Part shown: in pieces, positions 1 through 64,000 of the stretch
Numbering within the stretch: the first letter of the stretch is position 1
Layout of the letters: each line of letters opens with the position of its first letter
Origin: a virus
DNA: 64,000 nt
Direction: 5' to 3' (one strand)
IMG/VR virus record: IMGVR_UViG_3300047560_001714
Span: 62,001 to 126,000 of that record
The notes under the pieces: generated by a model
Databases searched by the model: none
What the model saw: the letters and a program-made list of their open reading frames with translations, nothing else
What the model was told of the DNA's origin: nothing
Made by a program: the position numbers and the translations under genes

Positions 1-62
1 TCATGTCTATAGTTATATTCATATAAATATTTATATCTATCACTATTACCATTAATAACATC

Positions 63-218
63 ATGAAAAAATTATTATCATTATTATCCAGCATTGGTAC
101 TATCTTATTGTTCATCGTATTCTTCGTTGCGGCATATGTATCATTTACATCGTGTTACCACATAATAGCCGATCAACAAAAAAATGAAATAAAAATTGTG
201 TTGTTTAAAAGGTCTTGA
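63..218 (+). CDS. Small membrane protein, 51 aa
   Basis: Short reading frame starting MKKLLSLLSS and followed by a hydrophobic run (about residues 11-28), then a polar tail with two basic residues before the stop. This looks like a single-span membrane or secreted microprotein. There is no clear Shine-Dalgarno upstream. It lies just before the tmRNA promoter and shares no obvious operon with it. I do not recognise a family; it could be chance coding. Confidence 0.4.
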   Translation: MKKLLSLLSSIGTILLFIVFFVAAYVSFTSCYHIIADQQKNEIKIVLFKRS

Positions 219-277
219 TTTGTATATCATTGACATAAATACTCCCATCAATGCATTGAGAAATATTTAAAAAGTCG

Positions 278-305
278 TTGACAATTAGTTTTATTCGTGT
301 ATAAT
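278..305 (+). promoter_or_regulatory. Sigma70-type promoter of the tmRNA gene
   Basis: TTGACA (278-283) and TATAAT (300-305) with a 16-nt spacer, both perfect consensus hexamers. Transcription would begin near 312, just ahead of the first tmRNA hairpin. Confidence 0.85.
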
Positions 306-311
306 ATACTC

Positions 312-732
312 AACTTAGCAACAATAAGCATATTAGATTTATTAGTGTGCTTATTATTGTTGTAATTCCTTCAAAGTGAAGGCATTCAAGACGGGGGTTC
401 GACTCCCCCCAGTTCCACCATAAAACACATTAGAGGTATCAGAGTGGGGCCATAGCCATAAACTTCCTGCCCCCCCCTAAAAGGGAAGTGCTAGTGTGTT
501 TTATAATGGGGCTGTCATGGTTTCGATTGGGTGAGATAATGGAGACGGCAACAGGTGAGGTGACTGTCCTAAACAGCGCAAAACAAGTAATCGCAAACGA
601 TTCAAATTTCGAATTCTATACATTAGATAACATCGATTTAGATGTTATGGCTGCTTAATAACCAGCCGATTCCGGGGCATGTATGCCCTGTTACCTAAAA
701 TACAACTAAGCTGCCTTCGGGCAGCTTTTTTT
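312..732 (+). ncRNA. ssrA: Circularly permuted, two-piece tmRNA
   Basis: The gene is read in permuted order. The acceptor piece comes first: T-stem GGGGG/CCCCC (393-397/405-409) around TTCGACT, then CAGTTCC, discriminator A and an encoded CCA (410-420). An intervening segment (421-507) folds on itself through TAAAACACATTA and TAGTGTGTTTTA. The coding piece then starts GGGGCTG (508-514), which pairs with CAGTTCC and places a G:U at the third pair, the alanine identity signal. The tag frame starts at GCA 593 within the classic context TCGCAAACGA. It encodes 21 residues, beginning ANDSNFEF and ending DVMAA, and stops with tandem TAA. No T-arm follows the tag; a terminator does. Two-piece tmRNAs are known from alphaproteobacteria, cyanobacteria and some betaproteobacteria. 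Exact processed ends are inferred. Confidence 0.9.
708..732 (+). terminator. Rho-independent terminator after tmRNA
   Basis: AAGCTGCC-TTCG-GGCAGCTT hairpin followed by a T run. It ends the tmRNA transcript directly after the coding piece. Confidence 0.9.
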
Positions 733-760
733 ACATCAAATATCATAGGTGTCAGACAAT

Positions 761-1117
761 ATGAACAGAAAAATTACACCAGAAACATACAGTTATATCA
801 ATTCAACATTAGAAAAGTTGAGATATGAAATAATGTATATAGATCACGGTGCAACACGCATAGCATTAATGGAACACCGTGACGCTATGAAACGTATTAT
901 TGACGGGCATCCGTTTAAGACGATGTCCCCTCCTCTTCCACCACACAAACCGCAATATCGCAATCAAAACGGAATGACTGGATTTAATCCTCCACCTCCA
1001 TTAAAATCACTATATGAACTTCCTGATCCACCTGCAGGATTAGAGAGTTGTGATGCTTTTTGTAATGAACCTGTATTTCCACGTTGGATGTACGCACTAA
1101 TGGGGAGATTAAAATGA
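761..1117 (+). CDS. Hypothetical protein, 118 aa, proline-rich middle
   Basis: Starts MNRKITPETY. ATG 761 is chosen because AGGTG lies about 10 nt upstream; a GTG at 749 is in frame but overlaps that ribosome site. The first 55 residues look helical, then come two proline clusters (PPLPPHKP and NPPPPLK) and a C-terminal stretch with two cysteines. No family recognised. First gene of a small rightward run with the next three genes. Confidence 0.7.
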   Translation: MNRKITPETYSYINSTLEKLRYEIMYIDHGATRIALMEHRDAMKRIIDGHPFKTMSPPLPPHKPQYRNQNGMTGFNPPPPLKSLYELPDPPAGLESCDAFCNEPVFPRWMYALMGRLK

Positions 1118-1127
1118 GGATAGTAAG

Positions 1128-1358
1128 ATGAATTCTGATGTAATAGCATTTATAAGTGTATGGTGTGCTTATTTCTTTTTAAGCACGTGTGCCCTAGATT
1201 TCTTAAACATATTCGATGACAAGATTAAAGCGAAATGGTATTTTAAACCATTAACTATATTTTGTTTTTTCGTGTGGCCGGTACCAGTTGCATTATTGAT
1301 GGTGTATGCAATTGCGATTGTTCCTTTTGTCAAACTTTTTAAAACATTGAGAGGTTAA
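1128..1358 (+). CDS. Small membrane protein, 76 aa
   Basis: Two predicted membrane helices (about residues 5-27 and 43-68) joined by a short charged loop with DDKIKAKW. It begins 10 nt after the preceding stop. No family recognised; an inner-membrane microprotein of unknown role. Confidence 0.65.
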   Translation: MNSDVIAFISVWCAYFFLSTCALDFLNIFDDKIKAKWYFKPLTIFCFFVWPVPVALLMVYAIAIVPFVKLFKTLRG

Positions 1359-1360
1359 TT

Positions 1361-1465
1361 ATGCCTTTAGTACCGATAGCGTTAGTAGTTGGAACCTTAT
1401 TTGGGGTTGCAATATCAAAAACAATAGATTCTTTCAAGAACATCGATAAGGTGAAAAAGAAATGA
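1361..1465 (+). CDS. Membrane microprotein, 34 aa
   Basis: MPLVPIALVV... has one hydrophobic segment (residues 2-18) and a lysine-rich tail ending KVKKK. GAGG precedes the ATG and the stop overlaps the next start (ATGA at 1462), so it is translationally coupled to the macro-domain gene. Small one-span proteins like this are common in phage early regions. Function unknown. Confidence 0.6.
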   Translation: MPLVPIALVVGTLFGVAISKTIDSFKNIDKVKKK

Positions 1466-1902
1466 GAGTAATAACCGGAGATTTAATACAACTTGCATTA
1501 CAAGAACGATTTGATGTTATTGTGCATGGTTGTAATTGTTTTAATACAATGGGCGCAGGTATTGCTAAACAACTTGCAATGCGATGGCCACAAGTAGCAG
1601 AAGTTGATCGTACTACTAGCATGGCTGACAAAGCTAAACTTGGAACATTCACTGTTGCAGAAACTCCATGTTGTAAAGTAGTTAATGCGTATACGCAATA
1701 TCATTATGGACAAGCATTTGGTGTTCCTTTTGATTACCAAGCATTTGAAGAAGTATTACACAAGATAGGAAAACACTTTCCTAAAGATACTAAGTTTGGA
1801 TTTCCTATAGGCTGCGGATTAGCAGGTGGCGATCCAATTAAAGTAATGCTCATACTTTCTGAATGGGCAATCGACAGAGATGTTATCTTGGTACGATTGT
1901 AA
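1462..1902 (+). CDS. Macro-domain protein (ADP-ribose binding or hydrolase)
   Basis: 146 residues, the length of a single macro domain. Starts MRVITGDL. The ligand-binding loops are visible: GCNCFNTMGAGIAK (residues 23-36) and the phosphate loop FPIGCGLAGGD near residues 114-124. Macro domains bind ADP-ribose or related nucleotides, and many remove ADP-ribose from proteins, nucleic acids or ADP-ribose-1''-phosphate. In a phage this could reverse host defensive ADP-ribosylation or recycle NAD. ADP-ribose-1''-phosphate is also a by-product of tRNA splicing in eukaryotes, which is of interest given the RNA elements nearby. Substrate not decidable from sequence. Confidence 0.85.
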   Translation: MRVITGDLIQLALQERFDVIVHGCNCFNTMGAGIAKQLAMRWPQVAEVDRTTSMADKAKLGTFTVAETPCCKVVNAYTQYHYGQAFGVPFDYQAFEEVLHKIGKHFPKDTKFGFPIGCGLAGGDPIKVMLILSEWAIDRDVILVRL

Positions 1903-1911
1903 GGAACCAGT

Positions 1912-2112
1912 ATGGAATCTCATAAAAGAACCGCAATAAAAACTATAACCTATCGTTTTTTCGCTTGGTTATTAACTATCGCGTTAACATTTTTCTATAC
2001 AAACGACCTATCAAACTCAACCACATTTGCATCCATTCTTCACGTTGTTTTATGTATCATATATTATATACACGAAAGAATATGGATTAGAATTAAGTGG
2101 GGGAAACTATAA
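1912..2112 (+). CDS. DUF2061-like membrane protein, 66 aa
   Basis: Starts MESHKRTAIKTITYRFFAW and ends HERIWIRIKWG. The lysine/arginine-threonine start, two membrane helices and C-terminal HERxW..I.WG are the hallmarks of the DUF2061 family. Function of the family is unknown. It is followed at once by a terminator and so ends this transcription unit. Confidence 0.75.
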   Translation: MESHKRTAIKTITYRFFAWLLTIALTFFYTNDLSNSTTFASILHVVLCIIYYIHERIWIRIKWGKL

Positions 2113-2136
2113 CCCGGTTTATCCGGGTTTTTTATT
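2111..2136 (+). terminator. Rho-independent terminator
   Basis: ACCCGG-TTTAT-CCGGGT hairpin followed by six T. It separates the small early genes from the amidoligase-like gene. Confidence 0.85.
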
Positions 2137-2151
2137 GCCCATAGAAAATTT

Positions 2152-2159
2152 GATAAATA
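2152..2159 (+). promoter_or_regulatory. Candidate T4-type late promoter
   Basis: GATAAATA lies 21 nt before the start of the amidoligase-like gene. T4-type late promoters use TATAAATA at -10 without a -35 box. Similar octamers lie before both smaller tail-fibre genes. Confidence 0.35.
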
Positions 2160-2179
2160 TTCATAAACAAGGATTTACT

Positions 2180-3967
2180 ATGCGTTTTAATGAATTTAAA
2201 GTAGAATTAAATGAAGTGTCAATGGCACCAACCAGTCTTGCAAAGATGGCCGGTGAAATTGATGCAACTTGTGGTATAGAATTTGAAATGTATGTACCAA
2301 TAGAACAAGCACCAGGTGAAATGTCTGAACGTGAAGATCCACGTTGCCGCAGCATTAACCAAGTTATAGATTTTTTCAATGATTTAGATATGGGTGTTGA
2401 CACCAATTCCATGCGTGATACCCTGCAAGAGAAATATTACGAATTTCTTGATAACAAGCGGCAAGAGGCGTGGGACGATGAGAGTGAAGAATATGTCCGT
2501 AATTACATAGAAGAAAATTGGGACGAAGATAGCAAATACGAGGAAGCATATGAAGATATGGGGCTTGATGAAGACGAAATATCAGAGGCCGAAGATGCTA
2601 GATCATCAAGAGATAAACAAGCACCTGGGTATGATAATTATATAACGGCAAAAGAACGTGTTGAAGAAATGTTACAAGATGATGTTGATTATTCAATGCA
2701 ACGCCACGACTCATATTACGATAATGCCAGAGAAGAATGGGATAACGATTACTACGATAATAATGATGAATCTGATTTCTTTGAAGCTGAACGGTGGCAC
2801 ACTATGTCAGATATCGCGGATGAATTAGGTGGAGGATGGGACTTTGAGGAGGAGGGATTCTCCAAACTCGATATTGATTTCTTAGCGGAAATAATGACAG
2901 ATATACTAGGTGCAGAAGTTGTCGGTTGTGATAGTTATCATGGATGCCAAGGTGACAAAGGTAAAAAATATGTCGTTGAGTTCGATTCTAGTTTAGATAA
3001 TGGCGGTGATGAATTCAAAGGTGTAGAATTGGTGTCACCAGCACTACCATTAGAAGAAATGATAGCACAAATTGATAATGTTAAACGCATGGCTAACAAA
3101 CTTAATTGTTTTACCGATGAAAGCACTGGTCTACATATGAATATCAGTTTAAACAATGTTGACTTAGAATCAATCGACTATGTTAAATTAGTGTTATTCC
3201 TTGGCGATAAGTATGTATTAGATTCATTTGACCGCAGTACTAATGCGTATTGCAAAAGTGCGATGGCACATCTTGAATCATATATGCAATCATATAGTTA
3301 TGGCCCAAACACTATGAAACTTGAGGTGTTAGAGTTACTTCAGAAATCACTTTCAACAATTGCATCACGTATCATATTCCAACAGTTACCATCAAATCGT
3401 GGTAGTGTTAATGTCGCACACATTTCTAACATGGATCTAGCCAGTAGACGTATTGAATTCAGAAGTCCAGGTGGTGATTGGATTTCAACTGATAGTAAAA
3501 AATTAATCAGTACTATTAACAGATTCGTGGTTGCATTAGATATAGCGTGTGATCCATCTAAACACCAACGAGAATATGCTAAAAAACTTTATAAATTGAT
3601 TAATCCGTCGCACCCCCGTGTTGGCGAGGCTATTAACATCTTTACACAATACAAAGCTGGTGAAATTGATGCAGCCACCTTGAAATCATCTTTACAAACG
3701 CTTGAGCTTAGACGTTCTGTTAAAAAAGAAAAAGAGGCACCACAGGCACCACACACCGGTAATCAATTGTGGACGGTTCAATTACCACCAAGAAATCCGT
3801 TGGAAATCAATGCAAACAGTGCGTCGGCTGCTATCAAAGCGTATCGCGCACAATTTAAATTAAACACGGTCGCATACCCAGATTCAGCATTTACGGCGGT
3901 TCCGGCTAACCAAGCACAAAATAATCCAGAAATTGAAAAAAATATCTCGACAAATGATCAATTATAG
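2180..3967 (+). CDS. Amidoligase-like (glutamine-synthetase-fold) protein, 595 aa
   Basis: The open frame extends upstream, but ATG 2180 is preferred: it follows AAGGA and a terminator, and gives MRFNEFKVELNE. Motifs match the putative amidoligase family (COOH-NH2 ligases related to glutamine synthetase): CGIEFEMYVP at residues 31-40, VEFDSSLDNGG at about 266, GVELVSPALP soon after, and GLHMNISL at 317. A very acidic insert (roughly residues 90-240, rich in D, E, Y) separates the first motif from the rest. Family members are thought to join a carboxylate to an amine, perhaps in peptide or cell-wall modification. The N-terminal FxEFxxxLxE element is like leaders seen on many virion-associated phage proteins, so packaging in the particle is possible but unproven. 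Target unknown. Confidence 0.7.
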   Translation: MRFNEFKVELNEVSMAPTSLAKMAGEIDATCGIEFEMYVPIEQAPGEMSEREDPRCRSINQVIDFFNDLDMGVDTNSMRDTLQEKYYEFLDNKRQEAWDDESEEYVRNYIEENWDEDSKYEEAYEDMGLDEDEISEAEDARSSRDKQAPGYDNYITAKERVEEMLQDDVDYSMQRHDSYYDNAREEWDNDYYDNNDESDFFEAERWHTMSDIADELGGGWDFEEEGFSKLDIDFLAEIMTDILGAEVVGCDSYHGCQGDKGKKYVVEFDSSLDNGGDEFKGVELVSPALPLEEMIAQIDNVKRMANKLNCFTDESTGLHMNISLNNVDLESIDYVKLVLFLGDKYVLDSFDRSTNAYCKSAMAHLESYMQSYSYGPNTMKLEVLELLQKSLSTIASRIIFQQLPSNRGSVNVAHISNMDLASRRIEFRSPGGDWISTDSKKLISTINRFVVALDIACDPSKHQREYAKKLYKLINPSHPRVGEAINIFTQYKAGEIDAATLKSSLQTLELRRSVKKEKEAPQAPHTGNQLWTVQLPPRNPLEINANSASAAIKAYRAQFKLNTVAYPDSAFTAVPANQAQNNPEIEKNISTNDQL

Positions 3968-3975
3968 TGTATAAT
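3947..3975 (+). promoter_or_regulatory. Promoter inside the end of the amidoligase gene
   Basis: TCGACA (3947-3952) and TATAAT (3970-3975) with 17-nt spacing. It drives the structured RNA that follows. The -35 box lies in the last codons of the upstream gene, an arrangement repeated elsewhere in the window. Confidence 0.7.
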
Positions 3976-3981
3976 CGCATC

Positions 3982-4394
3982 TAATAATTAAGGCACCTAT
4001 CAGGCAACACTCAGGCACACACACTTCATATGATACTCGCACCGGTAAGGAAAATAGGTGCCGCGAGATAAGGGATGTACTCCGCTTAGAGCGAACTGGG
4101 ATGAAGCAGTAAACTTAGCAACTACCCGAAAGGATGATGATTGGACATGCCTTCCCATATAACCAATTTTGCTATTTTAAGGAACCATAGGCTAAATGAG
4201 GGTTAAAAACCCACCTTATACATATATGATTAGTGTATATATGTATAAGCACCGTCAGACATAAGAAACAAAAACGCGCTTCGAGGTACCGGCTGACCGC
4301 CTCTGTAATTAGCGTAACACTAGTGTCCGTGATTAAGTAACTCAGATGAAATCACTGGATAATTTTTGAATACCATTTGTATTCAAATTTTTTT
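3982..4394 (+). ncRNA. Large structured non-coding RNA of unknown class
   Basis: About 410 nt with its own promoter and terminator and no convincing frame. Visible helices: a 9-bp stem 3992-4000/4054-4062 (GGCACCTAT with ATAGGTGCC); a likely pseudoknot, CTCGC (4036-4040) in its loop with GCGAG (4063-4067); a perfect 13-bp hairpin 4215-4227/4237-4249; GTCAG/CTGAC and GTGATT/AATCAC stems further on. It lacks the RNase P, tmRNA, 6S and group I intron core signatures that I can recognise. Large ornate phage RNAs of the GOLLD and ROOL type are a possible comparison, but I cannot confirm a match. Confidence 0.65.
4366..4394 (+). terminator. Terminator of the structured RNA
   Basis: Perfect 8-bp hairpin TTGAATAC/GTATTCAA (4366-4373/4379-4386) followed by A and seven T. 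From 4395 to 4555 I see only two short hairpins (GCTCCC/GGGGGC and a near-perfect palindrome with AGGGGAAC/GTTCCCCT) and no gene. Confidence 0.85.
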
Positions 4395-4555
4395 GCTCCC
4401 GTAAGGGGGCAATAATGTCCGAAATATCATAATCTAGATGAATATATATAAAGAAACATAATTAAACATCATGTCTCTATAATTAATTAAAAAAGATTGT
4501 GAGGAACGTAAGTGACGAACAGGGGAACATTGTTCCCCTTAACATTATATAAAAC

Positions 4556-5077
4556 ATGATTAAATATATTTCACCTATAAATTTAAATATTGATTTAGAT
4601 TATATTAAAAAATTAGTATTGAATTCATTATGTGTGGATACCTCGGATAGAAAATATTCAACATTGAGATTTTGCTGTGATGATGAATATATGGCATCTT
4701 TACATAATAAATGGTATTGGATGTCTAATAAATATAATATACTATATACATCAAATGGTATTGGATTTCCTATTCATGTTGATATAGCTAGATTAAGTGC
4801 ATTAAATATTCCTATTCATGGAGGTGAGCATTCTAGTACTATATTTTATGAATCAATTGGTGAAATGAAGACTTATACGTCACCTAATGAAAGAGGATAT
4901 TTACTATTATCTGATACATCCGAAGCATATAGATTTACATTATCCGAGCCAACTATAATAAATACACAAGCGATTCATTCCGTTGATGTTGCAGATAATT
5001 CTGAACGTATAATAATAAGTTGGGGTTCTAATGCATCATATGAAGAAACGATTGAATTGTTTAATAAACAGATTTAA
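4556..5077 (+). CDS. 2OG-Fe(II) oxygenase-like protein, 173 aa
   Basis: Starts MIKYISPINL. A double-stranded beta-helix pattern is visible: H74-V-D76, an NIPI strand soon after, then a distal H141 (AIHSVDV) and R151 in RIIISWG. These give the HxD...H metal triad and the arginine that usually binds 2-oxoglutarate. Length fits a single catalytic domain with little extra. Substrate unknown; phage members of this fold may hydroxylate proteins, nucleobases or small molecules. It stands alone, with no close upstream promoter consensus. Confidence 0.65.
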   Translation: MIKYISPINLNIDLDYIKKLVLNSLCVDTSDRKYSTLRFCCDDEYMASLHNKWYWMSNKYNILYTSNGIGFPIHVDIARLSALNIPIHGGEHSSTIFYESIGEMKTYTSPNERGYLLLSDTSEAYRFTLSEPTIINTQAIHSVDVADNSERIIISWGSNASYEETIELFNKQI

Positions 5078-5118
5078 AACCACTTTTTTAAATAATTTGC
5101 TAAATAAAAACATAATAC

Positions 5119-5146
5119 TTGACAAAATAATTTTTGATAGTATAAT
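5119..5146 (+). promoter_or_regulatory. Sigma70-type promoter of the 35-aa gene
   Basis: TTGACA (5119-5124), 16-nt spacer, TATAAT (5141-5146). Confidence 0.85.
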
Positions 5147-5170
5147 CTAACACAACTTAAAGGAATTAAG

Positions 5171-5278
5171 ATGATTAACAAAATTAACGGAATACAACTC
5201 AACGGACAATATAGCCACGGCTATTCTTCGCCTGTTAATCCGGAGTATTGCACATCATCTAAGGGTTATAAGTTATAA
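5171..5278 (+). CDS. Microprotein, 35 aa
   Basis: Starts MINKINGIQLNG and ends SSKGYKL; hydrophilic, with many asparagines, tyrosines and serines. Although tiny it has a full unit of its own: consensus promoter, AAAGGAATTAAG ribosome site and a strong terminator. That argues for real expression. No family recognised. Confidence 0.65.
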   Translation: MINKINGIQLNGQYSHGYSSPVNPEYCTSSKGYKL

Positions 5279-5310
5279 AGTAATATTCATTTGTTTACTT
5301 TCCTTATATA

Positions 5311-5340
5311 ACCCGATACTAACACTATCGGGTTTTTTGT
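5311..5340 (+). terminator. Rho-independent terminator
   Basis: CCCGATA...TATCGGG hairpin followed by TTTTTTGTTTT, directly downstream of the 35-aa gene. Confidence 0.8.
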
Positions 5341-5361
5341 TTTAAGGGATTTAAAAAAAGC

Positions 5362-5390
5362 TTGACAAGATGGGAATAACAGTATAGAAT
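5362..5390 (+). promoter_or_regulatory. Promoter of the structured leader
   Basis: TTGACA (5362-5367) with TAGAAT (5385-5390) at 17-nt spacing. Confidence 0.75.
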
Positions 5391-5396
5391 ATTACT

Positions 5397-5630
5397 ACAG
5401 TGAACGATGTACCTGCATCGAACAACACTTAAACAAGTTCAGTTAAAGGGGGTTCTGGAGATGGATAATCAATAGACAAGTTATCGACGTGATAACATTA
5501 ATTTTAAATCTTCTAGCTTGGCTAGTATATAAGAGTATACTTAATCGGGTCAACGAGCCTTTGCTTATCCCGAAGAGTGGTACATATAATGTGGCACCTT
5601 GTATAGTGCTGGTGGATTTAAAATTAATAT
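5397..5630 (+). ncRNA. Multibranched structured leader or ncRNA
   Basis: About 235 nt between a promoter and the 5642 gene. A 13-bp perfect helix, TTAATTTTAAATC (5498-5510) with GATTTAAAATTAA (5615-5627), closes a domain holding several hairpins: CTAGC/GCTAG, AGTATA/TATACT, CGGG/CCCG and a GGT...ACC arm. Outside it, GTTATC/GATAAC and CGATG/CATCG hairpins are also present. No terminator separates it from the next gene, so it is either a structured 5' leader (riboswitch-like) or an RNA processed from that transcript. Class unknown. Confidence 0.55.
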
Positions 5631-5641
5631 GAGAAAACTAT

Positions 5642-5906
5642 ATGGAAAATGTACAAGATTATAAAACTTGGCGTGATAAGTTTTTTTGAAACAACCGTCA
5701 CTCAAGAAGCAAAAGAAGATATGAATAATCCAAATGGTATTGATATACGTGGTGTTATTGATGGGTTATTTCAAGCTATCATCAATTCTGTTCATAGACC
5801 AGAAACCATGGAAAAATGTTTTTATGAAAATGACACATTTAGCGATGGGTATAACATTGTAGTTGACAAATATGAAAAATATTGTAAAAAAGATGTTGAC
5901 AAATAG
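5642..5906 (+). CDS. Hypothetical protein needing a +1 shift (about 87 aa)
   Basis: ATG 5642 gives MENVQDYKTWRDKFF and then TGA at 5687-5689, after seven T (5681-5687). Skipping one base continues with ETTVTQEAKEDMNNP to the stop at 5906. The joined product reads as a uniform soluble protein, whereas the alternative start at 5649 gives an odd, unrelated N-terminus. UUU-UGA resembles the CUU-UGA site used for +1 shifting in prfB, so programmed frameshifting is possible; a homopolymer error in the assembly is the simpler alternative. The long structured leader upstream suggests regulation. No family recognised. Confidence 0.5.
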
Positions 5907-5923
5907 TTTTAAACGTGTATAAT
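5896..5923 (+). promoter_or_regulatory. Promoter of the first tRNA block
   Basis: TTGACA (5896-5901), 16-nt spacer, TATAAT (5918-5923). The -35 box codes for the last residues of the preceding gene. Confidence 0.85.
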
Positions 5924-5946
5924 AACCCCATCATTAGGAAATAACG

Positions 5947-6000
5947 ATGGAAACACAAGAAATTAAATATACACTTGAATTTCTTGAAAAAGAAGTATAA
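5947..6000 (+). CDS. Possible 17-aa leader peptide
   Basis: METQEIKYTLEFLEKEV, preceded by AGGAA at good spacing and ending 8 nt before tRNA-Tyr. It may protect or couple the tRNA transcript, or may be chance. Confidence 0.3.
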   Translation: METQEIKYTLEFLEKEV

Positions 6001-6008
6001 AAAATATT

Positions 6009-6093
6009 GGAGGTCGAGCGGCATAGGTGACTGCAGCGGACTGTAAATCCGTGCCTTTTACGGCACCTGGTTCGAATCCAGGGACCTCCACCA
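6009..6093 (+). tRNA. tRNA-Tyr (GTA)
   Basis: GGAGGTC/GACCTCC acceptor stem, anticodon loop with GTA, long variable arm (class II, as expected for bacterial Tyr), TTCGAAT T-loop, encoded CCA. Confidence 0.95.
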
Positions 6094-6101
6094 AATATAA
6101 T

Positions 6102-6175
6102 TGGGATATAGTGTAATGGTAACACAACAGATTTTGATTCTGTCATTCTAGGTTCGAGCCCTAGTATCCCTGCCA
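6102..6175 (+). tRNA. tRNA-Gln (TTG)
   Basis: Anticodon stem CAGAT/ATCTG-type pairing around TTG, T-loop TTCGAGC, encoded CCA. The first acceptor pair is a U-U mismatch. Confidence 0.9.
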
Positions 6176-6181
6176 AATGTT

Positions 6182-6276
6182 AGATTAAGATATAACAGGT
6201 TCGAATCCTGTCGTTCAAGGACAACCCCATAGGGGACGACTTACACTTGTGATCAAAGGAGATTTTATCTTAATCT
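6182..6276 (+). ncRNA. Stem-closed RNA element 1 (T-arm bearing)
   Basis: An 11-bp end stem, AGATTAAGATA (6182-6192) with TATCTTAATCT (6266-6276). Inside it begins TAACAG, close to the family signature, and runs straight into a T-arm ACAGG-TTCGAAT-CCTGT (6195-6211). After this CGTTC can pair with GGACG, with a CCCC-ATA-GGGG hairpin between them. No D-arm is visible. It is the most divergent of the 14 elements described in the findings. Confidence 0.5.
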
Positions 6277-6282
6277 GTTTTA

Positions 6283-6366
6283 GCTCTGGTGGCGAAATGG
6301 TAAACGCGGTGGTCTTAGAAACCACTACCGAAGGGTTTGGGAGTTCAAGTCTCCCCTAGAGTACCA
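6283..6366 (+). tRNA. tRNA-Leu (TAG)
   Basis: Anticodon arm GTGGT-CTTAGAA-ACCAC, long variable arm, T-loop TTCAAGT, encoded CCA. The last acceptor pair is G-U. Confidence 0.95.
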
Positions 6367-6383
6367 AATAAGACACATTAGGT

Positions 6384-6457
6384 GTGACTATGACGGAATT
6401 GGTAGACGTCCTCGATTGTGATTCGAGATTTTGTGGGTTCAAGTCCCACTAGTCACC
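6384..6457 (+). tRNA. tRNA-His (GTG), no CCA, extended acceptor helix
   Basis: Anticodon arm CTCGA-TTGTGAT-TCGAG and acceptor GTGACTA/TAGTCAC. The 3' end reads C-CCT, so CCA is not encoded, unlike most tRNAs here. The flanks extend the acceptor helix: ACACATTAGG (6373-6382) pairs with CCTAATGTGT (6458-6467), leaving one T/C mismatch. The long helix is probably a processing feature. Confidence 0.85.
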
Positions 6458-6479
6458 CCTAATGTGTTTAAAAATGATT

Positions 6480-6554
6480 GTCGCTATCGTCTATCGGTTA
6501 GGACACAAGATTTTCATTCTTGTAAGCGGGGTTCGACTCCCCGTAGCGACGCCA
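6480..6554 (+). tRNA. tRNA-Glu (TTC)
   Basis: GTCGCTA/TAGCGAC acceptor, anticodon arm CAAGA-TTTTCAT-TCTTG, TTCGACT T-loop, discriminator G and encoded CCA. Confidence 0.95.
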
Positions 6555-6563
6555 ATTAACAAA

Positions 6564-6640
6564 CTCCCATTAGCGCAGTCTGGTAGCGCGATCCGTTTGG
6601 GGCGGATAGGTCGGCGGTTCGAATCCGTCATGGGAGACCA
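6564..6640 (+). tRNA. tRNA-Pro (TGG)
   Basis: CTCCCAT/ATGGGAG acceptor, anticodon arm ATCCG-TTTGGGG-CGGAT, encoded CCA. The loop TTTGGGG is the one resembled by permuted element 7. Confidence 0.95.
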
Positions 6641-6645
6641 AATAT

Positions 6646-6707
6646 AGGATGGTAACAGCAAATCTTTAGCCTTAGAATTCGGATCTAAACAGCCTAAACC
6701 CCATCCT
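6646..6707 (+). ncRNA. Stem-closed RNA element 2
   Basis: End stem AGGATGG/CCATCCT (6646-6652/6701-6707) and the signature TAACAGCA just inside. The interior has no T- or D-arm but contains CTTAGAA, identical to the tRNA-Leu anticodon loop above. That may be chance. Confidence 0.6.
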
Positions 6708-6719
6708 GCTTTACAATCT

Positions 6720-6776
6720 AGGATACAACCAGCAACAATTACGCCAGACTGATAATCTGAAAATGTAACGTATCCT
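6720..6776 (+). ncRNA. Stem-closed RNA element 3 (Ile-like anticodon hairpin)
   Basis: End stem AGGATAC/GTATCCT (6720-6726/6770-6776) with AACCAGCA inside. It encloses a hairpin CAGA-CTGATAA-TCTG (6745-6759) that looks exactly like a tRNA-Ile(GAU) anticodon arm, bounded by a short TTAC/GTAA helix. No other tRNA parts are present. Confidence 0.6.
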
Positions 6777-6800
6777 GTTTTTATAACTAATCGGACAACT

Positions 6801-7055
6801 ATGAAAGTAACAAAACTTGACAAACGATTTACATTATATCACAGGGGTTATATTCACGCTGTCATTGATGTTGAACAGTATGGTCCATTTATGGATCATG
6901 TTAAAACCTACTTTGCAGATAAAAAACATTTGTATGATTTTACCACCCAACGTAAACGAATTCATGGGTTGCCTTCTTACCGACGCAGTGTAGCTGTAAT
7001 CGGTTTTAGACGCGAAGAAGATTTAACTATGGTCCTATTATCTTTTAACAATTAA
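6801..7055 (+). CDS. Small basic protein, paralogue of 7751-7990
   Basis: 84 residues starting MKVTKLDKRFTLYHRGY. Start and end match the 79-aa protein at 7751 (MKIIKLDKRHRLY and FKREEHLTLALLSY versus FRREEDLTMVLLSF), so these are diverged duplicates. The mix of basic and aromatic residues suggests nucleic-acid or protein binding. Both copies sit beside RNA elements inside the tRNA region. No known family recognised. Confidence 0.7.
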   Translation: MKVTKLDKRFTLYHRGYIHAVIDVEQYGPFMDHVKTYFADKKHLYDFTTQRKRIHGLPSYRRSVAVIGFRREEDLTMVLLSFNN

Positions 7056-7099
7056 CGATTATTCCAGATTTATCAAAATAAAAACAATAAAGGTACAAT

Positions 7100-7327
7100 A
7101 TGAATAAAGAAGAATTACGCGAAATATTTTCAGAACAAACCACGAAATCGTCATCTGTGATGTTTATGATATCAACTTTAAAAGAAGTAATTGATGATAA
7201 ACAACATATTAGTTTACAAGTGTTAACCACTGAATCTGAAAAAATTGATGAACTGTTAGATAACGAATTGGTGGGATGTGAATTCGAATCATATGTGAAC
7301 GATATTCCAAAGTTCGTAAAACAATAA
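7100..7327 (+). CDS. Hypothetical protein, 75 aa
   Basis: MNKEELREIF start with AAAGG 8 nt upstream. Acidic, probably helical, with one internal cysteine; no membrane segment. Located between the two paralogous small basic proteins. Function unknown. Confidence 0.65.
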   Translation: MNKEELREIFSEQTTKSSSVMFMISTLKEVIDDKQHISLQVLTTESEKIDELLDNELVGCEFESYVNDIPKFVKQ

Positions 7328-7336
7328 CAAATTATA

Positions 7337-7420
7337 TGGATGAATACCGCATTTTTAGCTGGCTTACGATCGTTCATTATTAACAAATGTCATCGTCGGC
7401 TTGCAGACAAAAATCATCCA
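7337..7420 (+). ncRNA. Stem-closed RNA element 4
   Basis: End stem TGGATGA/TCATCCA (7337-7343/7414-7420) followed by G; inside it starts ATACCGCA, the C variant of the signature. The interior has no tRNA arm I can recognise. It occupies most of the 115-nt gap between two genes. Confidence 0.55.
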
Positions 7421-7442
7421 GCTTTAACCACAGGATAATATT

Positions 7443-7748
7443 ATGTTTTTTAATAAAGAATTACTAAACCAAATAGCGAAACTCACCACAATCGCTGAAA
7501 AGCTTCACGATGAAAATACAATGATGCGTAACACTTTTACAATGCTTGGGGAAACCATCAAAGAAATGGACGCTAAAATTAGCACATTAGAAGGTGAGGT
7601 TAAGAATTTAAGGACTCTGAATCAACTTGACCACCAGTACCCAATCGCAGTTAATAAGTGGGGAAGATGGAATTCTCACGGAGTTAAGAACCAAACGCCC
7701 CCAGATAAAGATTCTGGATGTAATCGTAAACACTGTGAATGTGACTAA
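7443..7748 (+). CDS. Coiled-coil protein, 101 aa
   Basis: Residues about 5-62 form heptad-like helices (IAKLTTIAEKLHDEN and ISTLEGEVKNL), followed by a tail with three cysteines (CNRKHCECD) that might bind a metal. Likely oligomeric. The stop lies 2 nt before the next gene. Role unknown. Confidence 0.65.
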   Translation: MFFNKELLNQIAKLTTIAEKLHDENTMMRNTFTMLGETIKEMDAKISTLEGEVKNLRTLNQLDHQYPIAVNKWGRWNSHGVKNQTPPDKDSGCNRKHCECD

Positions 7749-7750
7749 TA

Positions 7751-7990
7751 ATGAAAATTATTAAATTAGATAAACGCCATCGACTTTACTGTGAAGGATA
7801 TCGTTATGCAATTTCTAAAATTTATTTGGATAGAGGTATTGCAAAACATATCCGCAAGTATTATAATAAAGATTCGGAGATATTCAAGCAATATGCAACA
7901 ATCAATCGAACTTTTTTACCTTATGGATACATTGCATTTAAACGTGAAGAACATTTAACGCTGGCGTTGTTATCCTATGAAAATTATTAG
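7751..7990 (+). CDS. Small basic protein, paralogue of 6801-7055
   Basis: 79 residues, MKIIKLDKRHRLYCEGY. It shares the first 14 and last 15 positions in pattern with the 84-aa protein at 6801. The middle is diverged and rich in K, R and Y. Translation is probably coupled to the preceding coiled-coil gene. Function unknown. Confidence 0.7.
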   Translation: MKIIKLDKRHRLYCEGYRYAISKIYLDRGIAKHIRKYYNKDSEIFKQYATINRTFLPYGYIAFKREEHLTLALLSYENY

Positions 7991-8018
7991 TTGACAAATG
8001 AAAATGATGCTGTATAAT
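7991..8018 (+). promoter_or_regulatory. Promoter of the second tRNA block
   Basis: TTGACA (7991-7996), 16-nt spacer, TATAAT (8013-8018), directly after the preceding stop codon and 12 nt before a tRNA. Confidence 0.85.
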
Positions 8019-8029
8019 AGCTAACAAAT

Positions 8030-8106
8030 GGCGGTGTAGCTCAGTTGGTTAGAGCAATCCTTTCATACGGGATAGGTCGTAGGTTCGATTCCTACTGTCG
8101 CCACCA
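8030..8106 (+). tRNA. tRNA-Met or tRNA-Ile2 (CAT)
   Basis: Anticodon loop TTCATAC on stem ATCCT/GGGAT, D-arm GCTC...GAGC, encoded CCA. The acceptor holds two consecutive G-U pairs. A CAT anticodon may be elongator Met, or Ile if C34 becomes lysidine; the sequence does not settle it. Confidence 0.9.
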
Positions 8107-8114
8107 ACTAAATT

Positions 8115-8189
8115 GCCCTTATCGTTTAATGGATAGGACATGGGATTTCTACTCCCAGAATGGAGGTTCGATTCCTTCTAAGGGTGCCA
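8115..8189 (+). tRNA. tRNA-Arg (TCT)
   Basis: Anticodon arm TGGGA-TTTCTAC-TCCCA, acceptor GCCCTTA/TAAGGGT, discriminator G, encoded CCA. Confidence 0.95.
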
Positions 8190-8276
8190 GTGGTGCTAGA
8201 TATGGCCCACGTTAAAAACAGAATATATCAAACTGATTAGTTTGTGGTGTTAGTTGTGACCCACGTTAAAAACAGA
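8190..8276 (+). repeat. Two direct repeat units
   Basis: GTGGTGCTAG...CCCACGTTAAAAACAGA (8190-8222) recurs as GTGGTGTTAG...CCCACGTTAAAAACAGA (8244-8276). Each unit can form a GTGG/CCAC hairpin followed by a conserved GTTAAAAACAGA tail. It sits between tRNA-Arg and tRNA-Met. Function unknown. Confidence 0.7.
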
Positions 8277-8287
8277 TAACAATTTAT

Positions 8288-8362
8288 GCCCCTATAGCTC
8301 AATGGTAGAGCGTATTCCTCATAAGAATTTGGTTATAGGTTCGAACCCTGTTGGGGGCACCA
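8288..8362 (+). tRNA. tRNA-Met (CAT)
   Basis: Anticodon loop CTCATAA on stem ATTC/GAAT, GCCCC acceptor start, TTCGAAC T-loop, encoded CCA. The second of three CAT tRNAs in the window. Confidence 0.92.
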
Positions 8363-8368
8363 ACAAAT

Positions 8369-8443
8369 ATATCGGTGGTGTAATGGTAACATACGGGCCT
8401 CCAAAGCCTTGAGATTAGGGTTCAAATCCTTACCGGTATGCCA
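8369..8443 (+). tRNA. tRNA-Trp (CCA)
   Basis: Acceptor ATATCGG/CCGGTAT, anticodon loop CTCCAAA, TTCAAAT T-loop, discriminator G and encoded CCA end. Confidence 0.9.
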
Positions 8444-8454
8444 AACAAAAAATA

Positions 8455-8544
8455 GGAAGAGTGGCAGAGTGGTTTAATGCAGCGGTCTTGAAAACCGCCG
8501 ACGGTTAGTCCCGTCCGTGAGTTCGAATCTCACTTCTTCCGCCA
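8455..8544 (+). tRNA. tRNA-Ser (TGA)
   Basis: GGAAGAG/CTTCTTCC-type acceptor, anticodon arm GCGGT-CTTGAAA-ACCGC, long variable arm (class II), encoded CCA. Confidence 0.95.
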
Positions 8545-8549
8545 AATAT

Positions 8550-8604
8550 TGGATGCTAACAGCAATTACTTATAATTTCTTTTGGTGAAACTTAAATGCA
8601 TCCA
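8550..8604 (+). ncRNA. Stem-closed RNA element 5 (near twin of element 11)
   Basis: End stem TGGATGC/GCATCCA (8550-8556/8598-8604) plus TAACAGCA. The 41-nt interior differs from element 11 at only a few positions near its 3' end. No tRNA arms inside. A weaker related fold follows at 8616-8696 (GTTCTG/CAGAAC with ATAACAGC inside). Confidence 0.65.
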
Positions 8605-8726
8605 GCTTAAATAATGTTCTGTCGTATAACAGCTACATAGTAGTGAAATATGTCCCACACCACTGGGGAAGATATTGGTGAAAATCCATTCAGAACTAAC
8701 ATTTCTAAACAACTTGAGAGATTATT

Positions 8727-8996
8727 ATGAAAAAATTACTTTTACTTGCTGGCCTAACTTTATTAGTAACTGGTTGTGCTGCAACCGGTGAATTAGATAC
8801 AGTTCCGGACCGTGTTAACAAACTAGAAGCCGCTGATAAGGTATTCAAAACCGATTTGAAAACTTTAACTGATAAAACCGCATCGTTGACAAATACACAA
8901 CAACAATGTATTAATCATTGTAAACTTTCTTCAAGTCGAATGAACAATTTCGATAGAAAACTTGATAACGCTTTCAACAAAGCACTAATTAAGTAA
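8727..8996 (+). CDS. Small outer-membrane-type lipoprotein, 89 aa
   Basis: MKKLLLLAGLTLLVTGC is a typical type II signal peptide with a lipobox (LVTG-C17). The remainder is a helical, heptad-rich stretch (VNKLEAADKVFKTDLKTL) with two later cysteines, in the manner of Lpp-like lipoproteins. Made by the phage, it may alter the host envelope, help lysis or exclude rival phages. It precedes a membrane protein and a lytic transglycosylase, so a lysis-related role is plausible. Confidence 0.8.
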   Translation: MKKLLLLAGLTLLVTGCAATGELDTVPDRVNKLEAADKVFKTDLKTLTDKTASLTNTQQQCINHCKLSSSRMNNFDRKLDNAFNKALIK

Positions 8997-9009
8997 TTTA
9001 AAAAAATCC

Positions 9010-9038
9010 TTGACAAATCTATAAACACACACTAGAAT
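9010..9038 (+). promoter_or_regulatory. Promoter of the envelope/lysis-type unit
   Basis: TTGACA (9010-9015), 17-nt spacer, TAGAAT (9033-9038). Confidence 0.75.
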
Positions 9039-9067
9039 AACCTTTTATTTAATTGGAGGTAAACACG

Positions 9068-9265
9068 ATGTCTGAACAACTTAGTAGAATGATGTACACT
9101 GGCTTATTCCTTTTAATATTTGCGGTTATCTGTTCGACGTTTGGTGGATATGTCGTATATAACCACATGAGTAAAAATTATTTCCCAATCCAAGATAGCA
9201 ATATCGGTGGGTTTGTGTTTAGAAAAGGAAAAGTTTATTCATTAGAAGAAGTCAAGGATTTATAA
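9068..9265 (+). CDS. Membrane protein, 65 aa
   Basis: ATG 9068 is chosen over an in-frame TTG because GGAGG lies just upstream of it. One membrane helix (about residues 10-31), then a polar domain ending YSLEEVKDL. Its stop overlaps the next start by one base (TAATG), so it is coupled to the transglycosylase. A holin-like or accessory role is possible but not shown. Confidence 0.7.
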   Translation: MSEQLSRMMYTGLFLLIFAVICSTFGGYVVYNHMSKNYFPIQDSNIGGFVFRKGKVYSLEEVKDL

Positions 9266-9798
9266 TGAAAACTTTATCAACTATATTTTTTCTATTACTA
9301 TCACACTCAGCGTGTGCTGATGTGGTCAAAGTGATCGATACAAAGACCGGTAATATTGAATTAGTTAAAACACGTTCTTTCTCTCTAGCTAAAAATATAG
9401 ATAAAAAGATTTATTCAAAAGCTGACATAAATCGATTTGTCAAATTAGCATCAATTAAGAACAAGGTTGACGAAAAACTGATTCACGCTGTTATTAAGGC
9501 TGAAAGTAGTTATAGAAAAAATGCAATAAGTAAAGTAGGCGCAGCTGGTTTGATGCAACTCATCCCAGCAACTGCCACTAGATTTGGTGTGACCGACCGA
9601 TTTGATGTTAAACAGAATATTGACGGTGGTACCAAGTATCTTAAATTCCTACTAAATACGTTTAAGAACACACCACTTGCTCTGGCTGGTTATAATGCAG
9701 GGGAAAATGCAGTCATTAAATATAACTACAAAATTCCCAACTACCCAGAAACTAAAAATTATGTTAAAGTGGTGATGGAAAATTACGTAACGGAATAG
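9265..9798 (+). CDS. Lytic transglycosylase with SLT domain
   Basis: 177 residues: signal peptide (1-18), linker, then a Slt70-type catalytic domain. Key features are the catalytic E80 in AVIKAESSYRKNAIS, then GAAGLMQLIPATA, and AGYNAGENAV. These enzymes cleave peptidoglycan between MurNAc and GlcNAc with formation of 1,6-anhydro-MurNAc. The signal peptide places it in the periplasm, which suits lysis or wall remodelling more than a virion role. Confidence 0.9.
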   Translation: MKTLSTIFFLLLSHSACADVVKVIDTKTGNIELVKTRSFSLAKNIDKKIYSKADINRFVKLASIKNKVDEKLIHAVIKAESSYRKNAISKVGAAGLMQLIPATATRFGVTDRFDVKQNIDGGTKYLKFLLNTFKNTPLALAGYNAGENAVIKYNYKIPNYPETKNYVKVVMENYVTE

Positions 9799-9801
9799 AC
9801 T

Positions 9802-10563
9802 ATGATAACACTACTTAATATATATAAACAATCACTGTTAATGGCTAAACTAAGTTCATTGGCATATAATACTGACCAATCATTCAAAGATCTCGGATAT
9901 GATAGTAAGTATATATTTAGGAAAGGTTCCGAAGCATATGTTTTGTGGGATAACGACGATTTTATTATAGTTTGTCGTGGTACACAACCAAATAAGTTTG
10001 AAGACATTATAGCTGATATTAGACTCAATTTGGTACCTAGCTATTCTAACCGTGGTAGAGCGCACGCCGGATTTAAACACAGCGTCGATCTATTGTGGCC
10101 AGAACTGGAAAAACTTATTATTAAGTATGGTTCAAACAGAAAAATCTGGTGTACTGGACACAGTCTAGGTGCAGCAATGGCAACATTGATTACAGCAAGG
10201 TTGCCATTATTAAAGACCACTACCCCAACATTATTTACATTTGGTAGCCCTCGTGTTGGCGATGCTGATTTACACGATTATCTAATCGAGTTAGGTGTTG
10301 AACATCATAGATGGGTCAATAATGCGGATATGGTTACACGTAACCCAGTATTCCCATATCGTCATCACGGTATACTATATTATATGAATCATCATGGTGA
10401 ACTTGCCACGATGAGTATAATTAGAACCGCGATTGATAGAATTAAAGGTTTCATTACTGGTATTAAGAAAGGAAAAGTAAATTTCTTTGTTAATCACTTC
10501 ATTGAAAATTATATTAACAACATAGAAAAAATGGTTGATGATGAAAAAAATAGCAATTCCTAA
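9802..10563 (+). CDS. Lipase class 3 family protein
   Basis: 253 residues with an alpha/beta-hydrolase core: nucleophile S121 in GHSLGAAMA, a following FGSPRVGD strand (147-154), D176 in NNADMV and H188/H189 in YRHHG as the likely triad. This matches the fungal-lipase/class 3 family, which hydrolyses acylglycerols or phospholipids. With the lipoprotein, membrane protein and transglycosylase upstream it forms a likely envelope-disruption set. No signal peptide is seen, so it probably acts from the cytoplasm or after membrane damage. Confidence 0.85.
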   Translation: MITLLNIYKQSLLMAKLSSLAYNTDQSFKDLGYDSKYIFRKGSEAYVLWDNDDFIIVCRGTQPNKFEDIIADIRLNLVPSYSNRGRAHAGFKHSVDLLWPELEKLIIKYGSNRKIWCTGHSLGAAMATLITARLPLLKTTTPTLFTFGSPRVGDADLHDYLIELGVEHHRWVNNADMVTRNPVFPYRHHGILYYMNHHGELATMSIIRTAIDRIKGFITGIKKGKVNFFVNHFIENYINNIEKMVDDEKNSNS

Positions 10564-10816
10564 TTTTACGGATGATGAATCCGACCCTTTCTGGTGGGAT
10601 AAATTTGCGTCAGACATCGGGTATCTTGACATACAGGAATACCAATATGATGAATATGCAAAAATATTAACGAATAAAGCCAATAACATATTATTAGAAT
10701 ATAATGCCACATTTGAGTTATCACTAATGGCCGATCCAAGTGCTATTTGTGATTATGCAGTTATTACCTTTAAAGATGAAGCAAAGTATAATTGGTTTTT
10801 ACTAAAATACACATAA
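10538..10816 (+). CDS. Hypothetical protein, 92 aa
   Basis: Starts inside the lipase gene (26-nt overlap). Acidic and aromatic (FTDDESDPFWWDKF near the start). The two adjacent ATGs (10538, 10541) are equally possible starts. The stop shares a base with the next start (TAATG). No family recognised. Confidence 0.6.
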   Translation: MMKKIAIPNFTDDESDPFWWDKFASDIGYLDIQEYQYDEYAKILTNKANNILLEYNATFELSLMADPSAICDYAVITFKDEAKYNWFLLKYT

Positions 10817-11490
10817 TGCGGTCGGATGAATATAAAAATAAAATAATAAATAACCTTTCATCACCGTATAGGATTGATAATTTTATAACAGAAACTGAGC
10901 GTAATTTATTAAAAGACTATTTTAACGATAGTTCACATAAAATAATTAAAAATACTGGACCTATTGTACTACATCTATCTGAATATGATTACCAGAATGA
11001 AGTACTGTATGGTATAAAAACTAGAGTTGAGCAATTATTAAATTCATCTGTATATTTTGGGCATTTTTTCTATACGAATCGACCACATATAATTCATAAT
11101 GATGATAGTTTAAGTATCAACGTGCCGTATAAAGGTATAAACATACCAATCGAAACGTGTGAGGAAACATCATTGTGTATTTTTGATCAATTCTACCTAG
11201 ATGGCCCATGTAAATTTTTTAATGGGTCAACTGATATACCAACCTATCATAATTTACAAAAATATGAATATTCTGGTGTTCAAGGATTGGTCGATGGTGA
11301 TTTTGATGAAAGTTTTCGTATAAAACATTTAAACCATTTAGAACCATCATGGTTACAAGGGCTTTCTATAAAAGAAATGATTCAGCAAACCATGAATTGT
11401 GGTATAGTATTTGATACAGTAAACTTACACTGTTCAACAAATTTTAAACAATCCAAACTTGGATTAAGTTTTTTTACACATTTGATATGA
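10816..11490 (+). CDS. 2OG-Fe(II) oxygenase-like protein, 224 aa
   Basis: ATG 10816 fits the TAATG coupling with the gene upstream. The sequence shows a jelly-roll pattern with PHIIHNDD (HxD-like), then INIPIETC on a central strand, and NLHCSTNFKQSKLGLSFF near the C-terminus, giving a distal histidine and a basic residue that could hold 2-oxoglutarate. Fold assignment is by pattern only and the substrate is unknown. It overlaps the methyltransferase-like gene by ATGA. Confidence 0.55.
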   Translation: MRSDEYKNKIINNLSSPYRIDNFITETERNLLKDYFNDSSHKIIKNTGPIVLHLSEYDYQNEVLYGIKTRVEQLLNSSVYFGHFFYTNRPHIIHNDDSLSINVPYKGINIPIETCEETSLCIFDQFYLDGPCKFFNGSTDIPTYHNLQKYEYSGVQGLVDGDFDESFRIKHLNHLEPSWLQGLSIKEMIQQTMNCGIVFDTVNLHCSTNFKQSKLGLSFFTHLI

Positions 11491-12026
11491 TCAACAAAGA
11501 TGCGTTCTCGAATGGCCAAATTGATAGTAAACTATGGTTATGCCAAGAATTAGAAAATTTAGAATGGACGTCAGAACTAACGCAAATATACGGTGGATGG
11601 TATGGAATTACCGCATTTTTATTATTAAGTCGTGAAAAATTCAAAGTAACGCGCATAGAAAGTTATGATATTGACCCATCGTGTCAGGTTATTGCTGATA
11701 TGATTAATGAAAATTGGGTATTTAAAAATTGGCAATTTAAAGCACATACCGCTGATTGTAATAATATATTAACACAGCCAGATTTAATTATTAATACCTC
11801 AACTGAACATTTTGATGAAATGGACTGGTTTCATAACATAAAACCAGGTACACGAGTGATATTACAAGGCAACAATATGCCACATGACGATCACTTTATA
11901 CACAGTCAATCACTTAAAATGTTTATTGACAACTACCCATTAACTAGTATATACTATACTGGTGAATTAGATTTTAAATACCCATCTTGGGGATTCACTA
12001 GATACATGATTATCGGTGTGAAATAA
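11487..12026 (+). CDS. SAM methyltransferase-like protein, 179 aa
   Basis: Contains elements of a class I Rossmann methyltransferase: IYGGWYGITAF (motif I region), ESYDIDPS (acidic end of strand 2), CNNILTQPDLIINTSTEHF (motif IV region). The glycine-rich loop is atypical. Coupled to the 2OG-like gene upstream by a 4-nt overlap and close to the cupin gene downstream, so these may modify the same molecule. Target unknown. Confidence 0.55.
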   Translation: MINKDAFSNGQIDSKLWLCQELENLEWTSELTQIYGGWYGITAFLLLSREKFKVTRIESYDIDPSCQVIADMINENWVFKNWQFKAHTADCNNILTQPDLIINTSTEHFDEMDWFHNIKPGTRVILQGNNMPHDDHFIHSQSLKMFIDNYPLTSIYYTGELDFKYPSWGFTRYMIIGVK

Positions 12027-12046
12027 TCATATCACTAAATATTGTT

Positions 12047-12502
12047 ATGTTAAATATATACACAAAAGAATTGATGGGTAGTTTTAAAAATATTAATGAT
12101 AAGATTGACAAATTAAACGAAATTGGTGTAACATATACACGGATTGATCTTGATGGTAGTTACATTGGTGAAATAAAGTTCTTGCATAATGTTCCTTATC
12201 ATGATACAATATCTGTAAATGAAAATACTGAGAATTATCCAGAATTAAGAAACAAGTTTAAACGTGAACATACTCATGATGACTTTGAAATGAGATTATT
12301 CACACACGGTACAGCATCTTTTTTCATAAATGCTAATGATTTAGTTTATGAATTAGTTGTTGGACCAGCTGATTTAATCAGTATACCAGCTAATACCAAA
12401 CATTGGTTCGATGCTGGTGACAACCCAGACTTTTCGGCAATTAGGTTTTTTACAGACGAAGATGGATGGATTGCAAAATATACTGATGAAAAAAATGCTT
12501 GA
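12047..12502 (+). CDS. Acireductone dioxygenase-like cupin
   Basis: 151 residues with the cupin metal motif H75-T-H77-D-D-F-E81 and a second histidine H119 in ANTKHWFD, the four ligands of acireductone dioxygenase (MtnD). The later AIRFF and GWIAKY also fit that family. MtnD acts in methionine salvage, converting acireductone to the keto-acid precursor of methionine and formate (Fe form). Why a phage would carry it is unclear; recycling of methylthioadenosine from SAM-using enzymes is one possibility. A promoter overlaps its 3' end. Confidence 0.8.
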   Translation: MLNIYTKELMGSFKNINDKIDKLNEIGVTYTRIDLDGSYIGEIKFLHNVPYHDTISVNENTENYPELRNKFKREHTHDDFEMRLFTHGTASFFINANDLVYELVVGPADLISIPANTKHWFDAGDNPDFSAIRFFTDEDGWIAKYTDEKNA

Positions 12503-12527
12503 CAAGTTAAAAAGATAAGTGTATAAT
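12499..12527 (+). promoter_or_regulatory. Promoter of the fMet tRNA and permuted tRNA-like block
   Basis: TTGACA (12499-12504), 17-nt spacer, TATAAT (12522-12527); it overlaps the stop codon of the cupin gene. Confidence 0.85.
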
Positions 12528-12562
12528 TTGTCACATATTGAAACAGTTCTTTAACAAATTAT

Positions 12563-12639
<77 letters not shown>

Positions 12640-12643
12640 ATAT

Positions 12644-12774
12644 AGGATCTTAACAGCATATTCTATTTGCCTTCTAAGCACGAGATGTGGGTTCGAATCC
12701 CACACGTAATTTGCGGACTAATGTAGCAAATAACGTTAGCTTAACGGGATAGAGCACGATAAAAATAAGATCCT
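12644..12774 (+). ncRNA. Element 6: circularly permuted tRNA-like RNA (Arg-UCU-like)
   Basis: End stem AGGATCTTA/TAAGATCCT (12644-12652/12766-12774), signature TAACAGCA. Inside, in order: loop CTTCTAA (12671-12677) with 3' strand GCACG; variable loop; T-arm GTGGG-TTCGAAT-CCCAC (12687-12703); acceptor 3' strand ACGTAAT; loop; acceptor 5' strand ATAACGT (12730-12736); TA; D-arm GCTT-AACGGGATA-GAGC (12739-12755). The acceptor pairs within the element (10 of 11 when extended with TTGC/GCAA). The missing part of the anticodon 5' strand is split: CG follows the D-arm and TGC precedes the loop. No CCA. Either a Y-RNA-like tRNA mim or a permuted tRNA. Confidence 0.75.
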
Positions 12775-12783
12775 GACCCTTAT

Positions 12784-12899
12784 AGGTTTCTAACAGCAAG
12801 TATTATGGGGATCGGAAATGGTAGGTTCGAGTCCTACTATGCAGTCGTATGATTGCATAAGGGCTACGGGTGGTGCCGCCGATTATAAAAATGAAACCT
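12784..12899 (+). ncRNA. Element 7: circularly permuted tRNA-like RNA (Pro-like)
   Basis: End stem AGGTTTC/GAAACCT (12784-12790/12893-12899), signature TAACAGCA. The order is ATGGGG, anticodon 3' strand ATCGG (12811-12815), 5-nt variable loop, T-arm GTAGG-TTCGAGT-CCTAC, acceptor 3' TATGCAG, loop, acceptor 5' TTGCATA (12853-12859), D-arm, anticodon 5' strand CCGAT (12879-12883). All three tRNA helices pair inside the element, and CCGAT/ATCGG is perfect, so the permutation is clear. The loop would resemble Pro(UGG) but lacks U33, and position 8 is A. No CCA. These gaps favour a tRNA mimic over a decoding tRNA. Confidence 0.75.
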
Positions 12900-12909
12900 G
12901 TTAATTTTA

Positions 12910-13024
12910 TGAATGCTAACAGCAATTTAATAACACCTGACGTGTCGTGAGTTCGAATCTCACCGTGTAAGTAATTACACGTAGCTCAGTTGGTAGAGCA
13001 TCTGGCCATAAAAAAATGCATTCA
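12910..13024 (+). ncRNA. Element 8: circularly permuted tRNA-like RNA
   Basis: End stem TGAATGC/GCATTCA (12910-12916/13018-13024), signature TAACAGCA. T-arm GTGAG-TTCGAAT-CTCAC (12947-12963) is followed by CGTGTAA, a 4-nt loop GTAA, and TTACACG (12975-12981): a perfect 7-bp acceptor closed by a tetraloop. A textbook D-arm GCTC-AGTTGGTA-GAGC follows. The anticodon region is poor: TCTGG and CCTGA pair with one T-T mismatch and there is no U33. No CCA. The element can act as a tRNA-shaped RNA but is unlikely to decode. Confidence 0.75.
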
Positions 13025-13034
13025 GTATATATTT

Positions 13035-13095
13035 TGGTTGTTTTCAGCAATTTTAAAGATTCGATTTCTTATTTTTCCCAGGTGGGATACAACCA
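13035..13095 (+). ncRNA. Stem-closed RNA element 9 (T-arm bearing)
   Basis: End stem TGGTTGT/ACAACCA (13035-13041/13089-13095) with TTTCAGCA inside. The interior has a 4-bp T-arm with canonical loop TTCGATT (13060-13066) and then a TCCC/GGGA hairpin, like a T-arm plus closed mini-acceptor without D-arm. Confidence 0.55.
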
Positions 13096-13120
13096 GTAAC
13101 TTTTGACTTTTGGTAACACT

Positions 13121-13228
13121 ATGTTTATACTTATTACTGCTGAATCAATTATATTATTATTAACAATATACTTTGGTTGGCGTATTTGGACAAAGATTTC
13201 AAACAAAATTACGGAGTTTTTCAAATGA
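13121..13228 (+). CDS. Membrane microprotein, 35 aa
   Basis: MFILITAESIILLL..., one membrane helix followed by a basic tail ending ITEFFK. Its stop overlaps the next ATG (ATGA). No family recognised. Confidence 0.5.
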   Translation: MFILITAESIILLLTIYFGWRIWTKISNKITEFFK

Positions 13229-13341
13229 CTACTGATACATCGGATGATGAAGCTGTTTTAACAATGGACCCCGAAACTTTTGCAAAACTGTTTCGAGATG
13301 AACTTGAAAAGCTTAAACAAAAGCAGAACGACGCACAATAA
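13225..13341 (+). CDS. Acidic microprotein, 38 aa
   Basis: MTTDTSDDEAVLTMDPETF..., with a charged helical C-terminus (RDELEKLKQKQ). Coupled to the membrane microprotein by a 4-nt overlap and ending 2 nt before tRNA-Ser. A GGAG lies upstream within the previous gene. Function unknown. Confidence 0.55.
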   Translation: MTTDTSDDEAVLTMDPETFAKLFRDELEKLKQKQNDAQ

Positions 13342-13343
13342 TT

Positions 13344-13430
13344 GGAAGGTTGCCAGAATGGTATTGGAGCGGATTGCTAATCCGTCAACGGGAAACCGTT
13401 GTATAGGTTCGAACCCTATACCTTCCGCCA
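13344..13430 (+). tRNA. tRNA-Ser (GCT)
   Basis: GGAAGGT/ACCTTCC acceptor, anticodon arm CGGA-TTGCTAA-TCCG, long variable arm, encoded CCA. Confidence 0.95.
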
Positions 13431-13443
13431 ATTACCTATAAAT

Positions 13444-13509
13444 TGGATACATACAGCATATTTAAAATCACTGCAAATGACCTTTCCGGGTGATAACCGG
13501 AGGTATCCA
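13444..13509 (+). ncRNA. Stem-closed RNA element 10 (Cys-like anticodon loop)
   Basis: End stem TGGATAC/GTATCCA (13444-13450/13503-13509), ATACAGCA inside. The interior has TCA-CTGCAAA-TGA (13468-13480), the same 7-nt loop as the tRNA-Cys of this phage, and a TCCGG/CCGGA hairpin with a 7-nt loop. Confidence 0.6.
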
Positions 13510-13532
13510 GATTAAATTTTAAGGAGACATTT

Positions 13533-13760
13533 ATGAGAATAGTAGTCCCAGCGTACCACGTACCAGTTGTTGCAAATTATATTTCAAGAGCACCATATGT
13601 AATTTGCCCAAAAGATGCGTTGGTATTAAATCGTTATGATGTTGGAACACAAAAAGAAACTGCTGATGTATTATTCTATACATTATATGCAGGTGGTGGG
13701 ATACATATGCATCGCGTTAAAGATGTGTCTGAAATAAACACAATAAACGTATACGCATAA
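13533..13760 (+). CDS. Hypothetical protein, 75 aa
   Basis: MRIVVPAYHVPVV start with a strong AAGGAG 7 nt upstream. Mixed beta pattern with two histidine-rich spots (IHMHRV). Soluble. No family recognised. It lies between element 10 and tRNA-Asn, in its own short gap. Confidence 0.65.
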   Translation: MRIVVPAYHVPVVANYISRAPYVICPKDALVLNRYDVGTQKETADVLFYTLYAGGGIHMHRVKDVSEINTINVYA

Positions 13761-13784
13761 AAATTTAACAATAAAAAATAATAT

Positions 13785-13859
13785 TCCCTAATAGCTCAGT
13801 GGTAGAGCAGACGGCTGTTAACCGTCCGGTCGGTGGTTCGAGCCCATCTTAGGGAGCCA
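13785..13859 (+). tRNA. tRNA-Asn (GTT)
   Basis: TCCCTAA/TTAGGGA acceptor, anticodon arm GACGG-CTGTTAA-CCGTC, TTCGAGC T-loop, encoded CCA. Confidence 0.95.
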
Positions 13860-13883
13860 ATTTAACATTAAAAAGGAAATGCT

Positions 13884-14036
13884 ATGAGCAATTGGCACGG
13901 TGGAAAGGGTTCTAAACAACGACCCTTTGATAGACAAAAATTTTCAGACAACTGGGACGCTATCTTTAAAAAAACCCCAGATAACGTCCAAGAAAATAAA
14001 CCAAACCAAGAAAAAGATGACAATGAAAAAAAATAA
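13884..14036 (+). CDS. Small hydrophilic protein, 50 aa
   Basis: MSNWHGGKGSKQRPFDRQ..., with AAGGAAA upstream. Basic first half and a lysine/aspartate-rich tail; probably disordered. Its 3' end overlaps the halogenase start, so the two are translationally linked. Function unknown. Confidence 0.6.
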   Translation: MSNWHGGKGSKQRPFDRQKFSDNWDAIFKKTPDNVQENKPNQEKDDNEKK

Positions 14037-15540
14037 AATAGTAATTGTCGGGGGCGGTTCAGCTGGATGGATTACGTTATCATATTTATCAGCAACCACC
14101 GACGCTGAACTAGTATTAATCCACTCAAATGAAATCGATTCTATTGGAGTTGGCGAAAGCACAACACCAACTATTAAACATATTGCGGAAACCGTTGGCG
14201 TACCGGAATACGAATGGATGAAACAATCCAAAGCAACATTTAAATACGGTGTTGATTTCCATGACTTTAACAGTTTAGGTTCACGATGGGTACATACCTT
14301 TGATGATATGATACCACATCAGGCATTTACTAGACCATTATGCGATAATGGTAAAGAAGAATTTAAACGTGATTTGACTAGTGTTGATTATTTTTTACAT
14401 CATTATGGTAAAGATGTTTCATTATTTAACGAAACCCATGGACCACAAGAATACTTGATAAAAAATAAATTAAGTCCATTTAATAAAAATGGAATTAACA
14501 ATATAAACAAATTTCCAGGATATGGGTATCATGTTAATGCATTTGAATTTGGAAAATGTTTAAAAAATCACGTACCAGAAACCCGATATGAAGAAATAAA
14601 CGCAACCATAATTGAAGTTGTAGAAAATAATGATGGTATTGAGTACGTTGTATTAGACACTGGTGAAAAAATCTATGGTGATATATTCTTTGATTGCTCT
14701 GGGTTTACTAGGGTACTTATGAAAAATCTATCAACCTGGGATTCATATACTGAATTAGTAAATGACCGTGCAATATGGGGTGAAATTCATAATGTTACCT
14801 CAGACGAACCAGTTACGGGTGTATATGCGCAAGAATCAGGATGGATATGGACTATCCCAACATGGAACCAAATTGGTTCTGGGTATGTATATTCTAATAA
14901 ATTTAGTTCTGATGAACGGGCCGAAGAAGTAATTACAGACTTTTGGCGTGAACGTGGTTACAAATTTGTTAAAAGAAAACAAGTTGCGTTTGACGCCGGA
15001 AGATTAAACAATGTTACATTTAAAAATGTAATTAGCAATGGATTGGCCCAAAGTTTTATAGAACCATTGGAAGCCACCAGCTTAATGATTACGTGCGTAA
15101 CAGTACGCAGTTTTAGTGATTTATACAATAAGCATAAAATATGGAGTGCAAAAACTAGTTCAATTCATGATCGAATAATGAAACGGTTTATTGACCATAC
15201 TAAAAAGTTTGTTCTATATCATTATAGACTATCTGAAAGAATAGATACACCATATTGGCGGTCAGTTGGTAACGATCCAACCGCAGTGCAAGAGGTATCT
15301 GATTATATAGATATTTTGGCATCAAGTAAATGGGTTGGCAAAGGGGATACCCTATTGAATCAATGGAACTGGGTAAGTATGCTCCTTGGCTTTAATAAAA
15401 AATATACTAATAAATTAAAATCAGATGTTGACATTGACGATTATTTATTATATAATAAAACCTTAATTTATCATTACCAGTCATTAGTTGGTCAAAATAT
15501 TCCAATACTTGATTTGTTAAATAAAATTAATAATACTTGA
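14017..15540 (+). CDS. Flavin-dependent tryptophan halogenase family protein
   Basis: 507 residues from ATG 14017 (14023 is also possible), close to the family's usual 500-540. FAD-binding GGGSAG at 12-17, GVGESTTPT at about 44-52, the halogenase signature W276-I-W278-T-I-P281, and FIEPLEATSLMIT toward the C-terminus. A lysine pair near 72-76 is in the right place for the catalytic lysine of PrnA-type enzymes. These enzymes use FADH2, oxygen and halide to make hypohalous acid that halogenates an indole or another aromatic ring. Whether the substrate is free tryptophan, a peptide or a tRNA-linked residue cannot be told. Halogenase-like genes are known in some large aquatic phages. Confidence 0.9.
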   Translation: MTMKKNKIVIVGGGSAGWITLSYLSATTDAELVLIHSNEIDSIGVGESTTPTIKHIAETVGVPEYEWMKQSKATFKYGVDFHDFNSLGSRWVHTFDDMIPHQAFTRPLCDNGKEEFKRDLTSVDYFLHHYGKDVSLFNETHGPQEYLIKNKLSPFNKNGINNINKFPGYGYHVNAFEFGKCLKNHVPETRYEEINATIIEVVENNDGIEYVVLDTGEKIYGDIFFDCSGFTRVLMKNLSTWDSYTELVNDRAIWGEIHNVTSDEPVTGVYAQESGWIWTIPTWNQIGSGYVYSNKFSSDERAEEVITDFWRERGYKFVKRKQVAFDAGRLNNVTFKNVISNGLAQSFIEPLEATSLMITCVTVRSFSDLYNKHKIWSAKTSSIHDRIMKRFIDHTKKFVLYHYRLSERIDTPYWRSVGNDPTAVQEVSDYIDILASSKWVGKGDTLLNQWNWVSMLLGFNKKYTNKLKSDVDIDDYLLYNKTLIYHYQSLVGQNIPILDLLNKINNT

Positions 15541-15565
15541 CATTATAAATAAATACTGATATAAT
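15537..15565 (+). promoter_or_regulatory. Promoter overlapping the halogenase stop codon
   Basis: TTGACA (15537-15542), 17-nt spacer, TATAAT (15560-15565), 11 nt before the next start. Confidence 0.8.
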
Positions 15566-15576
15566 AGGTACATAAA

Positions 15577-15765
15577 ATGACAGTAGCTAGTAAAGCAAAC
15601 CGAAAAGCGAATCCGCTTAAAACTAAAAATGACAAAACACGTATTAACGTGTTAAGTGACAAACAGTTAGTATTAGCATTAGAAAAAGCAACACGCGGCC
15701 GTGATAAATCAAAAATCAGAAGTCGTATTGCATTTAAACTTAAAAATCATTCACAACAACCCTAG
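15577..15765 (+). CDS. Small basic protein, 62 aa
   Basis: Very basic (MTVASKANRKANPLKTKNDK start; RGRDKSKIRSRIAFKLK near the end), suggesting nucleic-acid binding. It has its own consensus promoter but starts so close to it that the leader is very short. No family recognised. Confidence 0.6.
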   Translation: MTVASKANRKANPLKTKNDKTRINVLSDKQLVLALEKATRGRDKSKIRSRIAFKLKNHSQQP

Positions 15766-15774
15766 AGGTGTATT

Positions 15775-15921
15775 ATGGCAGTAGAAGTAAAAAAATGTAA
15801 TTGCAGTGGTTCACTAGCGGCTAAGTTCCAAGATAAAGAATATGGTCAAGGAATGCGCGTTATGAATCAAACCTTGAAAAAAGAATACAATTGTACAGTT
15901 TGTGGTGCAAAACACAAATAG
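15775..15921 (+). CDS. Zinc-ribbon microprotein, 48 aa
   Basis: MAVEVKKCNCSGSL... with a CxC pair near residue 8 and a CxxC pair (CTVCGAKH) near the end, a plausible four-cysteine zinc site. GAGGTG precedes the start. Likely binds nucleic acid or protein. Role unknown. Confidence 0.65.
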   Translation: MAVEVKKCNCSGSLAAKFQDKEYGQGMRVMNQTLKKEYNCTVCGAKHK

Positions 15922-15934
15922 TTACACCTAATTT

Positions 15935-15989
15935 TGGATGCTAACAGCAATTACTTATAATTTCTTTTGGTGAAAATAAAATGCATCCA
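15935..15989 (+). ncRNA. Stem-closed RNA element 11 (near twin of element 5)
   Basis: TGGATGC/GCATCCA end stem (15935-15941/15983-15989) with TAACAGCA. It matches element 5 base for base through the first 41 nt and differs only in the A-rich stretch before the 3' strand. It lies 14 nt upstream of tRNA-Thr. Confidence 0.65.
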
Positions 15990-16003
15990 GCATAAATTAA
16001 TAT

Positions 16004-16079
16004 GCCACCGTAGCTCAATCGGTAGAGCGCCTCACTTGTAATGAGGATGTTGAGGGTTCGATTCCTTTCGGTGGCTCCA
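16004..16079 (+). tRNA. tRNA-Thr (TGT)
   Basis: GCCACCG/CGGTGGC acceptor, anticodon arm CCTCA-CTTGTAA-TGAGG, TTCGATT T-loop, encoded CCA. Confidence 0.95.
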
Positions 16080-16102
16080 TTCACAATAACTTAAATGATC
16101 TT

Positions 16103-16309
16103 ATGACACCGGAACCAGACGATTTAGAAAACATTTTAAATAATCTTACTGATGACGATTTCGACAGCATCAACGAATCTATAAATTCTGACATTGACGA
16201 CGAGTTCGACGACGATGAGGAACTGTCGATTGAAGAAATGAAAGATATTTGGGGCGTAGACTTTGATGACGATGATTTAGACCCATTTGATATCCCTGGC
16301 GACAGGTGA
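16103..16309 (+). CDS. Extremely acidic protein, 68 aa
   Basis: About 45 percent Asp and Glu (for example DDDFDSINES and DDEFDDDEEL). Proteins of this size and charge can mimic DNA or RNA and block host nucleases or binding proteins, as Ocr and similar anti-defence proteins do. That is an inference from charge alone. No ribosome site better than AAATGATC is visible. Confidence 0.65.
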   Translation: MTPEPDDLENILNNLTDDDFDSINESINSDIDDEFDDDEELSIEEMKDIWGVDFDDDDLDPFDIPGDR

Positions 16310-16319
16310 TAACCACTTT

Positions 16320-16375
16320 TGGATACTTACAGCATATTAACTTCGACTTGAAACTTGAAAACAACTATGTATCCA
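16320..16375 (+). ncRNA. Stem-closed RNA element 12
   Basis: TGGATAC/GTATCCA end stem (16320-16326/16369-16375), TTACAGCA inside. The interior contains TTAA-CTTCGAC-TTGA, a 4-bp hairpin with an Arg(UCG)-like loop; the resemblance may be chance. Confidence 0.55.
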
Positions 16376-16398
16376 GAATTAAACATGTAGTGTAATCT

Positions 16399-16473
16399 GA
16401 GCGGGATTGGTATATAGGTTGTGCCTTAGCCTTCCAAGCTAATGAAACGAGTTCGACTCTCGTATCCCGCTCA
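16399..16473 (+). tRNA. tRNA-Gly (TCC), no CCA, extended acceptor helix
   Basis: GAGCGGG/CCCGCTC acceptor, anticodon arm TTAGC-CTTCCAA-GCTAA, TTCGACT T-loop. CCA is not encoded. The acceptor continues without break into TGTAATCT (16391-16398) pairing with AGATTACA (16473-16480), giving 15 perfect base pairs. The same design is seen at tRNA-His. Confidence 0.88.
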
Positions 16474-16498
16474 GATTACAATCCGTGTAACTCTTACA

Positions 16499-16687
16499 AG
16501 AATAGTTTCAGCAACATACTACAAATAACTTACTGGAAATGGTATTTTATCGTGGGTTTTAGCCCAACAAAACCGATGGAATATCTAGTGTTGGTAGAAT
16601 ACCAAATAGGCTAGTAGAATACTAGATAGGATCTGGTTGGGTAGACCGAGACTGACTGAAAACTAATTTCACCCAAAAAGCTATTCT
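16499..16687 (+). ncRNA. Stem-closed RNA element 13 (long, with twin hairpins)
   Basis: AGAATAG/CTATTCT end stem (16499-16505/16681-16687), TTTCAGCA inside, G after the 3' strand. At about 190 nt it is the longest member. The interior has TGGG/CCCA and two tandem near-identical hairpins, TTGGTA-GAA-TACCAA (16591-16605) and CTAGTA-GAA-TACTAG (16611-16625), each followed by ATAGG. No tRNA arms seen. Confidence 0.6.
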
Positions 16688-16716
16688 GTTTCCTTTAACC
16701 TTACAATGAGAAAAAT

Positions 16717-16989
16717 ATGTCTAATATTACAGCAAACCATATCTTAGTAGAAACGCTTGAACAAGCACAAGACTTACAACGCCAGTTATCGGAAGGCGCA
16801 TCATTCTCAGACTTAGCAAAATCTCACAGCAAATGTCCGAGTGGTACACGTGGCGGTGATTTAGGTTCATTTGGTAGAGGCCAAATGGTACCAGAATTTG
16901 AAAATGCCGCATTTGGCTTAGATGTCGGTGGGTTTAGTGAACCAGTACAAACACAATTTGGATACCATTTAATTAATCGCACCGCTTAA
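16717..16989 (+). CDS. Parvulin-type peptidyl-prolyl isomerase
   Basis: 90 residues, a single rotamase domain without a signal peptide, like cytoplasmic PpiC/Par10. Family motifs: ANHILVET, FSDLAKSHSKCPSG, GGDLGSFGRGQMVPEFE, and QTQFGYHLI. It catalyses cis-trans isomerisation of X-Pro bonds. One base separates its stop from the GroES start, pointing to a folding-assistance pair. Confidence 0.92.
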   Translation: MSNITANHILVETLEQAQDLQRQLSEGASFSDLAKSHSKCPSGTRGGDLGSFGRGQMVPEFENAAFGLDVGGFSEPVQTQFGYHLINRTA

Positions 16990-16990
16990 T

Positions 16991-17278
16991 ATGGATTACA
17001 CTGTATTATATGATCGGGTTTTAATTAAACCGATTGAAGAAAACAAAACATTAAGTTCTGGTATTGTTTTAGTAGCAGAACAAAAAAGTACAACCACCAC
17101 TGGTACAGTAATTGCAATTGGTGATGGAAAACAGTATGATAATGGTAAGATAATCCCATTAACAGTCCAAGTTGATGATAATGTGTTATTCATGAAAAAT
17201 ACCGGTATCCCAACTAAATTAGATGGCGTTGAATATCTTATCTTGCGAGAATCAGAAATTCTTGGTATCATAGAATAA
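16991..17278 (+). CDS. groES: GroES-like co-chaperonin
   Basis: 95 residues, standard Cpn10 length. LYDRVLIKPIEEN at the start, a mobile-loop region around residues 18-33 with SGIVLV, and DGVEYLILRESEILGII at the end. Co-chaperonins cap GroEL; T4 gp31 is the best-known phage example and replaces host GroES to fold the capsid protein. No GroEL is present in the window, so the host GroEL is the probable partner. Confidence 0.92.
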   Translation: MDYTVLYDRVLIKPIEENKTLSSGIVLVAEQKSTTTTGTVIAIGDGKQYDNGKIIPLTVQVDDNVLFMKNTGIPTKLDGVEYLILRESEILGIIE

Positions 17279-17291
17279 AATATAGTATTAA

Positions 17292-17386
17292 AGGTTAATT
17301 TCCGCATACCATTTTTCTCCAGAGATGTACAAGACCCCATTGATCAGTGGTGAGATATGAAAAATCTCAAATATGATCATTAACCT
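17292..17386 (+). ncRNA. Stem-closed RNA element 14
   Basis: AGGTTAAT/ATTAACCT end stem (17292-17299/17379-17386), TTCCGCA inside, G after the 3' strand. The interior includes a GAGAT/ATCTC hairpin and two TGATCA sites. It is the last clear member before the Ro60-like gene. Confidence 0.55.
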
Positions 17387-17402
17387 GATTACCCATACCA
17401 AT

Positions 17403-17477
17403 GCACCAGTGACAGAATGGCTATGTAGCAGTCTGCAAAACTGTTTAATGCAGGTTCGACTCCTGTCTGGTGCTCCA
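17403..17477 (+). tRNA. tRNA-Cys (GCA)
   Basis: GCACCAG/CTGGTGC acceptor, anticodon arm CAGT-CTGCAAA-ACTG, TTCGACT T-loop, encoded CCA. Confidence 0.95.
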
Positions 17478-17508
17478 AATAAATATGTTATAAACTAGGA
17501 GTATTGAC

Positions 17509-17808
17509 ATGCATCACGAACGATTATCAGAATATGCTGTAATCAGAGATAAACTTTCAACCCGCCGGGCATTTTTATTACATCTCATCGATGAGGATTC
17601 ATATGAACTTGTTGGAATCGTAAACTTTGAAACCGGCGAATTCCAAACAGAAAATATCGTTGAACCGGAGCACGATTTAGATGATTACCCATTTCTTTAT
17701 ACTGTAAAGGATACAGATTGGTATTGTCATCCAGATGATCACGACGCAATGATTAAAAAATATGCGGAAGAAAGTCTTAAAGAAACATTTAAAAAATTAA
17801 ATATTTAA
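17509..17808 (+). CDS. Hypothetical protein, 99 aa
   Basis: MHHERLSEYAVIRDKL start with TAGGAG upstream. Alternating hydrophobic strands (AFLLHLIDEDSYELVGIVNFETG) suggest a small alpha/beta domain; acidic overall. It lies just before the promoter of the Ro60-like gene. No family recognised. Confidence 0.65.
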   Translation: MHHERLSEYAVIRDKLSTRRAFLLHLIDEDSYELVGIVNFETGEFQTENIVEPEHDLDDYPFLYTVKDTDWYCHPDDHDAMIKKYAEESLKETFKKLNI

Positions 17809-17814
17809 TTTTAC

Positions 17815-17842
17815 TTGACAACCGCCAAAAACCTGGTATAAT
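17815..17842 (+). promoter_or_regulatory. Promoter of the Ro60-like gene
   Basis: TTGACA (17815-17820), 16-nt spacer, TATAAT (17837-17842). The leader that follows holds TTAG-ATACAGCA...CTAA-ACTG (17855-17883), a weak copy of the RNA-element signature. Confidence 0.8.
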
Positions 17843-17900
17843 TACCCACATAGATTAGATACAGCAACTATTTTTTACACTAAACTGAAAGGTGAATTAC

Positions 17901-19304
17901 ATGACATTAATTGCAGAAAAAACAACAACAACAACAACAAATGGTATGGCGGCGTTAAACACATCAACGACAGCCCTTACCGATTTATTCTTTAACATTG
18001 GTGCTATGCGTGGTAAAGATATTATTCCACAATTCACCAGTGCATTATCTGAAAATCGTGAGTTAGCATTACGAATTGCACTATGGTCGCGTGATGCTCG
18101 TGGTGGCGCTGGTGAAAGACAACTTTTCAGAGATATTCTAAATCATTTAGAAAACACCGATGTTTCCGCCGCCGAAGCATTAGCAAACCGCGTTGGTGAA
18201 TTGGGCAGATGGGATGATTTGTTTGTGTTTAAAACCAAACATATGAAAGAATTTGGGTTTGAGTTAATTAAACAAGCGTTGGCAGCTAAGAATGGATTGG
18301 CAGCTAAATGGACCCCACGTAAAGGACCAATTTCGGTTGAATTACGCAAATACTTGGGTTGGAGTCCAAAGCATTATCGTAAAACATTGGTGGCATTGAC
18401 ATCAGTGGTTGAAACCCAAATGTGTGCTAATGATTGGGATAACATCAATTTCAGCCACGTGCCATCTGTTGCTAGTGCTAGATACAAAAAAGCTTTCAAT
18501 AGACATACACCTAAGTTTGCTGAATATGTTAATGCACTGGTTTCTGGTGATACATCAGTTAAAGTCAATGCTGGTGCAATCTATCCATATGATGTTTTAA
18601 GTGCGTTGAAAGGTTATAATGTTGATTCAACGATTAAAAACCATGTTATTGCACAATGGGCCGCATTACCAAACTTTGTTGGTGACGCTAATATTTTACC
18701 ATTAGTTGACGTTAGTGGTTCTATGTCGTGTTCAGCGGGTGGTAAAAACGCATCTCTAACTTGTATGGATGTTGCAGTTTCCCTTGGGTTGTATCTTTCA
18801 GATAAAAACTTAGGTGAATTCAAAAACAAGTTTATTACGTTTCATGAAAAACCAGAATTGATAACACTTGAAGGGGATATTGTTCAACAGAACCAGCAAA
18901 TGCTAAGATCAAAATGGGGCATGAGTACAAACTTGGAATCAGCATTTAACTTGATTTTAAATTTAGCAACCAGTTGCAATGTTCGTAACGCAGATATGCC
19001 AGAAATTTTGTTGATTTTATCGGATATGCAATTTAACCAGGCGGTTACATCTCCAAGTGATACCGCAATGGAAATGATTGAACGTGCATATGCCGCTGCT
19101 GGATATTCTGTTCCTAAAATTGTATTCTGGAATTTAAATGCAAGTGGGAATGTCCCAGTAACATCGGATAAATCTGGCGCAGCATTGGTATCTGGGTTCT
19201 CACCATCAATTATGACTAGTTTATTATCTGCCGATATGTCTGAGTTTACACCATACGGCATTATGATTAAAACAATCATGAATGAACGGTATGACCACCA
19301 GTAA
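17901..19304 (+). CDS. Ro60/TROVE-like RNA-binding protein (DUF2828 type) with vWA domain
   Basis: 467 residues from ATG 17901 (GAAAGGTG upstream; the in-frame GTG at 17892 is less likely). The first about 260 residues are helical repeats with LWSRDARGGAGERQLFR and VGELGRWDDLF, as in TROVE and the related DUF2828 family. A von Willebrand A domain follows, with the metal site D270-V-S-G-S-M-S and LILSDMQF. Ro60 proteins form a ring that binds Y RNAs outside and the ends of misfolded RNAs inside, and in bacteria work in RNA quality control. The gene has its own promoter and terminator and lies next to the RNA elements, which makes them candidate ligands. DUF2828 members of other function remain possible. 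Confidence 0.8.
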   Translation: MTLIAEKTTTTTTNGMAALNTSTTALTDLFFNIGAMRGKDIIPQFTSALSENRELALRIALWSRDARGGAGERQLFRDILNHLENTDVSAAEALANRVGELGRWDDLFVFKTKHMKEFGFELIKQALAAKNGLAAKWTPRKGPISVELRKYLGWSPKHYRKTLVALTSVVETQMCANDWDNINFSHVPSVASARYKKAFNRHTPKFAEYVNALVSGDTSVKVNAGAIYPYDVLSALKGYNVDSTIKNHVIAQWAALPNFVGDANILPLVDVSGSMSCSAGGKNASLTCMDVAVSLGLYLSDKNLGEFKNKFITFHEKPELITLEGDIVQQNQQMLRSKWGMSTNLESAFNLILNLATSCNVRNADMPEILLILSDMQFNQAVTSPSDTAMEMIERAYAAAGYSVPKIVFWNLNASGNVPVTSDKSGAALVSGFSPSIMTSLLSADMSEFTPYGIMIKTIMNERYDHQ

Positions 19305-19311
19305 TAACAGT

Positions 19312-19336
19312 GGAGGGGTTTTACCCCTCCTTTTTT
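19312..19336 (+). terminator. Terminator of the Ro60-like gene
   Basis: GGAGGGG-TTTTA-CCCCTCC hairpin followed by six T. Confidence 0.9.
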
Positions 19337-19359
19337 CAACCCCCTTATATATAAAACAA

Positions 19360-19647
19360 ATGAATATTGAGATTGCACCAACCGACCATATATTAACAAA
19401 TTGGAAAGATGCCAACAGTTATTGCGAACATTTAGATTATGGTGGGAAACATGATTGGCGACTTCCGACTGTTGCTGAACTTGAAGAATTGCAACAAAGT
19501 TCAGAATATTCATACAAAGAGTTTTACTGGGCAAACAAAGCACAAAGTTACTTTTTATCTTGGGCAACAAATATGAGTACCGGGCTGTCAAAGTTGATTT
19601 TTAAAGACTATAAAGCATACGTGCTTCCAGTTAGAACAGTATCTTGA
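19360..19647 (+). CDS. DUF1566 (Lcl C-terminal) domain protein, 95 aa
   Basis: ATG 19360 is taken because the frame upstream runs through the terminator. WKDANSYCEHL, GGKHDWRLPTVAELEEL and the closing YVLPVRTV are the DUF1566 signature. This C-type-lectin-like fold occurs in surface and ligand-binding proteins, including phage receptor-binding parts. Here it is a single domain with no signal peptide. Role unknown. Confidence 0.75.
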   Translation: MNIEIAPTDHILTNWKDANSYCEHLDYGGKHDWRLPTVAELEELQQSSEYSYKEFYWANKAQSYFLSWATNMSTGLSKLIFKDYKAYVLPVRTVS

Positions 19648-19652
19648 TTTTT

Positions 19653-19688
19653 AGGCAGTTTCGGCACTGTATAACAGTATTACTGCCT
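19653..19688 (+). ncRNA. Possible small member of the RNA-element family
   Basis: AGGCAGT/ACTGCCT stem (19653-19659/19682-19688) with TTCGGCA inside and an inner ACTGT-ATA-ACAGT hairpin. It resembles the family but the signature differs by one base and there is no interior module. Confidence 0.3.
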
Positions 19689-19701
19689 CGGCTGAAGCGA
19701 A

Positions 19702-20169
19702 ATGACCGAAATGGGCTGCTCTCACGGGGTTTCTGTAGTTGTACCTGACACACGAGAACAACTACATCTATTTTATGTGGATAATATGACAATTGAACCA
19801 AAACAAGTAATTGTAGTAAGAAAAGACCTTAACATGCGCAAAGGTAAAATGATAAGCCAAGGCTGTCACGCATCCGTAGGCGCAGTTCTTAAATGTATGA
19901 ACAAAGTGAACAAAGGTGATGATAGTAATTTTGATGCCTTAGAAGAATGGTTAGCCGGTCGATTCACCAAAATTTGTGTGTATGTTGAAAGTGAAAAAGA
20001 ACTATTAGATATCTACGCAAATGCAAAGGATGCCGCACTTAATGTTAAATTGATTAAGGACGCTGGTTTAACTGAATTTAATGGGGTACCGACTTTAACT
20101 TGCTTGGCAATTGGGCCAGATTACCCAGACAAAATAGATAAAATAACTGGCCATTTAAAGCTGTTATAG
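19702..20169 (+). CDS. pth2: Peptidyl-tRNA hydrolase 2 (Pth2) family
   Basis: 155 residues. The Pth2 core is clear: KQVIVVRKDLNMRKGK, SQGCHASVGAVL, KICVYVESEKEL, LIKDAGLTEFNGVPT, TCLAIGP. Pth2 frees tRNA from stalled peptidyl-tRNA and is the archaeal/eukaryotic type, unlike the Pth1 of the bacterial host. The first 28 residues precede the usual domain start, and ATG 19787 would give a standard-length protein, so the start is uncertain. Confidence 0.9.
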   Translation: MTEMGCSHGVSVVVPDTREQLHLFYVDNMTIEPKQVIVVRKDLNMRKGKMISQGCHASVGAVLKCMNKVNKGDDSNFDALEEWLAGRFTKICVYVESEKELLDIYANAKDAALNVKLIKDAGLTEFNGVPTLTCLAIGPDYPDKIDKITGHLKLL

Positions 20170-20286
20170 AATATTTTCTCGGCTGATACTAGAGGTTGTA
20201 CCAAGTGTACAATATTTTGGTATCGGCCTTTACACTTCAAATCAATACAACTATTTTTGATGCTGTGTTTTCCACATATTAAACCA

Positions 20287-20496
20287 ATGAACTATATAAA
20301 CCAACGATTACGAAAAATAACTCAATATTTTACTGAACAAAATTATACACTAAGCGAACACGATATAGATTTTATCGGTGACATTTTAGCAAATGCTATT
20401 ATTGCTGGTAAAATTGATGATGAATTATTCCGAGATGCTATAAAATGGCGACAAGAACTTAGAGACACTAAAAATGACACTATTAACGAAAATTAA
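20287..20496 (+). CDS. Hypothetical protein, 69 aa
   Basis: ATG 20287 gives MNYINQRLRK. All-helical, with YTLSEHDIDFIGDIL. Upstream (20170-20256) a hairpin pair is seen (CTGATAC/GTATCGG enclosing GTTGTAC/GTACAAT) but no gene. Overlaps the YqeY-like gene by 23 nt. No family recognised. Confidence 0.55.
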   Translation: MNYINQRLRKITQYFTEQNYTLSEHDIDFIGDILANAIIAGKIDDELFRDAIKWRQELRDTKNDTINEN

Positions 20497-20911
20497 AGAA
20501 GATCAGTTTGCCGCGAGAAAAAACGGAACTGATAAAATTAAAATATCATTACTTACCGTACTATTTAACGAAGCTATTAACGTGGGTTTCAATGATGGTA
20601 AACGTGACACCACCGATGCTGAAGTAATTACAGTAATAAAAAAATTGTTAAAAAGTATTGATGAATGTATTTCAGCCGGTTCGTCTAAAGGAATCGATAT
20701 CAGCCCATACGAGGTGGAACGAGATATTCTGAATACCTATTTACCCCAACAATTAACGTCCGCTGAGATTAAAGAATTAATACAAGACATCATCAAGCAC
20801 GGTGGTAAACCTGCTGGGATGAAATTTTTAAAAGAGAATCATGCCGGTAAATATGATGGTAAAATTGCATCCGCTGCCATCGATGAATTGCTCACCCAAA
20901 GTACTGGCTAA
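20474..20911 (+). CDS. GatB/YqeY-domain protein
   Basis: 145 residues matching the YqeY family: MTLLTKIKEDQFAARKNG, ISLLTVLFNEAIN, then the C-terminal YLPQQLTSAEIKELI and GGKPAGMKFLKENHAGKYDG. The domain also forms the tail of GatB in the tRNA-dependent amidotransferase, where it touches tRNA; stand-alone YqeY is less understood. Its place after Pth2 fits a tRNA-related role. Confidence 0.88.
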   Translation: MTLLTKIKEDQFAARKNGTDKIKISLLTVLFNEAINVGFNDGKRDTTDAEVITVIKKLLKSIDECISAGSSKGIDISPYEVERDILNTYLPQQLTSAEIKELIQDIIKHGGKPAGMKFLKENHAGKYDGKIASAAIDELLTQSTG

Positions 20912-21230
20912 ATTTTTTCAATTCACCCTCTGAAAGATTATTCTTTGCGCGATTCGCACGAAATGATATTATTTCAATATTATCCTTAACATAACCCAAA
21001 GATGAATCTTTTCTATCAAAAGAATACGAGTCATCTTTGGGTGCTCCTCTATTCCATTTCAATGGTATCCCTAAGATTGGGCAAGTCAATGGCATCCCAA
21101 TTTCTTCAATATCTGAAACAGTTAAATCAAAATAAATCCCTCTTTTTTTAGCTGAACTTTTTAATCTTTTAATAATCTCTGCTGATGCTAATGGTTTTAA
21201 CAGTGTATTCATAATAATATTTATTGACAT
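20892..21230 (-). CDS. HNH-type endonuclease-like protein, 112 aa
   Basis: On the minus strand, overlapping the end of the YqeY-like gene. Contains CPILGIPLKWN, SFDRKDSSLGYVKDNIEIISFRAN and a closing NLSEGELKKF, the layout of small phage HNH proteins in which S-x-D-R and G-Y-x-x-x-N-I fill the active-site region. Only the first cysteine of the usual pair is obvious. Opposite orientation and position between two forward genes suggest a free-standing homing-type endonuclease. Confidence 0.65.
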   Translation of the reverse strand: MSINIIMNTLLKPLASAEIIKRLKSSAKKRGIYFDLTVSDIEEIGMPLTCPILGIPLKWNRGAPKDDSYSFDRKDSSLGYVKDNIEIISFRANRAKNNLSEGELKKFSQYFG

Positions 21231-21251
21231 TTATTTTTTATTGTGTATAAT
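21224..21251 (+). promoter_or_regulatory. Sigma70-type promoter
   Basis: TTGACA (21224-21229), 16-nt spacer, TATAAT (21246-21251). It overlaps the start of the minus-strand HNH gene and drives the rightward genes. Confidence 0.85.
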
Positions 21252-21281
21252 TTGTATTTTATAACACAACTGGAGAATACA

Positions 21282-21656
21282 ATGACAGACTTTAACGCTG
21301 CGGCGGAATTGAAAGGGTTGCAAACCCAACTTGCAAAATCTATCGCAAACAAAGAGATTTTGCAAAATGATGTAAAACTTAAACAAAAAGAACTTGCTGA
21401 ATTGACAGATAAAATCAACGGTATGCAAACTAGAATTGCTGAAATAACATCCGATGAAAAAGAGCCTGTAATATCTGAACACGCTATTTTACGATATCTT
21501 GAACGTATTAAAGGACTTGATATTACGGCAATTAAAGATGAAATCTTGGATGAAAAAACCATTGCAAATATTAAGTTTATAAAACGTAATGGTAAAATTA
21601 AACGTGACGCGTTTAATTTAGTGGTTAAAGATAATATTGTGGTATCCATTTACTAA
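21282..21656 (+). CDS. Coiled-coil protein with C-terminal alpha/beta domain, 124 aa
   Basis: ATG 21282 follows GGAGAA; the longer frame is not used because the promoter lies inside it. Residues about 5-58 form a coiled coil (LQTQLAKSIANKEIL, LAELTDKINGMQTRI). The C-terminus begins ISEHAILRYLERIKGLD, a pattern seen in small phage proteins, and ends in beta strands. Function unknown. Confidence 0.65.
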   Translation: MTDFNAAAELKGLQTQLAKSIANKEILQNDVKLKQKELAELTDKINGMQTRIAEITSDEKEPVISEHAILRYLERIKGLDITAIKDEILDEKTIANIKFIKRNGKIKRDAFNLVVKDNIVVSIY

Positions 21657-21665
21657 GGAGGAAAC

Positions 21666-22217
21666 ATGGCGGTATATATAACTAGTGACTTGCATTTTCA
21701 TCACAAAAACATTCTTACGTTTAATAGTAACACTAGACCGTATCAATCAGTAGAACACATGAACGCAGAAATCATTCGTGAATGGAATAACACTGTTACT
21801 GATGATGATACCGTCTATATTTTAGGTGATGTTGGGTTGTGTTCACAACGTAAAGCTATCGATGCGATGGCGGCGTTAGCCGGAAGTAAAATTTTGATTC
21901 AAGGCAACCATGATAAGTACTTTGTTCAAAATAAACACTTTGTAAACTGCTTTACTGAAATTCATCAATATCTCGAAATAAAACATAACAAACATAAAAT
22001 ATGTATGTTTCATTTCCCTATATCAGAATGGCATGCGTGCCACCATGGAAGTATCCATCTACACGGACATTTACATGGGGCACCATCTGGACTTGAAAGG
22101 TATAGAGTTAGAGATGTTGGGATGGATGCAACTGGTAAAGTTGTATCATTGCTAGACGACATTTTAGCAGACGCATTAACAGGTGAAATTAAAAATCATG
22201 GTGGAATAAATGGATAG
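21666..22217 (+). CDS. Calcineurin-like metallophosphoesterase, 183 aa
   Basis: Compact phosphoesterase with the family metal motifs: TSDLHFHHKN (DxH), YILGDVG (GD), IQGNHDKYF (GNHD), MFHFPISEW (H) and HLHGHLHG (GHxH). AAGGAGG gives a very strong ribosome site. Substrate may be a nucleotide, 2',3'-cyclic phosphate or RNA end. It overlaps the RNA ligase gene by 8 nt, so joint work on RNA ends is conceivable, but this is inference from position. Confidence 0.88.
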   Translation: MAVYITSDLHFHHKNILTFNSNTRPYQSVEHMNAEIIREWNNTVTDDDTVYILGDVGLCSQRKAIDAMAALAGSKILIQGNHDKYFVQNKHFVNCFTEIHQYLEIKHNKHKICMFHFPISEWHACHHGSIHLHGHLHGAPSGLERYRVRDVGMDATGKVVSLLDDILADALTGEIKNHGGING

Positions 22218-23109
22218 ATATATTACTAGTGCCGATATGAAACAATTTGTAGAAACCAATCCAGAATTGGTAACATGCAAACAATCATCCTATGATAATG
22301 TTTATGTGTTGAAATACAAACGTAAAGTATTCTATGATAATTTATGGAATGACTTTTTGGAAGAATGTCGTGGTACATTAGTCGATAAAGATTATAACGT
22401 GGTATCACGACCATTTACTAAAATCTATAACTACGGTGTTGAAGAAAATGCTCCAAAGTTAGATGATGCTACACGGGTGCGAGCGTTTAGAAAAGTCAAT
22501 GGTTTCATGGTGGCAATTACTTGGCATAACGGTGATATACTAGTTAGCACCACTGGCTCAACTGATTCTGATTTTGTGAAAATGGCATACGACCATATTG
22601 ATATTGCCGCATATCGTGAAGTATGTCACAATTGGAACGGCTATACGTTTATGTTTGAATGTGTTCATGAAAATGATCCACATATTATCCAAGAAAAAAC
22701 AGGAATGTATGTACTTGGCTTTCGTAAGAATTCTTGGATTAGTAATGTTGAAGTAGATCCAGGTGTGCTGTATGTGTTGGCAAAACAATTTAACTGCTAT
22801 ACACCAGAATTTATTGAAACGAATGTGTGTAATTTGATTAGATTGGCCAAATGTGTAAAACATGAAGGCTATGTCGCATACACGGCCAACGGGTATCATT
22901 CATTTAAAATAAAATCACCTTTCTACTTAGTGTCAAAACTAATGGCAAGAGTGAAAGATACTAGTAAACTACTTGGTAATAATGTCAAAAATCGAGTGGA
23001 TGAAGAATTCTACCCATTGGTTGACCACATTAAATCCAATGTTGAAAGTTTTGAAATCATGACAGAACAACAACGTCTGCAATTAATTAGAGAATTTCTC
23101 GGATCATAA
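22210..23109 (+). CDS. RNA ligase, Rnl1-like
   Basis: 299 residues of a covalent nucleotidyltransferase: EECRGTLVDKDYNVVSRPFTKI just before motif I, then K95-V-N-G as the adenylated lysine, TFMFECVHENDP as motif IIIa, HEGYVAY as motif IV and FKIKS as motif V. The RG...RPF.K..N pattern is typical of T4 RnlA and relatives that reseal broken tRNA anticodon loops. The usual KxDGS has become K-V-N-G-F, a point to check for activity. It is the natural candidate to join or repair the tRNA-like RNAs of this phage. Confidence 0.85.
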   Translation: MDRYITSADMKQFVETNPELVTCKQSSYDNVYVLKYKRKVFYDNLWNDFLEECRGTLVDKDYNVVSRPFTKIYNYGVEENAPKLDDATRVRAFRKVNGFMVAITWHNGDILVSTTGSTDSDFVKMAYDHIDIAAYREVCHNWNGYTFMFECVHENDPHIIQEKTGMYVLGFRKNSWISNVEVDPGVLYVLAKQFNCYTPEFIETNVCNLIRLAKCVKHEGYVAYTANGYHSFKIKSPFYLVSKLMARVKDTSKLLGNNVKNRVDEEFYPLVDHIKSNVESFEIMTEQQRLQLIREFLGS

Positions 23110-23110
23110 T

Positions 23111-23746
23111 ATGGTTTTGACGTTGAATACCTCTGGAAGTACTGCTGACCCAAAATGTATCACACATCAAAATATACTTCATCATGCACAAAGATGCGTC
23201 GATGAGGTTAATTTGACCAGTTCAGACATTGTGTTGGACGTATTTCCATCTAACGTGATTGCACATTACACTATAACAGCGGTACCAGCGTTAATTGCTG
23301 GTGCCCATTTAGTTTCAATGATGTTCGACCCATACCAATATATAAAAACATTTAATCAATATCAGCCAACGTATATTTCATTGATCCCTAGACATATTAC
23401 CATTCTAGAAAAAACAAAAGAATGGGCAAATTTAGATATGTCATCGGTTAGGTATATGGTCACGGGCAGTCAGCCTGTACCACAACAGATGATTGATATG
23501 TTACTTTCAAAAGGTGTGAAATTGGTTGCTAACTGGTATGGAATGACAGAATTCCCTCCACCCGTGATGATTGGGTATAATTCAGAATGCTTTGAAACAA
23601 TCTCTAACCATTATGCGGTAACTTTTGCACAAGATGGTGAATGTATAATAAATGGCGCACCAACTGGTGATATATTTGATACAACCAGAAATTTATTTCT
23701 GTATAGAAAAAATGGCAATCAAAATTTAACTTGGAAAACCAAGTAA
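23111..23746 (+). CDS. Truncated ANL adenylation domain, 211 aa
   Basis: The P-loop TSGSTADPK (residues 7-15), the following GAHLVSM region, VTGSQPVP and NWYGMTEF are core motifs of acyl-CoA synthetases and NRPS adenylation domains. Full domains run about 500 residues; here only the central part from motif A3 to about A5 remains, and the C-terminal lysine subdomain is missing. It may be a minimal adenylate-forming enzyme, need a partner, or be decaying. It starts 1 nt after the RNA ligase stop and converges with the next gene. Confidence 0.75.
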   Translation: MVLTLNTSGSTADPKCITHQNILHHAQRCVDEVNLTSSDIVLDVFPSNVIAHYTITAVPALIAGAHLVSMMFDPYQYIKTFNQYQPTYISLIPRHITILEKTKEWANLDMSSVRYMVTGSQPVPQQMIDMLLSKGVKLVANWYGMTEFPPPVMIGYNSECFETISNHYAVTFAQDGECIINGAPTGDIFDTTRNLFLYRKNGNQNLTWKTK

Positions 23747-24346
23747 ATCTAATGCTAATTTACGCTCGTTGTAATAATTATCCACATTTATTCGCCATAC
23801 TGTTTGAGATGTTGAATAAAGCATAAAATTGTCATAAACTTTTTCAATCACCCCAGTCTTTGCCACTAATGGCATTATTCGTGAATCTAATCGTTGACTA
23901 GACGCAAAATGGGTCTTATTAGAGAGGTTATTAGTAGTTAAATAGAACTCAGCGTTATTATATAAACTAGAAATATATTCAATTTGTAGCCACAAGAATA
24001 AACTAATATGCATACCGGTATGCATAACATTTTTACTAAATCTATTTGACAATAAATATCCTGGTAGTTGCGCCCCTCTGAATAAACATCTCCACGCATT
24101 CTCACCAATTTCAGGAAGTTGATGTACCCCAGCCAAAGACCATATCTTATTTTGTAAATGATCAAATCCAATAAAAAAAGCCCCATATGGCATTACCATC
24201 GTCTGTAATTTAATTGAATTAAAATCACTATTATTTGCCCATCCGAATTCTTTACATGTATTGCAAAATACTTGTAACTTTGGAAAATCCGAAACTTGCA
24301 GCAGTCTAATTTCTAAATGTGGGTGGGTTGGGATAAAAAAATTCAT
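23726..24346 (-). CDS. Hypothetical protein, 206 aa, possibly acyltransferase-like
   Basis: Minus strand, overlapping the adenylation gene's end by 21 nt. MNFFIPTHPHLEIRLLQVSDF at the start and AFFIGFDHLQNKIWSLAGVHQLPE resemble the strands of a GNAT acyltransferase, but no clear acetyl-CoA loop (RxxGxG/A) is seen. It partly overlaps the start-side of the 2OG hydroxylase gene on the same strand (4 nt), so they are likely one operon. Confidence 0.55.
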   Translation of the reverse strand: MNFFIPTHPHLEIRLLQVSDFPKLQVFCNTCKEFGWANNSDFNSIKLQTMVMPYGAFFIGFDHLQNKIWSLAGVHQLPEIGENAWRCLFRGAQLPGYLLSNRFSKNVMHTGMHISLFLWLQIEYISSLYNNAEFYLTTNNLSNKTHFASSQRLDSRIMPLVAKTGVIEKVYDNFMLYSTSQTVWRINVDNYYNERKLALDLLGFPS

Positions 24347-24993
24347 ACCATCAAACTCAATAGTATGTCGTGGGTTCGTTGATTTAATTTAACTGTTAAA
24401 ATTAAATTATATAAATTATCAGTAAAACTAATTACACTATGCGAAATTTGAAAATTTACAAAATAAACATCCCCTGCGTCTGGATAGAATGGTTTCTGTC
24501 CTAAAATTTGAACATAATCTGTGTTCTTACAATTTCCAAATACACAACAGATTCGAAAGTATTCTGGGGCAATGCCTTGAAAGTCTCTATGTGGCGGAAA
24601 ATATCCACCCGTATCAACCCTCAATAAATGTACCCGCCCAATATCTGGGTTAAATAAATCCACTAATTTTCTTAATTCTGGTATTTTATAATAAACCTCA
24701 GTTGGTGTTGTAAAATCCGACTCTTGTAACAACGTATTATGATATTTCTGCATATAACCAAAACTATTTAAATGGTAATTATCCATTACATCACCGCTGT
24801 GGCTGGTGATCGGCAAACCCCATCTATTATTATTTTTGTCTTTTTTAATGTTATATGGGCACCAATTATCTTGAAATTCCACCAACTGCTGTATTACCTC
24901 ATCTTGTAAAATACTAATATTTAACTTACGGAAAGGTGCGGTTTTCACTAGGTTATCCCATAATAATGCGCGGTCTATTATATCTGAATTCAT
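24343..24993 (-). CDS. Aspartyl/asparaginyl beta-hydroxylase-like 2OG oxygenase
   Basis: 216 residues. HLLRVDTGGYFPPHRD supplies the HxD and SFTDNLYNLILTVKLN follows a distal histidine (FQISHSVISF), as in the Asp/Asn beta-hydroxylase cupin family. A paralogue lies at 26632-27342. Such enzymes hydroxylate Asp or Asn side chains, or free amino acids, using 2-oxoglutarate, iron and oxygen. The gene precedes the tail-fibre gene in the opposite direction. Confidence 0.75.
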   Translation of the reverse strand: MNSDIIDRALLWDNLVKTAPFRKLNISILQDEVIQQLVEFQDNWCPYNIKKDKNNNRWGLPITSHSGDVMDNYHLNSFGYMQKYHNTLLQESDFTTPTEVYYKIPELRKLVDLFNPDIGRVHLLRVDTGGYFPPHRDFQGIAPEYFRICCVFGNCKNTDYVQILGQKPFYPDAGDVYFVNFQISHSVISFTDNLYNLILTVKLNQRTHDILLSLMV

Positions 24994-25036
24994 AATTCAT
25001 ATTTAGTATACTGATAATGAATAACTTGCGATTTTT

Positions 25037-25044
25037 CATAAATA
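25037..25044 (+). promoter_or_regulatory. Candidate T4-type late promoter before tail fibre
   Basis: CATAAATA followed by CAAGAAA, identical to the 15 bases before the second fibre gene (54604). About 40 nt upstream of the start codon. Confidence 0.45.
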
Positions 25045-25083
25045 CAAGAAAGATCTAATGATCATAAAACATGGAGATAGCAA

Positions 25084-26079
25084 ATGTCGCTACGATTAAG
25101 ACGAGGAACGGATGCAGATAGACAATCAGGTATTATCTTTGATCCGGGCGAATTAGTTTATACAACAGATACAAAAAAACTATATATAGGTGACGGGGTG
25201 GCGAATGGTGGAAACCACGTTTTAAAAACTTCCGCTGGTGTTGGATTAGTTTGGGATGATAGCACACAAACATTAAACATTGGTGCTGCAAACCTATCAA
25301 CTGGGTACATCAGTGAGGATTCAACCCACTTATATTTCACACCAGAACGCGCACAGGATGCGGTTGCAGGACTTTTTACGCATTCAACCCATAGTGGTAT
25401 AACATATGCGTACAATGACGTTGATAATATAATAACATCAACTGTAACCGTAAATATTGAATCAGATACATCACCATCATTGGGTGCGAATTTAGATTTG
25501 AATAGTCACAATATTACAGGAACTGGTAATATTAATATAGATGGTTCATATACTAATACCGCGTTAACATTATCAGCTAGTGTATTTACAACCGGTGATA
25601 ACGGATTAACTGTAAATTCAACTAGATCCAGAGTATTAGACCTGGTTACATTATCATCGCAAAATAGTATTCAAGGTATTTCTCATCTTGCTATCAGCGC
25701 ATCTAATGGTACGTTGGGTTCACCAACCCCGCTTGCATCCGATGACCATATAGGTGGTTTACTGTTCCGTGGATATAATTCATCAGCCAGCTGGACCGTT
25801 ACCTCTGGAATTTATTCTAAGTTGTCCGATTCCGCCGATATTGATACGCAGTTCCCATCATCCATTGTAAATATTTTTACTGGGACTAATTCGTCATCAA
25901 TGAATACGTTTTCGTTTACTGAAAAAGGTGTACTTAGCGCCCCGATTCTGAAAACAGCGTCGTATGCAACGAGTAATTACCCATCGACCCCCGAAGCTGG
26001 ATGGATTATCTACGATTCAACATTAAATCAATTCATTGGATATGCTGGTTCAACCAGAGGATGGATTGTTTTAGGGTAA
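25084..26079 (+). CDS. Tail fibre protein, 331 aa
   Basis: Starts MSLRLRRGTDADRQSGIIFD and continues GELVYTTDTKKLYIGDG, the N-terminal domain common to many phage fibre and tropism proteins. The long middle is rich in S, T, N and G with repeated beta strands, and the C-terminus (GWIIYDSTLNQFIGYAGSTRGW) resembles fibre tips. GGAG lies 8 nt upstream. Probably part of the adsorption apparatus. Confidence 0.85.
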   Translation: MSLRLRRGTDADRQSGIIFDPGELVYTTDTKKLYIGDGVANGGNHVLKTSAGVGLVWDDSTQTLNIGAANLSTGYISEDSTHLYFTPERAQDAVAGLFTHSTHSGITYAYNDVDNIITSTVTVNIESDTSPSLGANLDLNSHNITGTGNINIDGSYTNTALTLSASVFTTGDNGLTVNSTRSRVLDLVTLSSQNSIQGISHLAISASNGTLGSPTPLASDDHIGGLLFRGYNSSASWTVTSGIYSKLSDSADIDTQFPSSIVNIFTGTNSSSMNTFSFTEKGVLSAPILKTASYATSNYPSTPEAGWIIYDSTLNQFIGYAGSTRGWIVLG

Positions 26080-26089
26080 ATCACATAAA

Positions 26090-26127
26090 TTAATGGCACT
26101 AATATAGTGCCATTAACATTTTTTTAA
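26090..26127. terminator. Bidirectional terminator
   Basis: TTAATGGCACT/AGTGCCATTAA (26090-26100/26106-26116) with a T run on the right and A-rich sequence on the left, between convergent genes. Confidence 0.85.
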
Positions 26128-26630
26128 AAAGTATCTAAAATACTATTTATAATGTCATATGTTTCTTTACTAGAACCTAATTTAATTTCAAGGTAATAAA
26201 CACCATTGATAAAACTATGAAATGATATGTGCTTGCTAGTATTAAACAAATACAACGAATTTACTTGAATATTAACAATCTCACTATTTGAAACTAAATT
26301 GACATGTCCTTCATAATAATCACCAAAAAATAAAAATAGTGAAATAGTTTTAGGGTGATTATAAAATTCTGGAATATATCCCCCTAATGTAACTTTACGA
26401 ATATCTGCGCTTATTATTACCGCACTATCAAAAATATTCAAGACATTGGAAAGTTCATCACAGTTAATAATATCATTGGCCGTATTCGCTGGAATAGTTA
26501 AGATATTATTCTTATATTCACCCCACTGTATATCACCTTTAATATATTGATCCATATTATGAAACCTAGGTGACAACTTAATAAAATTACCCAGATTAAA
26601 TAAACTGCTACTATAAATGTCAAACTCCAT
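26124..26630 (-). CDS. Hypothetical protein, 168 aa, possibly degenerate cupin
   Basis: MEFDIYSSSLFNLG start. Beta-rich with FLFFGDYYEGHVNLV and NGVYYLEIKLG, a pattern like the 2OG oxygenases next door but without a visible HxD, so any catalysis is doubtful. One base separates it from the hydroxylase upstream on the same strand, so it may be an inactive partner. Confidence 0.5.
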   Translation of the reverse strand: MEFDIYSSSLFNLGNFIKLSPRFHNMDQYIKGDIQWGEYKNNILTIPANTANDIINCDELSNVLNIFDSAVIISADIRKVTLGGYIPEFYNHPKTISLFLFFGDYYEGHVNLVSNSEIVNIQVNSLYLFNTSKHISFHSFINGVYYLEIKLGSSKETYDIINSILDTF

Positions 26631-26631
26631 T

Positions 26632-27342
26632 TTAATGCCTATGTAATAAATGTGACATGACTACCGCAACATTATCAGAGGTCAATGGTATATTTAATAT
26701 TAAATGAATACTGTCATCCACCCAAGATATTGTTCTATGAGTTTGCATTGTGTTTACATAATATGCTCTCCCCATCTCAATAGACATCTTTTTATCGACC
26801 CCTTGAATCCAATCATAATCCATGGGTGAACAGTTATTTAAAAAGACCACAATACGAAATACATCTCTAGGCATTACAGGGTGATCTCTGTGTGGAACAA
26901 AATATCCGCCTATATTTGACTTTATTAAAAATGATCTGCCTAGCGAATCGAATAAACTTAATATTGGGCGTAAACTATGACAACTATGATACACATCGGT
27001 TGGTGAATTGAATAATAACTCCGAAAGTTTGTTTCCGCCAGCCCGAACAATTGCTTCTGCTAAACTAGGATCCTCATTATGCAATTTTCCTGGTAAATTA
27101 TATAACACCAATGCTTGTCTATTGTTAACACGGTCGGTTCTTGGTAAGTAATCCACCCATTCCCCATCATATTTTGCTATTTCTTGCATAAATGACGCAC
27201 AATCAATCTTTATATCTAACGGCTCAAAATCGCCAATTTTGGACAAAGATACCTCATTTGCTAGTGTTTCTAAATTGATATTTTCCGAATTATATATTGG
27301 TCGTTGACCAGATGATCCAGGCGGTACTTTTATTTGTTCCAT
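26632..27342 (-). CDS. Aspartyl/asparaginyl beta-hydroxylase-like 2OG oxygenase (paralogue)
   Basis: 236 residues. FLIKSNIGGYFVPHRDHP supplies the HxD, YVNTMQTHRTISWVDD the distal histidine and nearby arginine. The order NCSPMDYDWIQG, then a long strand, matches NCKNTDYVQILG in the 24343 gene, so the two are paralogues. They flank the tail-fibre gene, so phage structural or receptor-binding proteins are candidate substrates. Confidence 0.75.
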   Translation of the reverse strand: MEQIKVPPGSSGQRPIYNSENINLETLANEVSLSKIGDFEPLDIKIDCASFMQEIAKYDGEWVDYLPRTDRVNNRQALVLYNLPGKLHNEDPSLAEAIVRAGGNKLSELLFNSPTDVYHSCHSLRPILSLFDSLGRSFLIKSNIGGYFVPHRDHPVMPRDVFRIVVFLNNCSPMDYDWIQGVDKKMSIEMGRAYYVNTMQTHRTISWVDDSIHLILNIPLTSDNVAVVMSHLLHRH

Positions 27343-27409
27343 AATGAGTTGTCTCCGAAAATATCACGTATTTAGTAATACGGTATGCACACAACCATAA
27401 ATATAAATC

Positions 27410-28078
27410 ATGAATACAATCTATATAGGATATGACGAAAACAGTCCAGTTACCTATCACGTCTGTTCAAACAGTATTATTAGAAAAAGTACCACACCGG
27501 TAGCGTTAATACCATTAGTATTACCATCGTTGCCATATAACGAAACCCATACTGATGGCAGTAACCGATTCGTATACTCTCGATTTTTGGTACCATATTT
27601 ACAAAACTTTACTGGGTGGGCATTATTTATAGATGGGGATATGGTCGTGACCGATGATATTACCACATTATTTACAGAGTTCTTAGACCCATCTAAAGGG
27701 GTGGTTGTTGTTAAGCATTCTTATACAACCAACTCTAAAATAAAATATCTAAACCATACGAATGATGATTATCCGAGAAAAAATTGGAGTAGTGTAATAT
27801 TATGGAATTGTTCCTATTACAAAAATAAAATATTAACCCCAAAAACAATATCTGAATCAACCGGTAGTTTCTTACATAGGTTTTCTTGGTTGGACGATTT
27901 TGAGATAGGAGAATTACCGATCGAATGGAACTGGTTACCTGATGAATTTGGTGAAAATCCAAAAGCAAAAATAATTCATTACACATTAGGTGCACCGTGC
28001 TTTAATGGATACGAAACTACGCCAATGAATGAATTATGGCATCAAGAATTGAAAAACACAATATATTGCGTACAATAA
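27410..28078 (+). CDS. Glycosyltransferase, GT8-like
   Basis: 222 residues with a GT-A fold: IYIGYDENSPVTYHVCSNSI, SRFLVPYL, FIDGDMVV (the metal-binding DxD), NWSSVILWNC and IIHYTLGAPC. This matches bacterial and phage GT8-type enzymes that move a sugar from a nucleotide donor. It may decorate the phage surface or host envelope. It begins a forward operon with the aminotransferase and radical SAM genes. Confidence 0.8.
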   Translation: MNTIYIGYDENSPVTYHVCSNSIIRKSTTPVALIPLVLPSLPYNETHTDGSNRFVYSRFLVPYLQNFTGWALFIDGDMVVTDDITTLFTEFLDPSKGVVVVKHSYTTNSKIKYLNHTNDDYPRKNWSSVILWNCSYYKNKILTPKTISESTGSFLHRFSWLDDFEIGELPIEWNWLPDEFGENPKAKIIHYTLGAPCFNGYETTPMNELWHQELKNTIYCVQ

Positions 28079-28080
28079 TT

Positions 28081-28968
28081 ATGAGACCAAGTTGGAAAAT
28101 AGAAAAATATAATAATACAAAAATAAATTTGGCAAATAACGTTTGTTATGATACAATTTTGCTAAACCAAGTATCAAGTTTAATTAAATCGACAAAAATC
28201 GACTTACGGCAATACCCAGAGGAGGTTCATGTTTATAGAGCTATATCTGCACATCATGAAATATCAATGGATAATATTGCAATTGGGTTTGGGATTGGTG
28301 AACTAATAGTTAGAGTATTGAATCTTAAACAAAATAAAAAAATATCAATTGTTAGCCCAACCTGGCCGATGGTTGAAACATATAGTGAAATATTTAATAT
28401 AGAGTATTGTACTAAATTTGATGAAACAGCAACCACCTTATATTTGGCTAATCCAAATGGAATGTCTGGTGAATGCCTCACTAGACAACAAGTATTAGAG
28501 TTATTACCGAAATTTGATTTAGTAATAGTGGATGAAGCATACGGCGAATTTGCAACTATACAATACAGCGTGATAGATATAGCTGCAAAGGTTGATAATT
28601 TAATAGTTTTAAAGACATTTTCTAAAAGTTTATCACTAGCTGGTATACGATTAGGGTATGCCATTGCTAACACAGAAATAATAAAGCAGCTTCAGTTAAC
28701 ACGCCCAAGTGGTGTACCTTGTGGGATTATTACCCCGATAATAACAGATTTATTTAATTTGATTCCATCGCACGTAAGTAGGATGAACGAAACCCGTAAT
28801 TTCTTAGAATCTAATTTTGATTGTATTCCGTCAAATGGGAATTTTGTATTAATGAAAGAACCACCAATTGGGTTGAGTGATCATTTTTTAATGCGAACCC
28901 TTGATAATGGTATTTGTAGAATGGCACTTGCCGACTTGACTATGATAAAAAATGCTTGTAAATTTTAA
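28081..28968 (+). CDS. PLP-dependent aminotransferase, HisC/class I-II type
   Basis: ATG 28081 (MRPSWKIEKY) starts just after the glycosyltransferase stop. The 295 residues include AIGFGIGELIVRVL, SPTWPMVETY, NPNGMSGE (NPN for PLP), VDEAYGEF (D of the pyridine site) and TFSKSLSLAGIRLGYA with PLP lysine K182. It is nearest to histidinol-phosphate aminotransferase-like enzymes, slightly short at the C-terminus. Substrate may be an amino acid or a nucleotide-linked keto compound in this modification cluster. Confidence 0.85.
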   Translation: MRPSWKIEKYNNTKINLANNVCYDTILLNQVSSLIKSTKIDLRQYPEEVHVYRAISAHHEISMDNIAIGFGIGELIVRVLNLKQNKKISIVSPTWPMVETYSEIFNIEYCTKFDETATTLYLANPNGMSGECLTRQQVLELLPKFDLVIVDEAYGEFATIQYSVIDIAAKVDNLIVLKTFSKSLSLAGIRLGYAIANTEIIKQLQLTRPSGVPCGIITPIITDLFNLIPSHVSRMNETRNFLESNFDCIPSNGNFVLMKEPPIGLSDHFLMRTLDNGICRMALADLTMIKNACKF

Positions 28969-29764
28969 CACACTTCGAGAAATGCAATCACACGGGGTTA
29001 CTGATTTATTATCAACTTTGCGTGTCGTAGAAATAAACCCAATTGATGCTTGTAATCGTTCGTGTTCCTTTTGCCCAAGAAGTATTAAAGAATACTCGGC
29101 TAACAAAATCAAACTATCATTAGATACTATAAAAAAGATAGCAACGGATTTGCAAGAAATATCATTTGATGGACGTATTAGTTTTGCTGGATTTGGTGAG
29201 CCAACTTTATACAAACATCTAATTGAATCAATTTCAATAATTCGAAGTACCGTACCAACCGCCAAGTATATTGAAATAATTACAAATGGTGATTTATTAA
29301 CAAAGCCAATGGTTGCCGAATTGGAAACTGCTGGGTGCACTAACGTCACCATTAGTATGTACGATTACGATAAAACGGCAATTATTGCACCATTATTCGA
29401 AAATACGTCTATTCAGTTGACACTAAAAGATTCATACAATGGTTTTGCAATGGTAAATCGAACTGAAATATTTTCAGAATCAGCCACATTATATAAACAA
29501 AAAGAATGTTATCTACCATTTTATAAAATGTTTATAGATACAGATGGAAATGTGATATTATGCGCAAATGATTGGAAACGTACCTCAATTATAGGGAATG
29601 TGTTAGATGAAACTATACAAGCTATATGGTTAGGTGAGGGATATAAACAATACCGGCAACATTTATTACAACAAACCAGAGATTTAATTCCTTGTAAATT
29701 TTGTAATATTGATGGTACATTGTACGGACGCGCTAGTTTTATAAAATGGTCAACAAATGATTAA
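28952..29764 (+). CDS. Radical SAM protein with SPASM-like tail, 270 aa
   Basis: Cluster motif C34-NRS-C38-SF-C41 binds the SAM-cleaving 4Fe-4S centre. FAGFGEPTLY is the glycine-rich SAM site. The C-terminus has KECYLPF, DGNVILCANDWKR and PCKFCNIDG, a second-cluster (SPASM/twitch) pattern. It overlaps the aminotransferase by 17 nt. Such enzymes modify peptides, nucleotides or small molecules by radical chemistry. Substrate unknown; different in arrangement from the 43-53 kb set. Confidence 0.88.
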   Translation: MLVNFNTLREMQSHGVTDLLSTLRVVEINPIDACNRSCSFCPRSIKEYSANKIKLSLDTIKKIATDLQEISFDGRISFAGFGEPTLYKHLIESISIIRSTVPTAKYIEIITNGDLLTKPMVAELETAGCTNVTISMYDYDKTAIIAPLFENTSIQLTLKDSYNGFAMVNRTEIFSESATLYKQKECYLPFYKMFIDTDGNVILCANDWKRTSIIGNVLDETIQAIWLGEGYKQYRQHLLQQTRDLIPCKFCNIDGTLYGRASFIKWSTND

Positions 29765-30440
29765 AGAATTGCAACAATTACTAGATGAATGGGATATACA
29801 TGTTGCATATCGGTTCCATAATAATATTTATATAAATATTGGTCCTGAAGATCAATATATGTGGAAACGTACTGAAAATGGTGTTTTTATGTGGAAACAG
29901 TATAAAGCATTTTTCTTTCATAATAATGGTATGGTTTATAAACTAACAAATTGGGAAAAAGTCAATGATTGGGCCAATCATGCTAATTTATACAAAATAT
30001 CCTCTAACAATCAAAAATTTTGTATAGAGAAACCAATTGAGTTTCAAACATTTGAACATAATAAAGAATTATGGTTATATTACGTTGTACAACGACCTTG
30101 GGGGAGGAATGGGTGTACTTTTATGGAGGATATACTCCGAGAACATACCGATACTGAGTATTTTTTAAAACTAGTCGATGACCACTCATCACTTTTAAAA
30201 TATTTAAAAATATTAAACTCTATGACTAAGTGTAATTTACCAGCTATTACACCAAAGCGAATAATATACAATGATATGATATGCTGGACTGATTTTAAAG
30301 ATTGGTCACTAACCCCATCCCAATACATAGCCAATACAACCGCATCCATATATCATAGTATGCTAGCAATTGAATCGATGACACGTAAAAAGTTAAATAA
30401 AAAAGCAGTGATAGAAAGGATAACTGATACATGGAAATAA
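29757..30440 (+). CDS. Hypothetical protein, 227 aa
   Basis: MIKELQQLLDEWDIHVAY start, 8-nt overlap with the radical SAM gene. Rich in aromatic residues. PAITPKRIIYNDMICWTDFKDW recalls the catalytic region of small aminoglycoside-kinase-like proteins but the evidence is thin. Likely acts with the radical SAM and aminotransferase genes in one operon. Confidence 0.5.
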   Translation: MIKELQQLLDEWDIHVAYRFHNNIYINIGPEDQYMWKRTENGVFMWKQYKAFFFHNNGMVYKLTNWEKVNDWANHANLYKISSNNQKFCIEKPIEFQTFEHNKELWLYYVVQRPWGRNGCTFMEDILREHTDTEYFLKLVDDHSSLLKYLKILNSMTKCNLPAITPKRIIYNDMICWTDFKDWSLTPSQYIANTTASIYHSMLAIESMTRKKLNKKAVIERITDTWK

Positions 30441-30676
30441 CCGCAAACTATATTATGTATAAAAATGGTACTCTTATCAATAGTGCTGAAGTGCCAATTG
30501 ACTTGCTATTGATTTTAGCACCAATACGGCATACCGGAGTTTATGACCGACTGTATATAGAATTCAATGGCTCAACTCATAATTTTAATCCGTGTTCATA
30601 TGACCATACAATTGATTCTGATATAACACTAGCCGAACATAATAATTTAATACAACCGCAAATGTATATACATTAA
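30431..30676 (+). CDS. Hypothetical protein, 81 aa
   Basis: MEITANYIMYKNGTLIN start; beta-rich, soluble, 10-nt overlap with the gene before it. Last gene of this operon. No family recognised. Confidence 0.55.
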   Translation: MEITANYIMYKNGTLINSAEVPIDLLLILAPIRHTGVYDRLYIEFNGSTHNFNPCSYDHTIDSDITLAEHNNLIQPQMYIH

Positions 30677-30680
30677 AAAT

Positions 30681-30709
30681 TTGACAACTAGTTTGTAATC
30701 TTATATAAT
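30681..30709 (+). promoter_or_regulatory. Sigma70-type promoter
   Basis: TTGACA (30681-30686), 17-nt spacer, TATAAT (30704-30709), ahead of the secreted-protein gene. Confidence 0.85.
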
Positions 30710-30737
30710 ATCAATTTTTAACTATTCGGTGCTTAGT

Positions 30738-31061
30738 ATGAGAATTACTTTTATTTTACTTATGTTGACTTTTATTACATCTGCATATGCTGAAAGTCCA
30801 TACGATAAATTTTCTACAGCTGATAATTACACCAACAAAGTAACCGTCGAATGGCAATCTGCCGATGACATACAAACAGCGTGTAATAAACAACGTACTG
30901 ACAATGGTGAACAACCATATACCTATGCTGTACAAGCTTGCTCTATATGGTATGCAAATGGTCAAAAATCAACGTGTACCATTATCACAAGTAAAAATGT
31001 ATCTATGTGGTCAATAGGACATGAAATTAGACACTGCTTTCAAGGAGCTTTTCATAAATGA
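30738..31061 (+). CDS. Secreted small protein with HExxH-type motif, 107 aa
   Basis: MRITFILLMLTFITSAYA is a signal peptide. ATG 30738 is preferred to an in-frame GTG at 30729 on that basis. The mature part has three cysteines and, near its end, IGHEIRHCFQGAFH, which contains HEIRH, the zinc-metallopeptidase signature. At about 90 mature residues it would be a very small peptidase. It may act in the periplasm during infection. Alternatively the motif is chance. Confidence 0.65.
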   Translation: MRITFILLMLTFITSAYAESPYDKFSTADNYTNKVTVEWQSADDIQTACNKQRTDNGEQPYTYAVQACSIWYANGQKSTCTIITSKNVSMWSIGHEIRHCFQGAFHK

Positions 31062-31489
31062 ACGATTTAAATGATTTAGAGGATGACGACTTTGATTTTT
31101 CTGCGTTCCTTGCCGGATTAAGGATACGAGATGATAAAATGTCGCCTGAACATAATATGGAATATACCATGATGAACACCGAATGGTTTGTTGAAAAAGT
31201 TAAACAATCCGAAAGTTATTCACAAAATTTATACGCAGCCCTGTGCAATAATGATTTTGCAGAATTGGACGATACTTGGAGTATCCTTAACGAAGATTGG
31301 TGGTCATGTTCATGGCGTACAGCTGGTGGAATTGTTGCTAACTTGCGTGATGAGGGTGATTACTTAGATTGGTATTGTTCTGGTATGAAAGGTTCATCAG
31401 ATAGTAATAGTGATGTTTCAGAAGGTTATGTAACTGAAGAAATCAAAGAAGATTTAAAAAAACTGGGATGGGCCCCAGTTAGAAATTAG
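31058..31489 (+). CDS. Hypothetical acidic protein, 143 aa
   Basis: MNDLNDLEDDDFDFSAFLAGL start; overlaps the secreted-protein gene by 4 nt. Tryptophan-rich centre (SILNEDWWSCSWRTAGGIV). No family recognised. AGGAG lies upstream within the previous gene. Confidence 0.6.
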   Translation: MNDLNDLEDDDFDFSAFLAGLRIRDDKMSPEHNMEYTMMNTEWFVEKVKQSESYSQNLYAALCNNDFAELDDTWSILNEDWWSCSWRTAGGIVANLRDEGDYLDWYCSGMKGSSDSNSDVSEGYVTEEIKEDLKKLGWAPVRN

Positions 31490-31506
31490 GAGAAACTTAA
31501 AAATAC

Positions 31507-31722
31507 ATGAAAGAAGATTTAATAGAAATGACAGGTGTGGTTAATGACGTGCTGCCTGGCAATATGTTTAAAGTGCAAATCGATGATACCACGCATGAAC
31601 TAATTTGCTACTTAGGAGGAAAGCTTAAACAACACAAGATTCGAGTAATTATGGGTGACAAGGTGAAAATTGAGGTCAGTCCATATGATTTAAACCGTGG
31701 TCGAGTAATTTACCGTTTATAG
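31507..31722 (+). CDS. infA: Translation initiation factor IF-1
   Basis: 71 residues, standard IF-1 length, a single OB-fold: KEDLIEMTGVVNDVLPGNMF, then GGKLKQHKIRVIMGDKV and EVSPYDLNRGRVIYRL, all aligning with bacterial IF-1 (for example TGDKV and TPYDLSKGRI in E. coli). IF-1 sits in the ribosomal A site during initiation and assists IF-2 and IF-3. A phage-borne copy is unusual and pairs with the phage initiator tRNA. GGAG-type ribosome site lies upstream. Confidence 0.93.
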   Translation: MKEDLIEMTGVVNDVLPGNMFKVQIDDTTHELICYLGGKLKQHKIRVIMGDKVKIEVSPYDLNRGRVIYRL

Positions 31723-31731
31723 GACACTATC

Positions 31732-32580
31732 ATGACAGACAAATTTCGCATAAAACTAGTTTCAGACTTGCATTTGGAGTTCAGTCCAATTGTAATACCA
31801 AATGATCAGAATTACGATTTACTCATTTTATCGGGTGATATCTTGATATCACAATATCTACATGATTATTCGGAAAACGATGAAAGTGAATCTGGGTATG
31901 CTGATCTTGCACAAAGATTTAGAGAATTTCTCACACAAGTAAATAATGATTTTCCAAAAGTAATCTATGTTGCGGGTAACCATGAACTATATCATGGTGG
32001 ATTTAACAAAGGTATTCAATATCTTTATGATGAATGCGCCAAATATCCAAACGTATTCTTTTTAGAAAAAGATTATTGTATTATTAATGATACAGCTTTT
32101 ATTGGCGCAACGTTATGGACTGATTGTAATAAAAATGACCCATTAAGTTCACACGTGGTACAAGGTAGTTTAAATGATTATCGCTTGATTAGAGATGATA
32201 CAAATGGGTATCGTAAAATCACAGCACTTGATACCATTGCACGCCATTATAAGACTATACTTTATTTTGATACCACTATTACCCAATTACAAGACTCTGG
32301 GATTGAGAAATTTGTAATAGTAGGGCATCATAGTCCCAGTTTTAAAAGTTTATCAACTAAATATCCAGCGAATTCGCAGGTAAACTATGCGTACCATAAC
32401 AATTTGGATGAGTATATCTTAGAACATCCAGAAATTGTATTATGGACACATGGACATTCGCATTGTCCAATGGATTATTGTATAGGAACTACCCGCATTG
32501 TATGTAACCCACGTGGGTACGAAGGATCTTCATATAATGAATGTACCGGTTGGGACCCAAATATATTAATTGAAATTTAA
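31732..32580 (+). CDS. Calcineurin-like metallophosphoesterase, 282 aa
   Basis: Motifs SDLHLEF (DxH), LSGDILIS (GD), VAGNHELYH (GNHE), VIVGHHSPS (GHH) and WTHGHSHC (GHxH) define the family. It is longer than the 21666 enzyme, with a lid insert around residues 45-70. The GNHE and HHSPS forms are common in phage phosphoesterases of unknown substrate. Nine nt downstream of the IF-1 gene, so they are probably co-transcribed. Confidence 0.88.
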   Translation: MTDKFRIKLVSDLHLEFSPIVIPNDQNYDLLILSGDILISQYLHDYSENDESESGYADLAQRFREFLTQVNNDFPKVIYVAGNHELYHGGFNKGIQYLYDECAKYPNVFFLEKDYCIINDTAFIGATLWTDCNKNDPLSSHVVQGSLNDYRLIRDDTNGYRKITALDTIARHYKTILYFDTTITQLQDSGIEKFVIVGHHSPSFKSLSTKYPANSQVNYAYHNNLDEYILEHPEIVLWTHGHSHCPMDYCIGTTRIVCNPRGYEGSSYNECTGWDPNILIEI

Positions 32581-32583
32581 TTG

Positions 32584-32611
32584 TTGACATTTTAATAAAA
32601 CTTGGTATAAT
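32584..32611 (+). promoter_or_regulatory. Sigma70-type promoter
   Basis: TTGACA (32584-32589), 16-nt spacer, TATAAT (32606-32611). Confidence 0.85.
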
Positions 32612-32634
32612 ATCATTTCATTTTGGAGAATACG

Positions 32635-32814
32635 ATGACCGATGAAAAACTATCAGTTAGTAAACTATTGCGAACAACTGTTACAAATAGTAATGACTTT
32701 TATATGCAAGTTGCTGACCACATCGACAAGCTTGAACAAACAATTCGTGAACTAACGACCGAACTCAATGATTTGAAAAAAACGTTAGACAACGAAATTG
32801 ACGATCACAAATAA
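32635..32814 (+). CDS. Coiled-coil microprotein, 59 aa
   Basis: ATG 32635 follows GGAGAATACG. Residues about 25-55 form heptads ([19 protein letters not shown]). It leads the ClpP unit. Could be a dimeric regulator or adaptor; unknown. Confidence 0.6.
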
Positions 32815-32837
32815 TTTTAACTTTACTGGAGACACAC

Positions 32838-33419
32838 ATGGCTGGATTAATTCCAATGGTTGTAGAACAAGAAGCACACGGCGAACGATCTTATGACATC
32901 TATAGCAGATTATTAAAAGATCGTATCGTAATGCTTGACACAGATGTAAATGAACATTCTGCAAGTGTTATTGTTGCGCAACTTCTATTTTTAGAAAGTC
33001 AAGGCAATGATGATATTAGCTTCTTTATTAATAGTCCAGGCGGTTCAGTAACCGCTGGTATGGCTATCTATGATACAATGAACTTTATTAAACCAGACGT
33101 CTCGACGATTGTAATGGGGCAAGCGTGCAGTATGGGTAGTTTGCTCGCATCCTCTGGTGCAAAAGGCAAACGTAAAATTCTGCCATCCGCACGGCATATG
33201 ATTCATCAAGTTAGTTCCGGTACTCGTGGTACCGCAATTGATATGAAAATTGCGCTCGAAGAAACATTGAAGTTAAATAAGTACTTAACTGAGGTGTATG
33301 TGAAAAACACTGGACATTCTTACGAAAAGCTTGAACAGGATATGAGTCGTGACTATTACATGAGTGCGCAAGAAAGCGTTGATTACGGGCTTGCAGATTT
33401 AATTATTACATCACGTTAA
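32838..33419 (+). CDS. clpP: ClpP protease subunit
   Basis: 193 residues with the complete catalytic triad: S98 in GQACSMGS, H123 in HMIHQ, D172 in [24 protein letters not shown] is the oxyanion region. ClpP forms a barrel of two heptamers fed by ClpX or ClpA. No Clp ATPase is in the window, so it presumably uses host unfoldases; degrading tmRNA-tagged or host proteins is one option, processing phage proteins another. GGAG ribosome site upstream. Confidence 0.95.
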
Positions 33420-33427
33420 TTTCAACG

Positions 33428-33450
33428 GTACCACCCTTCGGGGTGGTCTT
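33428..33450 (+). terminator. Terminator after clpP
   Basis: CCACCC-TTCG-GGGTGG hairpin with a T-rich tail, ending just before the DNA ligase start. Confidence 0.88.
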
Positions 33451-33464
33451 TTTTAAGGATTATT

Positions 33465-34781
33465 ATGCTTACACCATACCAAGCTATTATACAACTTCGA
33501 ACTACAAACAGTAGATTAGAGAAAGTAGGATATATTAAACACCAAGCAAATGTAAATAATACTGAATTTTTTGAAGGATGTCGTCTTGCATTAGACAACA
33601 TGATTACGTTTGGGGTAAAGAAAGTCCCAATTAAGAAAGACGCCGACGGACCTGGGTTATCGTGGGAGGATTTCTTAACTGTTGCAAACGATTTAAGATC
33701 ACGCAAACTAACTGGTAATGCTGCCAAAGCCGCAATTGACACACTTATGGCATCTGCGACTGATAAACAATGGAATCGATGGTATCGCCTTATTCTGATT
33801 AAAGATCTAAAATGTGGAGTTAATGTTAAAACTCTTAACAGCGCTATTATGGATTCGTCACATCCAGAATTTACTGTCCCAGTCTTTCAATGTCAATTGG
33901 CTAAAGATATTGATAAACACGCCGCAAAAGGTGTTGGTAAGAAATTACTCGAATTTAAACTGGATGGCGTTAGAGTGTTAACGGTGGTCTACCCAAATGG
34001 TGAGGTAACGCAATATTCTCGTTCTGGTAAAGAATTTAACAATTTCACTGCTATCAAAGAACGATTCGCAACGGTTGCCTATACGCTAACTAAACCATTG
34101 GTATTTGATGGCGAGGTTATGAGTACATCATTCCAAGATCTAATGAAACAGGCAAGACGTGAAGAAAATGTTGAAACTGAGAATTTGCAATTAAATCTGT
34201 TTGATGTAATCCCACTTGAGGATTTTCTAAAAGGCAAGTGTCAAATGCCGCAGGCATCCAGATCTGCATATCTTAACCTATGGTATTCTGAAAATTCGTA
34301 TGCCTTACCAAATATCAATGTTCTCCCACAGCTCGAGGTTGATTTAGATACTGAGGAAGGTATTGCTGAGTATAATGCATTCAACGATAAAGCCTTGATC
34401 GAGGGATATGAAGGTATTATGGTTAAAGACCCACTTGCACCATATGAATGCAAAGTTGGTACTAACTGGATGAAACGTAAACCATTTATTGAGGTAACAC
34501 TTGCTGTCATTGGATATGAAGAAGGTGAAGGACAATTTGAAGGTTCGCTTGGTGCATTGATTTGTCAAGGTGTTGATGATGGAATTGCAATAACTGTAAC
34601 AGTTGGTGGCGGTTTCACCCCACAAACTCGTGCTGAAATTTGGGCAGACCGTGAAAACGTTGTCGGACGCATGGTAGAAGTTCGTGCTGGTGAAATTACA
34701 CAAAATCAAAATGGAAATTACAGTTTAAGATTCCCACGTTTCAAATGTTTTAGAGGATTTGAAAAAGGTGAAAAATTGTAG
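33465..34781 (+). CDS. ATP-dependent DNA ligase
   Basis: 438 residues. Motif I has the adenylated lysine K165 in EFKLDGVRVL; also RSGKEF (Ia), FDGEVM (III), YEGIMVKDP (IV) and KRKP (V). The C-terminal OB domain includes GALIC and GRMVEVRAGEITQ. Length is between T7 (359) and T4 (487) ligases. It seals nicks in phage DNA replication or repair. AAGGA precedes the start and a promoter follows at once. Confidence 0.94.
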   Translation: MLTPYQAIIQLRTTNSRLEKVGYIKHQANVNNTEFFEGCRLALDNMITFGVKKVPIKKDADGPGLSWEDFLTVANDLRSRKLTGNAAKAAIDTLMASATDKQWNRWYRLILIKDLKCGVNVKTLNSAIMDSSHPEFTVPVFQCQLAKDIDKHAAKGVGKKLLEFKLDGVRVLTVVYPNGEVTQYSRSGKEFNNFTAIKERFATVAYTLTKPLVFDGEVMSTSFQDLMKQARREENVETENLQLNLFDVIPLEDFLKGKCQMPQASRSAYLNLWYSENSYALPNINVLPQLEVDLDTEEGIAEYNAFNDKALIEGYEGIMVKDPLAPYECKVGTNWMKRKPFIEVTLAVIGYEEGEGQFEGSLGALICQGVDDGIAITVTVGGGFTPQTRAEIWADRENVVGRMVEVRAGEITQNQNGNYSLRFPRFKCFRGFEKGEKL

Positions 34782-34809
34782 TTGACAAAAACAAAAAACC
34801 GAGTATAAT
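34782..34809 (+). promoter_or_regulatory. Promoter of the pmoC unit
   Basis: TTGACA (34782-34787), 16-nt spacer, TATAAT (34804-34809), perfect hexamers directly after the DNA ligase stop. Confidence 0.88.
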
Positions 34810-34815
34810 ATACCA

Positions 34816-34922
34816 CAACTTGGAACCAATCGTATAAATAATACGAAATACCATACTAATTTAGTATGGAATACAGAATCTCCCAACCCGTGACTTGACG
34901 GGCGTTAAGTCACGATTTTTTT
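34816..34922 (+). promoter_or_regulatory. Structured pmoC leader with internal terminator
   Basis: Between promoter and pmoC the leader forms CGTAT/ATACG and CCATACT/AGTATGG hairpins and then a full terminator CGTGACTT/AAGTCACG followed by A and seven T (34889-34922), only 26 nt before the pmoC start. CCCGT (34887-34891) can instead pair with ACGGG (34898-34902), which would break the terminator. This suggests transcription attenuation, or a short stand-alone RNA with read-through. Confidence 0.65.
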
Positions 34923-34947
34923 ACATTTTTTACCACTGGAGGTAACT

Positions 34948-35700
34948 ATGTCTGCTGTTTCAACAGATGTACAATTAGCGGTTGCGGAAGCACCGATGTT
35001 AAATAAAAGAAATATGTTTGCTGGCGCTGCCTTATATGTTTTATTTTATGGGTGGGTTCGCTGGTACGAGGGTGTTTATGGATGGTCTGCAGGTTTGGAC
35101 TCATTCGCACCTGAGTTCGAAACATACTGGATGAACTTTCTCTATATCGAAATGGTACTAGAAATCGTAACTGCTTCAGTATTATGGGGATATATCTGGA
35201 AAAGCCGTGATCGTAAAGTGATGTCAATCACACCGCGTGAAGAATTGCGTCGTCATTTCACACATTGGGTATGGTTGGTAATGTATGGTATCGCTATCTA
35301 TTATGGCGCATCTTACTTCACTGAACAAGATGGTACATGGCATCAAACAATCGTTCGTGACACTGACTTTACTCCAAGTCACGTGATTGAGTTTTACTTA
35401 AGTTATCCAATTTACATTATTACTGGTGTTGCTGCTTTCTTATACGCAAAAACACGGTTACCATCATATCAAAAAGGCTTACCTTTACAATATATGGTAT
35501 CAGTAATTGGTCCGTTCATGATTCTTCCTAATGTTGGTCTGAACGAATGGGGTCACACATTCTGGTTTATGGAAGAATTGTTCGTAGCTCCATTGCATTA
35601 CGGGTTTGTATTCTTTGGTTGGGCTGCACTTGGGGTTTTAGGTGTGGTTAACATTGAAGTACAAGCAATTTCAAGATTGCTTAAATCCGAATTAGCTTAA
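34948..35700 (+). CDS. pmoC: Particulate methane monooxygenase subunit C (PmoC)
   Basis: 250 residues, about family length, with six or so membrane helices. The metal motif DxxxHx12H is intact: D128, H132 and H145 (in EQDGTWH and TPSH), as are N199, H203 and H217 (in LNEWGH and PLHYG) of the second copper site. Recognisable stretches include WVRWYEGVYGWSAGLDSF and GPFMILPNVGLNEWGH, close to what I remember of gammaproteobacterial PmoC. PmoC is essential to the enzyme that turns methane into methanol in the intracytoplasmic membrane. No pmoA or pmoB is present, so the product would join host PmoA/PmoB. Strong GGAGGT ribosome site; own promoter, leader and terminator. Confidence 0.96.
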   Translation: MSAVSTDVQLAVAEAPMLNKRNMFAGAALYVLFYGWVRWYEGVYGWSAGLDSFAPEFETYWMNFLYIEMVLEIVTASVLWGYIWKSRDRKVMSITPREELRRHFTHWVWLVMYGIAIYYGASYFTEQDGTWHQTIVRDTDFTPSHVIEFYLSYPIYIITGVAAFLYAKTRLPSYQKGLPLQYMVSVIGPFMILPNVGLNEWGHTFWFMEELFVAPLHYGFVFFGWAALGVLGVVNIEVQAISRLLKSELA

Positions 35701-35722
35701 CAAGGTTATTATGGGAGATAAA

Positions 35723-35746
35723 AAGGGGACTTCGGTCCCCTTTTTT
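35723..35746 (+). terminator. Terminator after pmoC
   Basis: AAGGGGAC-TTCG-GTCCCCTT hairpin ending in six T. Confidence 0.92.
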
Positions 35747-35811
35747 AATGCTGGTATTTTTACAAAATACCATTTATAATGAATCAACTTTAACAATTAC
35801 GGAGATTACGC

Positions 35812-38800
35812 GTGGCTAAAAAGCAATTCATGACATACGATGAAGCAAAATCATACATTCAATCAGTTGAATTTAACGGTAAGAAAATCCAATCCTCACT
35901 GCAATATCGGAACTGGAGAAAATCTGGTGCAGTTACACCTATGACGTTTCCTCGTAGTCCTAATTCTGTTTATAAAAAAAATAAATTCAGCTGGGGGGAT
36001 TTCTTGGGAACTGGTAGAATAACAACTTTGGGTAGAACATATATGTCATATGATGAGGCAAAGACATTTATCCAATCAATTGAATTTAATGGTGTAAACA
36101 TCCAAACTGAAAAACAGTTTAATGAATGGCGGTGTCTTGCGGATAACGTCCCAGATAACTTACCTCGTTCTCCAAAAAGTGTATACCAACGATGCCATTT
36201 TACATGGGCTGATTTTCTTAATACTAATACAAAACGAAATGCACCATTTATGTCATATGATGAAGCAAAAACATACATTCAATCAATTGAATTTAATGGT
36301 AAAAAAATAACTACATCCACACAATTTTGTGAATGGCATAAAACCGCATCAATCCCCTATAATTTTTCAAGATCACCGGACAAACGTTACCGCCGTGATA
36401 ATTTCAGTTGGGGCGATTTTCTTGGAACTGGGAGAATATCAAACTCTCGCAGAACATTTATGACGTATGAGGAAGCGAAAGAGTACATACAATCAGTTGA
36501 ATTTAACGGTGAGTACATTACGACTGAAAAAAAATTTATTGAATGGACGAACAGCAACCATTATAATACTTCAATACCAAAGCGGCCACATCGTTATTAT
36601 ATCACTGCTACTTTTAAATGGGCCGATTTTCTGGGGACTGGTAGATTTAGCCGTAGAAACATACCATATATGAATTATCAGGATGCACAGAAATATATAC
36701 AATCCATTAACTTTAATGGGGGACCTATCACCTCCGGTGATATATTTAGAGAATGGATAAACTCCGGTGTTGAACTACCAGAAATGTTTCCTACACAACC
36801 AGGATATGCATATAGAAATCAAAATTTTAAATGGAGGGATTTTCTTGGCACCGAGGGCTTGACCTATTCAATAAAGAATTATATGCCATATGAAGACGCA
36901 AAAGCATATATTCAATCAATTGAATTTAATGGTGCGAAAATTAAATCAAAAGAAATGTATCATAAATGGTATGACTCTGGAGTTGAATTACCGGCAAAAC
37001 TACCAAGAACGCCGTGGACAGCGTATCGTCACCATGGGTTTTGTACTTGGGACTTTTTTGGAAAACCCTACAAATATTTGTGGAATACAGAACGGTTACG
37101 GAACTTTTTACAATCAATGGCTGCCACTATTGATAAATTATCATCAGTTGAACGGTACAGTATTTTGGCTGCGGCAGGATTACTAGACTTATCGACAAAC
37201 ACAAAAAACCAAGCCTTCAAACGTGTTATTTCCAATGCACTAAATGGTAAACAATATAGCGTAGATGATTTAACTGATTTTGATATTGATGATAATGATA
37301 TTGATATTGATATTGATATTGATGATACCATGCAATTTGCCGAGATAGAACCAATGATTAACGATATTTCCAAGCATAATATGTCTGTACCAGCAATTTT
37401 AGACACTATTGATACAGTTACCGAAATTCAAAAACAATTTAGTGGTGATGTCTTAGGTGATTTCTTTGTAAAAACTCGTGTGATGATGTGCTGGAACCTA
37501 GTAATCAATACGAACAAGCCAGTTGACGATGTAATTTCAGAAATCACACATCATAACACTGGTGAATATGGTACCAAAATTAAGAATGAGTTTTTACATG
37601 AATTTGATGAAACTTATAATATGTTGTTACCAAATGGATATTCATTCCACAAAAATGGGCAATTGGTGCAACCAAACTTAATGCAGAAATATATTTCTCA
37701 TGTTCTGACAACTAGAACTAGATATGGACAATGGTCAGATATGGGAGCAGGTAAAACTTTGAGTGCTATTCTTGCTTCAAGAACATTAAATTCAAAATTA
37801 ACAGTTGTAATTACGGTTAATAATACGGTACATGATGAATTTACTGGATGGGCAGGTGAAATTAAAAATGCATTCCCAGATTCACATGTATTATTAAAAG
37901 ACACAACATATCTCCAGTTTGATACTACCAATCCAAATTTTTTATTGTTAAATTATGAAAAATTTCAATTACCTGGTACACAGGATATGATTATCAACTT
38001 GGTTGAGAACCATAAAATTGATATGATTGTACTTGATGAAATTCATAGTGCGAAAAAACGTGATAATACCAAAGAAAGTATCCGACGTGCTAATATCAAT
38101 GCATTTATTACATCGGCAACCACTAAAAATCCAGCATGTCGAGTTCTCGGTATGTCAGGTACTCCAGTAGTAAATGATTTGGCAGAAGCAGTGTCGTTAC
38201 TGGAAATGGTTACTGGTGACGATTATAGTTTCTTATCGACGACTAATTCGATCAACAATGCTATAGAAATTCATAAGTATTTGGTACTTAATGGCATCAG
38301 ATTTAAACCAACATTGCACACTATGCACTTAAATGAAACAATTATTGATATTCCTGTTTCAGATGTAGAAATAATTAAAAATATTGCGGCATTACCAAAA
38401 GGAGCAATGCTTCAAATGGAACAACAGTTATTGCAACCAAAAATCCAAACGATTATTGATAATTGCCAACCACAAACTATCATTTATACACAATATGTTG
38501 ATGGTATTGTGGATGAAATATCAGAGGTTCTTAGTAAAAACAGTATTTCACATGGATTCTTCACTGGTAATGATAAGGCTGGATTGGAACAATTCAAGAA
38601 CAAACAAATTGATGTTTTGATCGCATCTAGCCCGATTAGCACAGGGGTCGATGGGTTGCAATATATTTGTAATAAAATGATAATTGTTTCTTTACCATGG
38701 ACACATTCATTGTACCAGCAATTGGTGTGTCGTTTATATAGACAAGGTAGTAATTTTACTGATATTGAAATTGTAATACCAAAAGTTATAATTGAGAATA

Positions 38801-38979
38801 ACGGTGATGAATGGTCGTGGGATAATACCAGATTGGAACGTATCAAATATAAACGTACTCTCGGTGATTGTGCGGTAGATGGGGTTATTCCAAACAGTAA
38901 AATCCTATCTGAAACACAAGAGTTCGACAAATGCAAAGAAGCGTTGAATATGATTATCAAAAAAATTGAAAACAAATAG
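35812..38979 (+). CDS. SF2 helicase-like protein with six N-terminal repeats, 1055 aa
   Basis: GTG start with GGAG 8 nt upstream. Residues 4 to about 425 hold six repeats of about 70 aa beginning at 4, 78, 147, 217, 287 and 358. Each has (M)xYDEAKxYIQSxEFNG, a W, a PRSP-like step and W..FLGT. This layout resembles the phage-integrase repeat unit. A low-complexity D/I tract (about 492-508) precedes the helicase: Walker A GAGKT at 645-649, DEIH at 742-745, LGMSGTP motif III, and a C-terminal half with IASSPISTGVDGLQ and QQLVCRLYRQGS. It probably translocates on nucleic acid in the SNF2/DEAD-like manner, with the repeats as a binding array. Confidence 0.85.
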   Translation: MAKKQFMTYDEAKSYIQSVEFNGKKIQSSLQYRNWRKSGAVTPMTFPRSPNSVYKKNKFSWGDFLGTGRITTLGRTYMSYDEAKTFIQSIEFNGVNIQTEKQFNEWRCLADNVPDNLPRSPKSVYQRCHFTWADFLNTNTKRNAPFMSYDEAKTYIQSIEFNGKKITTSTQFCEWHKTASIPYNFSRSPDKRYRRDNFSWGDFLGTGRISNSRRTFMTYEEAKEYIQSVEFNGEYITTEKKFIEWTNSNHYNTSIPKRPHRYYITATFKWADFLGTGRFSRRNIPYMNYQDAQKYIQSINFNGGPITSGDIFREWINSGVELPEMFPTQPGYAYRNQNFKWRDFLGTEGLTYSIKNYMPYEDAKAYIQSIEFNGAKIKSKEMYHKWYDSGVELPAKLPRTPWTAYRHHGFCTWDFFGKPYKYLWNTERLRNFLQSMAATIDKLSSVERYSILAAAGLLDLSTNTKNQAFKRVISNALNGKQYSVDDLTDFDIDDNDIDIDIDIDDTMQFAEIEPMINDISKHNMSVPAILDTIDTVTEIQKQFSGDVLGDFFVKTRVMMCWNLVINTNKPVDDVISEITHHNTGEYGTKIKNEFLHEFDETYNMLLPNGYSFHKNGQLVQPNLMQKYISHVLTTRTRYGQWSDMGAGKTLSAILASRTLNSKLTVVITVNNTVHDEFTGWAGEIKNAFPDSHVLLKDTTYLQFDTTNPNFLLLNYEKFQLPGTQDMIINLVENHKIDMIVLDEIHSAKKRDNTKESIRRANINAFITSATTKNPACRVLGMSGTPVVNDLAEAVSLLEMVTGDDYSFLSTTNSINNAIEIHKYLVLNGIRFKPTLHTMHLNETIIDIPVSDVEIIKNIAALPKGAMLQMEQQLLQPKIQTIIDNCQPQTIIYTQYVDGIVDEISEVLSKNSISHGFFTGNDKAGLEQFKNKQIDVLIASSPISTGVDGLQYICNKMIIVSLPWTHSLYQQLVCRLYRQGSNFTDIEIVIPKVIIENNGDEWSWDNTRLERIKYKRTLGDCAVDGVIPNSKILSETQEFDKCKEALNMIIKKIENK

Positions 38980-38982
38980 GTG

Positions 38983-39011
38983 TTGTAAATTTTTCAAAAT
39001 CAACGTATAAT
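38983..39011 (+). promoter_or_regulatory. Promoter of the UvdE gene
   Basis: TTGTAA (38983-38988), 17-nt spacer, TATAAT (39006-39011). Confidence 0.65.
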
Positions 39012-39042
39012 CTATTTTTCACTACTAACACTTGGTAATACT

Positions 39043-40062
39043 ATGACACACAAAATTGGTTTCGCATGCAAATGGATTGACAACGCATCACAAGTCGATG
39101 GCATCAAATCATCCGACGATTGCAAAAAATATAACACTGGTACAACCACTGTTGCGTGGCTTGACCGCCAAACCCCACATACTGCTGAGAAAAAATTATG
39201 GGACTTACTCAAACAAAATATCGAGGCAACTCGCAAGTTAGTTCACAAAGTTTCTACACTTGCTGAACCATTGCGTATGGTGCGTCTAAGTAGTGACATA
39301 CTCCCAGTATATACACATACTAAATATGCTGAATTTTATCGTCGTCCAGATGTTGTTGCCTATGCCGCACGTGAGTTTGCTCGTATTGGCGAGATTGCAC
39401 GACAAACTAATACCCGTCTATCATTCCATCCTGGCCAGTTTTGTGTATTAGCGTCAGACCGCCCAGATGTTGTCGATAACAGTATTGCAGAATTTGAATA
39501 CCACGCTGATATGGTACGTTGGCTTGGTTTTGGTACCACTTTCCAAGATATGAAAATTAACGTGCATATTGCTGGTAAACTTGGCCCTACTGGTATGCTT
39601 GCTGCATATGACCGATTAAGCGATGTTGCTAAAAATTGTATTACTATTGAAAATGAGGAGATTTCCTTTGGACTTGATGACTGCCTTACCCTTGCTAGTA
39701 GAATTCCTGTGGTTTTGGATATACACCACCACTTTATTAAGACAGGAGAATATATCCAACCCAATGACCCGCGTGTACAACTTGTTATTGATAGTTGGCG
39801 TGGTTGTCGCCCCACTATGCATTATTCTGTTAGTCGGGAAGATGTACTACCAACCCATTGCAAATCAACTTTGCCAGAACTTCAACTATTGCTTGAGGCT
39901 GGACTAAACAAACAGAAATTGCGTGCGCATTCCAATTTTATGTGGAATTCTGCTGTTAATCAATGGGCGTTAACATTCTTAGATAGTTTTGACATTATGG
40001 TCGAAGCCAAAGCAAAAAACCTTGCATCGTTTGCGCTATATGAGTTATCTAAAAATAGATAA
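39043..40062 (+). CDS. uvsE: UV damage endonuclease (UvdE/UVDE)
   Basis: 339 residues, a TIM-barrel like endonuclease IV: IGFACKWID, VRLSSDILPVYTH, LSFHPGQFCVLAS, IENEEISFGLDDCL, VVLDIHHHFI, HYSVSR, LRAHSNFMW. The histidine, glutamate and aspartate residues in these strands form the metal site. UvdE nicks DNA 5' to UV photoproducts and some abasic sites. A lit freshwater setting would favour it. Confidence 0.92.
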   Translation: MTHKIGFACKWIDNASQVDGIKSSDDCKKYNTGTTTVAWLDRQTPHTAEKKLWDLLKQNIEATRKLVHKVSTLAEPLRMVRLSSDILPVYTHTKYAEFYRRPDVVAYAAREFARIGEIARQTNTRLSFHPGQFCVLASDRPDVVDNSIAEFEYHADMVRWLGFGTTFQDMKINVHIAGKLGPTGMLAAYDRLSDVAKNCITIENEEISFGLDDCLTLASRIPVVLDIHHHFIKTGEYIQPNDPRVQLVIDSWRGCRPTMHYSVSREDVLPTHCKSTLPELQLLLEAGLNKQKLRAHSNFMWNSAVNQWALTFLDSFDIMVEAKAKNLASFALYELSKNR

Positions 40063-40065
40063 CTA

Positions 40066-40094
40066 TTGACATGGTGGGAAGTATATGATATACT
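40066..40094 (+). promoter_or_regulatory. Promoter of the small-gene run
   Basis: TTGACA (40066-40071), 17-nt spacer, TATACT (40089-40094). Confidence 0.65.
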
Positions 40095-40121
40095 TCTCAC
40101 CTAAATTAATTGGACATACCG

Positions 40122-40274
40122 ATGACCCTTAAAACAATTTATGCGGTGCGGCAAGAGGATGACGTAATTGCCGCATATGAAAATAAACAAGATGCATTAG
40201 ATTATGTGGACTTTATCACTGAGCAAGATTCTTCTTGTGATGTTATAGAAATACCATATTATTATGGTGCATAA
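40122..40274 (+). CDS. Hypothetical protein, 50 aa
   Basis: MTLKTIYAVRQEDDVIAAYE..., acidic, ending IPYYYGA; resembles a small alpha/beta domain. First of a run of overlapping or abutting small genes. A possible 20-aa frame (40275-40337) follows without gap. Confidence 0.6.
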   Translation: MTLKTIYAVRQEDDVIAAYENKQDALDYVDFITEQDSSCDVIEIPYYYGA

Positions 40275-40338
40275 ATGACACCACCTATTAAAACACACAG
40301 TAAATACAGAGAGGAAACCAAAATAATGGACGGATAAT

Positions 40339-40575
40339 ATGCAAAAAATACCTGAAAACATTGAACATAGAATTCAATTGAAAAAAATTGAAATTAAAAA
40401 TTATGAACAATCAATAAAAAACTACCCGCCACAACGTATGCAAACACATGGCGAACCATATCTTCGACAGCTAAAAAACGAGTTAATAATTCTCAATAAT
40501 GAATTAGAAGACCGTGAAAAGCAGATACGTAAAGACATTTACCATAAACGTAGGAATAAGAGAAAAACAGTATGA
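40339..40575 (+). CDS. Basic coiled-coil protein, 78 aa
   Basis: Heptad-like helices (IQLKKIEIKNYEQSIKNY and LKNELIILNNELEDRE) around a loop, with a strongly basic tail HKRRNKRKTV. Possibly nucleic-acid binding. Overlaps the next gene by 4 nt. Confidence 0.6.
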   Translation: MQKIPENIEHRIQLKKIEIKNYEQSIKNYPPQRMQTHGEPYLRQLKNELIILNNELEDREKQIRKDIYHKRRNKRKTV

Positions 40576-40766
40576 TGCAAACCATTACATTCGAAACATT
40601 CTTTATTATGGATGGTGAAAAAATATTAGTTGGCCCATTGTCAAATGCAGGGTGTGCTTTGCGTAAGAAAGCAACCTACAAAAAGAGATACTACCCAAAT
40701 TTGACAATTGCCAAAAAAATTAATACAGTGGAACTACGAGTAAATGGCGACGGAATCAGAAGATAA
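40572..40766 (+). CDS. Hypothetical protein, 64 aa
   Basis: MMQTITFETFFIMDGE start, basic C-terminal half (RKKATYKKRYY). The 3' end overlaps the start of the zinc-ribbon gene by 23 nt. Function unknown. Confidence 0.5.
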   Translation: MMQTITFETFFIMDGEKILVGPLSNAGCALRKKATYKKRYYPNLTIAKKINTVELRVNGDGIRR

Positions 40767-40917
40767 AAGTAACTATACTAAAAATATCTGCCCAGAATGT
40801 GGCGGACCATTATTACTGTTCATGTCAATGAACTTAAAATGCTGCAATGATTGCAGGCGAGAATATACGTGGCTATTGTCACCGAAACAGAAACCCTTAG
40901 TACAACATCAGAGGTAA
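40744..40917 (+). CDS. Zinc-ribbon microprotein, 57 aa
   Basis: Starts MATESEDKSN. CPECGG and CCNDCRREY provide two CxxC pairs spaced for one zinc ion, as in small phage zinc ribbons. It overlaps the previous gene and ends 2 nt before the next. Probably a protein- or nucleic-acid-binding factor. Confidence 0.65.
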   Translation: MATESEDKSNYTKNICPECGGPLLLFMSMNLKCCNDCRREYTWLLSPKQKPLVQHQR

Positions 40918-40919
40918 TT

Positions 40920-41171
40920 ATGAAAGAAACCAGTATTGCAGCGATAATCACGGGTGCCCTTATTGTTATTTTAGTAGGTGCTGTCGGATTTGCGATATAC
41001 AATGAGTCACAATTTGAAACAAAGCTGCAAAATCAGACACCATCTGGCTGCACATTTTTAGGACAAGCACGCGATTTACGTAAAGTAGCTTTTTATGCCT
41101 GCGGTTCTGATAAAGAAATTATTATGGCATTTTCTGGCAATCAACCAAACTATAAAGGAGACAATAAATGA
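40920..41171 (+). CDS. Single-span membrane protein, 83 aa
   Basis: ATG 40920 follows AGAGG. One membrane helix (residues about 7-28), then a domain with two cysteines (SGCTFLG and YACGSDK) likely exposed to the periplasm as a disulphide pair. Overlaps the next gene by 4 nt. No family recognised. Confidence 0.65.
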   Translation: MKETSIAAIITGALIVILVGAVGFAIYNESQFETKLQNQTPSGCTFLGQARDLRKVAFYACGSDKEIIMAFSGNQPNYKGDNK

Positions 41172-41542
41172 GTGTTTTTACAGATCAAGAAAAATTTATG
41201 ACAGCATGTGACCAATCGGTTGATAAGTTCAACGACCCACAATATAAGCTGTATATCGACTTAATCAAAGAAGAAGTCCAAGAATTGAACGATGCCATCA
41301 AAGATGGGGATCTTACCGAACAATTAGATGCATTGATTGATATCTTAGTTGTAACAACTGGTGCTATTCATTCGGCTGGGTTTGATGCAAACGGCGCTTG
41401 GGACGAAGTTATGAAAACTAACTTTGCTAAAATCGACCCAACGACTGGTAAAGTTAACAAACGAGCCGATGGGAAAGTACTAAAACCAGAAGGCTGGGTT
41501 GCCCCCAACCTAATTCCATTTTTAAGAAAACGCGGAGAATAA
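41168..41542 (+). CDS. MazG/HisE-like NTP pyrophosphohydrolase
   Basis: 124 residues. LIKEEVQELNDAI (ExxEE-like) and LDALIDILVVTTG (DxxxD-like) form the metal site of the all-alpha pyrophosphohydrolase fold. The conserved tail DGKVLKPEGWVAPNL is typical of the phosphoribosyl-ATP pyrophosphohydrolase-like phage group. MazG proteins hydrolyse nucleoside triphosphates, and phage versions may affect nucleotide pools or ppGpp. Confidence 0.82.
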   Translation: MSVFTDQEKFMTACDQSVDKFNDPQYKLYIDLIKEEVQELNDAIKDGDLTEQLDALIDILVVTTGAIHSAGFDANGAWDEVMKTNFAKIDPTTGKVNKRADGKVLKPEGWVAPNLIPFLRKRGE

Positions 41543-41543
41543 A

Positions 41544-42209
41544 ATGACAACATTGACAAAAGAATTGGTATATACGCCGATGGTGCGTGTTTATAAAAAC
41601 ATGCTATTATCGATTTTAACGACCTTTGTCACTATTTTTTTCGTTGGAACACACTTTCCATCGTTTACATTTTTGTATAATGGTGCGATGTTATGGGTGA
41701 CAATATTATTACCACTCCCAGCAATATTTGCGGTATCATCTATTTTACAGAATTGCAAAACAGATGCGCTTAACTATGCTGCATTTCTAGGATTTGCTGT
41801 TTTAATGGGTCTGTCGTTGGCGCCTGTGGTAATAGTGTCCCCATTAGAATTAGTTGGAACCGCATTTGGTTCAGCGGCGTTACTGTTTACCACAATGGCT
41901 GCGTATGGTGCATATACCAAACGAGATTTATCTAGTTGGGGCAGTTTCTTAATGGTTGGATTAATTGCGTTAATTATAGCTAGTTTTATTAACATTTTTG
42001 TGTTAAACTCTATGCTAAATTTAATTATTAGTGGTATTACTATTATTGTGTTCTTAGGACTAACTGCGTATGATGTACAATCGATTCAAGAAATGATTCG
42101 TTATGAACAAAATACTGGTTTAGAATTAATGGGCGCATTATTGTTATACATGAATTTCATCAACTTATTCCTAAGTATCTTACGAATACTTAGTGAAACG
42201 CACGATTAG
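41544..42209 (+). CDS. Bax inhibitor-1 family membrane protein
   Basis: 221 residues with seven likely membrane helices and the family features MGLSLAPVV and LTAYDVQSIQEM, followed by LYMNFINLFLSILRIL at the end. Bacterial relatives (YccA, YbhL) are inner-membrane proteins; YccA blocks FtsH-mediated proteolysis. A phage copy could protect membrane proteins, which is of interest beside a phage-encoded PmoC. This last link is speculation. Confidence 0.85.
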   Translation: MTTLTKELVYTPMVRVYKNMLLSILTTFVTIFFVGTHFPSFTFLYNGAMLWVTILLPLPAIFAVSSILQNCKTDALNYAAFLGFAVLMGLSLAPVVIVSPLELVGTAFGSAALLFTTMAAYGAYTKRDLSSWGSFLMVGLIALIIASFINIFVLNSMLNLIISGITIIVFLGLTAYDVQSIQEMIRYEQNTGLELMGALLLYMNFINLFLSILRILSETHD

Positions 42210-42218
42210 ATTACATTT

Positions 42219-42246
42219 AAAGCCCTGGAAATTTCCAGGGCTTTTT
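42219..42246 (+). terminator. Rho-independent terminator
   Basis: AAGCCCTGGAAA/TTTCCAGGGCTT followed by T; near-perfect long hairpin. Confidence 0.92.
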
Positions 42247-42263
42247 ACTACACAGGAGATACT

Positions 42264-43076
42264 ATGAGAAAAAGTTATTGGTCATGTTCAGAGTTTGCTG
42301 ATTGGTTGCGTGGAACTAAAAAGTTACCGTATGGTACAAGCGATGAATGGGATGATTGGGATTCTTTAGCAAAAGCAAATAATCAAATTAGATTTTGGCT
42401 GGCTGAAACCGCATTGGACAAACTACAGGATATTATAATGTGGCCGATTGACACAATTTATAATATCAAATATTATTGTGTAAACCGATGGGTAACCAAA
42501 ACACACCAACTTACAGCTGCGCCGCAGGACATTAAACCAGGTGAATGGTGTGATGTAGGTAATAGGTTTTTGCCTTGTTTATTCAACGAATTAGTCAATT
42601 TTGTTGAGGTTGAGCAAGCGTGGCATCATATTGCGTGGGATGAGGATGCTAGTAAAAAATACGAGGCACCATTCAATGCTAGTGGATATTTTAATACTCG
42701 AACTTGGAGATGTCCGGAAGCTGGGTTAGAATATTTAGACTGGGCAAGTGAATTAAGATACGATGCCAATATAATGGCATCTGATCATCCTAAGTTTGGC
42801 CATCTTACTGACCAAGCATTAGCGGCACGTGAGATTAGAGAACTTTACTACTGGTGGAAAGTGCAACGCCCACAGCGGGTTGACCCATATGATGCCAGTG
42901 GGTTTAATGAGTTAATTGACCAGGATGCAAAATTTTTTACATCTTTGAAAAACATGGATAAAGACAAATCTAAAAAAGCTAATGAAATGATACGAGATTT
43001 GGAAGAACTTTACGAAAATGAGGATGAAGAAATGATGATTAGGCTAATAAAAATTAGGCAAGGATTGTGGACATGA
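42264..43076 (+). CDS. Hypothetical protein, 270 aa
   Basis: MRKSYWSCSEFADWLRGTKK start; GGAG upstream. Tryptophan-rich and acidic, with a helical end (DLEELYENEDEEMMIRLI). Similar proteins recur in large phages without assigned function, as far as I recall. The stop overlaps the first radical SAM gene of the cluster (ATGA), so it may be an accessory or substrate protein. Confidence 0.65.
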   Translation: MRKSYWSCSEFADWLRGTKKLPYGTSDEWDDWDSLAKANNQIRFWLAETALDKLQDIIMWPIDTIYNIKYYCVNRWVTKTHQLTAAPQDIKPGEWCDVGNRFLPCLFNELVNFVEVEQAWHHIAWDEDASKKYEAPFNASGYFNTRTWRCPEAGLEYLDWASELRYDANIMASDHPKFGHLTDQALAAREIRELYYWWKVQRPQRVDPYDASGFNELIDQDAKFFTSLKNMDKDKSKKANEMIRDLEELYENEDEEMMIRLIKIRQGLWT

Positions 43077-44446
43077 CTAATGAAGAAAGAATTAGAATTT
43101 TAGACGAAAAGCGAGAAAAAATCGATGAAATAAGTCCTAGTTTTTGCACAGCAAAATGGTTGCAAACAACTTTATATCTACAAAACGGGTATAACCATAG
43201 TTGCCACCATCCTAGTCCTCATAAGATTCCACTTGCTGAAATTAAAATAGATCCTGCGTCATTGCACAATAGCTCTTTTAAAAAGTCGCAACGTGTTATG
43301 ATGAAGCAAGGTCAACGACCGCCTGAATGTGAATATTGTTGGAAAATTGAAGACCTTAATAAAAATTATTTTTCTGACAGGCATTATAAAACATCTGATA
43401 CGTGGGCATGGCCCCGATTTGATGAAATTGCCGCATCTGATCCTACCATTAACGTATTTCCGAGTTACCTTGAAGTTAGTTTTAGTAATGCATGTAACTT
43501 TGCATGTGCGTACTGTTCTCCAGAAATAAGCAGTAAATGGATGGAAGACATAGTTGAGTACGGCCAATATCCAACTGAACATAGCAGTCATAGTCTAAGT
43601 TATTTAGAGAGTGTCGGTAAGATGCCGTATAAAAACAATGAAGAGAATCCATATGTAGATGCATTTTGGCAATGGTTCCCAGAAGCGTTACCTAACTTAA
43701 AAGTTCTTCGAATCACTGGTGGCGAGCCCACTATGGCAAAATCAATGTGGCGATTGTTAGATTACCTAATTGAGAATCCAAATTTAGATCTAAATATTGC
43801 GATTAACACAAATGCATGTGTTGACAATAAACTGATTGATAAACTAATCGAAAAGATCAACAAATTAACAGAGATTGGGATATCTGTTGATATATACACA
43901 AGTCTAGAAAGTATTGGTGAGCAAGCCGAATATGTGAGAGATGGGTTATCATACGATCAATGGTGTAGGAATGTACATCGTTTTCTCTCCGAAACTTCGT
44001 CAACAGTTTCATTAATGACAACTATTAATATATTGAGTCTTCCGACTTTTACGAAGTTCATCTCATTAATTATGGAATTTCGTAAAATTTACAATAAAGA
44101 TTTTGCATACAATCGAATCCCATTAAGTATAAATTACTTACGGTGGCCACCGCATTTGCAAGCAACGCTGTTGGATCAAGATACTAGGACAACTTATGCA
44201 ACTGAAATTGAAGAGTTTTGCGAACAATGGTTGAAATACTATAGTCCAGAACTTTATGCAAGAATTTACCTTGAAGAGTTTGATCAAATAAAAAGATTCT
44301 GTGATTATTTAAGAACATCCGTCACTGAATTAAATTACAGAAAAGACTTTGTGAACTATATAAATACATACGATTTTCGACGAGGAAAAAATTTCGCAGA
44401 ATGTTTTCCAGAATATAAAAACTTATTAGAGAAGTGGAATGCCTAA
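43073..44446 (+). CDS. Radical SAM protein 1 of the cluster, 457 aa
   Basis: Unusual layout: an N-terminal cysteine module (FCTAKW, SCHHPSPH, CEYCWK) precedes the radical SAM motif C141-NFA-C145-AY-C148. Then LRITGGEPTM is the SAM-binding GGE. The N-terminal cysteines look like a SPASM/twitch cluster moved to the front. Residue patterns show it is a paralogue of the 44439 protein. ATG 43073 overlaps the stop upstream. Substrate unknown; the 270-aa protein just before it is a candidate. Confidence 0.88.
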   Translation: MTNEERIRILDEKREKIDEISPSFCTAKWLQTTLYLQNGYNHSCHHPSPHKIPLAEIKIDPASLHNSSFKKSQRVMMKQGQRPPECEYCWKIEDLNKNYFSDRHYKTSDTWAWPRFDEIAASDPTINVFPSYLEVSFSNACNFACAYCSPEISSKWMEDIVEYGQYPTEHSSHSLSYLESVGKMPYKNNEENPYVDAFWQWFPEALPNLKVLRITGGEPTMAKSMWRLLDYLIENPNLDLNIAINTNACVDNKLIDKLIEKINKLTEIGISVDIYTSLESIGEQAEYVRDGLSYDQWCRNVHRFLSETSSTVSLMTTINILSLPTFTKFISLIMEFRKIYNKDFAYNRIPLSINYLRWPPHLQATLLDQDTRTTYATEIEEFCEQWLKYYSPELYARIYLEEFDQIKRFCDYLRTSVTELNYRKDFVNYINTYDFRRGKNFAECFPEYKNLLEKWNA

Positions 44447-45890
44447 AAAACCAGAAGAAAGTTTAAAACAATACCGAATTCGTGTATTAGATAGCAAGAG
44501 CAATAGCTTTTGTGGTGCAAAGTGGTTTAATGCAACCACATGGTTAGGTAGCGGAACAACTGCTAGTTGTCATCACCCTCCTGCACACACTATTCCAATA
44601 TCCGAAGTAAACGAAAATTTTACAGCGATACATAACACCTCTCATAAAAAAGCAATGCGTCGAATGATGCAAGAAGGTGAAAGACCTCGTGAATGCGAAT
44701 ATTGCTGGAAGATGGAAGACATGGGTAAAGATGCTGTGAGTGATCGTGTTTTCAAAAGCATAATTTACACAGACGAAGAACTTGATATCGCATATAATAC
44801 ACATCAAGATGAAAACGTGCAACTTAAAACATTTGAAATCGCATTCGACCGAGTATGTAATTTAGCATGTTCGTATTGTAATGCATCTTTTTCAACTACA
44901 TGGGCTAAGGACATTAAAAACAATGGTCCTTATCAGAACTTAGTCAGTGACGGTGCAGGCGCGTATCATCATGCTGGAGATTGGGCTCAACCGTTTAAGG
45001 ATGATCAAGAAAATCCATACATACAAGCATTTTGGAAGTGGTGGGACAATGGTCTTTCGGACAGTTTGCAAGAACTAAGAATTACTGGCGGCGAACCTCT
45101 AATGAGTGGAAATACGTGGAAGTTAATGGATTGGTTCGAATCACAGAACTCAGATATTCGATTTGCGATTAATACCAACCTAATTGCAAAAAAAGATATT
45201 ATTGACGCACTAATAGATAAATCGCATAATATTAAGAATTTTGATTTATATACTAGCTGCGAATCAGTTGGTGCTCATGCTGAGTATATCCGAGATGGAT
45301 TAGATTACAATCTATGGTTAGCAAACTTGACTAGAGTTTTAACTGAAGCTCGTTATCATGAGGTAAATGTAATGATGACCATTAATAGTCTTTGCTTGTT
45401 TAGCATTACTGACTTTTTAGATGAAATTTATAAATTAAAAGAATTAACACAAAGTAAAAGTCCTGCTGTTAGTTTAAACTTACTTAGATTTCCTAGTTTT
45501 CAAAGTCCTCTCGCATTACCAACACACATAAAAGATGTATTGCATAAAAATCTTTCAGAATGGTACGAACAGAAAAAATCATTGCCGTATTGGGATACCT
45601 TTGAAAAAACAAATATTGAACGGTTAATCGATTACTTAATCACGGTTGATGCTCCACACCGCCGCACAAGTAATTCAATTACATTATGGAGAGATTTTAA
45701 AACATTCTATAAACAATACGATGTCCGTAGAAACAAAGATATAAATGTTTTCCCTCCGATATTAACCGAGTGGATTGAAAGTATTCCGGATACTGATTCT
45801 GCTATTCAAGAATTAGCTGAGAAAGAAGGTTGGATATTAACACCTGATAACAAAAATATAGATAACCCAACGGCAACATATGACAAATAA
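44439..45890 (+). CDS. Radical SAM protein 2 of the cluster, 483 aa
   Basis: Same layout as protein 1: FCGAKWFNATT, ASCHHPPAHT and CEYCWKMEDMGKD, then C140-NLA-C144-SY-C147 and LRITGGEPLM. The two are clearly related over most of their length. 8-nt overlap upstream, 11-nt overlap downstream. A longer C-terminal tail ends NKNIDNPTATYDK. Confidence 0.88.
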   Translation: MPKKPEESLKQYRIRVLDSKSNSFCGAKWFNATTWLGSGTTASCHHPPAHTIPISEVNENFTAIHNTSHKKAMRRMMQEGERPRECEYCWKMEDMGKDAVSDRVFKSIIYTDEELDIAYNTHQDENVQLKTFEIAFDRVCNLACSYCNASFSTTWAKDIKNNGPYQNLVSDGAGAYHHAGDWAQPFKDDQENPYIQAFWKWWDNGLSDSLQELRITGGEPLMSGNTWKLMDWFESQNSDIRFAINTNLIAKKDIIDALIDKSHNIKNFDLYTSCESVGAHAEYIRDGLDYNLWLANLTRVLTEARYHEVNVMMTINSLCLFSITDFLDEIYKLKELTQSKSPAVSLNLLRFPSFQSPLALPTHIKDVLHKNLSEWYEQKKSLPYWDTFEKTNIERLIDYLITVDAPHRRTSNSITLWRDFKTFYKQYDVRRNKDINVFPPILTEWIESIPDTDSAIQELAEKEGWILTPDNKNIDNPTATYDK

Positions 45891-47202
45891 AATCGGAAAA
45901 TATTTTTGTGTTGCTCCATGGACTCATACATATCTAAGTCCACAAAGTGAACGCCGTATATGTTGCGCAAGTCGGGAACCAGCAGCATGGCAACGGCAAT
46001 ACATAGATTCGAAAGGTACAGACTGCGATACATACTCTCCAAAAACTCTTGAAGAACATTGGAATAGCGAACACATGAAAAGTGTTCGCAAACGAATTCT
46101 AGCAGGGGAAAAAATCCCAGAATGTCAAGTATGCAATGATCAGTTACTAAACCTTCATACTTATAGACAATATTTTACAGATTCTTTATTTCCTCATAAA
46201 ATAGAAGATATTATAAATTCTACCGACGAAACCGGCTATACGACAATGAATCCGATTAGTTTTGATTATAGAATTTATAACTTATGTAATTTTAAATGTC
46301 GTATGTGTGGAGAACAGCTATCTAGTTCTTGGGAATCAGAAAAACGCCAGATGAATAACTGGAGTTCAATTCACGACAAGTGGATGATTTTAGAAAATAA
46401 ACAGTTAATCCAGGAGTTCCAGCAAGGAGTTGCTGAACAAGAATTATGGAAAAGTGTTAAAAATCATACTATAGAAGAAATTTATTGGGTAGGCGGTGAA
46501 CCATTGATGTACAACATTCACTGGGATGTTATGAACTACTTAGTCAAATCAGGGCATAGCAAGAACGTGGTTGTTAGATATAATACTAATTTAAGTCGTA
46601 CTAGTTATAAAGATAACAATTTATATGATTTACTAACTCATTTTAAGAGGGTGAATATATGTGCAAGCATAGATGCAACAAAAGAGATTGGAGAATGGAT
46701 ACGAACCGGTCTTAACTGGAACGAATGGCTCGACAACTTTAAATCCGGTATTTTTTTAAATGAAAAATATGGAATGGACGCAATGGTGTTAGATGTAACA
46801 TTAACATTACCTGGTTTACTAGGAATCAAGGATATGATCGATTTAGCGGTGGAATTAAATGTTAAAAGTTACGTGAAGATTACATTTGATTTTGATTCTA
46901 GTGCAATTATGAGTCCAATGTGTTTACCTAAAGAAATTTTAAATGAAATTTGTAATGATTTAATCGAATACGAAACCCAACATGGAAATTTATTAACTAG
47001 AATCTATAGTCAAACGTTCCGAGATATGCTGAATCGACCGACTTTTGAGGATAAATATCCTGATTATAGACAAGGACTAATTAAAGGTAAGGAACGATAC
47101 AAAAATATCGCAGAATTTAGGAAAGACGGCCAAATAGCTGTGACAATAGAAGATATCTTCAAAAAAAATAACAAAATTTTTAATTGGTGGAATTCTATAT
47201 GA
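45880..47202 (+). CDS. Radical SAM protein 3 of the cluster, 440 aa
   Basis: N-terminal FCVAPWTHTYLSP, RRICCAS and CQVCNDQLL form the front cysteine module, and C136-NFK-C140-RM-C143 is the radical SAM motif. YWVGGEPLM is the SAM site. The CxxPWxHxxxxP start is shared with proteins 4, 5 and 6, making this a second subgroup. Overlaps neighbours on both sides. Confidence 0.88.
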   Translation: MTNKIGKYFCVAPWTHTYLSPQSERRICCASREPAAWQRQYIDSKGTDCDTYSPKTLEEHWNSEHMKSVRKRILAGEKIPECQVCNDQLLNLHTYRQYFTDSLFPHKIEDIINSTDETGYTTMNPISFDYRIYNLCNFKCRMCGEQLSSSWESEKRQMNNWSSIHDKWMILENKQLIQEFQQGVAEQELWKSVKNHTIEEIYWVGGEPLMYNIHWDVMNYLVKSGHSKNVVVRYNTNLSRTSYKDNNLYDLLTHFKRVNICASIDATKEIGEWIRTGLNWNEWLDNFKSGIFLNEKYGMDAMVLDVTLTLPGLLGIKDMIDLAVELNVKSYVKITFDFDSSAIMSPMCLPKEILNEICNDLIEYETQHGNLLTRIYSQTFRDMLNRPTFEDKYPDYRQGLIKGKERYKNIAEFRKDGQIAVTIEDIFKKNNKIFNWWNSI

Positions 47203-48356
47203 GTACCTTATGTCCTCTACCGTGGATACATTTAGCAAGTCACCCAGAAGGAAAGGTTACACTATGTTGTATTAGTGAACATGCTTGTAATATGAGTGCT
47301 GCTCGAACAAACGGCGAGACCTTAAATTTAAACAAACACTCTGTATTTGAAATTGTAAATAACGATTACTTTAAAAAAACAAGACTAGAAATGTTAGCCG
47401 GAGTCAAACCTACCGCGTGTTCTCGATGTTATCGAGAGGAAGAGTTAACCGGAAAAAGTAAGCGATTATCCGAAAAATTAAAATTTAGTGTCGATTATTC
47501 AACTAATACAGACGGATCTATTATTCCTAATTTAAAATTTATCGAACTTCGACTAGGTAACCTATGTAACGTTAAATGCAGAACATGCAATCCTGCATCT
47601 AGCACACAGTGGATACAAGAATATAATAAATTACAACAGGAATTAAATTTTGTAGCAAACTATGACACTAAGATTAATACAGATTGGACACAAAGTGACA
47701 AGTTTTGGGATGATTTATTAGAAAATAGTAAGGACATAGAATTAATTTATATTAACGGTGGGGAGCCCACGTTAGTTGAGAAACATTGGACTTATCTTGA
47801 AAGATTGATCGACGCAAATTTAAATGAACAAGTTACTCTTTGGTATAACATTAATATGACAAATGTACCAGACAATCTTGTTAATATCTGGAGACAATTT
47901 AAGAAAGTTATTGTTCACGGGTCAATCGACGATATTAACGAACGCAACTCATATATTAGAAAAGGTACTAATTGGAATTCTGTAGAATCTAACTTAATTA
48001 AGTTAAAATCTTTAGATTGGATCGAGTTGCATGTCACTCAAACCGTCAGTTGGTTAAACATTTACTATGTTCCCGAATTTAATGATTATTTTGAATCACA
48101 CCAGATAAATACGCATATTAATTTAGTCTATGATCCGATTTTTTTAAGCCCATTTGTAATTCCAAATTATGCTAAAGAAGAATTATTTAAAAAATTTAGT
48201 GGAACAAAATTTAACTGGCTTATACCGTTAATTAAGACAGGAGAAGACTTAGAAATATTCAAGCAAGGCGTTGAATATAACAGATGGTTAGACCGATCAA
48301 GAAACGAAAATTTTCAAACACATTTTTCCGAATGGACAACTATTTTAAGGATATAA
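47199..48356 (+). CDS. Radical SAM protein 4 of the cluster, 385 aa
   Basis: ATG 47199 gives MSTLCPLPWIHLASHPEG; front cysteines continue TLCCIS and CSRCYREEEL. Radical SAM motif C123-NVK-C127-RT-C130; YINGGEPTL for SAM. WNSxx and LEMLAGVKP between the modules are typical of SPASM-type phage proteins. It overlaps protein 3 by 4 nt and is followed by an SGNH hydrolase. Confidence 0.88.
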   Translation: MSTLCPLPWIHLASHPEGKVTLCCISEHACNMSAARTNGETLNLNKHSVFEIVNNDYFKKTRLEMLAGVKPTACSRCYREEELTGKSKRLSEKLKFSVDYSTNTDGSIIPNLKFIELRLGNLCNVKCRTCNPASSTQWIQEYNKLQQELNFVANYDTKINTDWTQSDKFWDDLLENSKDIELIYINGGEPTLVEKHWTYLERLIDANLNEQVTLWYNINMTNVPDNLVNIWRQFKKVIVHGSIDDINERNSYIRKGTNWNSVESNLIKLKSLDWIELHVTQTVSWLNIYYVPEFNDYFESHQINTHINLVYDPIFLSPFVIPNYAKEELFKKFSGTKFNWLIPLIKTGEDLEIFKQGVEYNRWLDRSRNENFQTHFSEWTTILRI

Positions 48357-48357
48357 C

Positions 48358-49215
48358 ATGACACAATGCCCCAATAACGACACCCTCTCTGAATTAAAAC
48401 TAAGGAGTCCATTACTAGCGAAAACTCCATCAGACATACTGTATTACAGTAACATGCAAAATCGAGCCGAATTAGCTCAAGGTTTCCCACCACCGGGATT
48501 TCACACGTTTATAAACACACAAGAAAAAAACAGAAGTAATAGTAACTGGGAAGAGCCATTCTCGTATTATATCAATGAGCTCGGCTTTAGAGGTAATTAT
48601 CCCCGAACTGATATAAAAAATATTATAGGATTTTTTGGATGTAGTTGTACATTTGGTGAAGGATTGCCAGAAACTAGGCTCTTTTCATCTATTGTCGGAT
48701 CACACAGAAATTATCCGATACTTAATTTAGGAATGCCAGGTACTGGATGTCATCGAATTGCCATGACTTTTTCGGCTGCTGCAAACATATGGAAAATAGA
48801 TACTGCTATAGTAACATTACCGAATTACAGCCGATTTAATTATGTATCTAAATACAATTTAATGTATTCGATTTTACCAGCACATCCTACTATGCCCGAT
48901 GAAGCTGAAACTGTTAGGCTTGACCTTGTTAAACATTTTAGTGAAGAATATTTTATATCTGCGGCTAAAGATGCGATTACATGGATCGTTACAACTGCAC
49001 GTCAGAAAAAGATTAAACTCATCTTAGGTTCTTGGGATCCGCATACATTAAAAATAATCGAAACTGTAACTGAATACAACCCACCCTTTTTTAATATGTA
49101 CCCTATAGGTTCTACACCTGCTAGAGATACGATTCATCCAGGAACTGCGGCTAACCGGATGTATGCAGAAACGCTAATAAATTACATGGATAACACCAAC
49201 TATGTGCAGACCTGA
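48358..49215 (+). CDS. SGNH/GDSL-like hydrolase A, 285 aa
   Basis: Block I is FFGCSCTFGEGL (GxS), block II LNLGMPGTGCHR, block III near TLPNYSR, and block V ARDTIHPG with the D..H pair. SGNH enzymes remove acyl groups from sugars or peptides; several in phages act on surface glycans. The start ATG is 1 nt after the radical SAM stop. A second, related copy lies at 50013. Confidence 0.72.
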   Translation: MTQCPNNDTLSELKLRSPLLAKTPSDILYYSNMQNRAELAQGFPPPGFHTFINTQEKNRSNSNWEEPFSYYINELGFRGNYPRTDIKNIIGFFGCSCTFGEGLPETRLFSSIVGSHRNYPILNLGMPGTGCHRIAMTFSAAANIWKIDTAIVTLPNYSRFNYVSKYNLMYSILPAHPTMPDEAETVRLDLVKHFSEEYFISAAKDAITWIVTTARQKKIKLILGSWDPHTLKIIETVTEYNPPFFNMYPIGSTPARDTIHPGTAANRMYAETLINYMDNTNYVQT

Positions 49216-50020
49216 TAAAATAAGTATCGCTATAATTACATTTCATAATGACTTTGAGTTGCTAAAAAAATTATTAAATTCAATATATGCTTACTGGGAC
49301 CCGGTAGAAATAGATTCTATTAAAATTGTATTAAATGACGGTCCTGAATATTACTCTCAATTTAATGAGTTAATCGACGAGGTCACGGTTCCTGACTTTA
49401 AAATAGATAAAGTATTCCATTATGAATTAGCACCAAAAGTATTTTTGTTAAATTGGACTAGCCAACAATTATTTAAATGTGTAATATCTAAAAAAATTAC
49501 AACAGAATGGTATTTAATAAACGATTGTAAAGATACTTATAATGCTCCTACCGGAATTACCGATTGCTTTACTCAAGACGGAAAAGCTATAATGCATCTC
49601 GATCACAATCGGTATACCGATCAAAATGAACCAATGACTCATTGGGGGTTTGGACCGTTTAGTTCGGCATTTCGAAACTCGTGTCTTCTTTTTAATGTTG
49701 ACCCCGAAGATTGTAAAAATTATCACTTACCATTTTTAACTCCGTTTTTAGTTAAAACATCTATGATGCAAGATATGGTACAAGATGTTAAAAGTATGAT
49801 GCAAGGAATGTTTCCGTTTTTATTTGCGATAAATCTTGACGGTGCGTTCTTTGTAACTGAATTTTTACTATACAACGCATATTGTTATTCAAAAAACAAA
49901 TTAACTGATTATGCCGACTGGGAGATAAATTATCGAAAATTTTTTAGTTCGGTGAGCCAATCTATTGAACAACGGAGTACAACTGGGGTTAGGATTATGG
50001 ATTTTTCTAGAAATGAGTAA
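49202..50020 (+). CDS. Glycosyltransferase-like protein, 272 aa
   Basis: ISIAIITFHNDFELLKKLL start is like GT2 enzymes (beta strand then helix), with SIKIVLNDGPEYY following. The usual DxD is not plain; EWYLINDCKD is the nearest. FVTEFLLYNAYCYSK near the end may face a membrane. Overlaps hydrolase A by 14 nt and hydrolase B by 8 nt, so sugar transfer and acyl removal are probably linked. Confidence 0.5.
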   Translation: MCRPDKISIAIITFHNDFELLKKLLNSIYAYWDPVEIDSIKIVLNDGPEYYSQFNELIDEVTVPDFKIDKVFHYELAPKVFLLNWTSQQLFKCVISKKITTEWYLINDCKDTYNAPTGITDCFTQDGKAIMHLDHNRYTDQNEPMTHWGFGPFSSAFRNSCLLFNVDPEDCKNYHLPFLTPFLVKTSMMQDMVQDVKSMMQGMFPFLFAINLDGAFFVTEFLLYNAYCYSKNKLTDYADWEINYRKFFSSVSQSIEQRSTTGVRIMDFSRNE

Positions 50021-50816
50021 ACTTTTATTAAATCAACTGCAACCATCAAAAATACAAATCACTGACTTGTACATTTTAAATCATTTTGTGCATTGTTATT
50101 CACGCATGAATAATTTATTGGGTAAATCTTATTCAACTCGTGAATTGCTTCTTAGCGAGCCAAATGCAGTAAACGATCCTTGGGAGTATCGAATAAATCA
50201 ATATGGATATCGCGGCGACGATTGGGAATTCACATCGCCAACCATACCATTTTTTGGATGTAGCTTTGTATTTGGAATTGGTGTAAACATTCCGGTTTCT
50301 GAATTAGTTCAATCTCGTATTAACGTGCCATGTTATAATTTAGGTCAACCAGGTGCAAATATTCTTAATATTTTAAAAACATTTATATCATTTAATAATA
50401 TATTTCCGACTACGTATGCTATTATTGTATTACCTGGATTTCACAGACTTCATTTACCTAAATATAACGATATAACTAGAGAATGGGAATATCATAATAT
50501 CCATCCCATGCATGGGAGACTATTCGATGAATCAATAAGAATTATTACATCGGATGTTATATTAACATACGTTATTGATTACATAGATTGGGCATCTGCA
50601 CAAGCCCAAAAGTCTAATACAACAATTCTTTGGTCGGCATGGGATTCTGAAGTATTTGAACTGTTATGTGAGTTGTTTCCAAAAGAATATGTTTTTGACC
50701 CACCAAACCAAGTTGATTACGGACGAGACGCCGGACACTATGGACCAATTACTGTAAAGAACTGGGCAGATATTATATGTAATAAGTATCAGACACAACC
50801 ACCTGAATCAATATGA
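50013..50816 (+). CDS. SGNH/GDSL-like hydrolase B, 267 aa
   Basis: ATG 50013 sits within the end of the glycosyltransferase-like gene. PFFGCSFVFGIGV is block I and YNLGQPGANI block II; RDAGHYGP holds the D..H. RINQYGYRGDDWEF before block I parallels YINELGFRGNYPR in hydrolase A, so the two are paralogues. Confidence 0.72.
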   Translation: MSKLLLNQLQPSKIQITDLYILNHFVHCYSRMNNLLGKSYSTRELLLSEPNAVNDPWEYRINQYGYRGDDWEFTSPTIPFFGCSFVFGIGVNIPVSELVQSRINVPCYNLGQPGANILNILKTFISFNNIFPTTYAIIVLPGFHRLHLPKYNDITREWEYHNIHPMHGRLFDESIRIITSDVILTYVIDYIDWASAQAQKSNTTILWSAWDSEVFELLCELFPKEYVFDPPNQVDYGRDAGHYGPITVKNWADIICNKYQTQPPESI

Positions 50817-52087
50817 CTATACAAATTAACTCAATTAAAACATTTAAAAAAACAGTTTGTCCAATACCTTGGATGCATTTAGCATTCGAACCAAGTGGTA
50901 AAGTTATTCCTTGTTGTTTAACCTCAGTTCATAATTACTTTGCTGGAGACCTCACCACTCAATCTATTGATGAAATCTGGAATAGTGATAATATGAAACA
51001 ACTTCGCAAACAGATGATTAATGGTGTTAAACCAGATGTATGTCGTAAATGTTTTGAACGGGAAGCAGTTACGGGTGAAAGTAGTAGAATACATCATGAA
51101 AGATATTTCCCAGATGTAATTGAACGCATACCAGAAATTACACTAGAAGATGGAACTTGTACTGAAATGAAACTTAAATATTGGGACTTTCGTTTTAGTA
51201 ACTTATGCAATTTCAAATGTCGTAGTTGTTGTGCCAGATACAGTTCATCTTGGGTACCAGATGCAAAAAAACTTGGATTAATTAATGAACAAGAAAAAGT
51301 ATGGTATATACAATCAGTCAATGAACGCGCAAATTTTGATTTTCTAGCAGAACAAGTGAAATATGTTGAAAAGATTTACTTTGCCGGTGGTGAGCCATTA
51401 TTAATGGATGAACATTGGCAAATATTAGACATGTTAACTGAAAATAAACGGTTTGATGTGACTTTAAATTATAATACTAACTGTTCGACATTAACTCATA
51501 ACAACAAAAATGTGATTGATTATTGGAAACAATGGGATTTTGGTAAAATAGAAATATGGGCTAGCATTGATGAAATTGGTGAACGTGCTGAGTTAATTCG
51601 TTCTGGTACTGTTTGGAGTAAGGTTGAAGAAAATCTTAAAGAATTAACAAAGTATGATAACATAATTGTAAAACCAGGTATTACCGTTGGCGCTTGGAAT
51701 GTTTCTAGACTACCAGAAATAATCACCTATTTAAATGAACTAGGTGTACTAAGAGAAAAACTTTATTATAGTAATTTTTTTATAAATTTAATAGAACACC
51801 CAACATATTATCATGTTCACATTCTCCCAGCAGATACTAGAAAAGATATTGTGAATAAACTGGAATCATTTATCCTGGATTATAACACCAACTATAATAC
51901 TAATATTACTAACTTATTTACACATATAATTCATGAATTAAAAAAACCACAATCGTTCAACGATACTAAGAGATTTGTATCTCTTACTGACAAACTTGAC
52001 AATATACGAGATGAAGATTTGTATAAAATAATACCAGAAATGCAAGTATTACTTCCACAGATTGAACCACCAAACAATGACATCTAA
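50813..52087 (+). CDS. Radical SAM protein 5 of the cluster, 424 aa
   Basis: CPIPWMHLAFEPSGKVIPCC and CRKCFERE are the front cysteines; C132-NFK-C136-RS-C139 the radical SAM motif; YFAGGEPLL the SAM site. It is a close paralogue of protein 6: both share KYWDFRFSNLCNFKCRS, WASIDEIGERAELIRSGT-like and TVGAWNVSRLPEI-like stretches. ATGA overlap upstream, 11-nt overlap downstream. Confidence 0.9.
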   Translation: MTIQINSIKTFKKTVCPIPWMHLAFEPSGKVIPCCLTSVHNYFAGDLTTQSIDEIWNSDNMKQLRKQMINGVKPDVCRKCFEREAVTGESSRIHHERYFPDVIERIPEITLEDGTCTEMKLKYWDFRFSNLCNFKCRSCCARYSSSWVPDAKKLGLINEQEKVWYIQSVNERANFDFLAEQVKYVEKIYFAGGEPLLMDEHWQILDMLTENKRFDVTLNYNTNCSTLTHNNKNVIDYWKQWDFGKIEIWASIDEIGERAELIRSGTVWSKVEENLKELTKYDNIIVKPGITVGAWNVSRLPEIITYLNELGVLREKLYYSNFFINLIEHPTYYHVHILPADTRKDIVNKLESFILDYNTNYNTNITNLFTHIIHELKKPQSFNDTKRFVSLTDKLDNIRDEDLYKIIPEMQVLLPQIEPPNNDI

Positions 52088-53315
52088 AATATGCCCAATA
52101 CCTTGGGTTCACTTAAATATTGATCCAAACGGGGATGTATATCCTTGTTGTCTAATGTCACATACTGGATACATCGTTGGGAATGTACATTCCCAACCAA
52201 TTTCACAAATATGGAACAGCGATGGTATGAAAACATTGCGAAAACAATTCATGAATGGTGAGGAACCTAGTGTTTGTTCTACCTGTTTTGATAGAGAACG
52301 GGTTACTGGTGTAAGTAATAGGATACATAGACTTAGAAATTTTCAAAACACCATTGATAATGTTTCATCTACCACACTCCCAGATGGTACCTGCACTGAA
52401 ATGCAACTAAAATATTGGGATTTTCGTTTTAGTAATTTGTGTAATTTTAAATGTCGAAGTTGCGGTCCGAAATACAGTTCATCATGGATACCAGATGCGG
52501 TAAAACTTGGAAGATCAACCTCTGATTCAAAAGTTACACAAGTATCCTCGATTTATGATATTAATACATATGAATTTCTTGAATCCCAAATTGAATACGT
52601 TGAGAGAATCTATTTTGCGGGTGGCGAACCCCTACTAATGGCTGAACATTGGCAAATTCTAAAATTATTGTTTAAACGTAAGAAATTCGATGTTGAAATA
52701 ATGTATAATACAAATTGTTCGACTCTTACCTTCGGTGGTGAACACGCAATAGATTATTGGAAACATTGGCAGTTCAAAAAATTAGATATTTCCGCTAGTA
52801 TTGACGAAATCGGTGTTCGGGCAGAGTTAATTCGGTCGGGAACTAATTGGAAAAAAGTTGAAGCTAATTTAATAACCATTACTAAACATGAAAATATCAT
52901 TATTCGCCCGAGTATAACAGTTGGTGCGTGGAATGTATTCCGATTACCAGAAATACTAACTCATTTGGTTGATATCGGAGTCATTAAACATTACGAAAAC
53001 CTAGCAAAGTATACTAATTTTCACTTAAACTTACTACAATATCCATCCCACTATCATGTAAGTATTCTTCCAAATGAATACAAAGATGAAATTATTATTA
53101 AACTAACCAATTTCATATCAGAGTTTAATAGTATGTATGAAACAGAAATCGACAGTATGTTTTTACAGATTTTTCATGAATTATCAAAACCATTTGATGA
53201 GACTGCGGCAAAATCTTTCATCAAATTATCAACGACACTTGATAACGTAAGAAATGAAAATATATTTACTATTATACCGGAATTAAATGTCATAAAGGAA
53301 TATATTGACAACTAA
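52077..53315 (+). CDS. Radical SAM protein 6 of the cluster, 412 aa
   Basis: CPIPWVHLNIDPNGDVYPCC and CSTCFDRE front module; C122-NFK-C126-RS-C129; YFAGGEPLL. Most similar in the window to protein 5, indicating a recent tandem duplication. ATG 52077 overlaps the previous stop. Ends the cluster; the next gene has its own promoter. Confidence 0.9.
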   Translation: MTSKICPIPWVHLNIDPNGDVYPCCLMSHTGYIVGNVHSQPISQIWNSDGMKTLRKQFMNGEEPSVCSTCFDRERVTGVSNRIHRLRNFQNTIDNVSSTTLPDGTCTEMQLKYWDFRFSNLCNFKCRSCGPKYSSSWIPDAVKLGRSTSDSKVTQVSSIYDINTYEFLESQIEYVERIYFAGGEPLLMAEHWQILKLLFKRKKFDVEIMYNTNCSTLTFGGEHAIDYWKHWQFKKLDISASIDEIGVRAELIRSGTNWKKVEANLITITKHENIIIRPSITVGAWNVFRLPEILTHLVDIGVIKHYENLAKYTNFHLNLLQYPSHYHVSILPNEYKDEIIIKLTNFISEFNSMYETEIDSMFLQIFHELSKPFDETAAKSFIKLSTTLDNVRNENIFTIIPELNVIKEYIDN

Positions 53316-53333
53316 TATAACGAATGGTATACT
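53305..53333 (+). promoter_or_regulatory. Promoter after the radical SAM cluster
   Basis: TTGACA (53305-53310), 17-nt spacer, TATACT (53328-53333). The -35 box overlaps the end of radical SAM gene 6. Confidence 0.7.
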
Positions 53334-53361
53334 ATATATAATAACTTAAATTGGAAATTGT

Positions 53362-54573
53362 ATGGCCAAAATTAAAAAACAAACTATATCGTTAGCTAAA
53401 AAACCAAAAAAATCAAAAATCACATCGGTTACAATTAGAGAAAATAGAGGTAAAGATTTTAGTCCAGTATGGACGGACGTTGACTCAATGACTGCACCGG
53501 AATATTTACTGCATTTTCAAACATCAATGCAATATTACAATATTCAATTCAATAGTAAAGATCTAAAACCCGCTGTACTTAAATGGATGGAACTTAATGC
53601 ATATGAACCTAAACTAATCCAAGAATTTAAGAAAACCAAAGATTGGCGATGTGGAACAACTATGGGTGCATTGGCGAGTTGTCTTTTAAGAGGTATGCCT
53701 GAGAAACGGGATGATTTTAACAAAGGCAGATGTGCAAAAGAATGGTTAAATAACGCAATTTATTCTGTAATTGAAGATAGTAAAGATGACATCGATGAGG
53801 ATGATGGTGAAAAGCCCGTAACTAAACAACAACCATCTATTCAAGAACGTGTAAAAGACGCAACCATCAGAATGGCGGAAGGGATTGAAGAAATAATTGA
53901 TAATTGGATCAATAATCCAGATAGTATAGATTTAAAACAGATAAAAATACTGAATATACTTAAAAGCAATGATGCTAAACCAGCCCACGCCAGAATTATC
54001 AAAGATTTCTATTCATCTGGGCTAAAAGAAATAACGGAATTACTAACAGAACCAGATGAACAGTTAAAAGAAGCATATCAACATAGAACAAAGAAGCAAT
54101 TAAACACATTATTATCATTATATAAAGAAATAGATGCTGCGTGTACTATGTTAATGGAAGAAGCCAAGCTTACCCGCGCCCCACGTGCAAAAAAAGCTGT
54201 TTCAAAGGACAAGATAGTCGAAAAATTAAAGTATTTGAAGACTTATGAACCCTTAAAATTAGTATCAATCAATCCAACCGATATTATTAATAGTAAAGAA
54301 CTATGGATTTTTAATACTAAGACTAGAAAACTAGGCAAATATGTGGCGGATGAATTAACTGGGCCGCTCACCATCAAAGGTACCACAATAATTGGCTACG
54401 ATGAACATAAAAGTATTCAAAAAACTATTAGAAAACCTGCTGAAAAACTATCTGAGTTTAAGACCGCCGGAAAAATTGCACTGAGAAAGTTTTTGGACGA
54501 TATAAATGCGACAGATACCAAGTTAAACGGTCGTATAAATGAAGAAATTATCTTGTTAAAAACCGCATCTTAG
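53362..54573 (+). CDS. Hypothetical protein, 403 aa, possible structural component
   Basis: Basic N-terminus (MAKIKKQTISLAKKPKKSK), then a helical body and an acidic linker (DDIDEDDGEK). The C-terminal domain has ELWIFNTKTRKLGKYV. No enzyme motif found. Its position beside fibre genes suggests virion or assembly work, but I do not recognise the family. Confidence 0.65.
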   Translation: MAKIKKQTISLAKKPKKSKITSVTIRENRGKDFSPVWTDVDSMTAPEYLLHFQTSMQYYNIQFNSKDLKPAVLKWMELNAYEPKLIQEFKKTKDWRCGTTMGALASCLLRGMPEKRDDFNKGRCAKEWLNNAIYSVIEDSKDDIDEDDGEKPVTKQQPSIQERVKDATIRMAEGIEEIIDNWINNPDSIDLKQIKILNILKSNDAKPAHARIIKDFYSSGLKEITELLTEPDEQLKEAYQHRTKKQLNTLLSLYKEIDAACTMLMEEAKLTRAPRAKKAVSKDKIVEKLKYLKTYEPLKLVSINPTDIINSKELWIFNTKTRKLGKYVADELTGPLTIKGTTIIGYDEHKSIQKTIRKPAEKLSEFKTAGKIALRKFLDDINATDTKLNGRINEEIILLKTAS

Positions 54574-54603
54574 AATGTCGTATAAAGAGTTATGATAATA
54601 ACG

Positions 54604-54611
54604 CATAAATA
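54604..54611 (+). promoter_or_regulatory. Candidate T4-type late promoter
   Basis: CATAAATA followed by CAAGAAA, 24 nt before the second fibre gene and identical to the site at 25037. Confidence 0.45.
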
Positions 54612-54634
54612 CAAGAAATGCGAGATAAAATAAC

Positions 54635-56104
54635 ATGACTCAAATACTTAATATCAAAGATGACAAGGTAATCGTCGAAAAACTAGTTGTATCTAGCCTA
54701 GAAGGTCCGATTGTATTACCAGATCAGTTACAAATCGGTGGATCTATATCATTAGGTGGTAACTTAACTGTTGCTAATACGATCACGGCCGATACAATAC
54801 AAGTAAAAAACTTAATTACAGATAATGGCCCAATTTATGACATTGGAAATTGGGCCACTAATACCGAATCTGAGCTTAATGGCAAAGGATTCTCATGGGC
54901 ATATGGCGATGGCTGTACACAATTGATGTATCGTTCAGGGAATACCTTATGGACCAACGCAAACCTAGATATTAGTCCAGAATCCTCGTATAATATAGAT
55001 GGTACACCTATTATTACGCTGAACACACTGGGTTCGACCATAATTAATAGTAATTTACGCAAGGTTGGACCTTTAAATTCGTTAAATGTCATCGGTGATA
55101 CCTCAATTGGTGAATTTCTATATGTAAATACCACATTTAATCGAGTTGGTATAGGTACGGATGAACCCTCCGCATCTATTACCATTATAGACAACGATGT
55201 TGAAATTGGAATTGGTAGTCACCAATTCGGTTCAGCGTCAATTGGTACATATTCAAATCATAATTTAGAACTTGTCACTGATGGTATACCAAGAATTCAA
55301 ATAGCAAGAAATGGTGACATCCATTTTGGTAATTCGACCACAAATGATAGTGTTGTAAAAATTCATGGCACCTTATATGCCAATAGCATTGTATCAGACG
55401 CCCATTCGATTGAATTTACCGCAACACCATCTAATCCAATCTACGGGAAAGGATTATTATGGATTGGGGATGGTGAAACCAAATATTTGGTACTAGAACC
55501 TGACCCAGTTAGGCTGCATTCATCAATTTCAATCGATTTATCACCAGATCAAGCCTATTATATTAATAACGCCCCTGTTTTAACCTCGGAAGGGCTAGGT
55601 AATGGTATTGTTCATTCTAATTTAGAACAAGTAGGGGTACTACGGTCACTACGTGTCAATGGTGAAGGCAATATTACAACACTTATATCTGAAAATATTG
55701 CCATATGTGGTGAAACCAATGTACTAAACATATCAACGACCGGTATTACCTCGGATGGCGCTATCACAATTCAATCAAACACCAAACCAGTACTATTTGC
55801 AGACGAAACCCAGATTATTTTAGGTGAACTTAGTACAAAATCCAGACCAGTTAAGATATTTGGTCAGTTGTCAGTTGGTGTTAACAACCCGGACCCAAGT
55901 ATTAGTTTATCGGTACAAGGAAACATAAGCTTCGCTAATAAAAAATTCATTACCGGCACTGAACCGCCCATTTCTGGGATATATTACAAAGGTGACATTT
56001 GCTGGCACTCTAATCCATCAGAGGAAGGGAACGTCGGCTGGATTTGTATTCTTGATGGTACCCCTGGGGAATGGAGAATGTTTGGCACCATCGGGACACA
56101 ATGA
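54635..56104 (+). CDS. Tail fibre-like protein, 489 aa
   Basis: Repetitive beta-rich sequence with GGNLTVANTITADTIQVKNL, VGIGTDEPSASI and two copies of an SPDQAYYIN/SPESSYNID module, patterns common in long fibre proteins of T4-like phages. C-terminus YKGDICWHSNPSEEGNVGW and LDGTPGEWRMFG resembles fibre distal domains. Its stop overlaps the next gene by 4 nt. Confidence 0.82.
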   Translation: MTQILNIKDDKVIVEKLVVSSLEGPIVLPDQLQIGGSISLGGNLTVANTITADTIQVKNLITDNGPIYDIGNWATNTESELNGKGFSWAYGDGCTQLMYRSGNTLWTNANLDISPESSYNIDGTPIITLNTLGSTIINSNLRKVGPLNSLNVIGDTSIGEFLYVNTTFNRVGIGTDEPSASITIIDNDVEIGIGSHQFGSASIGTYSNHNLELVTDGIPRIQIARNGDIHFGNSTTNDSVVKIHGTLYANSIVSDAHSIEFTATPSNPIYGKGLLWIGDGETKYLVLEPDPVRLHSSISIDLSPDQAYYINNAPVLTSEGLGNGIVHSNLEQVGVLRSLRVNGEGNITTLISENIAICGETNVLNISTTGITSDGAITIQSNTKPVLFADETQIILGELSTKSRPVKIFGQLSVGVNNPDPSISLSVQGNISFANKKFITGTEPPISGIYYKGDICWHSNPSEEGNVGWICILDGTPGEWRMFGTIGTQ

Positions 56105-56442
56105 AAGAAATAGAAAATATAATTTTAAAACGAGAACTATCTATTAATGAAATTAATGATAGAAGACGTCGATGGCTATATGCTAGTTCGTTAGTATTCT
56201 TTACATTAGTTGTAACCATATTTAAATGGCCAAGTATTTCCGACATACATGAACCATCAATATGGTGGGTTGTTGTTGCAGTTCTCTTAGTGGTTAGTGT
56301 TAATTGGTGGTATTGGACATTACATGTTATTAACACATTACTAGAAAATCAACGATCCCAAATTGAGGTATTAAAAGTAATAATAGATAATTTACATGAA
56401 ATAGAGCACGATATTAACGATGATAATAAAAAAGGGGCATAA
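56101..56442 (+). CDS. Two-span membrane protein, 113 aa
   Basis: ATG 56101 overlaps the fibre stop. Helices at about 28-43 and 56-78 flank a short loop, and the C-terminus is a coiled coil (QIEVLKVIIDNLHEIEHD). Could be holin-like by topology, but long soluble ends make that uncertain. Confidence 0.65.
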   Translation: MKEIENIILKRELSINEINDRRRRWLYASSLVFFTLVVTIFKWPSISDIHEPSIWWVVVAVLLVVSVNWWYWTLHVINTLLENQRSQIEVLKVIIDNLHEIEHDINDDNKKGA

Positions 56443-56456
56443 CGCCCCTTTTTTAT
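56427..56456. terminator. Bidirectional terminator
   Basis: AAAAAAGGGGC-ATAA-CGCCCCTTTTTT, symmetrical with A and T tracts, between convergent genes. Confidence 0.9.
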
Positions 56457-56788
56457 TTTTTCGCTTTAGTACGAGGTTTTTTTACAGGTGGTTCATTAAC
56501 AATACTAACCACCTCGGCTGATACTGTCTCCACTTTTTTTCGTGTTTTACGAGTTTTAGGGGCAGTCTCGGTAATTGGTTCCACCGTTTCTTTTGGTTTA
56601 GGTGTACGCGGCTTGCTTACCGCTTTGACTGGTTTCTCGACTGCAGCAACCGTTGGTTTAGCTGCTTTCGGGCTTGATACGCCTGGTTTTTTAGTAACAG
56701 CCACTTTTTTTACTTTCTTTGGTGGTACTGGGGCAGGCGTTGGTGCAGGTAGCAACTTACCAAACAATCTTTTTATAAAATTAAACAT
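56453..56788 (-). CDS. Lys/Pro/Ala-rich histone H1-like protein, 111 aa
   Basis: Minus strand. MFNFIKRLFGKLLPAPTPAP, then many KPK, KAA and KTRKTRKK repeats: low-complexity, highly basic, disordered, like the tail of H1-type or Hc1 proteins. An amphipathic start could touch a membrane. Likely binds DNA or RNA through charge. Confidence 0.65.
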   Translation of the reverse strand: MFNFIKRLFGKLLPAPTPAPVPPKKVKKVAVTKKPGVSSPKAAKPTVAAVEKPVKAVSKPRTPKPKETVEPITETAPKTRKTRKKVETVSAEVVSIVNEPPVKKPRTKAKK

Positions 56789-56817
56789 ATTATTCTCCTT
56801 TTCGTATTTATTAAATA

Positions 56818-57108
56818 CTAATTTAACTTATCTATCGTTTTGAGAGAACTAACCGGTAAATCCCAAATATTTTTATTCTCAACCCCTTTTTGTTGAGCAA
56901 ATCTTTTGGAATCACAACTATGACATACGTGATAAACATTATTGTTTAAGCGTTTTGGATCCATTTTTCCGCGTTCACGATTAAACGTGCAACCACAACT
57001 GTCACATCTAAAAGTAATAATCCTCTTTTGACGAGTATATGTGTGTTCCTTTCCTAATTTACTTTTTCTAACATAATTAGAAACAATATATTCGGTTTTA
57101 ATAATCAT
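56818..57108 (-). CDS. Zinc-finger protein, 96 aa
   Basis: Minus strand. FRCDSCGCTFNRERGKM and YHVCHSCDSKRFA form two knuckles (CxxCxC and CxxC) of a zinc ribbon as found in small phage HNH or treble-clef proteins. No nuclease histidines are evident. Probably DNA binding. Confidence 0.65.
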   Translation of the reverse strand: MIIKTEYIVSNYVRKSKLGKEHTYTRQKRIITFRCDSCGCTFNRERGKMDPKRLNNNVYHVCHSCDSKRFAQQKGVENKNIWDLPVSSLKTIDKLN

Positions 57109-57183
57109 ACCTTTATTTATTTACATTAAGATTATAAAAAATTGTTGCTAAATACCTAATAATAATACCACGAGGTGTAACAA

Positions 57184-60100
57184 ATGACAAAACAGGTAAT
57201 TGATATTGGTGTACAGGGGAATGATGGAACTGGTGACAGTATTCGTGAATCATTCAGAAAAGTAAACGAAAATTTTGATGAAATATATGCTATATTTGGG
57301 GCAAGTGGCACGATTTCATTCTCTAGTTTACAAGATGGCGTTGCATATGATGCAAATCAACTCATTATGGGGGACTCAACTGGGGGGACTTTATCCGCGA
57401 GAGATTTAATTGCGGGGGTTGGTATAGAAATTGAACAAAGTGATACCGATTTAACTATTTCTGCAGCTGCAGCAAATTTACAATCAGACCATACCCCATC
57501 ATTATCAGGACCATTAAATGCTTCTGGGGTAACCATCGGCAACCTTAGATATCCATCCGTTGAAGCAGTCAATGATTATAACGCAGTATGGGCACCTAAC
57601 ACAACCACAATTGAACAACTACCAGCAACTGTTGGATATACAAATAACACGTTTGTTGCTAAAACAACAGATGGAATCGTTGGTACTATAACAACTGATG
57701 GAATCATCGAGGCACCATTACGTGTTAGAGATGAACCAATCTTAGCGGATACAACTGATCCCACCTACGATGATACCTTACTTGGAAACTATCTATCAAA
57801 TGAAGTAATGCCTAGAAAAGACACCGTTCGTCGTTCTGGCGACACCATGACTGGTGTTTTGACATTGAGTGATCATCCTGCACCACTTAGTGGGTACGGT
57901 ACGCCATTAAATGCGGACGATCTTCAAGCTGCAACCAAGTTTTATGTTAATAATAGCACGTTTTCTAGTAATATTAACTTATATGTTTCTGCATCAACTG
58001 GTGATGATCTACAAACGAATACACCTCCTGGTAAAGAAGGTAGATTTTGGAACTATGCTTATAAATCATTAGGTGCCGCCGCATTACAAGCTGATAACTT
58101 AATGGAACTTGCTAGTCAAGAACCTGGCCCATATCGCCAACGACTATCATATACAATTGGTGCCGATCAATCTTTTTCAACTGTACAATCAGCTACGTTA
58201 TCTGGTGGGAATGTTGCATTATCTGGATATACGGATGCATATGATCTATTACTAGCAAATAAGTCATTTATCCAATCTGAAGTTATTGCATATATTAACA
58301 AAAAATATGTAAATGATTTCAAATATGATAAAGTTAAATGTCAACGTGACGTTCAGTTAATTTTAAGTGCAATTGGGGACGACTTACTATTTGGAACGAC
58401 CTTCAATTCAACCCGTGCTGCAAACGAGTATTTTAATGCAACATCCGCAAAAGTCATAACAAATCAACTTGCACAAACTATAGATGCCATAAATTTTGTA
58501 AAAAATCAAGTGTTAGGGTTTTCTTACAACAATACTAACGTAATAACCTATGTTACTAATGTAATGACTGCATTAAAATACGATGTTGTATTTTTAGGAA
58601 ACTATCAAAGTATTCAAGTTGCTAGACAATTTGCATCGGCCGGAACTAACCTTGGTGTAACAGAAATTACTGGTATCTTAAATGATATTTCTGATAAATT
58701 AGAAGTTTTGCCAACTATAGCTGCATCGGCACAAATTGTTGGGAACGTAAAATCAAATATTCAAAGCATAATTGATATAATAACCGATGGATTTTACCCA
58801 ACTTTCTTATTCCCAGAAAAACCAAATACCACAATTGGCCAACTAAGTTCACGCGACTTAATTATTAATAATATTGAATTTATCCAAGCTGAATTAATCG
58901 GATATTTCAACGCGGAATATCCAACCTTGTTTATATCCCGTGAAACCATATCTTTAGAAATAGAAAAATTAGTATATGATATTGTTTATGATGTTTTATA
59001 TGGTGGAAACACCCAATCCCTAAACTGGGCAACATACCAAGGGTTATCAGCCAATACCGCAGCAGTGGCCGGGGCGTTGACATACGTTAACACATTAATG
59101 CAAGGTATTATTAATTCAACCACCCTTGTTGTATACCAACAAGGTGTAAAACAGTACCGTAATGAAACTTATGTCGGGGCAGAAACAACGTCGTCCGCTA
59201 TTTCAACTAGTATTACGTTAATTAAAAACAAGATTGTAAACAATACGTCCCCAACTATAGTTTATCCTATATATACAGACGTTGGCGATATATTAACTAA
59301 TGCATTCAATTCTATTACCACTAATACTAGCATATATGCACAAGCTGCAGGTGTTTATATTAATACCCATTATCCATCTGTAAATGATCCAGTAGTATTG
59401 ACAACAATAACAAATCTATTTGATATAATGATCGATGGGTTAACACTTGGTACCACATCGGTGCCAACTTATACTAGCCCAGCTGGAACTATGCCTGGCG
59501 TTACCCATGCTAGAGACGCATTATTGGCAAATCTATCATTTATCTCGGATGAGGTATCAGGATGGATTGCAACAACATACCCAACTTTTACTTATAACGG
59601 AAACCCAGTCACCGGATTGGCTAAATCTAAGCGTGATATTGCTTATATAATCGAAGCTATTTGTTATGATATTACATATGGTGGGACCACTGGAAACTCA
59701 GCAACTGTACACGCAAGTAATCAATATTGGACTGAGAATCCAACCAATGTATTCACATTAAATCTGATATCACCAGCTATATGCAGTGCAGCTCTTACAT
59801 ATATGCAAGGAATAGTTAAGTCCGTTGCAAAAAATGAAACAGTTACAACAACACACACCGCAACCCCTCAAGTACGCAATAGTGTTTGGGCGGATGGTAT
59901 CGCAGTGGCCTCACATACAGATACCTTGATCCAAATAATTGTAAATAGTATCGGTGGAACTCGTACCACAACCGCAATCGAACCAGTTACAACCGGATAC
60001 GATGATAACAACCTTGCGGTTCGTGCATTAATCAATACCAATGCAGCTACTATTGCGCAAAATACCACCAATTACTTGGATGATACTTATAAAGGTGGGT

Positions 60101-63100
60101 TTAATTACAACGAAGCCATTTGTAAACGTGATGTCGGATATCTTATTGATGGTATGGCGATTGATTTGGTAACTGGTGGAACATGGCAATCTGTCTATGC
60201 TGGTAAAAGTTATTATAAGAACTCATCAGCAAAAGCTATCGCAATTGGGGTTCAGTTAACCGAAACGTTAGATGCAATCAACTATGCTAAAACGGTTGGT
60301 TTGCAGGTTTTAAATCAAACAACCGCCACTAGATACCAATCAATAGTTCCACAAGTATTCAACAACGCAAAAGCACCCTCATCTGATGCAAAAACCACGT
60401 TTAATACGAATATGTCAACTGTTATTAGCATTATTCAAAACGGAATTAGTGCTGCGCCTAGTCCATCGTTCGGAACAGGTATATGGAGTGTTGTATTTAC
60501 AAATGGTGGTAAAGGTTATGTTGATCAAGGTTCGCCTAGTAATAATGATATTATCCCTGCAAAGGTATTGATCGGTTTAACATCAAGCGCGTATGGTAGT
60601 ATTGTAAAATATCTTCGCAGTACTGGTGGTAATGGAATGGATACCATTCAATTACGCCTAACCAAACCTGGGTTCTTTACTCCTGGTGAACAACTAGAGT
60701 TTGGTGAAACCGTTCGTGATTTAAACATAACAATAATGCTTGAATCTGGTATCTATTATGAAGACTATCCTATCAAATTACCAGAAAATTGTTCTATTAA
60801 AGGTGATGATTTCCGTAGAACAATAATTAGACCACTTGACAGAATTAGTCAATCTCCTTGGCGGAAAGTATTCTTCTATCGTGATGCTGTTATCGACGGT
60901 CTTGAAATCGGTGTTGTTAATTACACTGGTACTAATTATGCCCCTAGTACATCTATTACAATCAGTGATAATGGTGATACCCCTAGTATAACATTAGGAA
61001 GTGGCCAAGTTCCATCGAGTTGGATTGGTAGAGTACTTGCAGATAATAATATATCTAATGGTAATGCTAAACGCGGTAAAGCTGTTATCAATTCCGTTAG
61101 TGGTAATGTTATGACTTGTTCGATAATATATCCATTTAGTTCGTTAGCTATTGCAGCTGGAAACTGGTCATTATTTGATAGTCTTAACTACGGTCGTCAT
61201 TATTTAAGTGACCCATCTGATGTAAACAGTACTGCATTAAATAACAAAGAAATAGACGTACTGTTATGTAACAACTCCACTAGAGTATGCGATATTACAT
61301 TCCAAGGACACGGTGGGTTTGCGATGGTACTTGATCCAAATGGCCAAGTAAAAACAAAATCACCATATGGTCAAGTTTGTTCTAGTTTTTCGCAAAGTAA
61401 TAATAGACATCGTTTCGCTGGTGGCCAATTGGTTGACGGGTTTACCGGTCGTCTTATTGGTAATATCGTTGATATCGCGGATAGTGGTATCACTGTTACT
61501 ATTCAAGGAACCACTCGCGCCACTGCGACGTATAGTTCTGGTGGGGTTGCATCTACGACTATGCAACTTACAAACGTATACAACACCATATTGGTTGGCG
61601 CAGTTGTATCTGGGTCTGGGTTTATATCAAACCAAACCGTTCTATCTGTAACACAAACTGGTACCACTGCGACTGTTGTATTGAGTGCTGTCGCAGACAG
61701 TACACCTAGTGGTACTTTAGTACTAGGCAAAGAGTCAGGTTTAGATATTAGACCGCCGCAACCACCTTGTGCATTTTATTTACACGGAAACAGATATCAA
61801 ATTAATGATGTTGTTAGTTTTGATGCATCAACCGCAACAGTTGTATTAACATTGGATACTGCCACACCATACAATGCGGCAGCTGCCTATAATAATACTA
61901 AGTGTTCTCGTGACGTTGGTTTAATATTAGACGCAATCACTTACGATCTTGTTCTTGGTTCAAACTTTAGAACCGTTAGAGCTGCAACATCATATTTGCG
62001 TTCATATTCAAGTGTTGTACCAAGTTCGCAAAAAATACAAACAATCGCCGGGGTTAATAAAACTAGAGATTTAGCAAATGCGTTAATAACCAGCAATACT
62101 TCTGCACAAGCGACTATTAAAGCATTGTCAGCAATCGTAACAGGGGTAATATTTGATGGTATTACTTATGCACCATCTTTAGTATATGCAAATCCAGTAG
62201 GTATTTCTGATACATCAAATATCGCAAAAGCAAAAAATATTTTAATTGCAAATAGAGCATTTATACAAAATGAAATTACCGCGTACATCTCGGCCACCTA
62301 TTCAATCAAATTAATCAATAGATATAACGTATTGACATGTCAACGTGACGTTGGCTTGGTCGTTGATGCTATGGTTTATGATTTATTTTATGGTGGAAAT
62401 AGTCAAACCAGAGATGCTGGTGAAGCATATTATGCTTCTGGTGTTAGTAGTATTTTTGGTGAAGAAACGTACACTGTTGCTGCATATGGGCGATTAAAAA
62501 CCGTTATACAACAAATTGTTGCTGGTACCACCGTAACAAAAACATATGGAAATACCGAAACACAAGTTACAACAAACGCACCGTCTAGTATTACATATAC
62601 AGCAACAGCGACAACTAGTGCAATTACCGCAATTGGTACTAAAATCATTACATGTACTAGTGTACCATCTAATATTGGGATAGGTTCACCGATTAGTGGT
62701 ACAAATATACCATCTAATAGCTATGTAATTGGTTTTACCGATACGACTATAACCATTTCTAATAATGTTACGACAGCGGTTGCATCAGGTGTAACATTAA
62801 CGATCAATGGGTCTTTTGCAACGACATTGGCGTCATTGAGTGATATATTAATCGATTATGTGGCAAATGGTGCATATGATACGACCAGTTATATACTATC
62901 ACAACCAATTGTTACCGGTCAAAGCAGTGGTTTAATAACCGCACAATCAACTATCCTTGCAGGCAAAGCTGGTATTCAAACAAGTGTAATTGATTTCTTA
63001 AATAAAGGCGGTGGTGTATCGATTAACATAGAAATGGGTGGTAATAAATCTATGTTAGCTAACGATTTTGCTATGGTCAATGACTTAGGCTATGCAATTT

Positions 63101-64000
63101 TAGCAACAAATGGTGGATTATCCGAACAGGTTTCGACATTCTCGTATTATTGTCACACCCATTACTGGGCAAACAACGGTGGACAAATTAGATCGGTTGG
63201 TGGATCAAACGCACACGGTTCTTATGGGTTGCGTTCATCTGGCTATGACGTTACTGAGTTACCAGATTCGGTTACATTAGCAAATAATTTACTACAGACC
63301 GCTAAAATATATAAACAAGGGTCAACCGCCACATATATGGTTGTTAACACTGACAAAACCCAAGTGGTATCGATCTGGATATACGGATATGAATATACTC
63401 CGACTAATTTATGTGAAATTGAAATAGATCATTCATTATATGGTGGTCCTATTGCTAGATATGGGGTTTCAACAATTGAGCATACCAATATTACTATTAA
63501 TGGCCAAAATGTTCTTAAAGTAAACTTTTCGTCAACTGGTATGGATGGTACAACTGTTACTGGGTTAGCAACTGACTTATATAATGGGCAATTGGTAACT
63601 ATTATTTCATTCCAAAGTGTTAAATGTTACAATATTGATAACGTTAGACCGACTCGTCCGTCAACCGCATTGCAATATACAGATAATCTTGGAAGTATTT
63701 ACCGTGTTATTTCTTATAATTTAACAGAATCAACCGGTGAAACCCTTCCAGCAAATATTGCTATTTTACAAACAGATGCTGGATTTAACTATTACCAATT
63801 ACTTACCGATACATCAAGTTTAACAGTTGTTGACCCAAATGATCCCTCAAAAACACAAGGTTCAAAAGTTGGTGACACTAAAATTGCGATAGTTGCAATT
63901 TCACAAAAAGCAATTATCGACCAAATTAACAAAGGTACATATATTACCGCGTGGAGTGGAAGAATCCATAAGATATCTAGCTACACTTTACCACAAGTTA
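57184..64000 (+). CDS. Giant tail/virion protein, partial (at least 2272 aa)
   Basis: One frame stays open from ATG 57184 (after GAGGTG) to the window's end. MTKQVIDIGVQGNDGTGDSI and FRKVNENFDEIYAIFG match the N-termini of large cyanophage-like virion proteins. At least five copies of a module, consensus C-x-RDVGxIxDAxxYDLxxGG, occur near 58340, 59626, 60121, 61906 and 62339. YYEDYPIKLPENCSIKGDDF at about 60750 looks like the start of a pectate-lyase-like beta helix. All short frames on either strand here are shadows. Probably a long fibre or baseplate-linked spike; the C-terminus is outside. Confidence 0.88.
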   Translation, partial: MTKQVIDIGVQGNDGTGDSIRESFRKVNENFDEIYAIFGASGTISFSSLQDGVAYDANQLIMGDSTGGTLSARDLIAGVGIEIEQSDTDLTISAAAANLQSDHTPSLSGPLNASGVTIGNLRYPSVEAVNDYNAVWAPNTTTIEQLPATVGYTNNTFVAKTTDGIVGTITTDGIIEAPLRVRDEPILADTTDPTYDDTLLGNYLSNEVMPRKDTVRRSGDTMTGVLTLSDHPAPLSGYGTPLNADDLQAATKFYVNNSTFSSNINLYVSASTGDDLQTNTPPGKEGRFWNYAYKSLGAAALQADNLMELASQEPGPYRQRLSYTIGADQSFSTVQSATLSGGNVALSGYTDAYDLLLANKSFIQSEVIAYINKKYVNDFKYDKVKCQRDVQLILSAIGDDLLFGTTFNSTRAANEYFNATSAKVITNQLAQTIDAINFVKNQVLGFSYNNTNVITYVTNVMTALKYDVVFLGNYQSIQVARQFASAGTNLGVTEITGILNDISDKLEVLPTIAASAQIVGNVKSNIQSIIDIITDGFYPTFLFPEKPNTTIGQLSSRDLIINNIEFIQAELIGYFNAEYPTLFISRETISLEIEKLVYDIVYDVLYGGNTQSLNWATYQGLSANTAAVAGALTYVNTLMQGIINSTTLVVYQQGVKQYRNETYVGAETTSSAISTSITLIKNKIVNNTSPTIVYPIYTDVGDILTNAFNSITTNTSIYAQAAGVYINTHYPSVNDPVVLTTITNLFDIMIDGLTLGTTSVPTYTSPAGTMPGVTHARDALLANLSFISDEVSGWIATTYPTFTYNGNPVTGLAKSKRDIAYIIEAICYDITYGGTTGNSATVHASNQYWTENPTNVFTLNLISPAICSAALTYMQGIVKSVAKNETVTTTHTATPQVRNSVWADGIAVASHTDTLIQIIVNSIGGTRTTTAIEPVTTGYDDNNLAVRALINTNAATIAQNTTNYLDDTYKGGFNYNEAICKRDVGYLIDGMAIDLVTGGTWQSVYAGKSYYKNSSAKAIAIGVQLTETLDAINYAKTVGLQVLNQTTATRYQSIVPQVFNNAKAPSSDAKTTFNTNMSTVISIIQNGISAAPSPSFGTGIWSVVFTNGGKGYVDQGSPSNNDIIPAKVLIGLTSSAYGSIVKYLRSTGGNGMDTIQLRLTKPGFFTPGEQLEFGETVRDLNITIMLESGIYYEDYPIKLPENCSIKGDDFRRTIIRPLDRISQSPWRKVFFYRDAVIDGLEIGVVNYTGTNYAPSTSITISDNGDTPSITLGSGQVPSSWIGRVLADNNISNGNAKRGKAVINSVSGNVMTCSIIYPFSSLAIAAGNWSLFDSLNYGRHYLSDPSDVNSTALNNKEIDVLLCNNSTRVCDITFQGHGGFAMVLDPNGQVKTKSPYGQVCSSFSQSNNRHRFAGGQLVDGFTGRLIGNIVDIADSGITVTIQGTTRATATYSSGGVASTTMQLTNVYNTILVGAVVSGSGFISNQTVLSVTQTGTTATVVLSAVADSTPSGTLVLGKESGLDIRPPQPPCAFYLHGNRYQINDVVSFDASTATVVLTLDTATPYNAAAAYNNTKCSRDVGLILDAITYDLVLGSNFRTVRAATSYLRSYSSVVPSSQKIQTIAGVNKTRDLANALITSNTSAQATIKALSAIVTGVIFDGITYAPSLVYANPVGISDTSNIAKAKNILIANRAFIQNEITAYISATYSIKLINRYNVLTCQRDVGLVVDAMVYDLFYGGNSQTRDAGEAYYASGVSSIFGEETYTVAAYGRLKTVIQQIVAGTTVTKTYGNTETQVTTNAPSSITYTATATTSAITAIGTKIITCTSVPSNIGIGSPISGTNIPSNSYVIGFTDTTITISNNVTTAVASGVTLTINGSFATTLASLSDILIDYVANGAYDTTSYILSQPIVTGQSSGLITAQSTILAGKAGIQTSVIDFLNKGGGVSINIEMGGNKSMLANDFAMVNDLGYAILATNGGLSEQVSTFSYYCHTHYWANNGGQIRSVGGSNAHGSYGLRSSGYDVTELPDSVTLANNLLQTAKIYKQGSTATYMVVNTDKTQVVSIWIYGYEYTPTNLCEIEIDHSLYGGPIARYGVSTIEHTNITINGQNVLKVNFSSTGMDGTTVTGLATDLYNGQLVTIISFQSVKCYNIDNVRPTRPSTALQYTDNLGSIYRVISYNLTESTGETLPANIAILQTDAGFNYYQLLTDTSSLTVVDPNDPSKTQGSKVGDTKIAIVAISQKAIIDQINKGTYITAWSGRIHKISSYTLPQV

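What the first reader, a model, noticed from the sequence alone, without database searches (positions are those of the whole stretch)
34948..35700. Complete pmoC with intact copper ligands
All residues of the DxxxHx12H site and of the Asn-His-His site are kept, the length is normal and expression signals are strong. It is an auxiliary metabolic gene for methane oxidation. pmoC in large freshwater phages has been reported, so the value here is the context: promoter, leader and a nearby Bax-inhibitor-1 and ClpP.
Basis: partly seen in the sequence, partly recalled or inferred. Interest (0 to 1): 0.75.

Follow-up and report, generated by a model that had tools for sequence, protein, structure and literature searches.

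The report
Phage pmoC behind a two-promoter leader
A large lake phage carries a complete copy of the gene for one copper-binding part of the bacterial methane-oxidising enzyme, placed behind both a bacterial-type and a phage-late-type promoter, and in related phages the same gene is interrupted by self-splicing introns that may explain 'fragmented' copies reported earlier.

Summary
Window 34948-35700 (+) encodes a 250-aa PmoC (Pfam AmoC 402 bits; co-linear with solved pMMO PmoC) with both copper sites (D128/H132/H145; N199/H203/H217). It groups with gammaproteobacterial methanotroph PmoC, not ammonia or hydrocarbon monooxygenase, is under purifying selection, and every residue unseen in 77 host PmoCs lies in the two tails. 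No pmoA or pmoB was found. pmoC-phages are published (Chen 2020), so the gene itself is a known kind.

New here: (1) The upstream region is a dual-promoter leader: a perfect sigma-70 box resembling the host pmoC promoter in spacer and position, a T4-type late box TATAAATA (27/42 distinct phage pmoC leaders, 0/60 hosts), and a hairpin plus U-tract 33 nt before the ATG. That hairpin's stem covaries in six phage leaders around a GGGY loop. (2) The ClpP/Bax-inhibitor neighbourhood is partly syntenic in related phages. (3) Seven distinct relatives carry group I introns inside pmoC (11 introns, 7 sites, up to four in one gene, six sites around the Asn-His-His ligands); splicing in silico restores full PmoC. 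This probably explains published 'fragmented' phage pmoC.

Expression timing, splicing and enzymatic function are inferred.

The parts
34782..34809 (+). Early-type (sigma-70) promoter TTGACA-16-TATAAT
   Evidence: 12/12 consensus match; host pmoC genes have TTGACA-16-TAGACT (or TAAACT) at a similar distance from the ATG
34830..34846 (+). Leader hairpin 1, which contains the late box
   Evidence: RNA fold of 34815-34947, z -4.75
34833..34840 (+). T4-type late promoter box TATAAATA
   Evidence: same box at -130 to -60 in 27/42 distinct phage pmoC leaders and 0/60 host leaders; ATAAATA is the top 7-mer upstream of ORFs in this genome
34851..34869 (+). Leader hairpin 2 (CCATACTAATTTAGTATGG)
34889..34914 (+). 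Leader hairpin 3, terminator-like: 11-bp stem, GGGC loop
   Evidence: stem covaries in six phage pmoC leaders, 95.5% of cells paired, 0/500 shuffles reach the score
34916..34922 (+). U-tract after hairpin 3
34938..34942 (+). Ribosome-binding site GGAGG
34948..35700 (+). pmoC, 250 aa, intron-free, both copper sites intact
35329..35382 (+). Codons of D128, H132, H145 (DxxxHx12H site)
35542..35598 (+). Codons of N199, H203, H217 (Asn-His-His site); region around which six of seven intron sites lie in relatives
35725..35746 (+). Terminator after pmoC (GGGGAC-TTCG-GTCCCC then T6)
   Evidence: Sequence
32838..33419 (+). ClpP protease, syntenic neighbour
   Evidence: Pfam 240.9 bits; synteny in L005, L006, L009, L010, L014, L019, L020, L037
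41544..42209 (+). Bax1-I family membrane protein, partly syntenic neighbour
   Evidence: Pfam 162 bits; also in L005 and L006

Best explanation
This is a host-derived, functional pmoC kept by a large phage of a gammaproteobacterial methanotroph. The PmoC made during infection would be built into pMMO with host PmoA and PmoB, replenishing the membrane copper subunit and keeping methane oxidation, and hence energy supply, running until lysis. Shown: intact gene, methanotroph descent, purifying selection, conserved core, no pmoA or pmoB found. The locus has a host-like layout (sigma-70 promoter with 16-nt spacer, a leader with several hairpins, the last one close before the ribosome-binding site) to which a phage late promoter has been added. 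Inferred: the sigma-70 promoter gives early transcription limited by the hairpin and U-tract, late transcription starts at TATAAATA, and the retained hairpin protects the 5' end or tunes output. In related phages the same gene is a repeated target of group I introns, some with a neighbouring endonuclease-like ORF, as known for cyanophage psbA.
For: Complete ORF with all ligands. Tree inside gammaproteobacterial PmoC, with other phage copies. dN 0.059 against dS 1.24 to the nearest host gene found. All 11 residues unseen in hosts are at positions 2-17 and 243-248. PmoA/PmoB absent by tblastn with a working positive control. Late box in 27/42 distinct phage leaders, 0/60 hosts, 0.4 in shuffles; ATAAATA enriched upstream of ORFs in this genome. 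Covarying hairpin. Host-like promoter spacing and hairpin position. Published metatranscriptomes show high late expression of other phage pmoC genes (PMC7674155).
Against: No RNA data for this phage. The late box and promoter are consensus matches. A late sigma factor was not identified among the ORFs scanned. A terminator-like hairpin downstream of both promoters could also silence the gene. Assembly of phage PmoC with host PmoAB has not been shown for any phage to my knowledge.
Confidence: 0.7

Rival explanations
1. The leader is mainly an insulator. Hairpin 3 with its U-tract is an ordinary terminator that stops upstream and early transcription from entering pmoC, so pmoC is read only from the late promoter.
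For: Strong hairpin plus U7; a terminator overlapping a late box occurs before another gene of this genome at record position 143861.
Against: The hairpin lies downstream of the late box, so late transcripts must pass it as well. L012, L037 and L021 keep the hairpin without a clean U-tract.
Confidence: 0.35
2. The leader is a regulated attenuator or riboswitch-like element (for example responding to copper or cell state) that decides whether transcripts enter pmoC.
For: Near-constant GGGY loop with a covarying stem; leader much longer than other late-type leaders of this genome (115 against median 29 nt); hosts also have a hairpin near the same place.
Against: No Rfam match; no clear alternative antiterminator fold seen; only six distinct sequences, partly related by descent.
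Confidence: 0.2
3. Phage PmoC does not boost methane oxidation; it is a decoy or poison subunit that slows or remodels host pMMO, or it is a recently acquired passenger without function.
For: Only pmoC, never pmoA or pmoB, is carried; tails differ from host PmoC.
Against: All ligands kept and silent change dominates; no core residue unseen in hosts; conserved promoters.
Confidence: 0.12
4. The gene is an assembly chimera of a host pmoC joined into a phage contig.
For: PMC7674155 warns that near-identical phage and host pmoC genes confuse assembly.
Against: Only about 82% DNA identity to the nearest host gene found; phage-type leader absent from hosts; same neighbourhood in independent contigs.
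Confidence: 0.02

Closest known systems
pmoC-phages of freshwater lakes (Chen et al. 2020, PMC7674155)
   Same: Large phage, stand-alone pmoC with copper ligands, no pmoAB, gammaproteobacterial methanotroph type; Hsp20 also present in this record.
   Different: That paper does not mention promoters, terminators or introns (for the first two). The dual-promoter leader, covarying hairpin and intron reading of fragmented copies are added here.
Host stand-alone or operon pmoC of Methylococcales
   Same: About 90-92% protein identity; TTGACA box with 16-nt spacer and a hairpin shortly before the ribosome-binding site.
   Different: Hosts have -10 TAGACT or TAAACT and no TATAAATA at the same place; phage has perfect TATAAT plus the late box, and no pmoAB.
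T4-type late promoters
   Same: TATAAATA box upstream of the gene.
   Different: The pmoC leader is much longer than other late-type leaders in this genome; a late sigma factor was not identified here.
Cyanophage psbA with group I intron and F-CphI endonuclease (PMC6083498)
   Same: Phage-kept metabolic gene with group I introns at conserved coding positions and, in some, a neighbouring free-standing endonuclease-like ORF (relatives L009, L041, L042).
   Different: Introns here are in pmoC, at seven sites, up to four in one gene; the window copy itself has none, and cleavage or splicing is untested.

Membership tests
PmoC (pMMO subunit C, PF04896) | Family profile match over full length | tested here: met
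   402.6 bits, residues 9-247; end-to-end alignment with solved PmoC
PmoC (pMMO subunit C, PF04896) | DxxxHx12H and Asn-His-His copper ligands | tested here: met
PmoC (pMMO subunit C, PF04896) | Groups with methane rather than ammonia or hydrocarbon monooxygenases | tested here: met
PmoC (pMMO subunit C, PF04896) | Assembles with PmoA and PmoB and supports methane oxidation | not testable with these tools
   Only sequence conservation of the core
pmoC-phage | Large phage genome with pmoC but no pmoA or pmoB | tested here: met
   187,935-bp record; no PmoA/PmoB; the record may be incomplete
T4-type late promoter | TATAAATA box upstream of the gene, enriched upstream of ORFs genome-wide | tested here: met
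T4-type late promoter | Late sigma factor (gp55) encoded and transcription start mapped | tested here: inconclusive
   Not found among the ORFs scanned; not all ORFs scanned; no RNA data
Group I intron (relatives only) | Rfam RF00028 match inside the gene | tested here: met
   L009, L019, L039, L041 x2, L042 x4; L018 and L021 below threshold
Group I intron (relatives only) | 5' exon ends in U, intron ends in G, exons join in frame | tested here: met
   U 11/11, G 10/11, full PmoC restored in 7/7 distinct alleles
Group I intron (relatives only) | RNA is actually spliced | not testable with these tools
   No RNA data
Group I intron (window copy) | Rfam RF00028 match inside the gene | tested here: not met
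   None in the window or in the rest of the record

The most novel reading that the evidence does not exclude
Phage pmoC is a self-contained expression and mobility unit: a host-type pmoC promoter and leader upgraded with a phage late promoter and a lineage-specific regulatory hairpin, whose coding sequence around the Asn-His-His copper ligands is a hot spot for self-splicing introns with neighbouring endonucleases. The published 'fragmented' phage pmoC genes would then be intact spliced genes, and pmoC would be the methane counterpart of cyanophage psbA.
Probability: 0.5. Interest if true: 0.75.

Novelty: new variant of a known kind. Interest (0 to 1): 0.57.

Why it matters
Phages that keep or boost methane oxidation in lakes could alter the flux of a greenhouse gas, but whether their pmoC is functional and when it is made are open questions. 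The leader found here gives a testable timing (early host-type plus late phage-type transcription) that fits published late expression. The introns in related copies mean that 'broken' pmoC genes in surveys may have been miscounted: once spliced they would encode full-length PmoC. If confirmed it adds another metabolic gene, after psbA, that is both phage-kept and intron-targeted.

Tried and rejected
(1) Leader hairpin as a general terminator of this phage: rejected as the simple answer. The motif ACGGGCGT occurs once in the window, at pmoC; AACGGGCGTT occurs once in the record, inside another ORF. (2) TTAACGGGCGTTAA as a pmoC-specific motif across viruses: 107 stretches match, roughly what chance would give by my estimate, so the exact string is not diagnostic. 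(3) A known RNA family for the leader: none at gathering score. (4) Alpha-type leader hairpin (AGAGTGG...CCACTTGA, L043-L081): strongly conserved and not found elsewhere in the fetched loci, but its outer pairs do not vary, so covariation is not convincing; it is absent upstream of two Methylocystis plasmid pmoC genes. (5) Intron in this phage: none. (6) pmoC in annotated phage records: no tblastn or DNA match in 50,697 INPHARED records. (7) Frequency of TATAAATA over the whole record: not enriched overall (14 hits); only the upstream-specific count is informative. (8) Phage-specific fixed residues: only positions 7, 114 and 187, all mild. (9) Structure prediction was not run, because solved pMMO structures align over the full length.

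Full report
What is there. Window 34948-35700 (+) is a complete ORF of 250 aa. It matches Pfam AmoC at 402.6 bits over residues 9-247 and aligns without gaps over its full length to the PmoC chains of 6CXH and 7S4L. The two metal sites are complete: D128-GTW-H132-x12-H145 and N199-EWG-H203-x13-H217. The window is positions 62001-126000 of a 187,935-bp virus record with one AmoC hit. PmoA and PmoB were not found: family HMMs gave nothing (no positive control rang there), and tblastn with PmoA/PmoB of a methanotroph found nothing in the record while finding both in a control locus. In the same comparison the 81 viral loci have PmoC but no PmoA or PmoB within their flanks, whereas 75 and 68 of the 80 host loci do.

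Origin and constraint. In a tree with ammonia, hydrocarbon and XmoC outgroups the window protein lies inside gammaproteobacterial methanotroph PmoC (support 100/99), beside ten other phage sequences (95/78). Outgroups are excluded at 99/98. Its DNA is 82% identical to the nearest host gene found (L082, which is followed by ORFs alike to the pmoA and pmoB of Methylotuvimicrobium buryatense); dN is 0.059 and dS 1.24, so change is almost all silent (dS is close to saturation). Against 77 distinct host PmoCs of the same length, 11 positions carry a residue seen in no host, and all 11 are at 2-17 or 243-248; the core 18-242 holds none. This is what a subunit still held to the host enzyme would look like. 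It does not prove assembly.

The leader. Upstream are, in order: a perfect TTGACA-16-TATAAT at 34782-34809; a box TATAAATA at 34833-34840 in a small hairpin; a second hairpin at 34851-34869; a third, 11-bp hairpin at 34889-34914 followed by U7; then GGAGG and ATG. The stretch 34815-34947 folds better than all 200 shuffles (z -4.75). TATAAATA is the classical T4-type late box. In this genome ATAAATA is the most enriched 7-mer upstream of ORFs (19 seen, 2.1 expected). Among 42 distinct phage pmoC leaders 27 have TATAAATA between -130 and -60, against 0 of 60 host leaders and 0.4 on average in shuffles (Fisher 3e-14). In this genome the other late-type boxes lie a median of 29 nt before their gene, while pmoC has 115 nt (three other long-distance sites, including one before dnaK, were left out of that hand-entered list as doubtful). 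The same contrast (pmoC far, others near) holds in relatives (Mann-Whitney p 5e-6; the three longest pmoC distances were left out there, which is conservative).

The covarying hairpin. The third hairpin recurs 31-35 nt before the ATG in six distinct phage leaders (window, L005, L009, L012, L014, L021). Aligned, 95.5% of cells pair, 6 of 11 pairs show changes on both sides, and 0 of 500 shuffles reach the score; slid controls fall to 21-43%. The closing A-U and C-G pairs and the loop GGGY stay constant. Most of these phages share the ClpP/ligase/MazG neighbourhood, so part of the sharing is descent, but the stems have diverged while keeping pairing. L012, L037 and L021 keep the hairpin but lack a clean U-tract, so termination alone may not explain it.

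Comparison with host leaders. Host leaders have a comparable layout without clear sequence similarity: TTGACA-16-TAGACT (or TAAACT) ending 103-132 nt before the ATG in the seven leaders printed, and a hairpin 24-26 nt before the ATG in 20 hosts. In the window the sigma-70 box ends 138 nt before the ATG. A simple reading is that the phage took or rebuilt the host-type pmoC control region, sharpened the -10 box and added its own late promoter; convergence is not excluded. In this record only two identified genes, dnaK and pmoC, have a consensus early box closely followed by a late-type box (a third site, at record 77428-77544, precedes a short ORF).

Neighbourhood. ClpP (32838-33419), DNA ligase (33465-34781), UvdE (39043-40062), MazG (41168-41542) and Bax1-I (41544-42209) were identified by Pfam or PHROGs. 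Phosphoesterase, ClpP, pmoC, UvdE and Bax1-I, followed by MazG and the next ORF, occur in the same order in L005 and L006, with subsets in L009, L010, L014, L019, L020, L037 and L012.

Introns in relatives. While collecting relatives nine pmoC matches were too long or broken. Rfam finds group I introns (RF00028) inside pmoC in L009, L019, L039 and L041 (two) at gathering score, and four in series in L042 at 94-105 bits; L018 and L021 carry alike inserts below threshold. Removing the inserts restores a 250-259-aa PmoC with both copper sites in all seven distinct alleles; the 5' exon ends in U in 11 of 11 and the intron in G in 10 of 11 (L042 intron 1 ends in A and may not splice). There are seven sites, at G45, G202, F205, F207, A214, F220 and G224 in window numbering, so six lie around the Asn-His-His ligands. 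L042 has predicted exons of 13, 23 and 30 nt between its introns. L018 and L019 share an intron at 95% identity with exons at 86%, and L018 differs from intron-free L002 at 19 of 750 exon positions; this indicates lateral spread. ORFs of 217-294 aa on the opposite strand directly follow intron-bearing pmoC in L009, L018, L041 and L042. L042's has a GIY-YIG domain over cut-off; L009's has a sub-threshold SegE match; L009's and L041's match DUF7487; L018's has no clear match. A census after merging near-identical genes gave introns in gammaproteobacterial-type and intermediate clades but in none of 34 alphaproteobacterial-type copies (it merged L018 with L002, so its intron count is low by one). 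Chen 2020 described four 'fragmented' phage pmoC genes, and in one of them a weakly transcribed non-coding region between the pieces (PMC7674155). No held paper contains both 'pmoC' or 'methane monooxygenase' and 'group I intron'. Cyanophage psbA with F-CphI is the precedent (PMC6083498). The window copy is intron-free.

Mechanism. Best supported: PmoC is made in the infected cell, early at a level limited by the leader and late at high level, and enters pMMO with host PmoA and PmoB, so that energy from methane continues while host synthesis stops. Shown: gene integrity, descent, constraint, presence and conservation of boxes and hairpin. Inferred: use of the promoters, termination, assembly and benefit. 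The rivals for the leader (plain insulator; regulated attenuator) cannot be separated without RNA data.

Verdict. The control region and the introns in its relatives are what add value.

Noticed in passing
L042:1540-2612 (IMGVR_UViG_3300047476_001516): Four group I introns in one phage pmoC, with predicted exons of 13, 23 and 30 nt between them.
   Followed up: yes
L009:5659-5916, L018/L019/L020/L022:5615-5863, L021:5643-5893, L039:5130-5382, L041:5596-5844 and 5898-6149: Group I introns in pmoC of other phages, several followed by an opposite-strand endonuclease-like ORF.
   Followed up: yes
L043-L081, about 75-95 nt upstream of pmoC: Alphaproteobacterial-type pmoC-phages share a conserved structured leader (AAGAGTGG...CCACTTGAT) a few nt after TATAAATA, found nowhere else in the fetched loci.
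   Followed up: partly
L018, L042, L062, L063 (listed): A second structured stretch after TATAAATA (GCTGAT.CTCC...GTAGGTAG...) near other ORFs of pmoC-phage contigs.
   Followed up: no
window 306-749: Permuted tmRNA (Rfam RF04321 and beta_tmRNA; ARAGORN tag ANDSNFEFYTLDNIDLDVMAA) in the phage.
   Followed up: no
window 31507-31722: Phage-encoded translation initiation factor IF-1 (Pfam eIF-1a, 72 bits).
   Followed up: partly
window 35812-38979: The gene after pmoC is a 1055-aa helicase whose first 400 residues are about six repeats of a 60-aa unit (YDEAKxYIQSxEFNG...) before the helicase core.
   Followed up: no
window 13900-15540: Tryptophan-halogenase family gene (Pfam 284 bits) in a phage.
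   Followed up: no
window 42264-56104: Run of radical SAM and unidentified genes after the Bax1-I gene.
   Followed up: no
window 4034-4177: Rfam Polynucleobacter-1 RNA (53.6 bits) in the phage.
   Followed up: no
record G000 45915-47980 (L164): dnaK, like pmoC, has a consensus early promoter and late-type boxes in one leader.
   Followed up: partly
record G000 143861: A late-type box lies inside the loop of a terminator hairpin before the next gene, so late transcripts would lack its 5' arm.
   Followed up: no

What the first reader, a model, noticed from the sequence alone, without database searches (positions are those of the whole stretch)
43073..53315. Six radical SAM proteins in tandem with front-end cysteine modules
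Six genes of one superfamily occur in 10 kb, in two subgroups, with paired SGNH hydrolases and a glycosyltransferase-like protein among them, all overlapping. The auxiliary cysteine motif lies at the N-terminus, which is unusual for SPASM proteins. Proteins 5 and 6 are recent duplicates. This looks like a pathway making or modifying a complex glycan or peptide, perhaps for the virion or host surface.
Basis: partly seen in the sequence, partly recalled or inferred. Interest (0 to 1): 0.72.

Follow-up and report, generated by a model that had tools for sequence, protein, structure and literature searches.

The report
Phage series of radical enzymes
A large T4-like phage carries six tandem radical-SAM enzyme genes, and the first four occur in the same order, each dependent on the one before it, in about a hundred related virus contigs, which points to a multi-step pathway, probably building or modifying a surface sugar (or protein), whose chemistry is still unknown.

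Summary
Window 43073-53315 has six tightly coupled radical-SAM ORFs (R1-R6) with two SGNH-type proteins and a DUF6492 protein between R4 and R5. All six pass the NCBIfam cut-off for N_Twi_rSAM (NF033640). The N-terminal cysteine module is therefore a defined subfamily trait and not an oddity. R5 and R6 are not recent duplicates: 55% identical, while R5 is 67% identical to other phages' proteins.

The new result is that R1, R2, R3 and R4 are four separate orthologue clades that keep the same order in IMG/VR contigs (R1-R2 102:1 forward:reverse, R2-R3 79:1, R3-R4 74:1), and that they are nested. R2 has R1 upstream in 48/48 clusters, R3 has R2 and R1 in 30/30, R4 has R3 in 35/45, yet R1 occurs without R2 and R2 without R3. 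This reads as a cumulative, collinear pathway. Bdellovibrionota chromosomes carry parts of it.

Most phage arrays follow glycosyltransferases and often tail-fibre genes, which supports a glycan target. In bacteria this link is weak, and R2 can sit beside PqqD, so a peptide or protein substrate remains possible. Radical-SAM cassettes in such phages had been reported in passing; the ordered nested series I did not find described.

The parts
42264..43076 (+). U270, unknown protein; left flank of the cassette slot, stop overlaps R1 start by 4 bp
   Evidence: homologues flank other cassettes in L009, L012, L096, L097; no Pfam/PHROG hit
43073..44446 (+). R1, N_Twi_rSAM, AKW subgroup; first member of the series
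   Evidence: NF033640 326 bits; AlphaFold model pLDDT 94.5; orthologue clade
44439..45890 (+). R2, N_Twi_rSAM, AKW subgroup; second member
   Evidence: NF033640 303 bits; R1 upstream in 48/48 clusters
45880..47202 (+). R3, N_Twi_rSAM, PW subgroup; third member
   Evidence: NF033640 306 bits; R2 and R1 upstream in 30/30 clusters
47199..48356 (+). R4, N_Twi_rSAM, PW subgroup; fourth member (ATG at 47199; TTG ORF starts 47184)
   Evidence: NF033640 334 bits; R3 upstream in 35/45 clusters
48358..49215 (+). S1, SGNH-type protein with GCS and RDxxHPG motifs
   Evidence: family profile hits an SGNH-type esterase (9otv) E 0.0043
49202..50020 (+). DUF6492 protein, possible glycosyltransferase (unproven)
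   Evidence: PF20102 34.7 bits, cut-off 22.9; S1 and this protein recur together in L097
50013..50816 (+). S2, SGNH-type protein, paralogue of S1 (TTG ORF starts 49965)
   Evidence: weak DUF6473 hit
50813..52087 (+). R5, N_Twi_rSAM, PW subgroup
   Evidence: NF033640 369 bits; AlphaFold model pLDDT 91.8
52077..53315 (+). R6, N_Twi_rSAM, PW subgroup (ATG 52077; TTG ORF starts 52062)
   Evidence: NF033640 358 bits
53362..54573 (+). D403, unknown protein; right flank of the cassette slot
   Evidence: homologues right of other cassettes in L009, L011, L012
54635..56104 (+). D489, virion structural/fibre-like protein next to the slot
   Evidence: PHROG 6002 virion structural protein E 5e-11

Best explanation
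The cassette encodes a sequential radical-SAM pathway. R1 acts first, and R2, R3 and R4 act in turn on its product; R5/R6 and the two SGNH-type proteins are add-on tailoring steps (for example acyl transfer or removal). Each enzyme uses the CX3CX2C [4Fe-4S] cluster to make a 5'-deoxyadenosyl radical, and a second cluster in the N-terminal twitch module to bind substrate or pass electrons. The likeliest substrate is a sugar or glycan built by phage glycosyltransferases and shown on the infected host surface or on the tail fibres. Shown here: intact motifs, fold, orthologue clades, conserved order and nested dependency, neighbourhood. Inferred: sequential action, cluster function, sugar substrate, biological role.
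For: R1, R2, R3 and R4 fall in separate clades; their best orthologues in other phages are 60-76% identical, while all window paralogues except R5/R6 are 37% or less by BLAST. Order forward:reverse over 90%-identity cluster pairs: R1-R2 102:1, R2-R3 79:1, R3-R4 74:1. Nested dependency in loci fetched independently by each query: R2>R1 48/48, R3>R2 30/30, R4>R3 35/45, whereas R1 lacks R2 in 43/128 and R2 lacks R3 in 24/95 clusters. Adjacent members have median gaps of -8 to -25 bp. In 129 bacterial genomes R2 occurs in 9 and R3 in 6, 5 shared, hypergeometric P 2.7e-6; in three of the five the genes lie on different contigs or 30-60 kb apart. Glycan context in phages: R1 is directly preceded by the GT-like c1 (99/194) or a GT7-domain protein c15 (32/194); 27 of 44 R1 loci with 9 kb upstream hold both tail-fibre and GT families; inserted genes include NeuB, RmlD, epimerase, UDP-glucose dehydrogenase, sulfotransferase and SAM synthetase. 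Fold neighbours of the barrel include the sugar-acting BlsE (Z 13.6-13.7) and DesII (Z 12.3-13.3); the N-terminal module aligns with the twitch domain of BtrN (E 0.003).
Against: Bacterial N_Twi_rSAM genes show no glycosyltransferase enrichment among 124 neighbours, and Bacteriovoracaceae arrays stand among housekeeping genes. Peptide-acting SkfB, anSME and SuiB fit the barrel as well (Z tied). In this phage the array is not in its own fibre-GT locus (G000 168.8-184.4 kb) and its only GT candidate is a DUF. Order and nesting could also arise by block transfer of one ancestral cassette with loss from the 3' end. c1 has no Pfam or solved-structure match; GT-A-like is my reading of its DxD motif.
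Confidence: 0.5

Rival explanations
1. The series modifies a peptide or protein, such as a tail-fibre protein or a small precursor, by successive radical steps (crosslinks, epimerisations), as SPASM/twitch RiPP maturases do.
For: Nearest folds include SkfB, SuiB, anSME and EpeE. In three Bdellovibrionota loci R2 lies next to or near a PqqD-family protein, the peptide-recognition partner of many such enzymes (PF05402, two above cut-off). Phage arrays often follow tail-fibre genes.
Against: No PqqD-family protein in 29 phage records including this one. No room for a precursor ORF inside the array. One of the bacterial PqqD loci also holds a GT4 glycosyltransferase, and genes that read as a polysaccharide-type ABC exporter lie nearby in several.
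Confidence: 0.33
2. The conserved order is mainly historical: one ancestral cassette spread by horizontal transfer and decays from its downstream end; the paralogues act independently on different substrates.
For: Blocks and insertions vary widely between loci; phage islands of this kind are gene-exchange hot spots (PMC7029224).
Against: Order and dependency persist at about 50% identity and with other genes inserted between members; R2 and R3 co-occur in bacteria even when unlinked.
Confidence: 0.17

Closest known systems
NF033640 N_Twi_rSAM, twitch domain-containing radical SAM protein (NCBIfam subfamily)
   Same: All six proteins match end to end over the cut-off; N-terminal twitch plus radical SAM barrel
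   Different: The family model says nothing of function, of the R1-R4 clades, or of their order
Radical SAM cassettes in the host recognition cluster of pelagimyophages (PMC7029224) and the T4-like TARA_ERS488813_N000010 with 12 radical SAM genes (PMC5332604)
   Same: Marine T4-like phages; in PMC7029224 radical SAM cassettes lie in an island with glycosyltransferases and tail fibres; the TARA genome also has an A-type Fe-S carrier, as 12 of 28 array-bearing records do over cut-off
   Different: Those papers note the genes only in passing; the passages read give no subfamily, order, nesting or bacterial counterpart. This phage has no A-type carrier or IscU match and its array lies outside its own fibre-GT locus
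Sugar-acting radical SAM enzymes: BtrN, DesII, AprD4, BlsE
   Same: Barrel fold (BlsE and DesII Z about 12-14, 3.3-4.2 A over 220-245 residues); the BtrN twitch matches the N-terminal module by profile
   Different: Sequence identity 14-17%; the BtrN auxiliary domain is C-terminal; only the barrel aligns
SPASM peptide maturases (anSME, SkfB, SuiB, PqqE)
   Same: Barrel fold; the N-terminal module matches SPASM models
   Different: SPASM is C-terminal there; here CxxC occurs in the last 130 residues of 2 of 753 relatives; no PqqD partner found in phages

Membership tests
N_Twi_rSAM (NF033640) | Whole-protein score over 170 bits | tested here: met
   303-369 bits for R1-R6
N_Twi_rSAM (NF033640) | N-terminal twitch module with four cysteines before the radical SAM barrel | tested here: met
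   Invariant C, C, CxxC in R1-R6; kept in 737 of 753 relatives
Radical SAM superfamily | CX3CX2C motif and GGEP | tested here: met
   749 of 753 relatives keep CX3CX2C
Radical SAM superfamily | [4Fe-4S] cluster and reductive SAM cleavage | not testable with these tools
   Needs purified protein
SPASM peptide maturase | C-terminal SPASM domain | tested here: not met
   SPASM profile matches only within residues 10-86; CxxC in the C-terminal 130 aa in 2 of 753 relatives
SPASM peptide maturase | Peptide-recognition (PqqD/RRE) partner and precursor peptide | tested here: inconclusive
   No PqqD in 29 phage records, but PqqD beside R2 in some bacteria; fragments and fused RREs not excluded
Viperin-like antiviral enzyme (NF038283) | Score over 180 bits | tested here: not met
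   At most 38 bits
SGNH hydrolase/acyltransferase (S1, S2) | Nucleophile Ser in block I and DxxH in block V | tested here: met
   GCS and RDxxH invariant in 11 relatives; the SGNH fold itself was not predicted here
Glycosyltransferase (49202-50020) | Match to a glycosyltransferase family or fold | tested here: inconclusive
   DUF6492 only; no solved-structure match; no similarity to c1
Pelagimyophage-type host recognition cluster | Island between VrlC and gp14 with tail fibres and glycosyltransferases | tested here: inconclusive
   Array adjoins fibre-like genes but VrlC and gp14 were not located; the phage has a separate fibre-GT locus

The most novel reading that the evidence does not exclude
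Marine and freshwater viruses carry a collinear radical-SAM assembly series of four or more steps, in which gene order mirrors step order and each step needs the one before it. It makes a radical-modified glycan or glycoprotein not known from cells, with a cellular counterpart in Bdellovibrionota.
Probability: 0.33. Interest if true: 0.85.

Novelty: new variant of a known kind. Interest (0 to 1): 0.62.

Why it matters
Radical-SAM enzymes do difficult chemistry and are costly in iron and SAM, yet some of these virus loci carry up to ten of them. A strict, nested order across many viruses turns a vague 'auxiliary gene' annotation into a testable pathway with a first step (R1), defined intermediates and a natural set of truncated versions (R1 only, R1-R2, R1-R3, R1-R4). 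It may show how large aquatic phages alter host or virion surfaces.

Tried and rejected
Recent duplication of R5/R6: rejected. Viperin-like antiviral function: scores far below cut-off. Own Fe-S supply: no A-type carrier or IscU match in this virus record, though 12 of 28 array-bearing records have a carrier over cut-off (no control set of array-less phages). Nucleotide search of isolate phages with the whole array: no match; by protein only Vibrio phages K566/K567 at 23% identity. Searches for close relatives of S1 and of the DUF6492 protein in viral contigs found none. c1 and c3 against solved structures: nothing significant. R1 is not strictly required by R2 in bacteria: separate strong R1 hits in only 5 of 9 R2 genomes. 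R4 nesting is looser; some R4-class hits near the threshold lie outside R3 arrays. Paper searches found no description of the ordered series; subscription papers are not held.

Full report
WHAT IS THERE. The window is part of a 187,935-bp IMG/VR virus record with a phage-type DNA polymerase and clamp loader. From 43073 to 53315 lie nine genes on one strand, coupled by overlaps or a 1-bp gap: R1-R2-R3-R4-S1-DUF6492-S2-R5-R6. All six R proteins pass the curated cut-off of NF033640, N_Twi_rSAM, and keep CX3CX2C, GGEP and four N-terminal cysteines. AlphaFold models of R5 (pLDDT 91.8) and R1 (94.5) are confident. Their barrels match BlsE, SkfB, anSME, DesII and others at Z about 12-14, and Z values this close are tied. 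A profile of the six aligns the N-terminal module with the C-terminal twitch domain of BtrN (E 0.003), so the module looks like a twitch moved to the front, which is what the family name says.

TWO SUBGROUPS, FOUR ORTHOLOGUE CLADES. In a tree of 170 relatives the AKW group (R1, R2) and the PW group (R3-R6) split deeply. R1, R2, R3 and R4 each fall in a clade with proteins from other phages that hold the same relative position. R5 is closer to other phages' proteins (67%) than to R6 (55.5%).

ORDER AND NESTING. I fetched viral loci with R2, R3 and R4 queries separately, classified all ORFs with clade profiles and collapsed proteins at 90% identity. Order is nearly fixed: 102:1, 79:1 and 74:1 for successive pairs. 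Dependency runs one way: R2 has R1 upstream in 48/48, R3 has R2 and R1 in 30/30, R4 has R3 in 35/45 clusters, while R1 lacks R2 in 43/128 and R2 lacks R3 in 24/95. Other genes may sit between members, yet adjacent members are coupled. 116 fetched loci (not collapsed) hold all four. The radical-SAM cysteines are kept in 749 of 753 relatives; the R2 and R3 search patterns did not contain that motif. Caveat: thresholds for class membership are mine, and the loci are a best-scoring sample of IMG/VR, not a census.

NEIGHBOURS IN PHAGES. R1 is directly preceded by c1 (99/194) or c15 (32/194). c15 carries glycosyltransferase-7 domains; c1 has a DxD-type motif but no database match, so GT is an inference. 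Downstream come c3 (reads like a GT; no match), UDP-glucose/GDP-mannose dehydrogenase and epimerases. Genes inserted between radical SAM genes include more radical SAM proteins, NeuB, RmlD, methyltransferases, a sulfotransferase and one SAM synthetase. 27 of 44 R1 loci with enough upstream sequence have both GT and fibre families. In this phage the corresponding fibre-GT locus lies at 168.8-184.4 kb without radical SAM genes, and the array sits more than 50 kb away in a slot flanked by U270 and D403. Related contigs fill that slot with other radical SAM and sugar genes (L009, L011, L012, L096, L097).

COUNTERPARTS IN BACTERIA. A scan of genomes found relatives in Bdellovibrionota, Bacteroidota and others. 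A Bacteriovoracaceae contig holds R2-R3-R4-like genes in tandem and an R1-R2 pair among housekeeping genes; another genome has R3-R4. Among 129 genomes of that order R3 occurs in 6 and R2 in 9, five shared (P 2.7e-6), in three of the five not closely linked, so the link is not only physical. R1 is less strictly tied. Some R2 genes lie near PqqD-family proteins, one with a GT4 protein close by. Pooled bacterial neighbours show no glycosyltransferase enrichment.

INTERPRETATION. The simplest reading of one-way dependency plus fixed order is a pathway in which each enzyme needs the previous product. A shared history of block transfer with downstream loss could mimic part of this; unlinked co-occurrence in bacteria speaks against history alone. 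Substrate: glycan is favoured in phages, peptide/protein is not excluded. I give the sequential pathway about 0.75, a glycan substrate about 0.5 and a peptide or protein substrate about 0.35.

KNOWN WORK. Radical SAM cassettes were mentioned in the host recognition cluster of pelagimyophages, where that study proposes that the glycosyltransferases alter the host O-chain (PMC7029224), and 12 radical SAM genes with an A-type carrier in a T4-like marine genome (PMC5332604). I found no paper on their order, nesting or bacterial counterpart in the held library. Hence 'new variant of a known kind'.

Noticed in passing
window 34948-35700: AmoC/PmoC (PF04896, E 7e-121), which suggests a methane- or ammonia-oxidising host. 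No match among isolate phages. PmoC phages are described in PMC7674155, where 'radical SAM' does not occur in the text.
   Followed up: partly
window 23111-30440: Second island: AMP-binding enzyme, two related proteins of one family (24343-24993, 26632-27342), a fibre-like protein, GT8-like protein, class I aminotransferase, a classic C-terminal SPASM radical SAM protein (28952-29764) and an unknown protein.
   Followed up: partly
G000:C1 51442-53306 (L107): A protein with curlin-like repeats (51442-52221; my reading, no PHROG hit) followed by a FecR-domain protein; curli-related genes are reported in pelagimyophages (PMC7029224).
   Followed up: no
G000:C1 46037-47980, 140716-143845; window 32838-33419: Chaperone/protease set in a phage: DnaK-like, DnaJ-like, an ATP-dependent protease subunit (PHROG 4871) and a ClpP-like protein (DnaK, DnaJ and ClpP by my reading of the sequence).
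   Followed up: no
window 328-17477: ARAGORN reports a permuted tmRNA gene (328-749) followed by 17 tRNA genes.
   Followed up: no
L396 15706-16668, L448 5174-6103, L452 4913-5827, L454 7200-8117, L456 3350-4288: A ~310-aa protein family with a W.RNS...SDLD-like motif (nucleotidyltransferase-like by eye) recurs next to or near R1/R2 in Bdellovibrionota; no Pfam match for the three tested.
   Followed up: partly
L448 18477-18935, L455 9219-9698: Small proteins with an endosialidase-chaperone domain (Peptidase_S74, E 3e-14 for the L455 copy) near PqqD and R2 in bacterial genomes.
   Followed up: no
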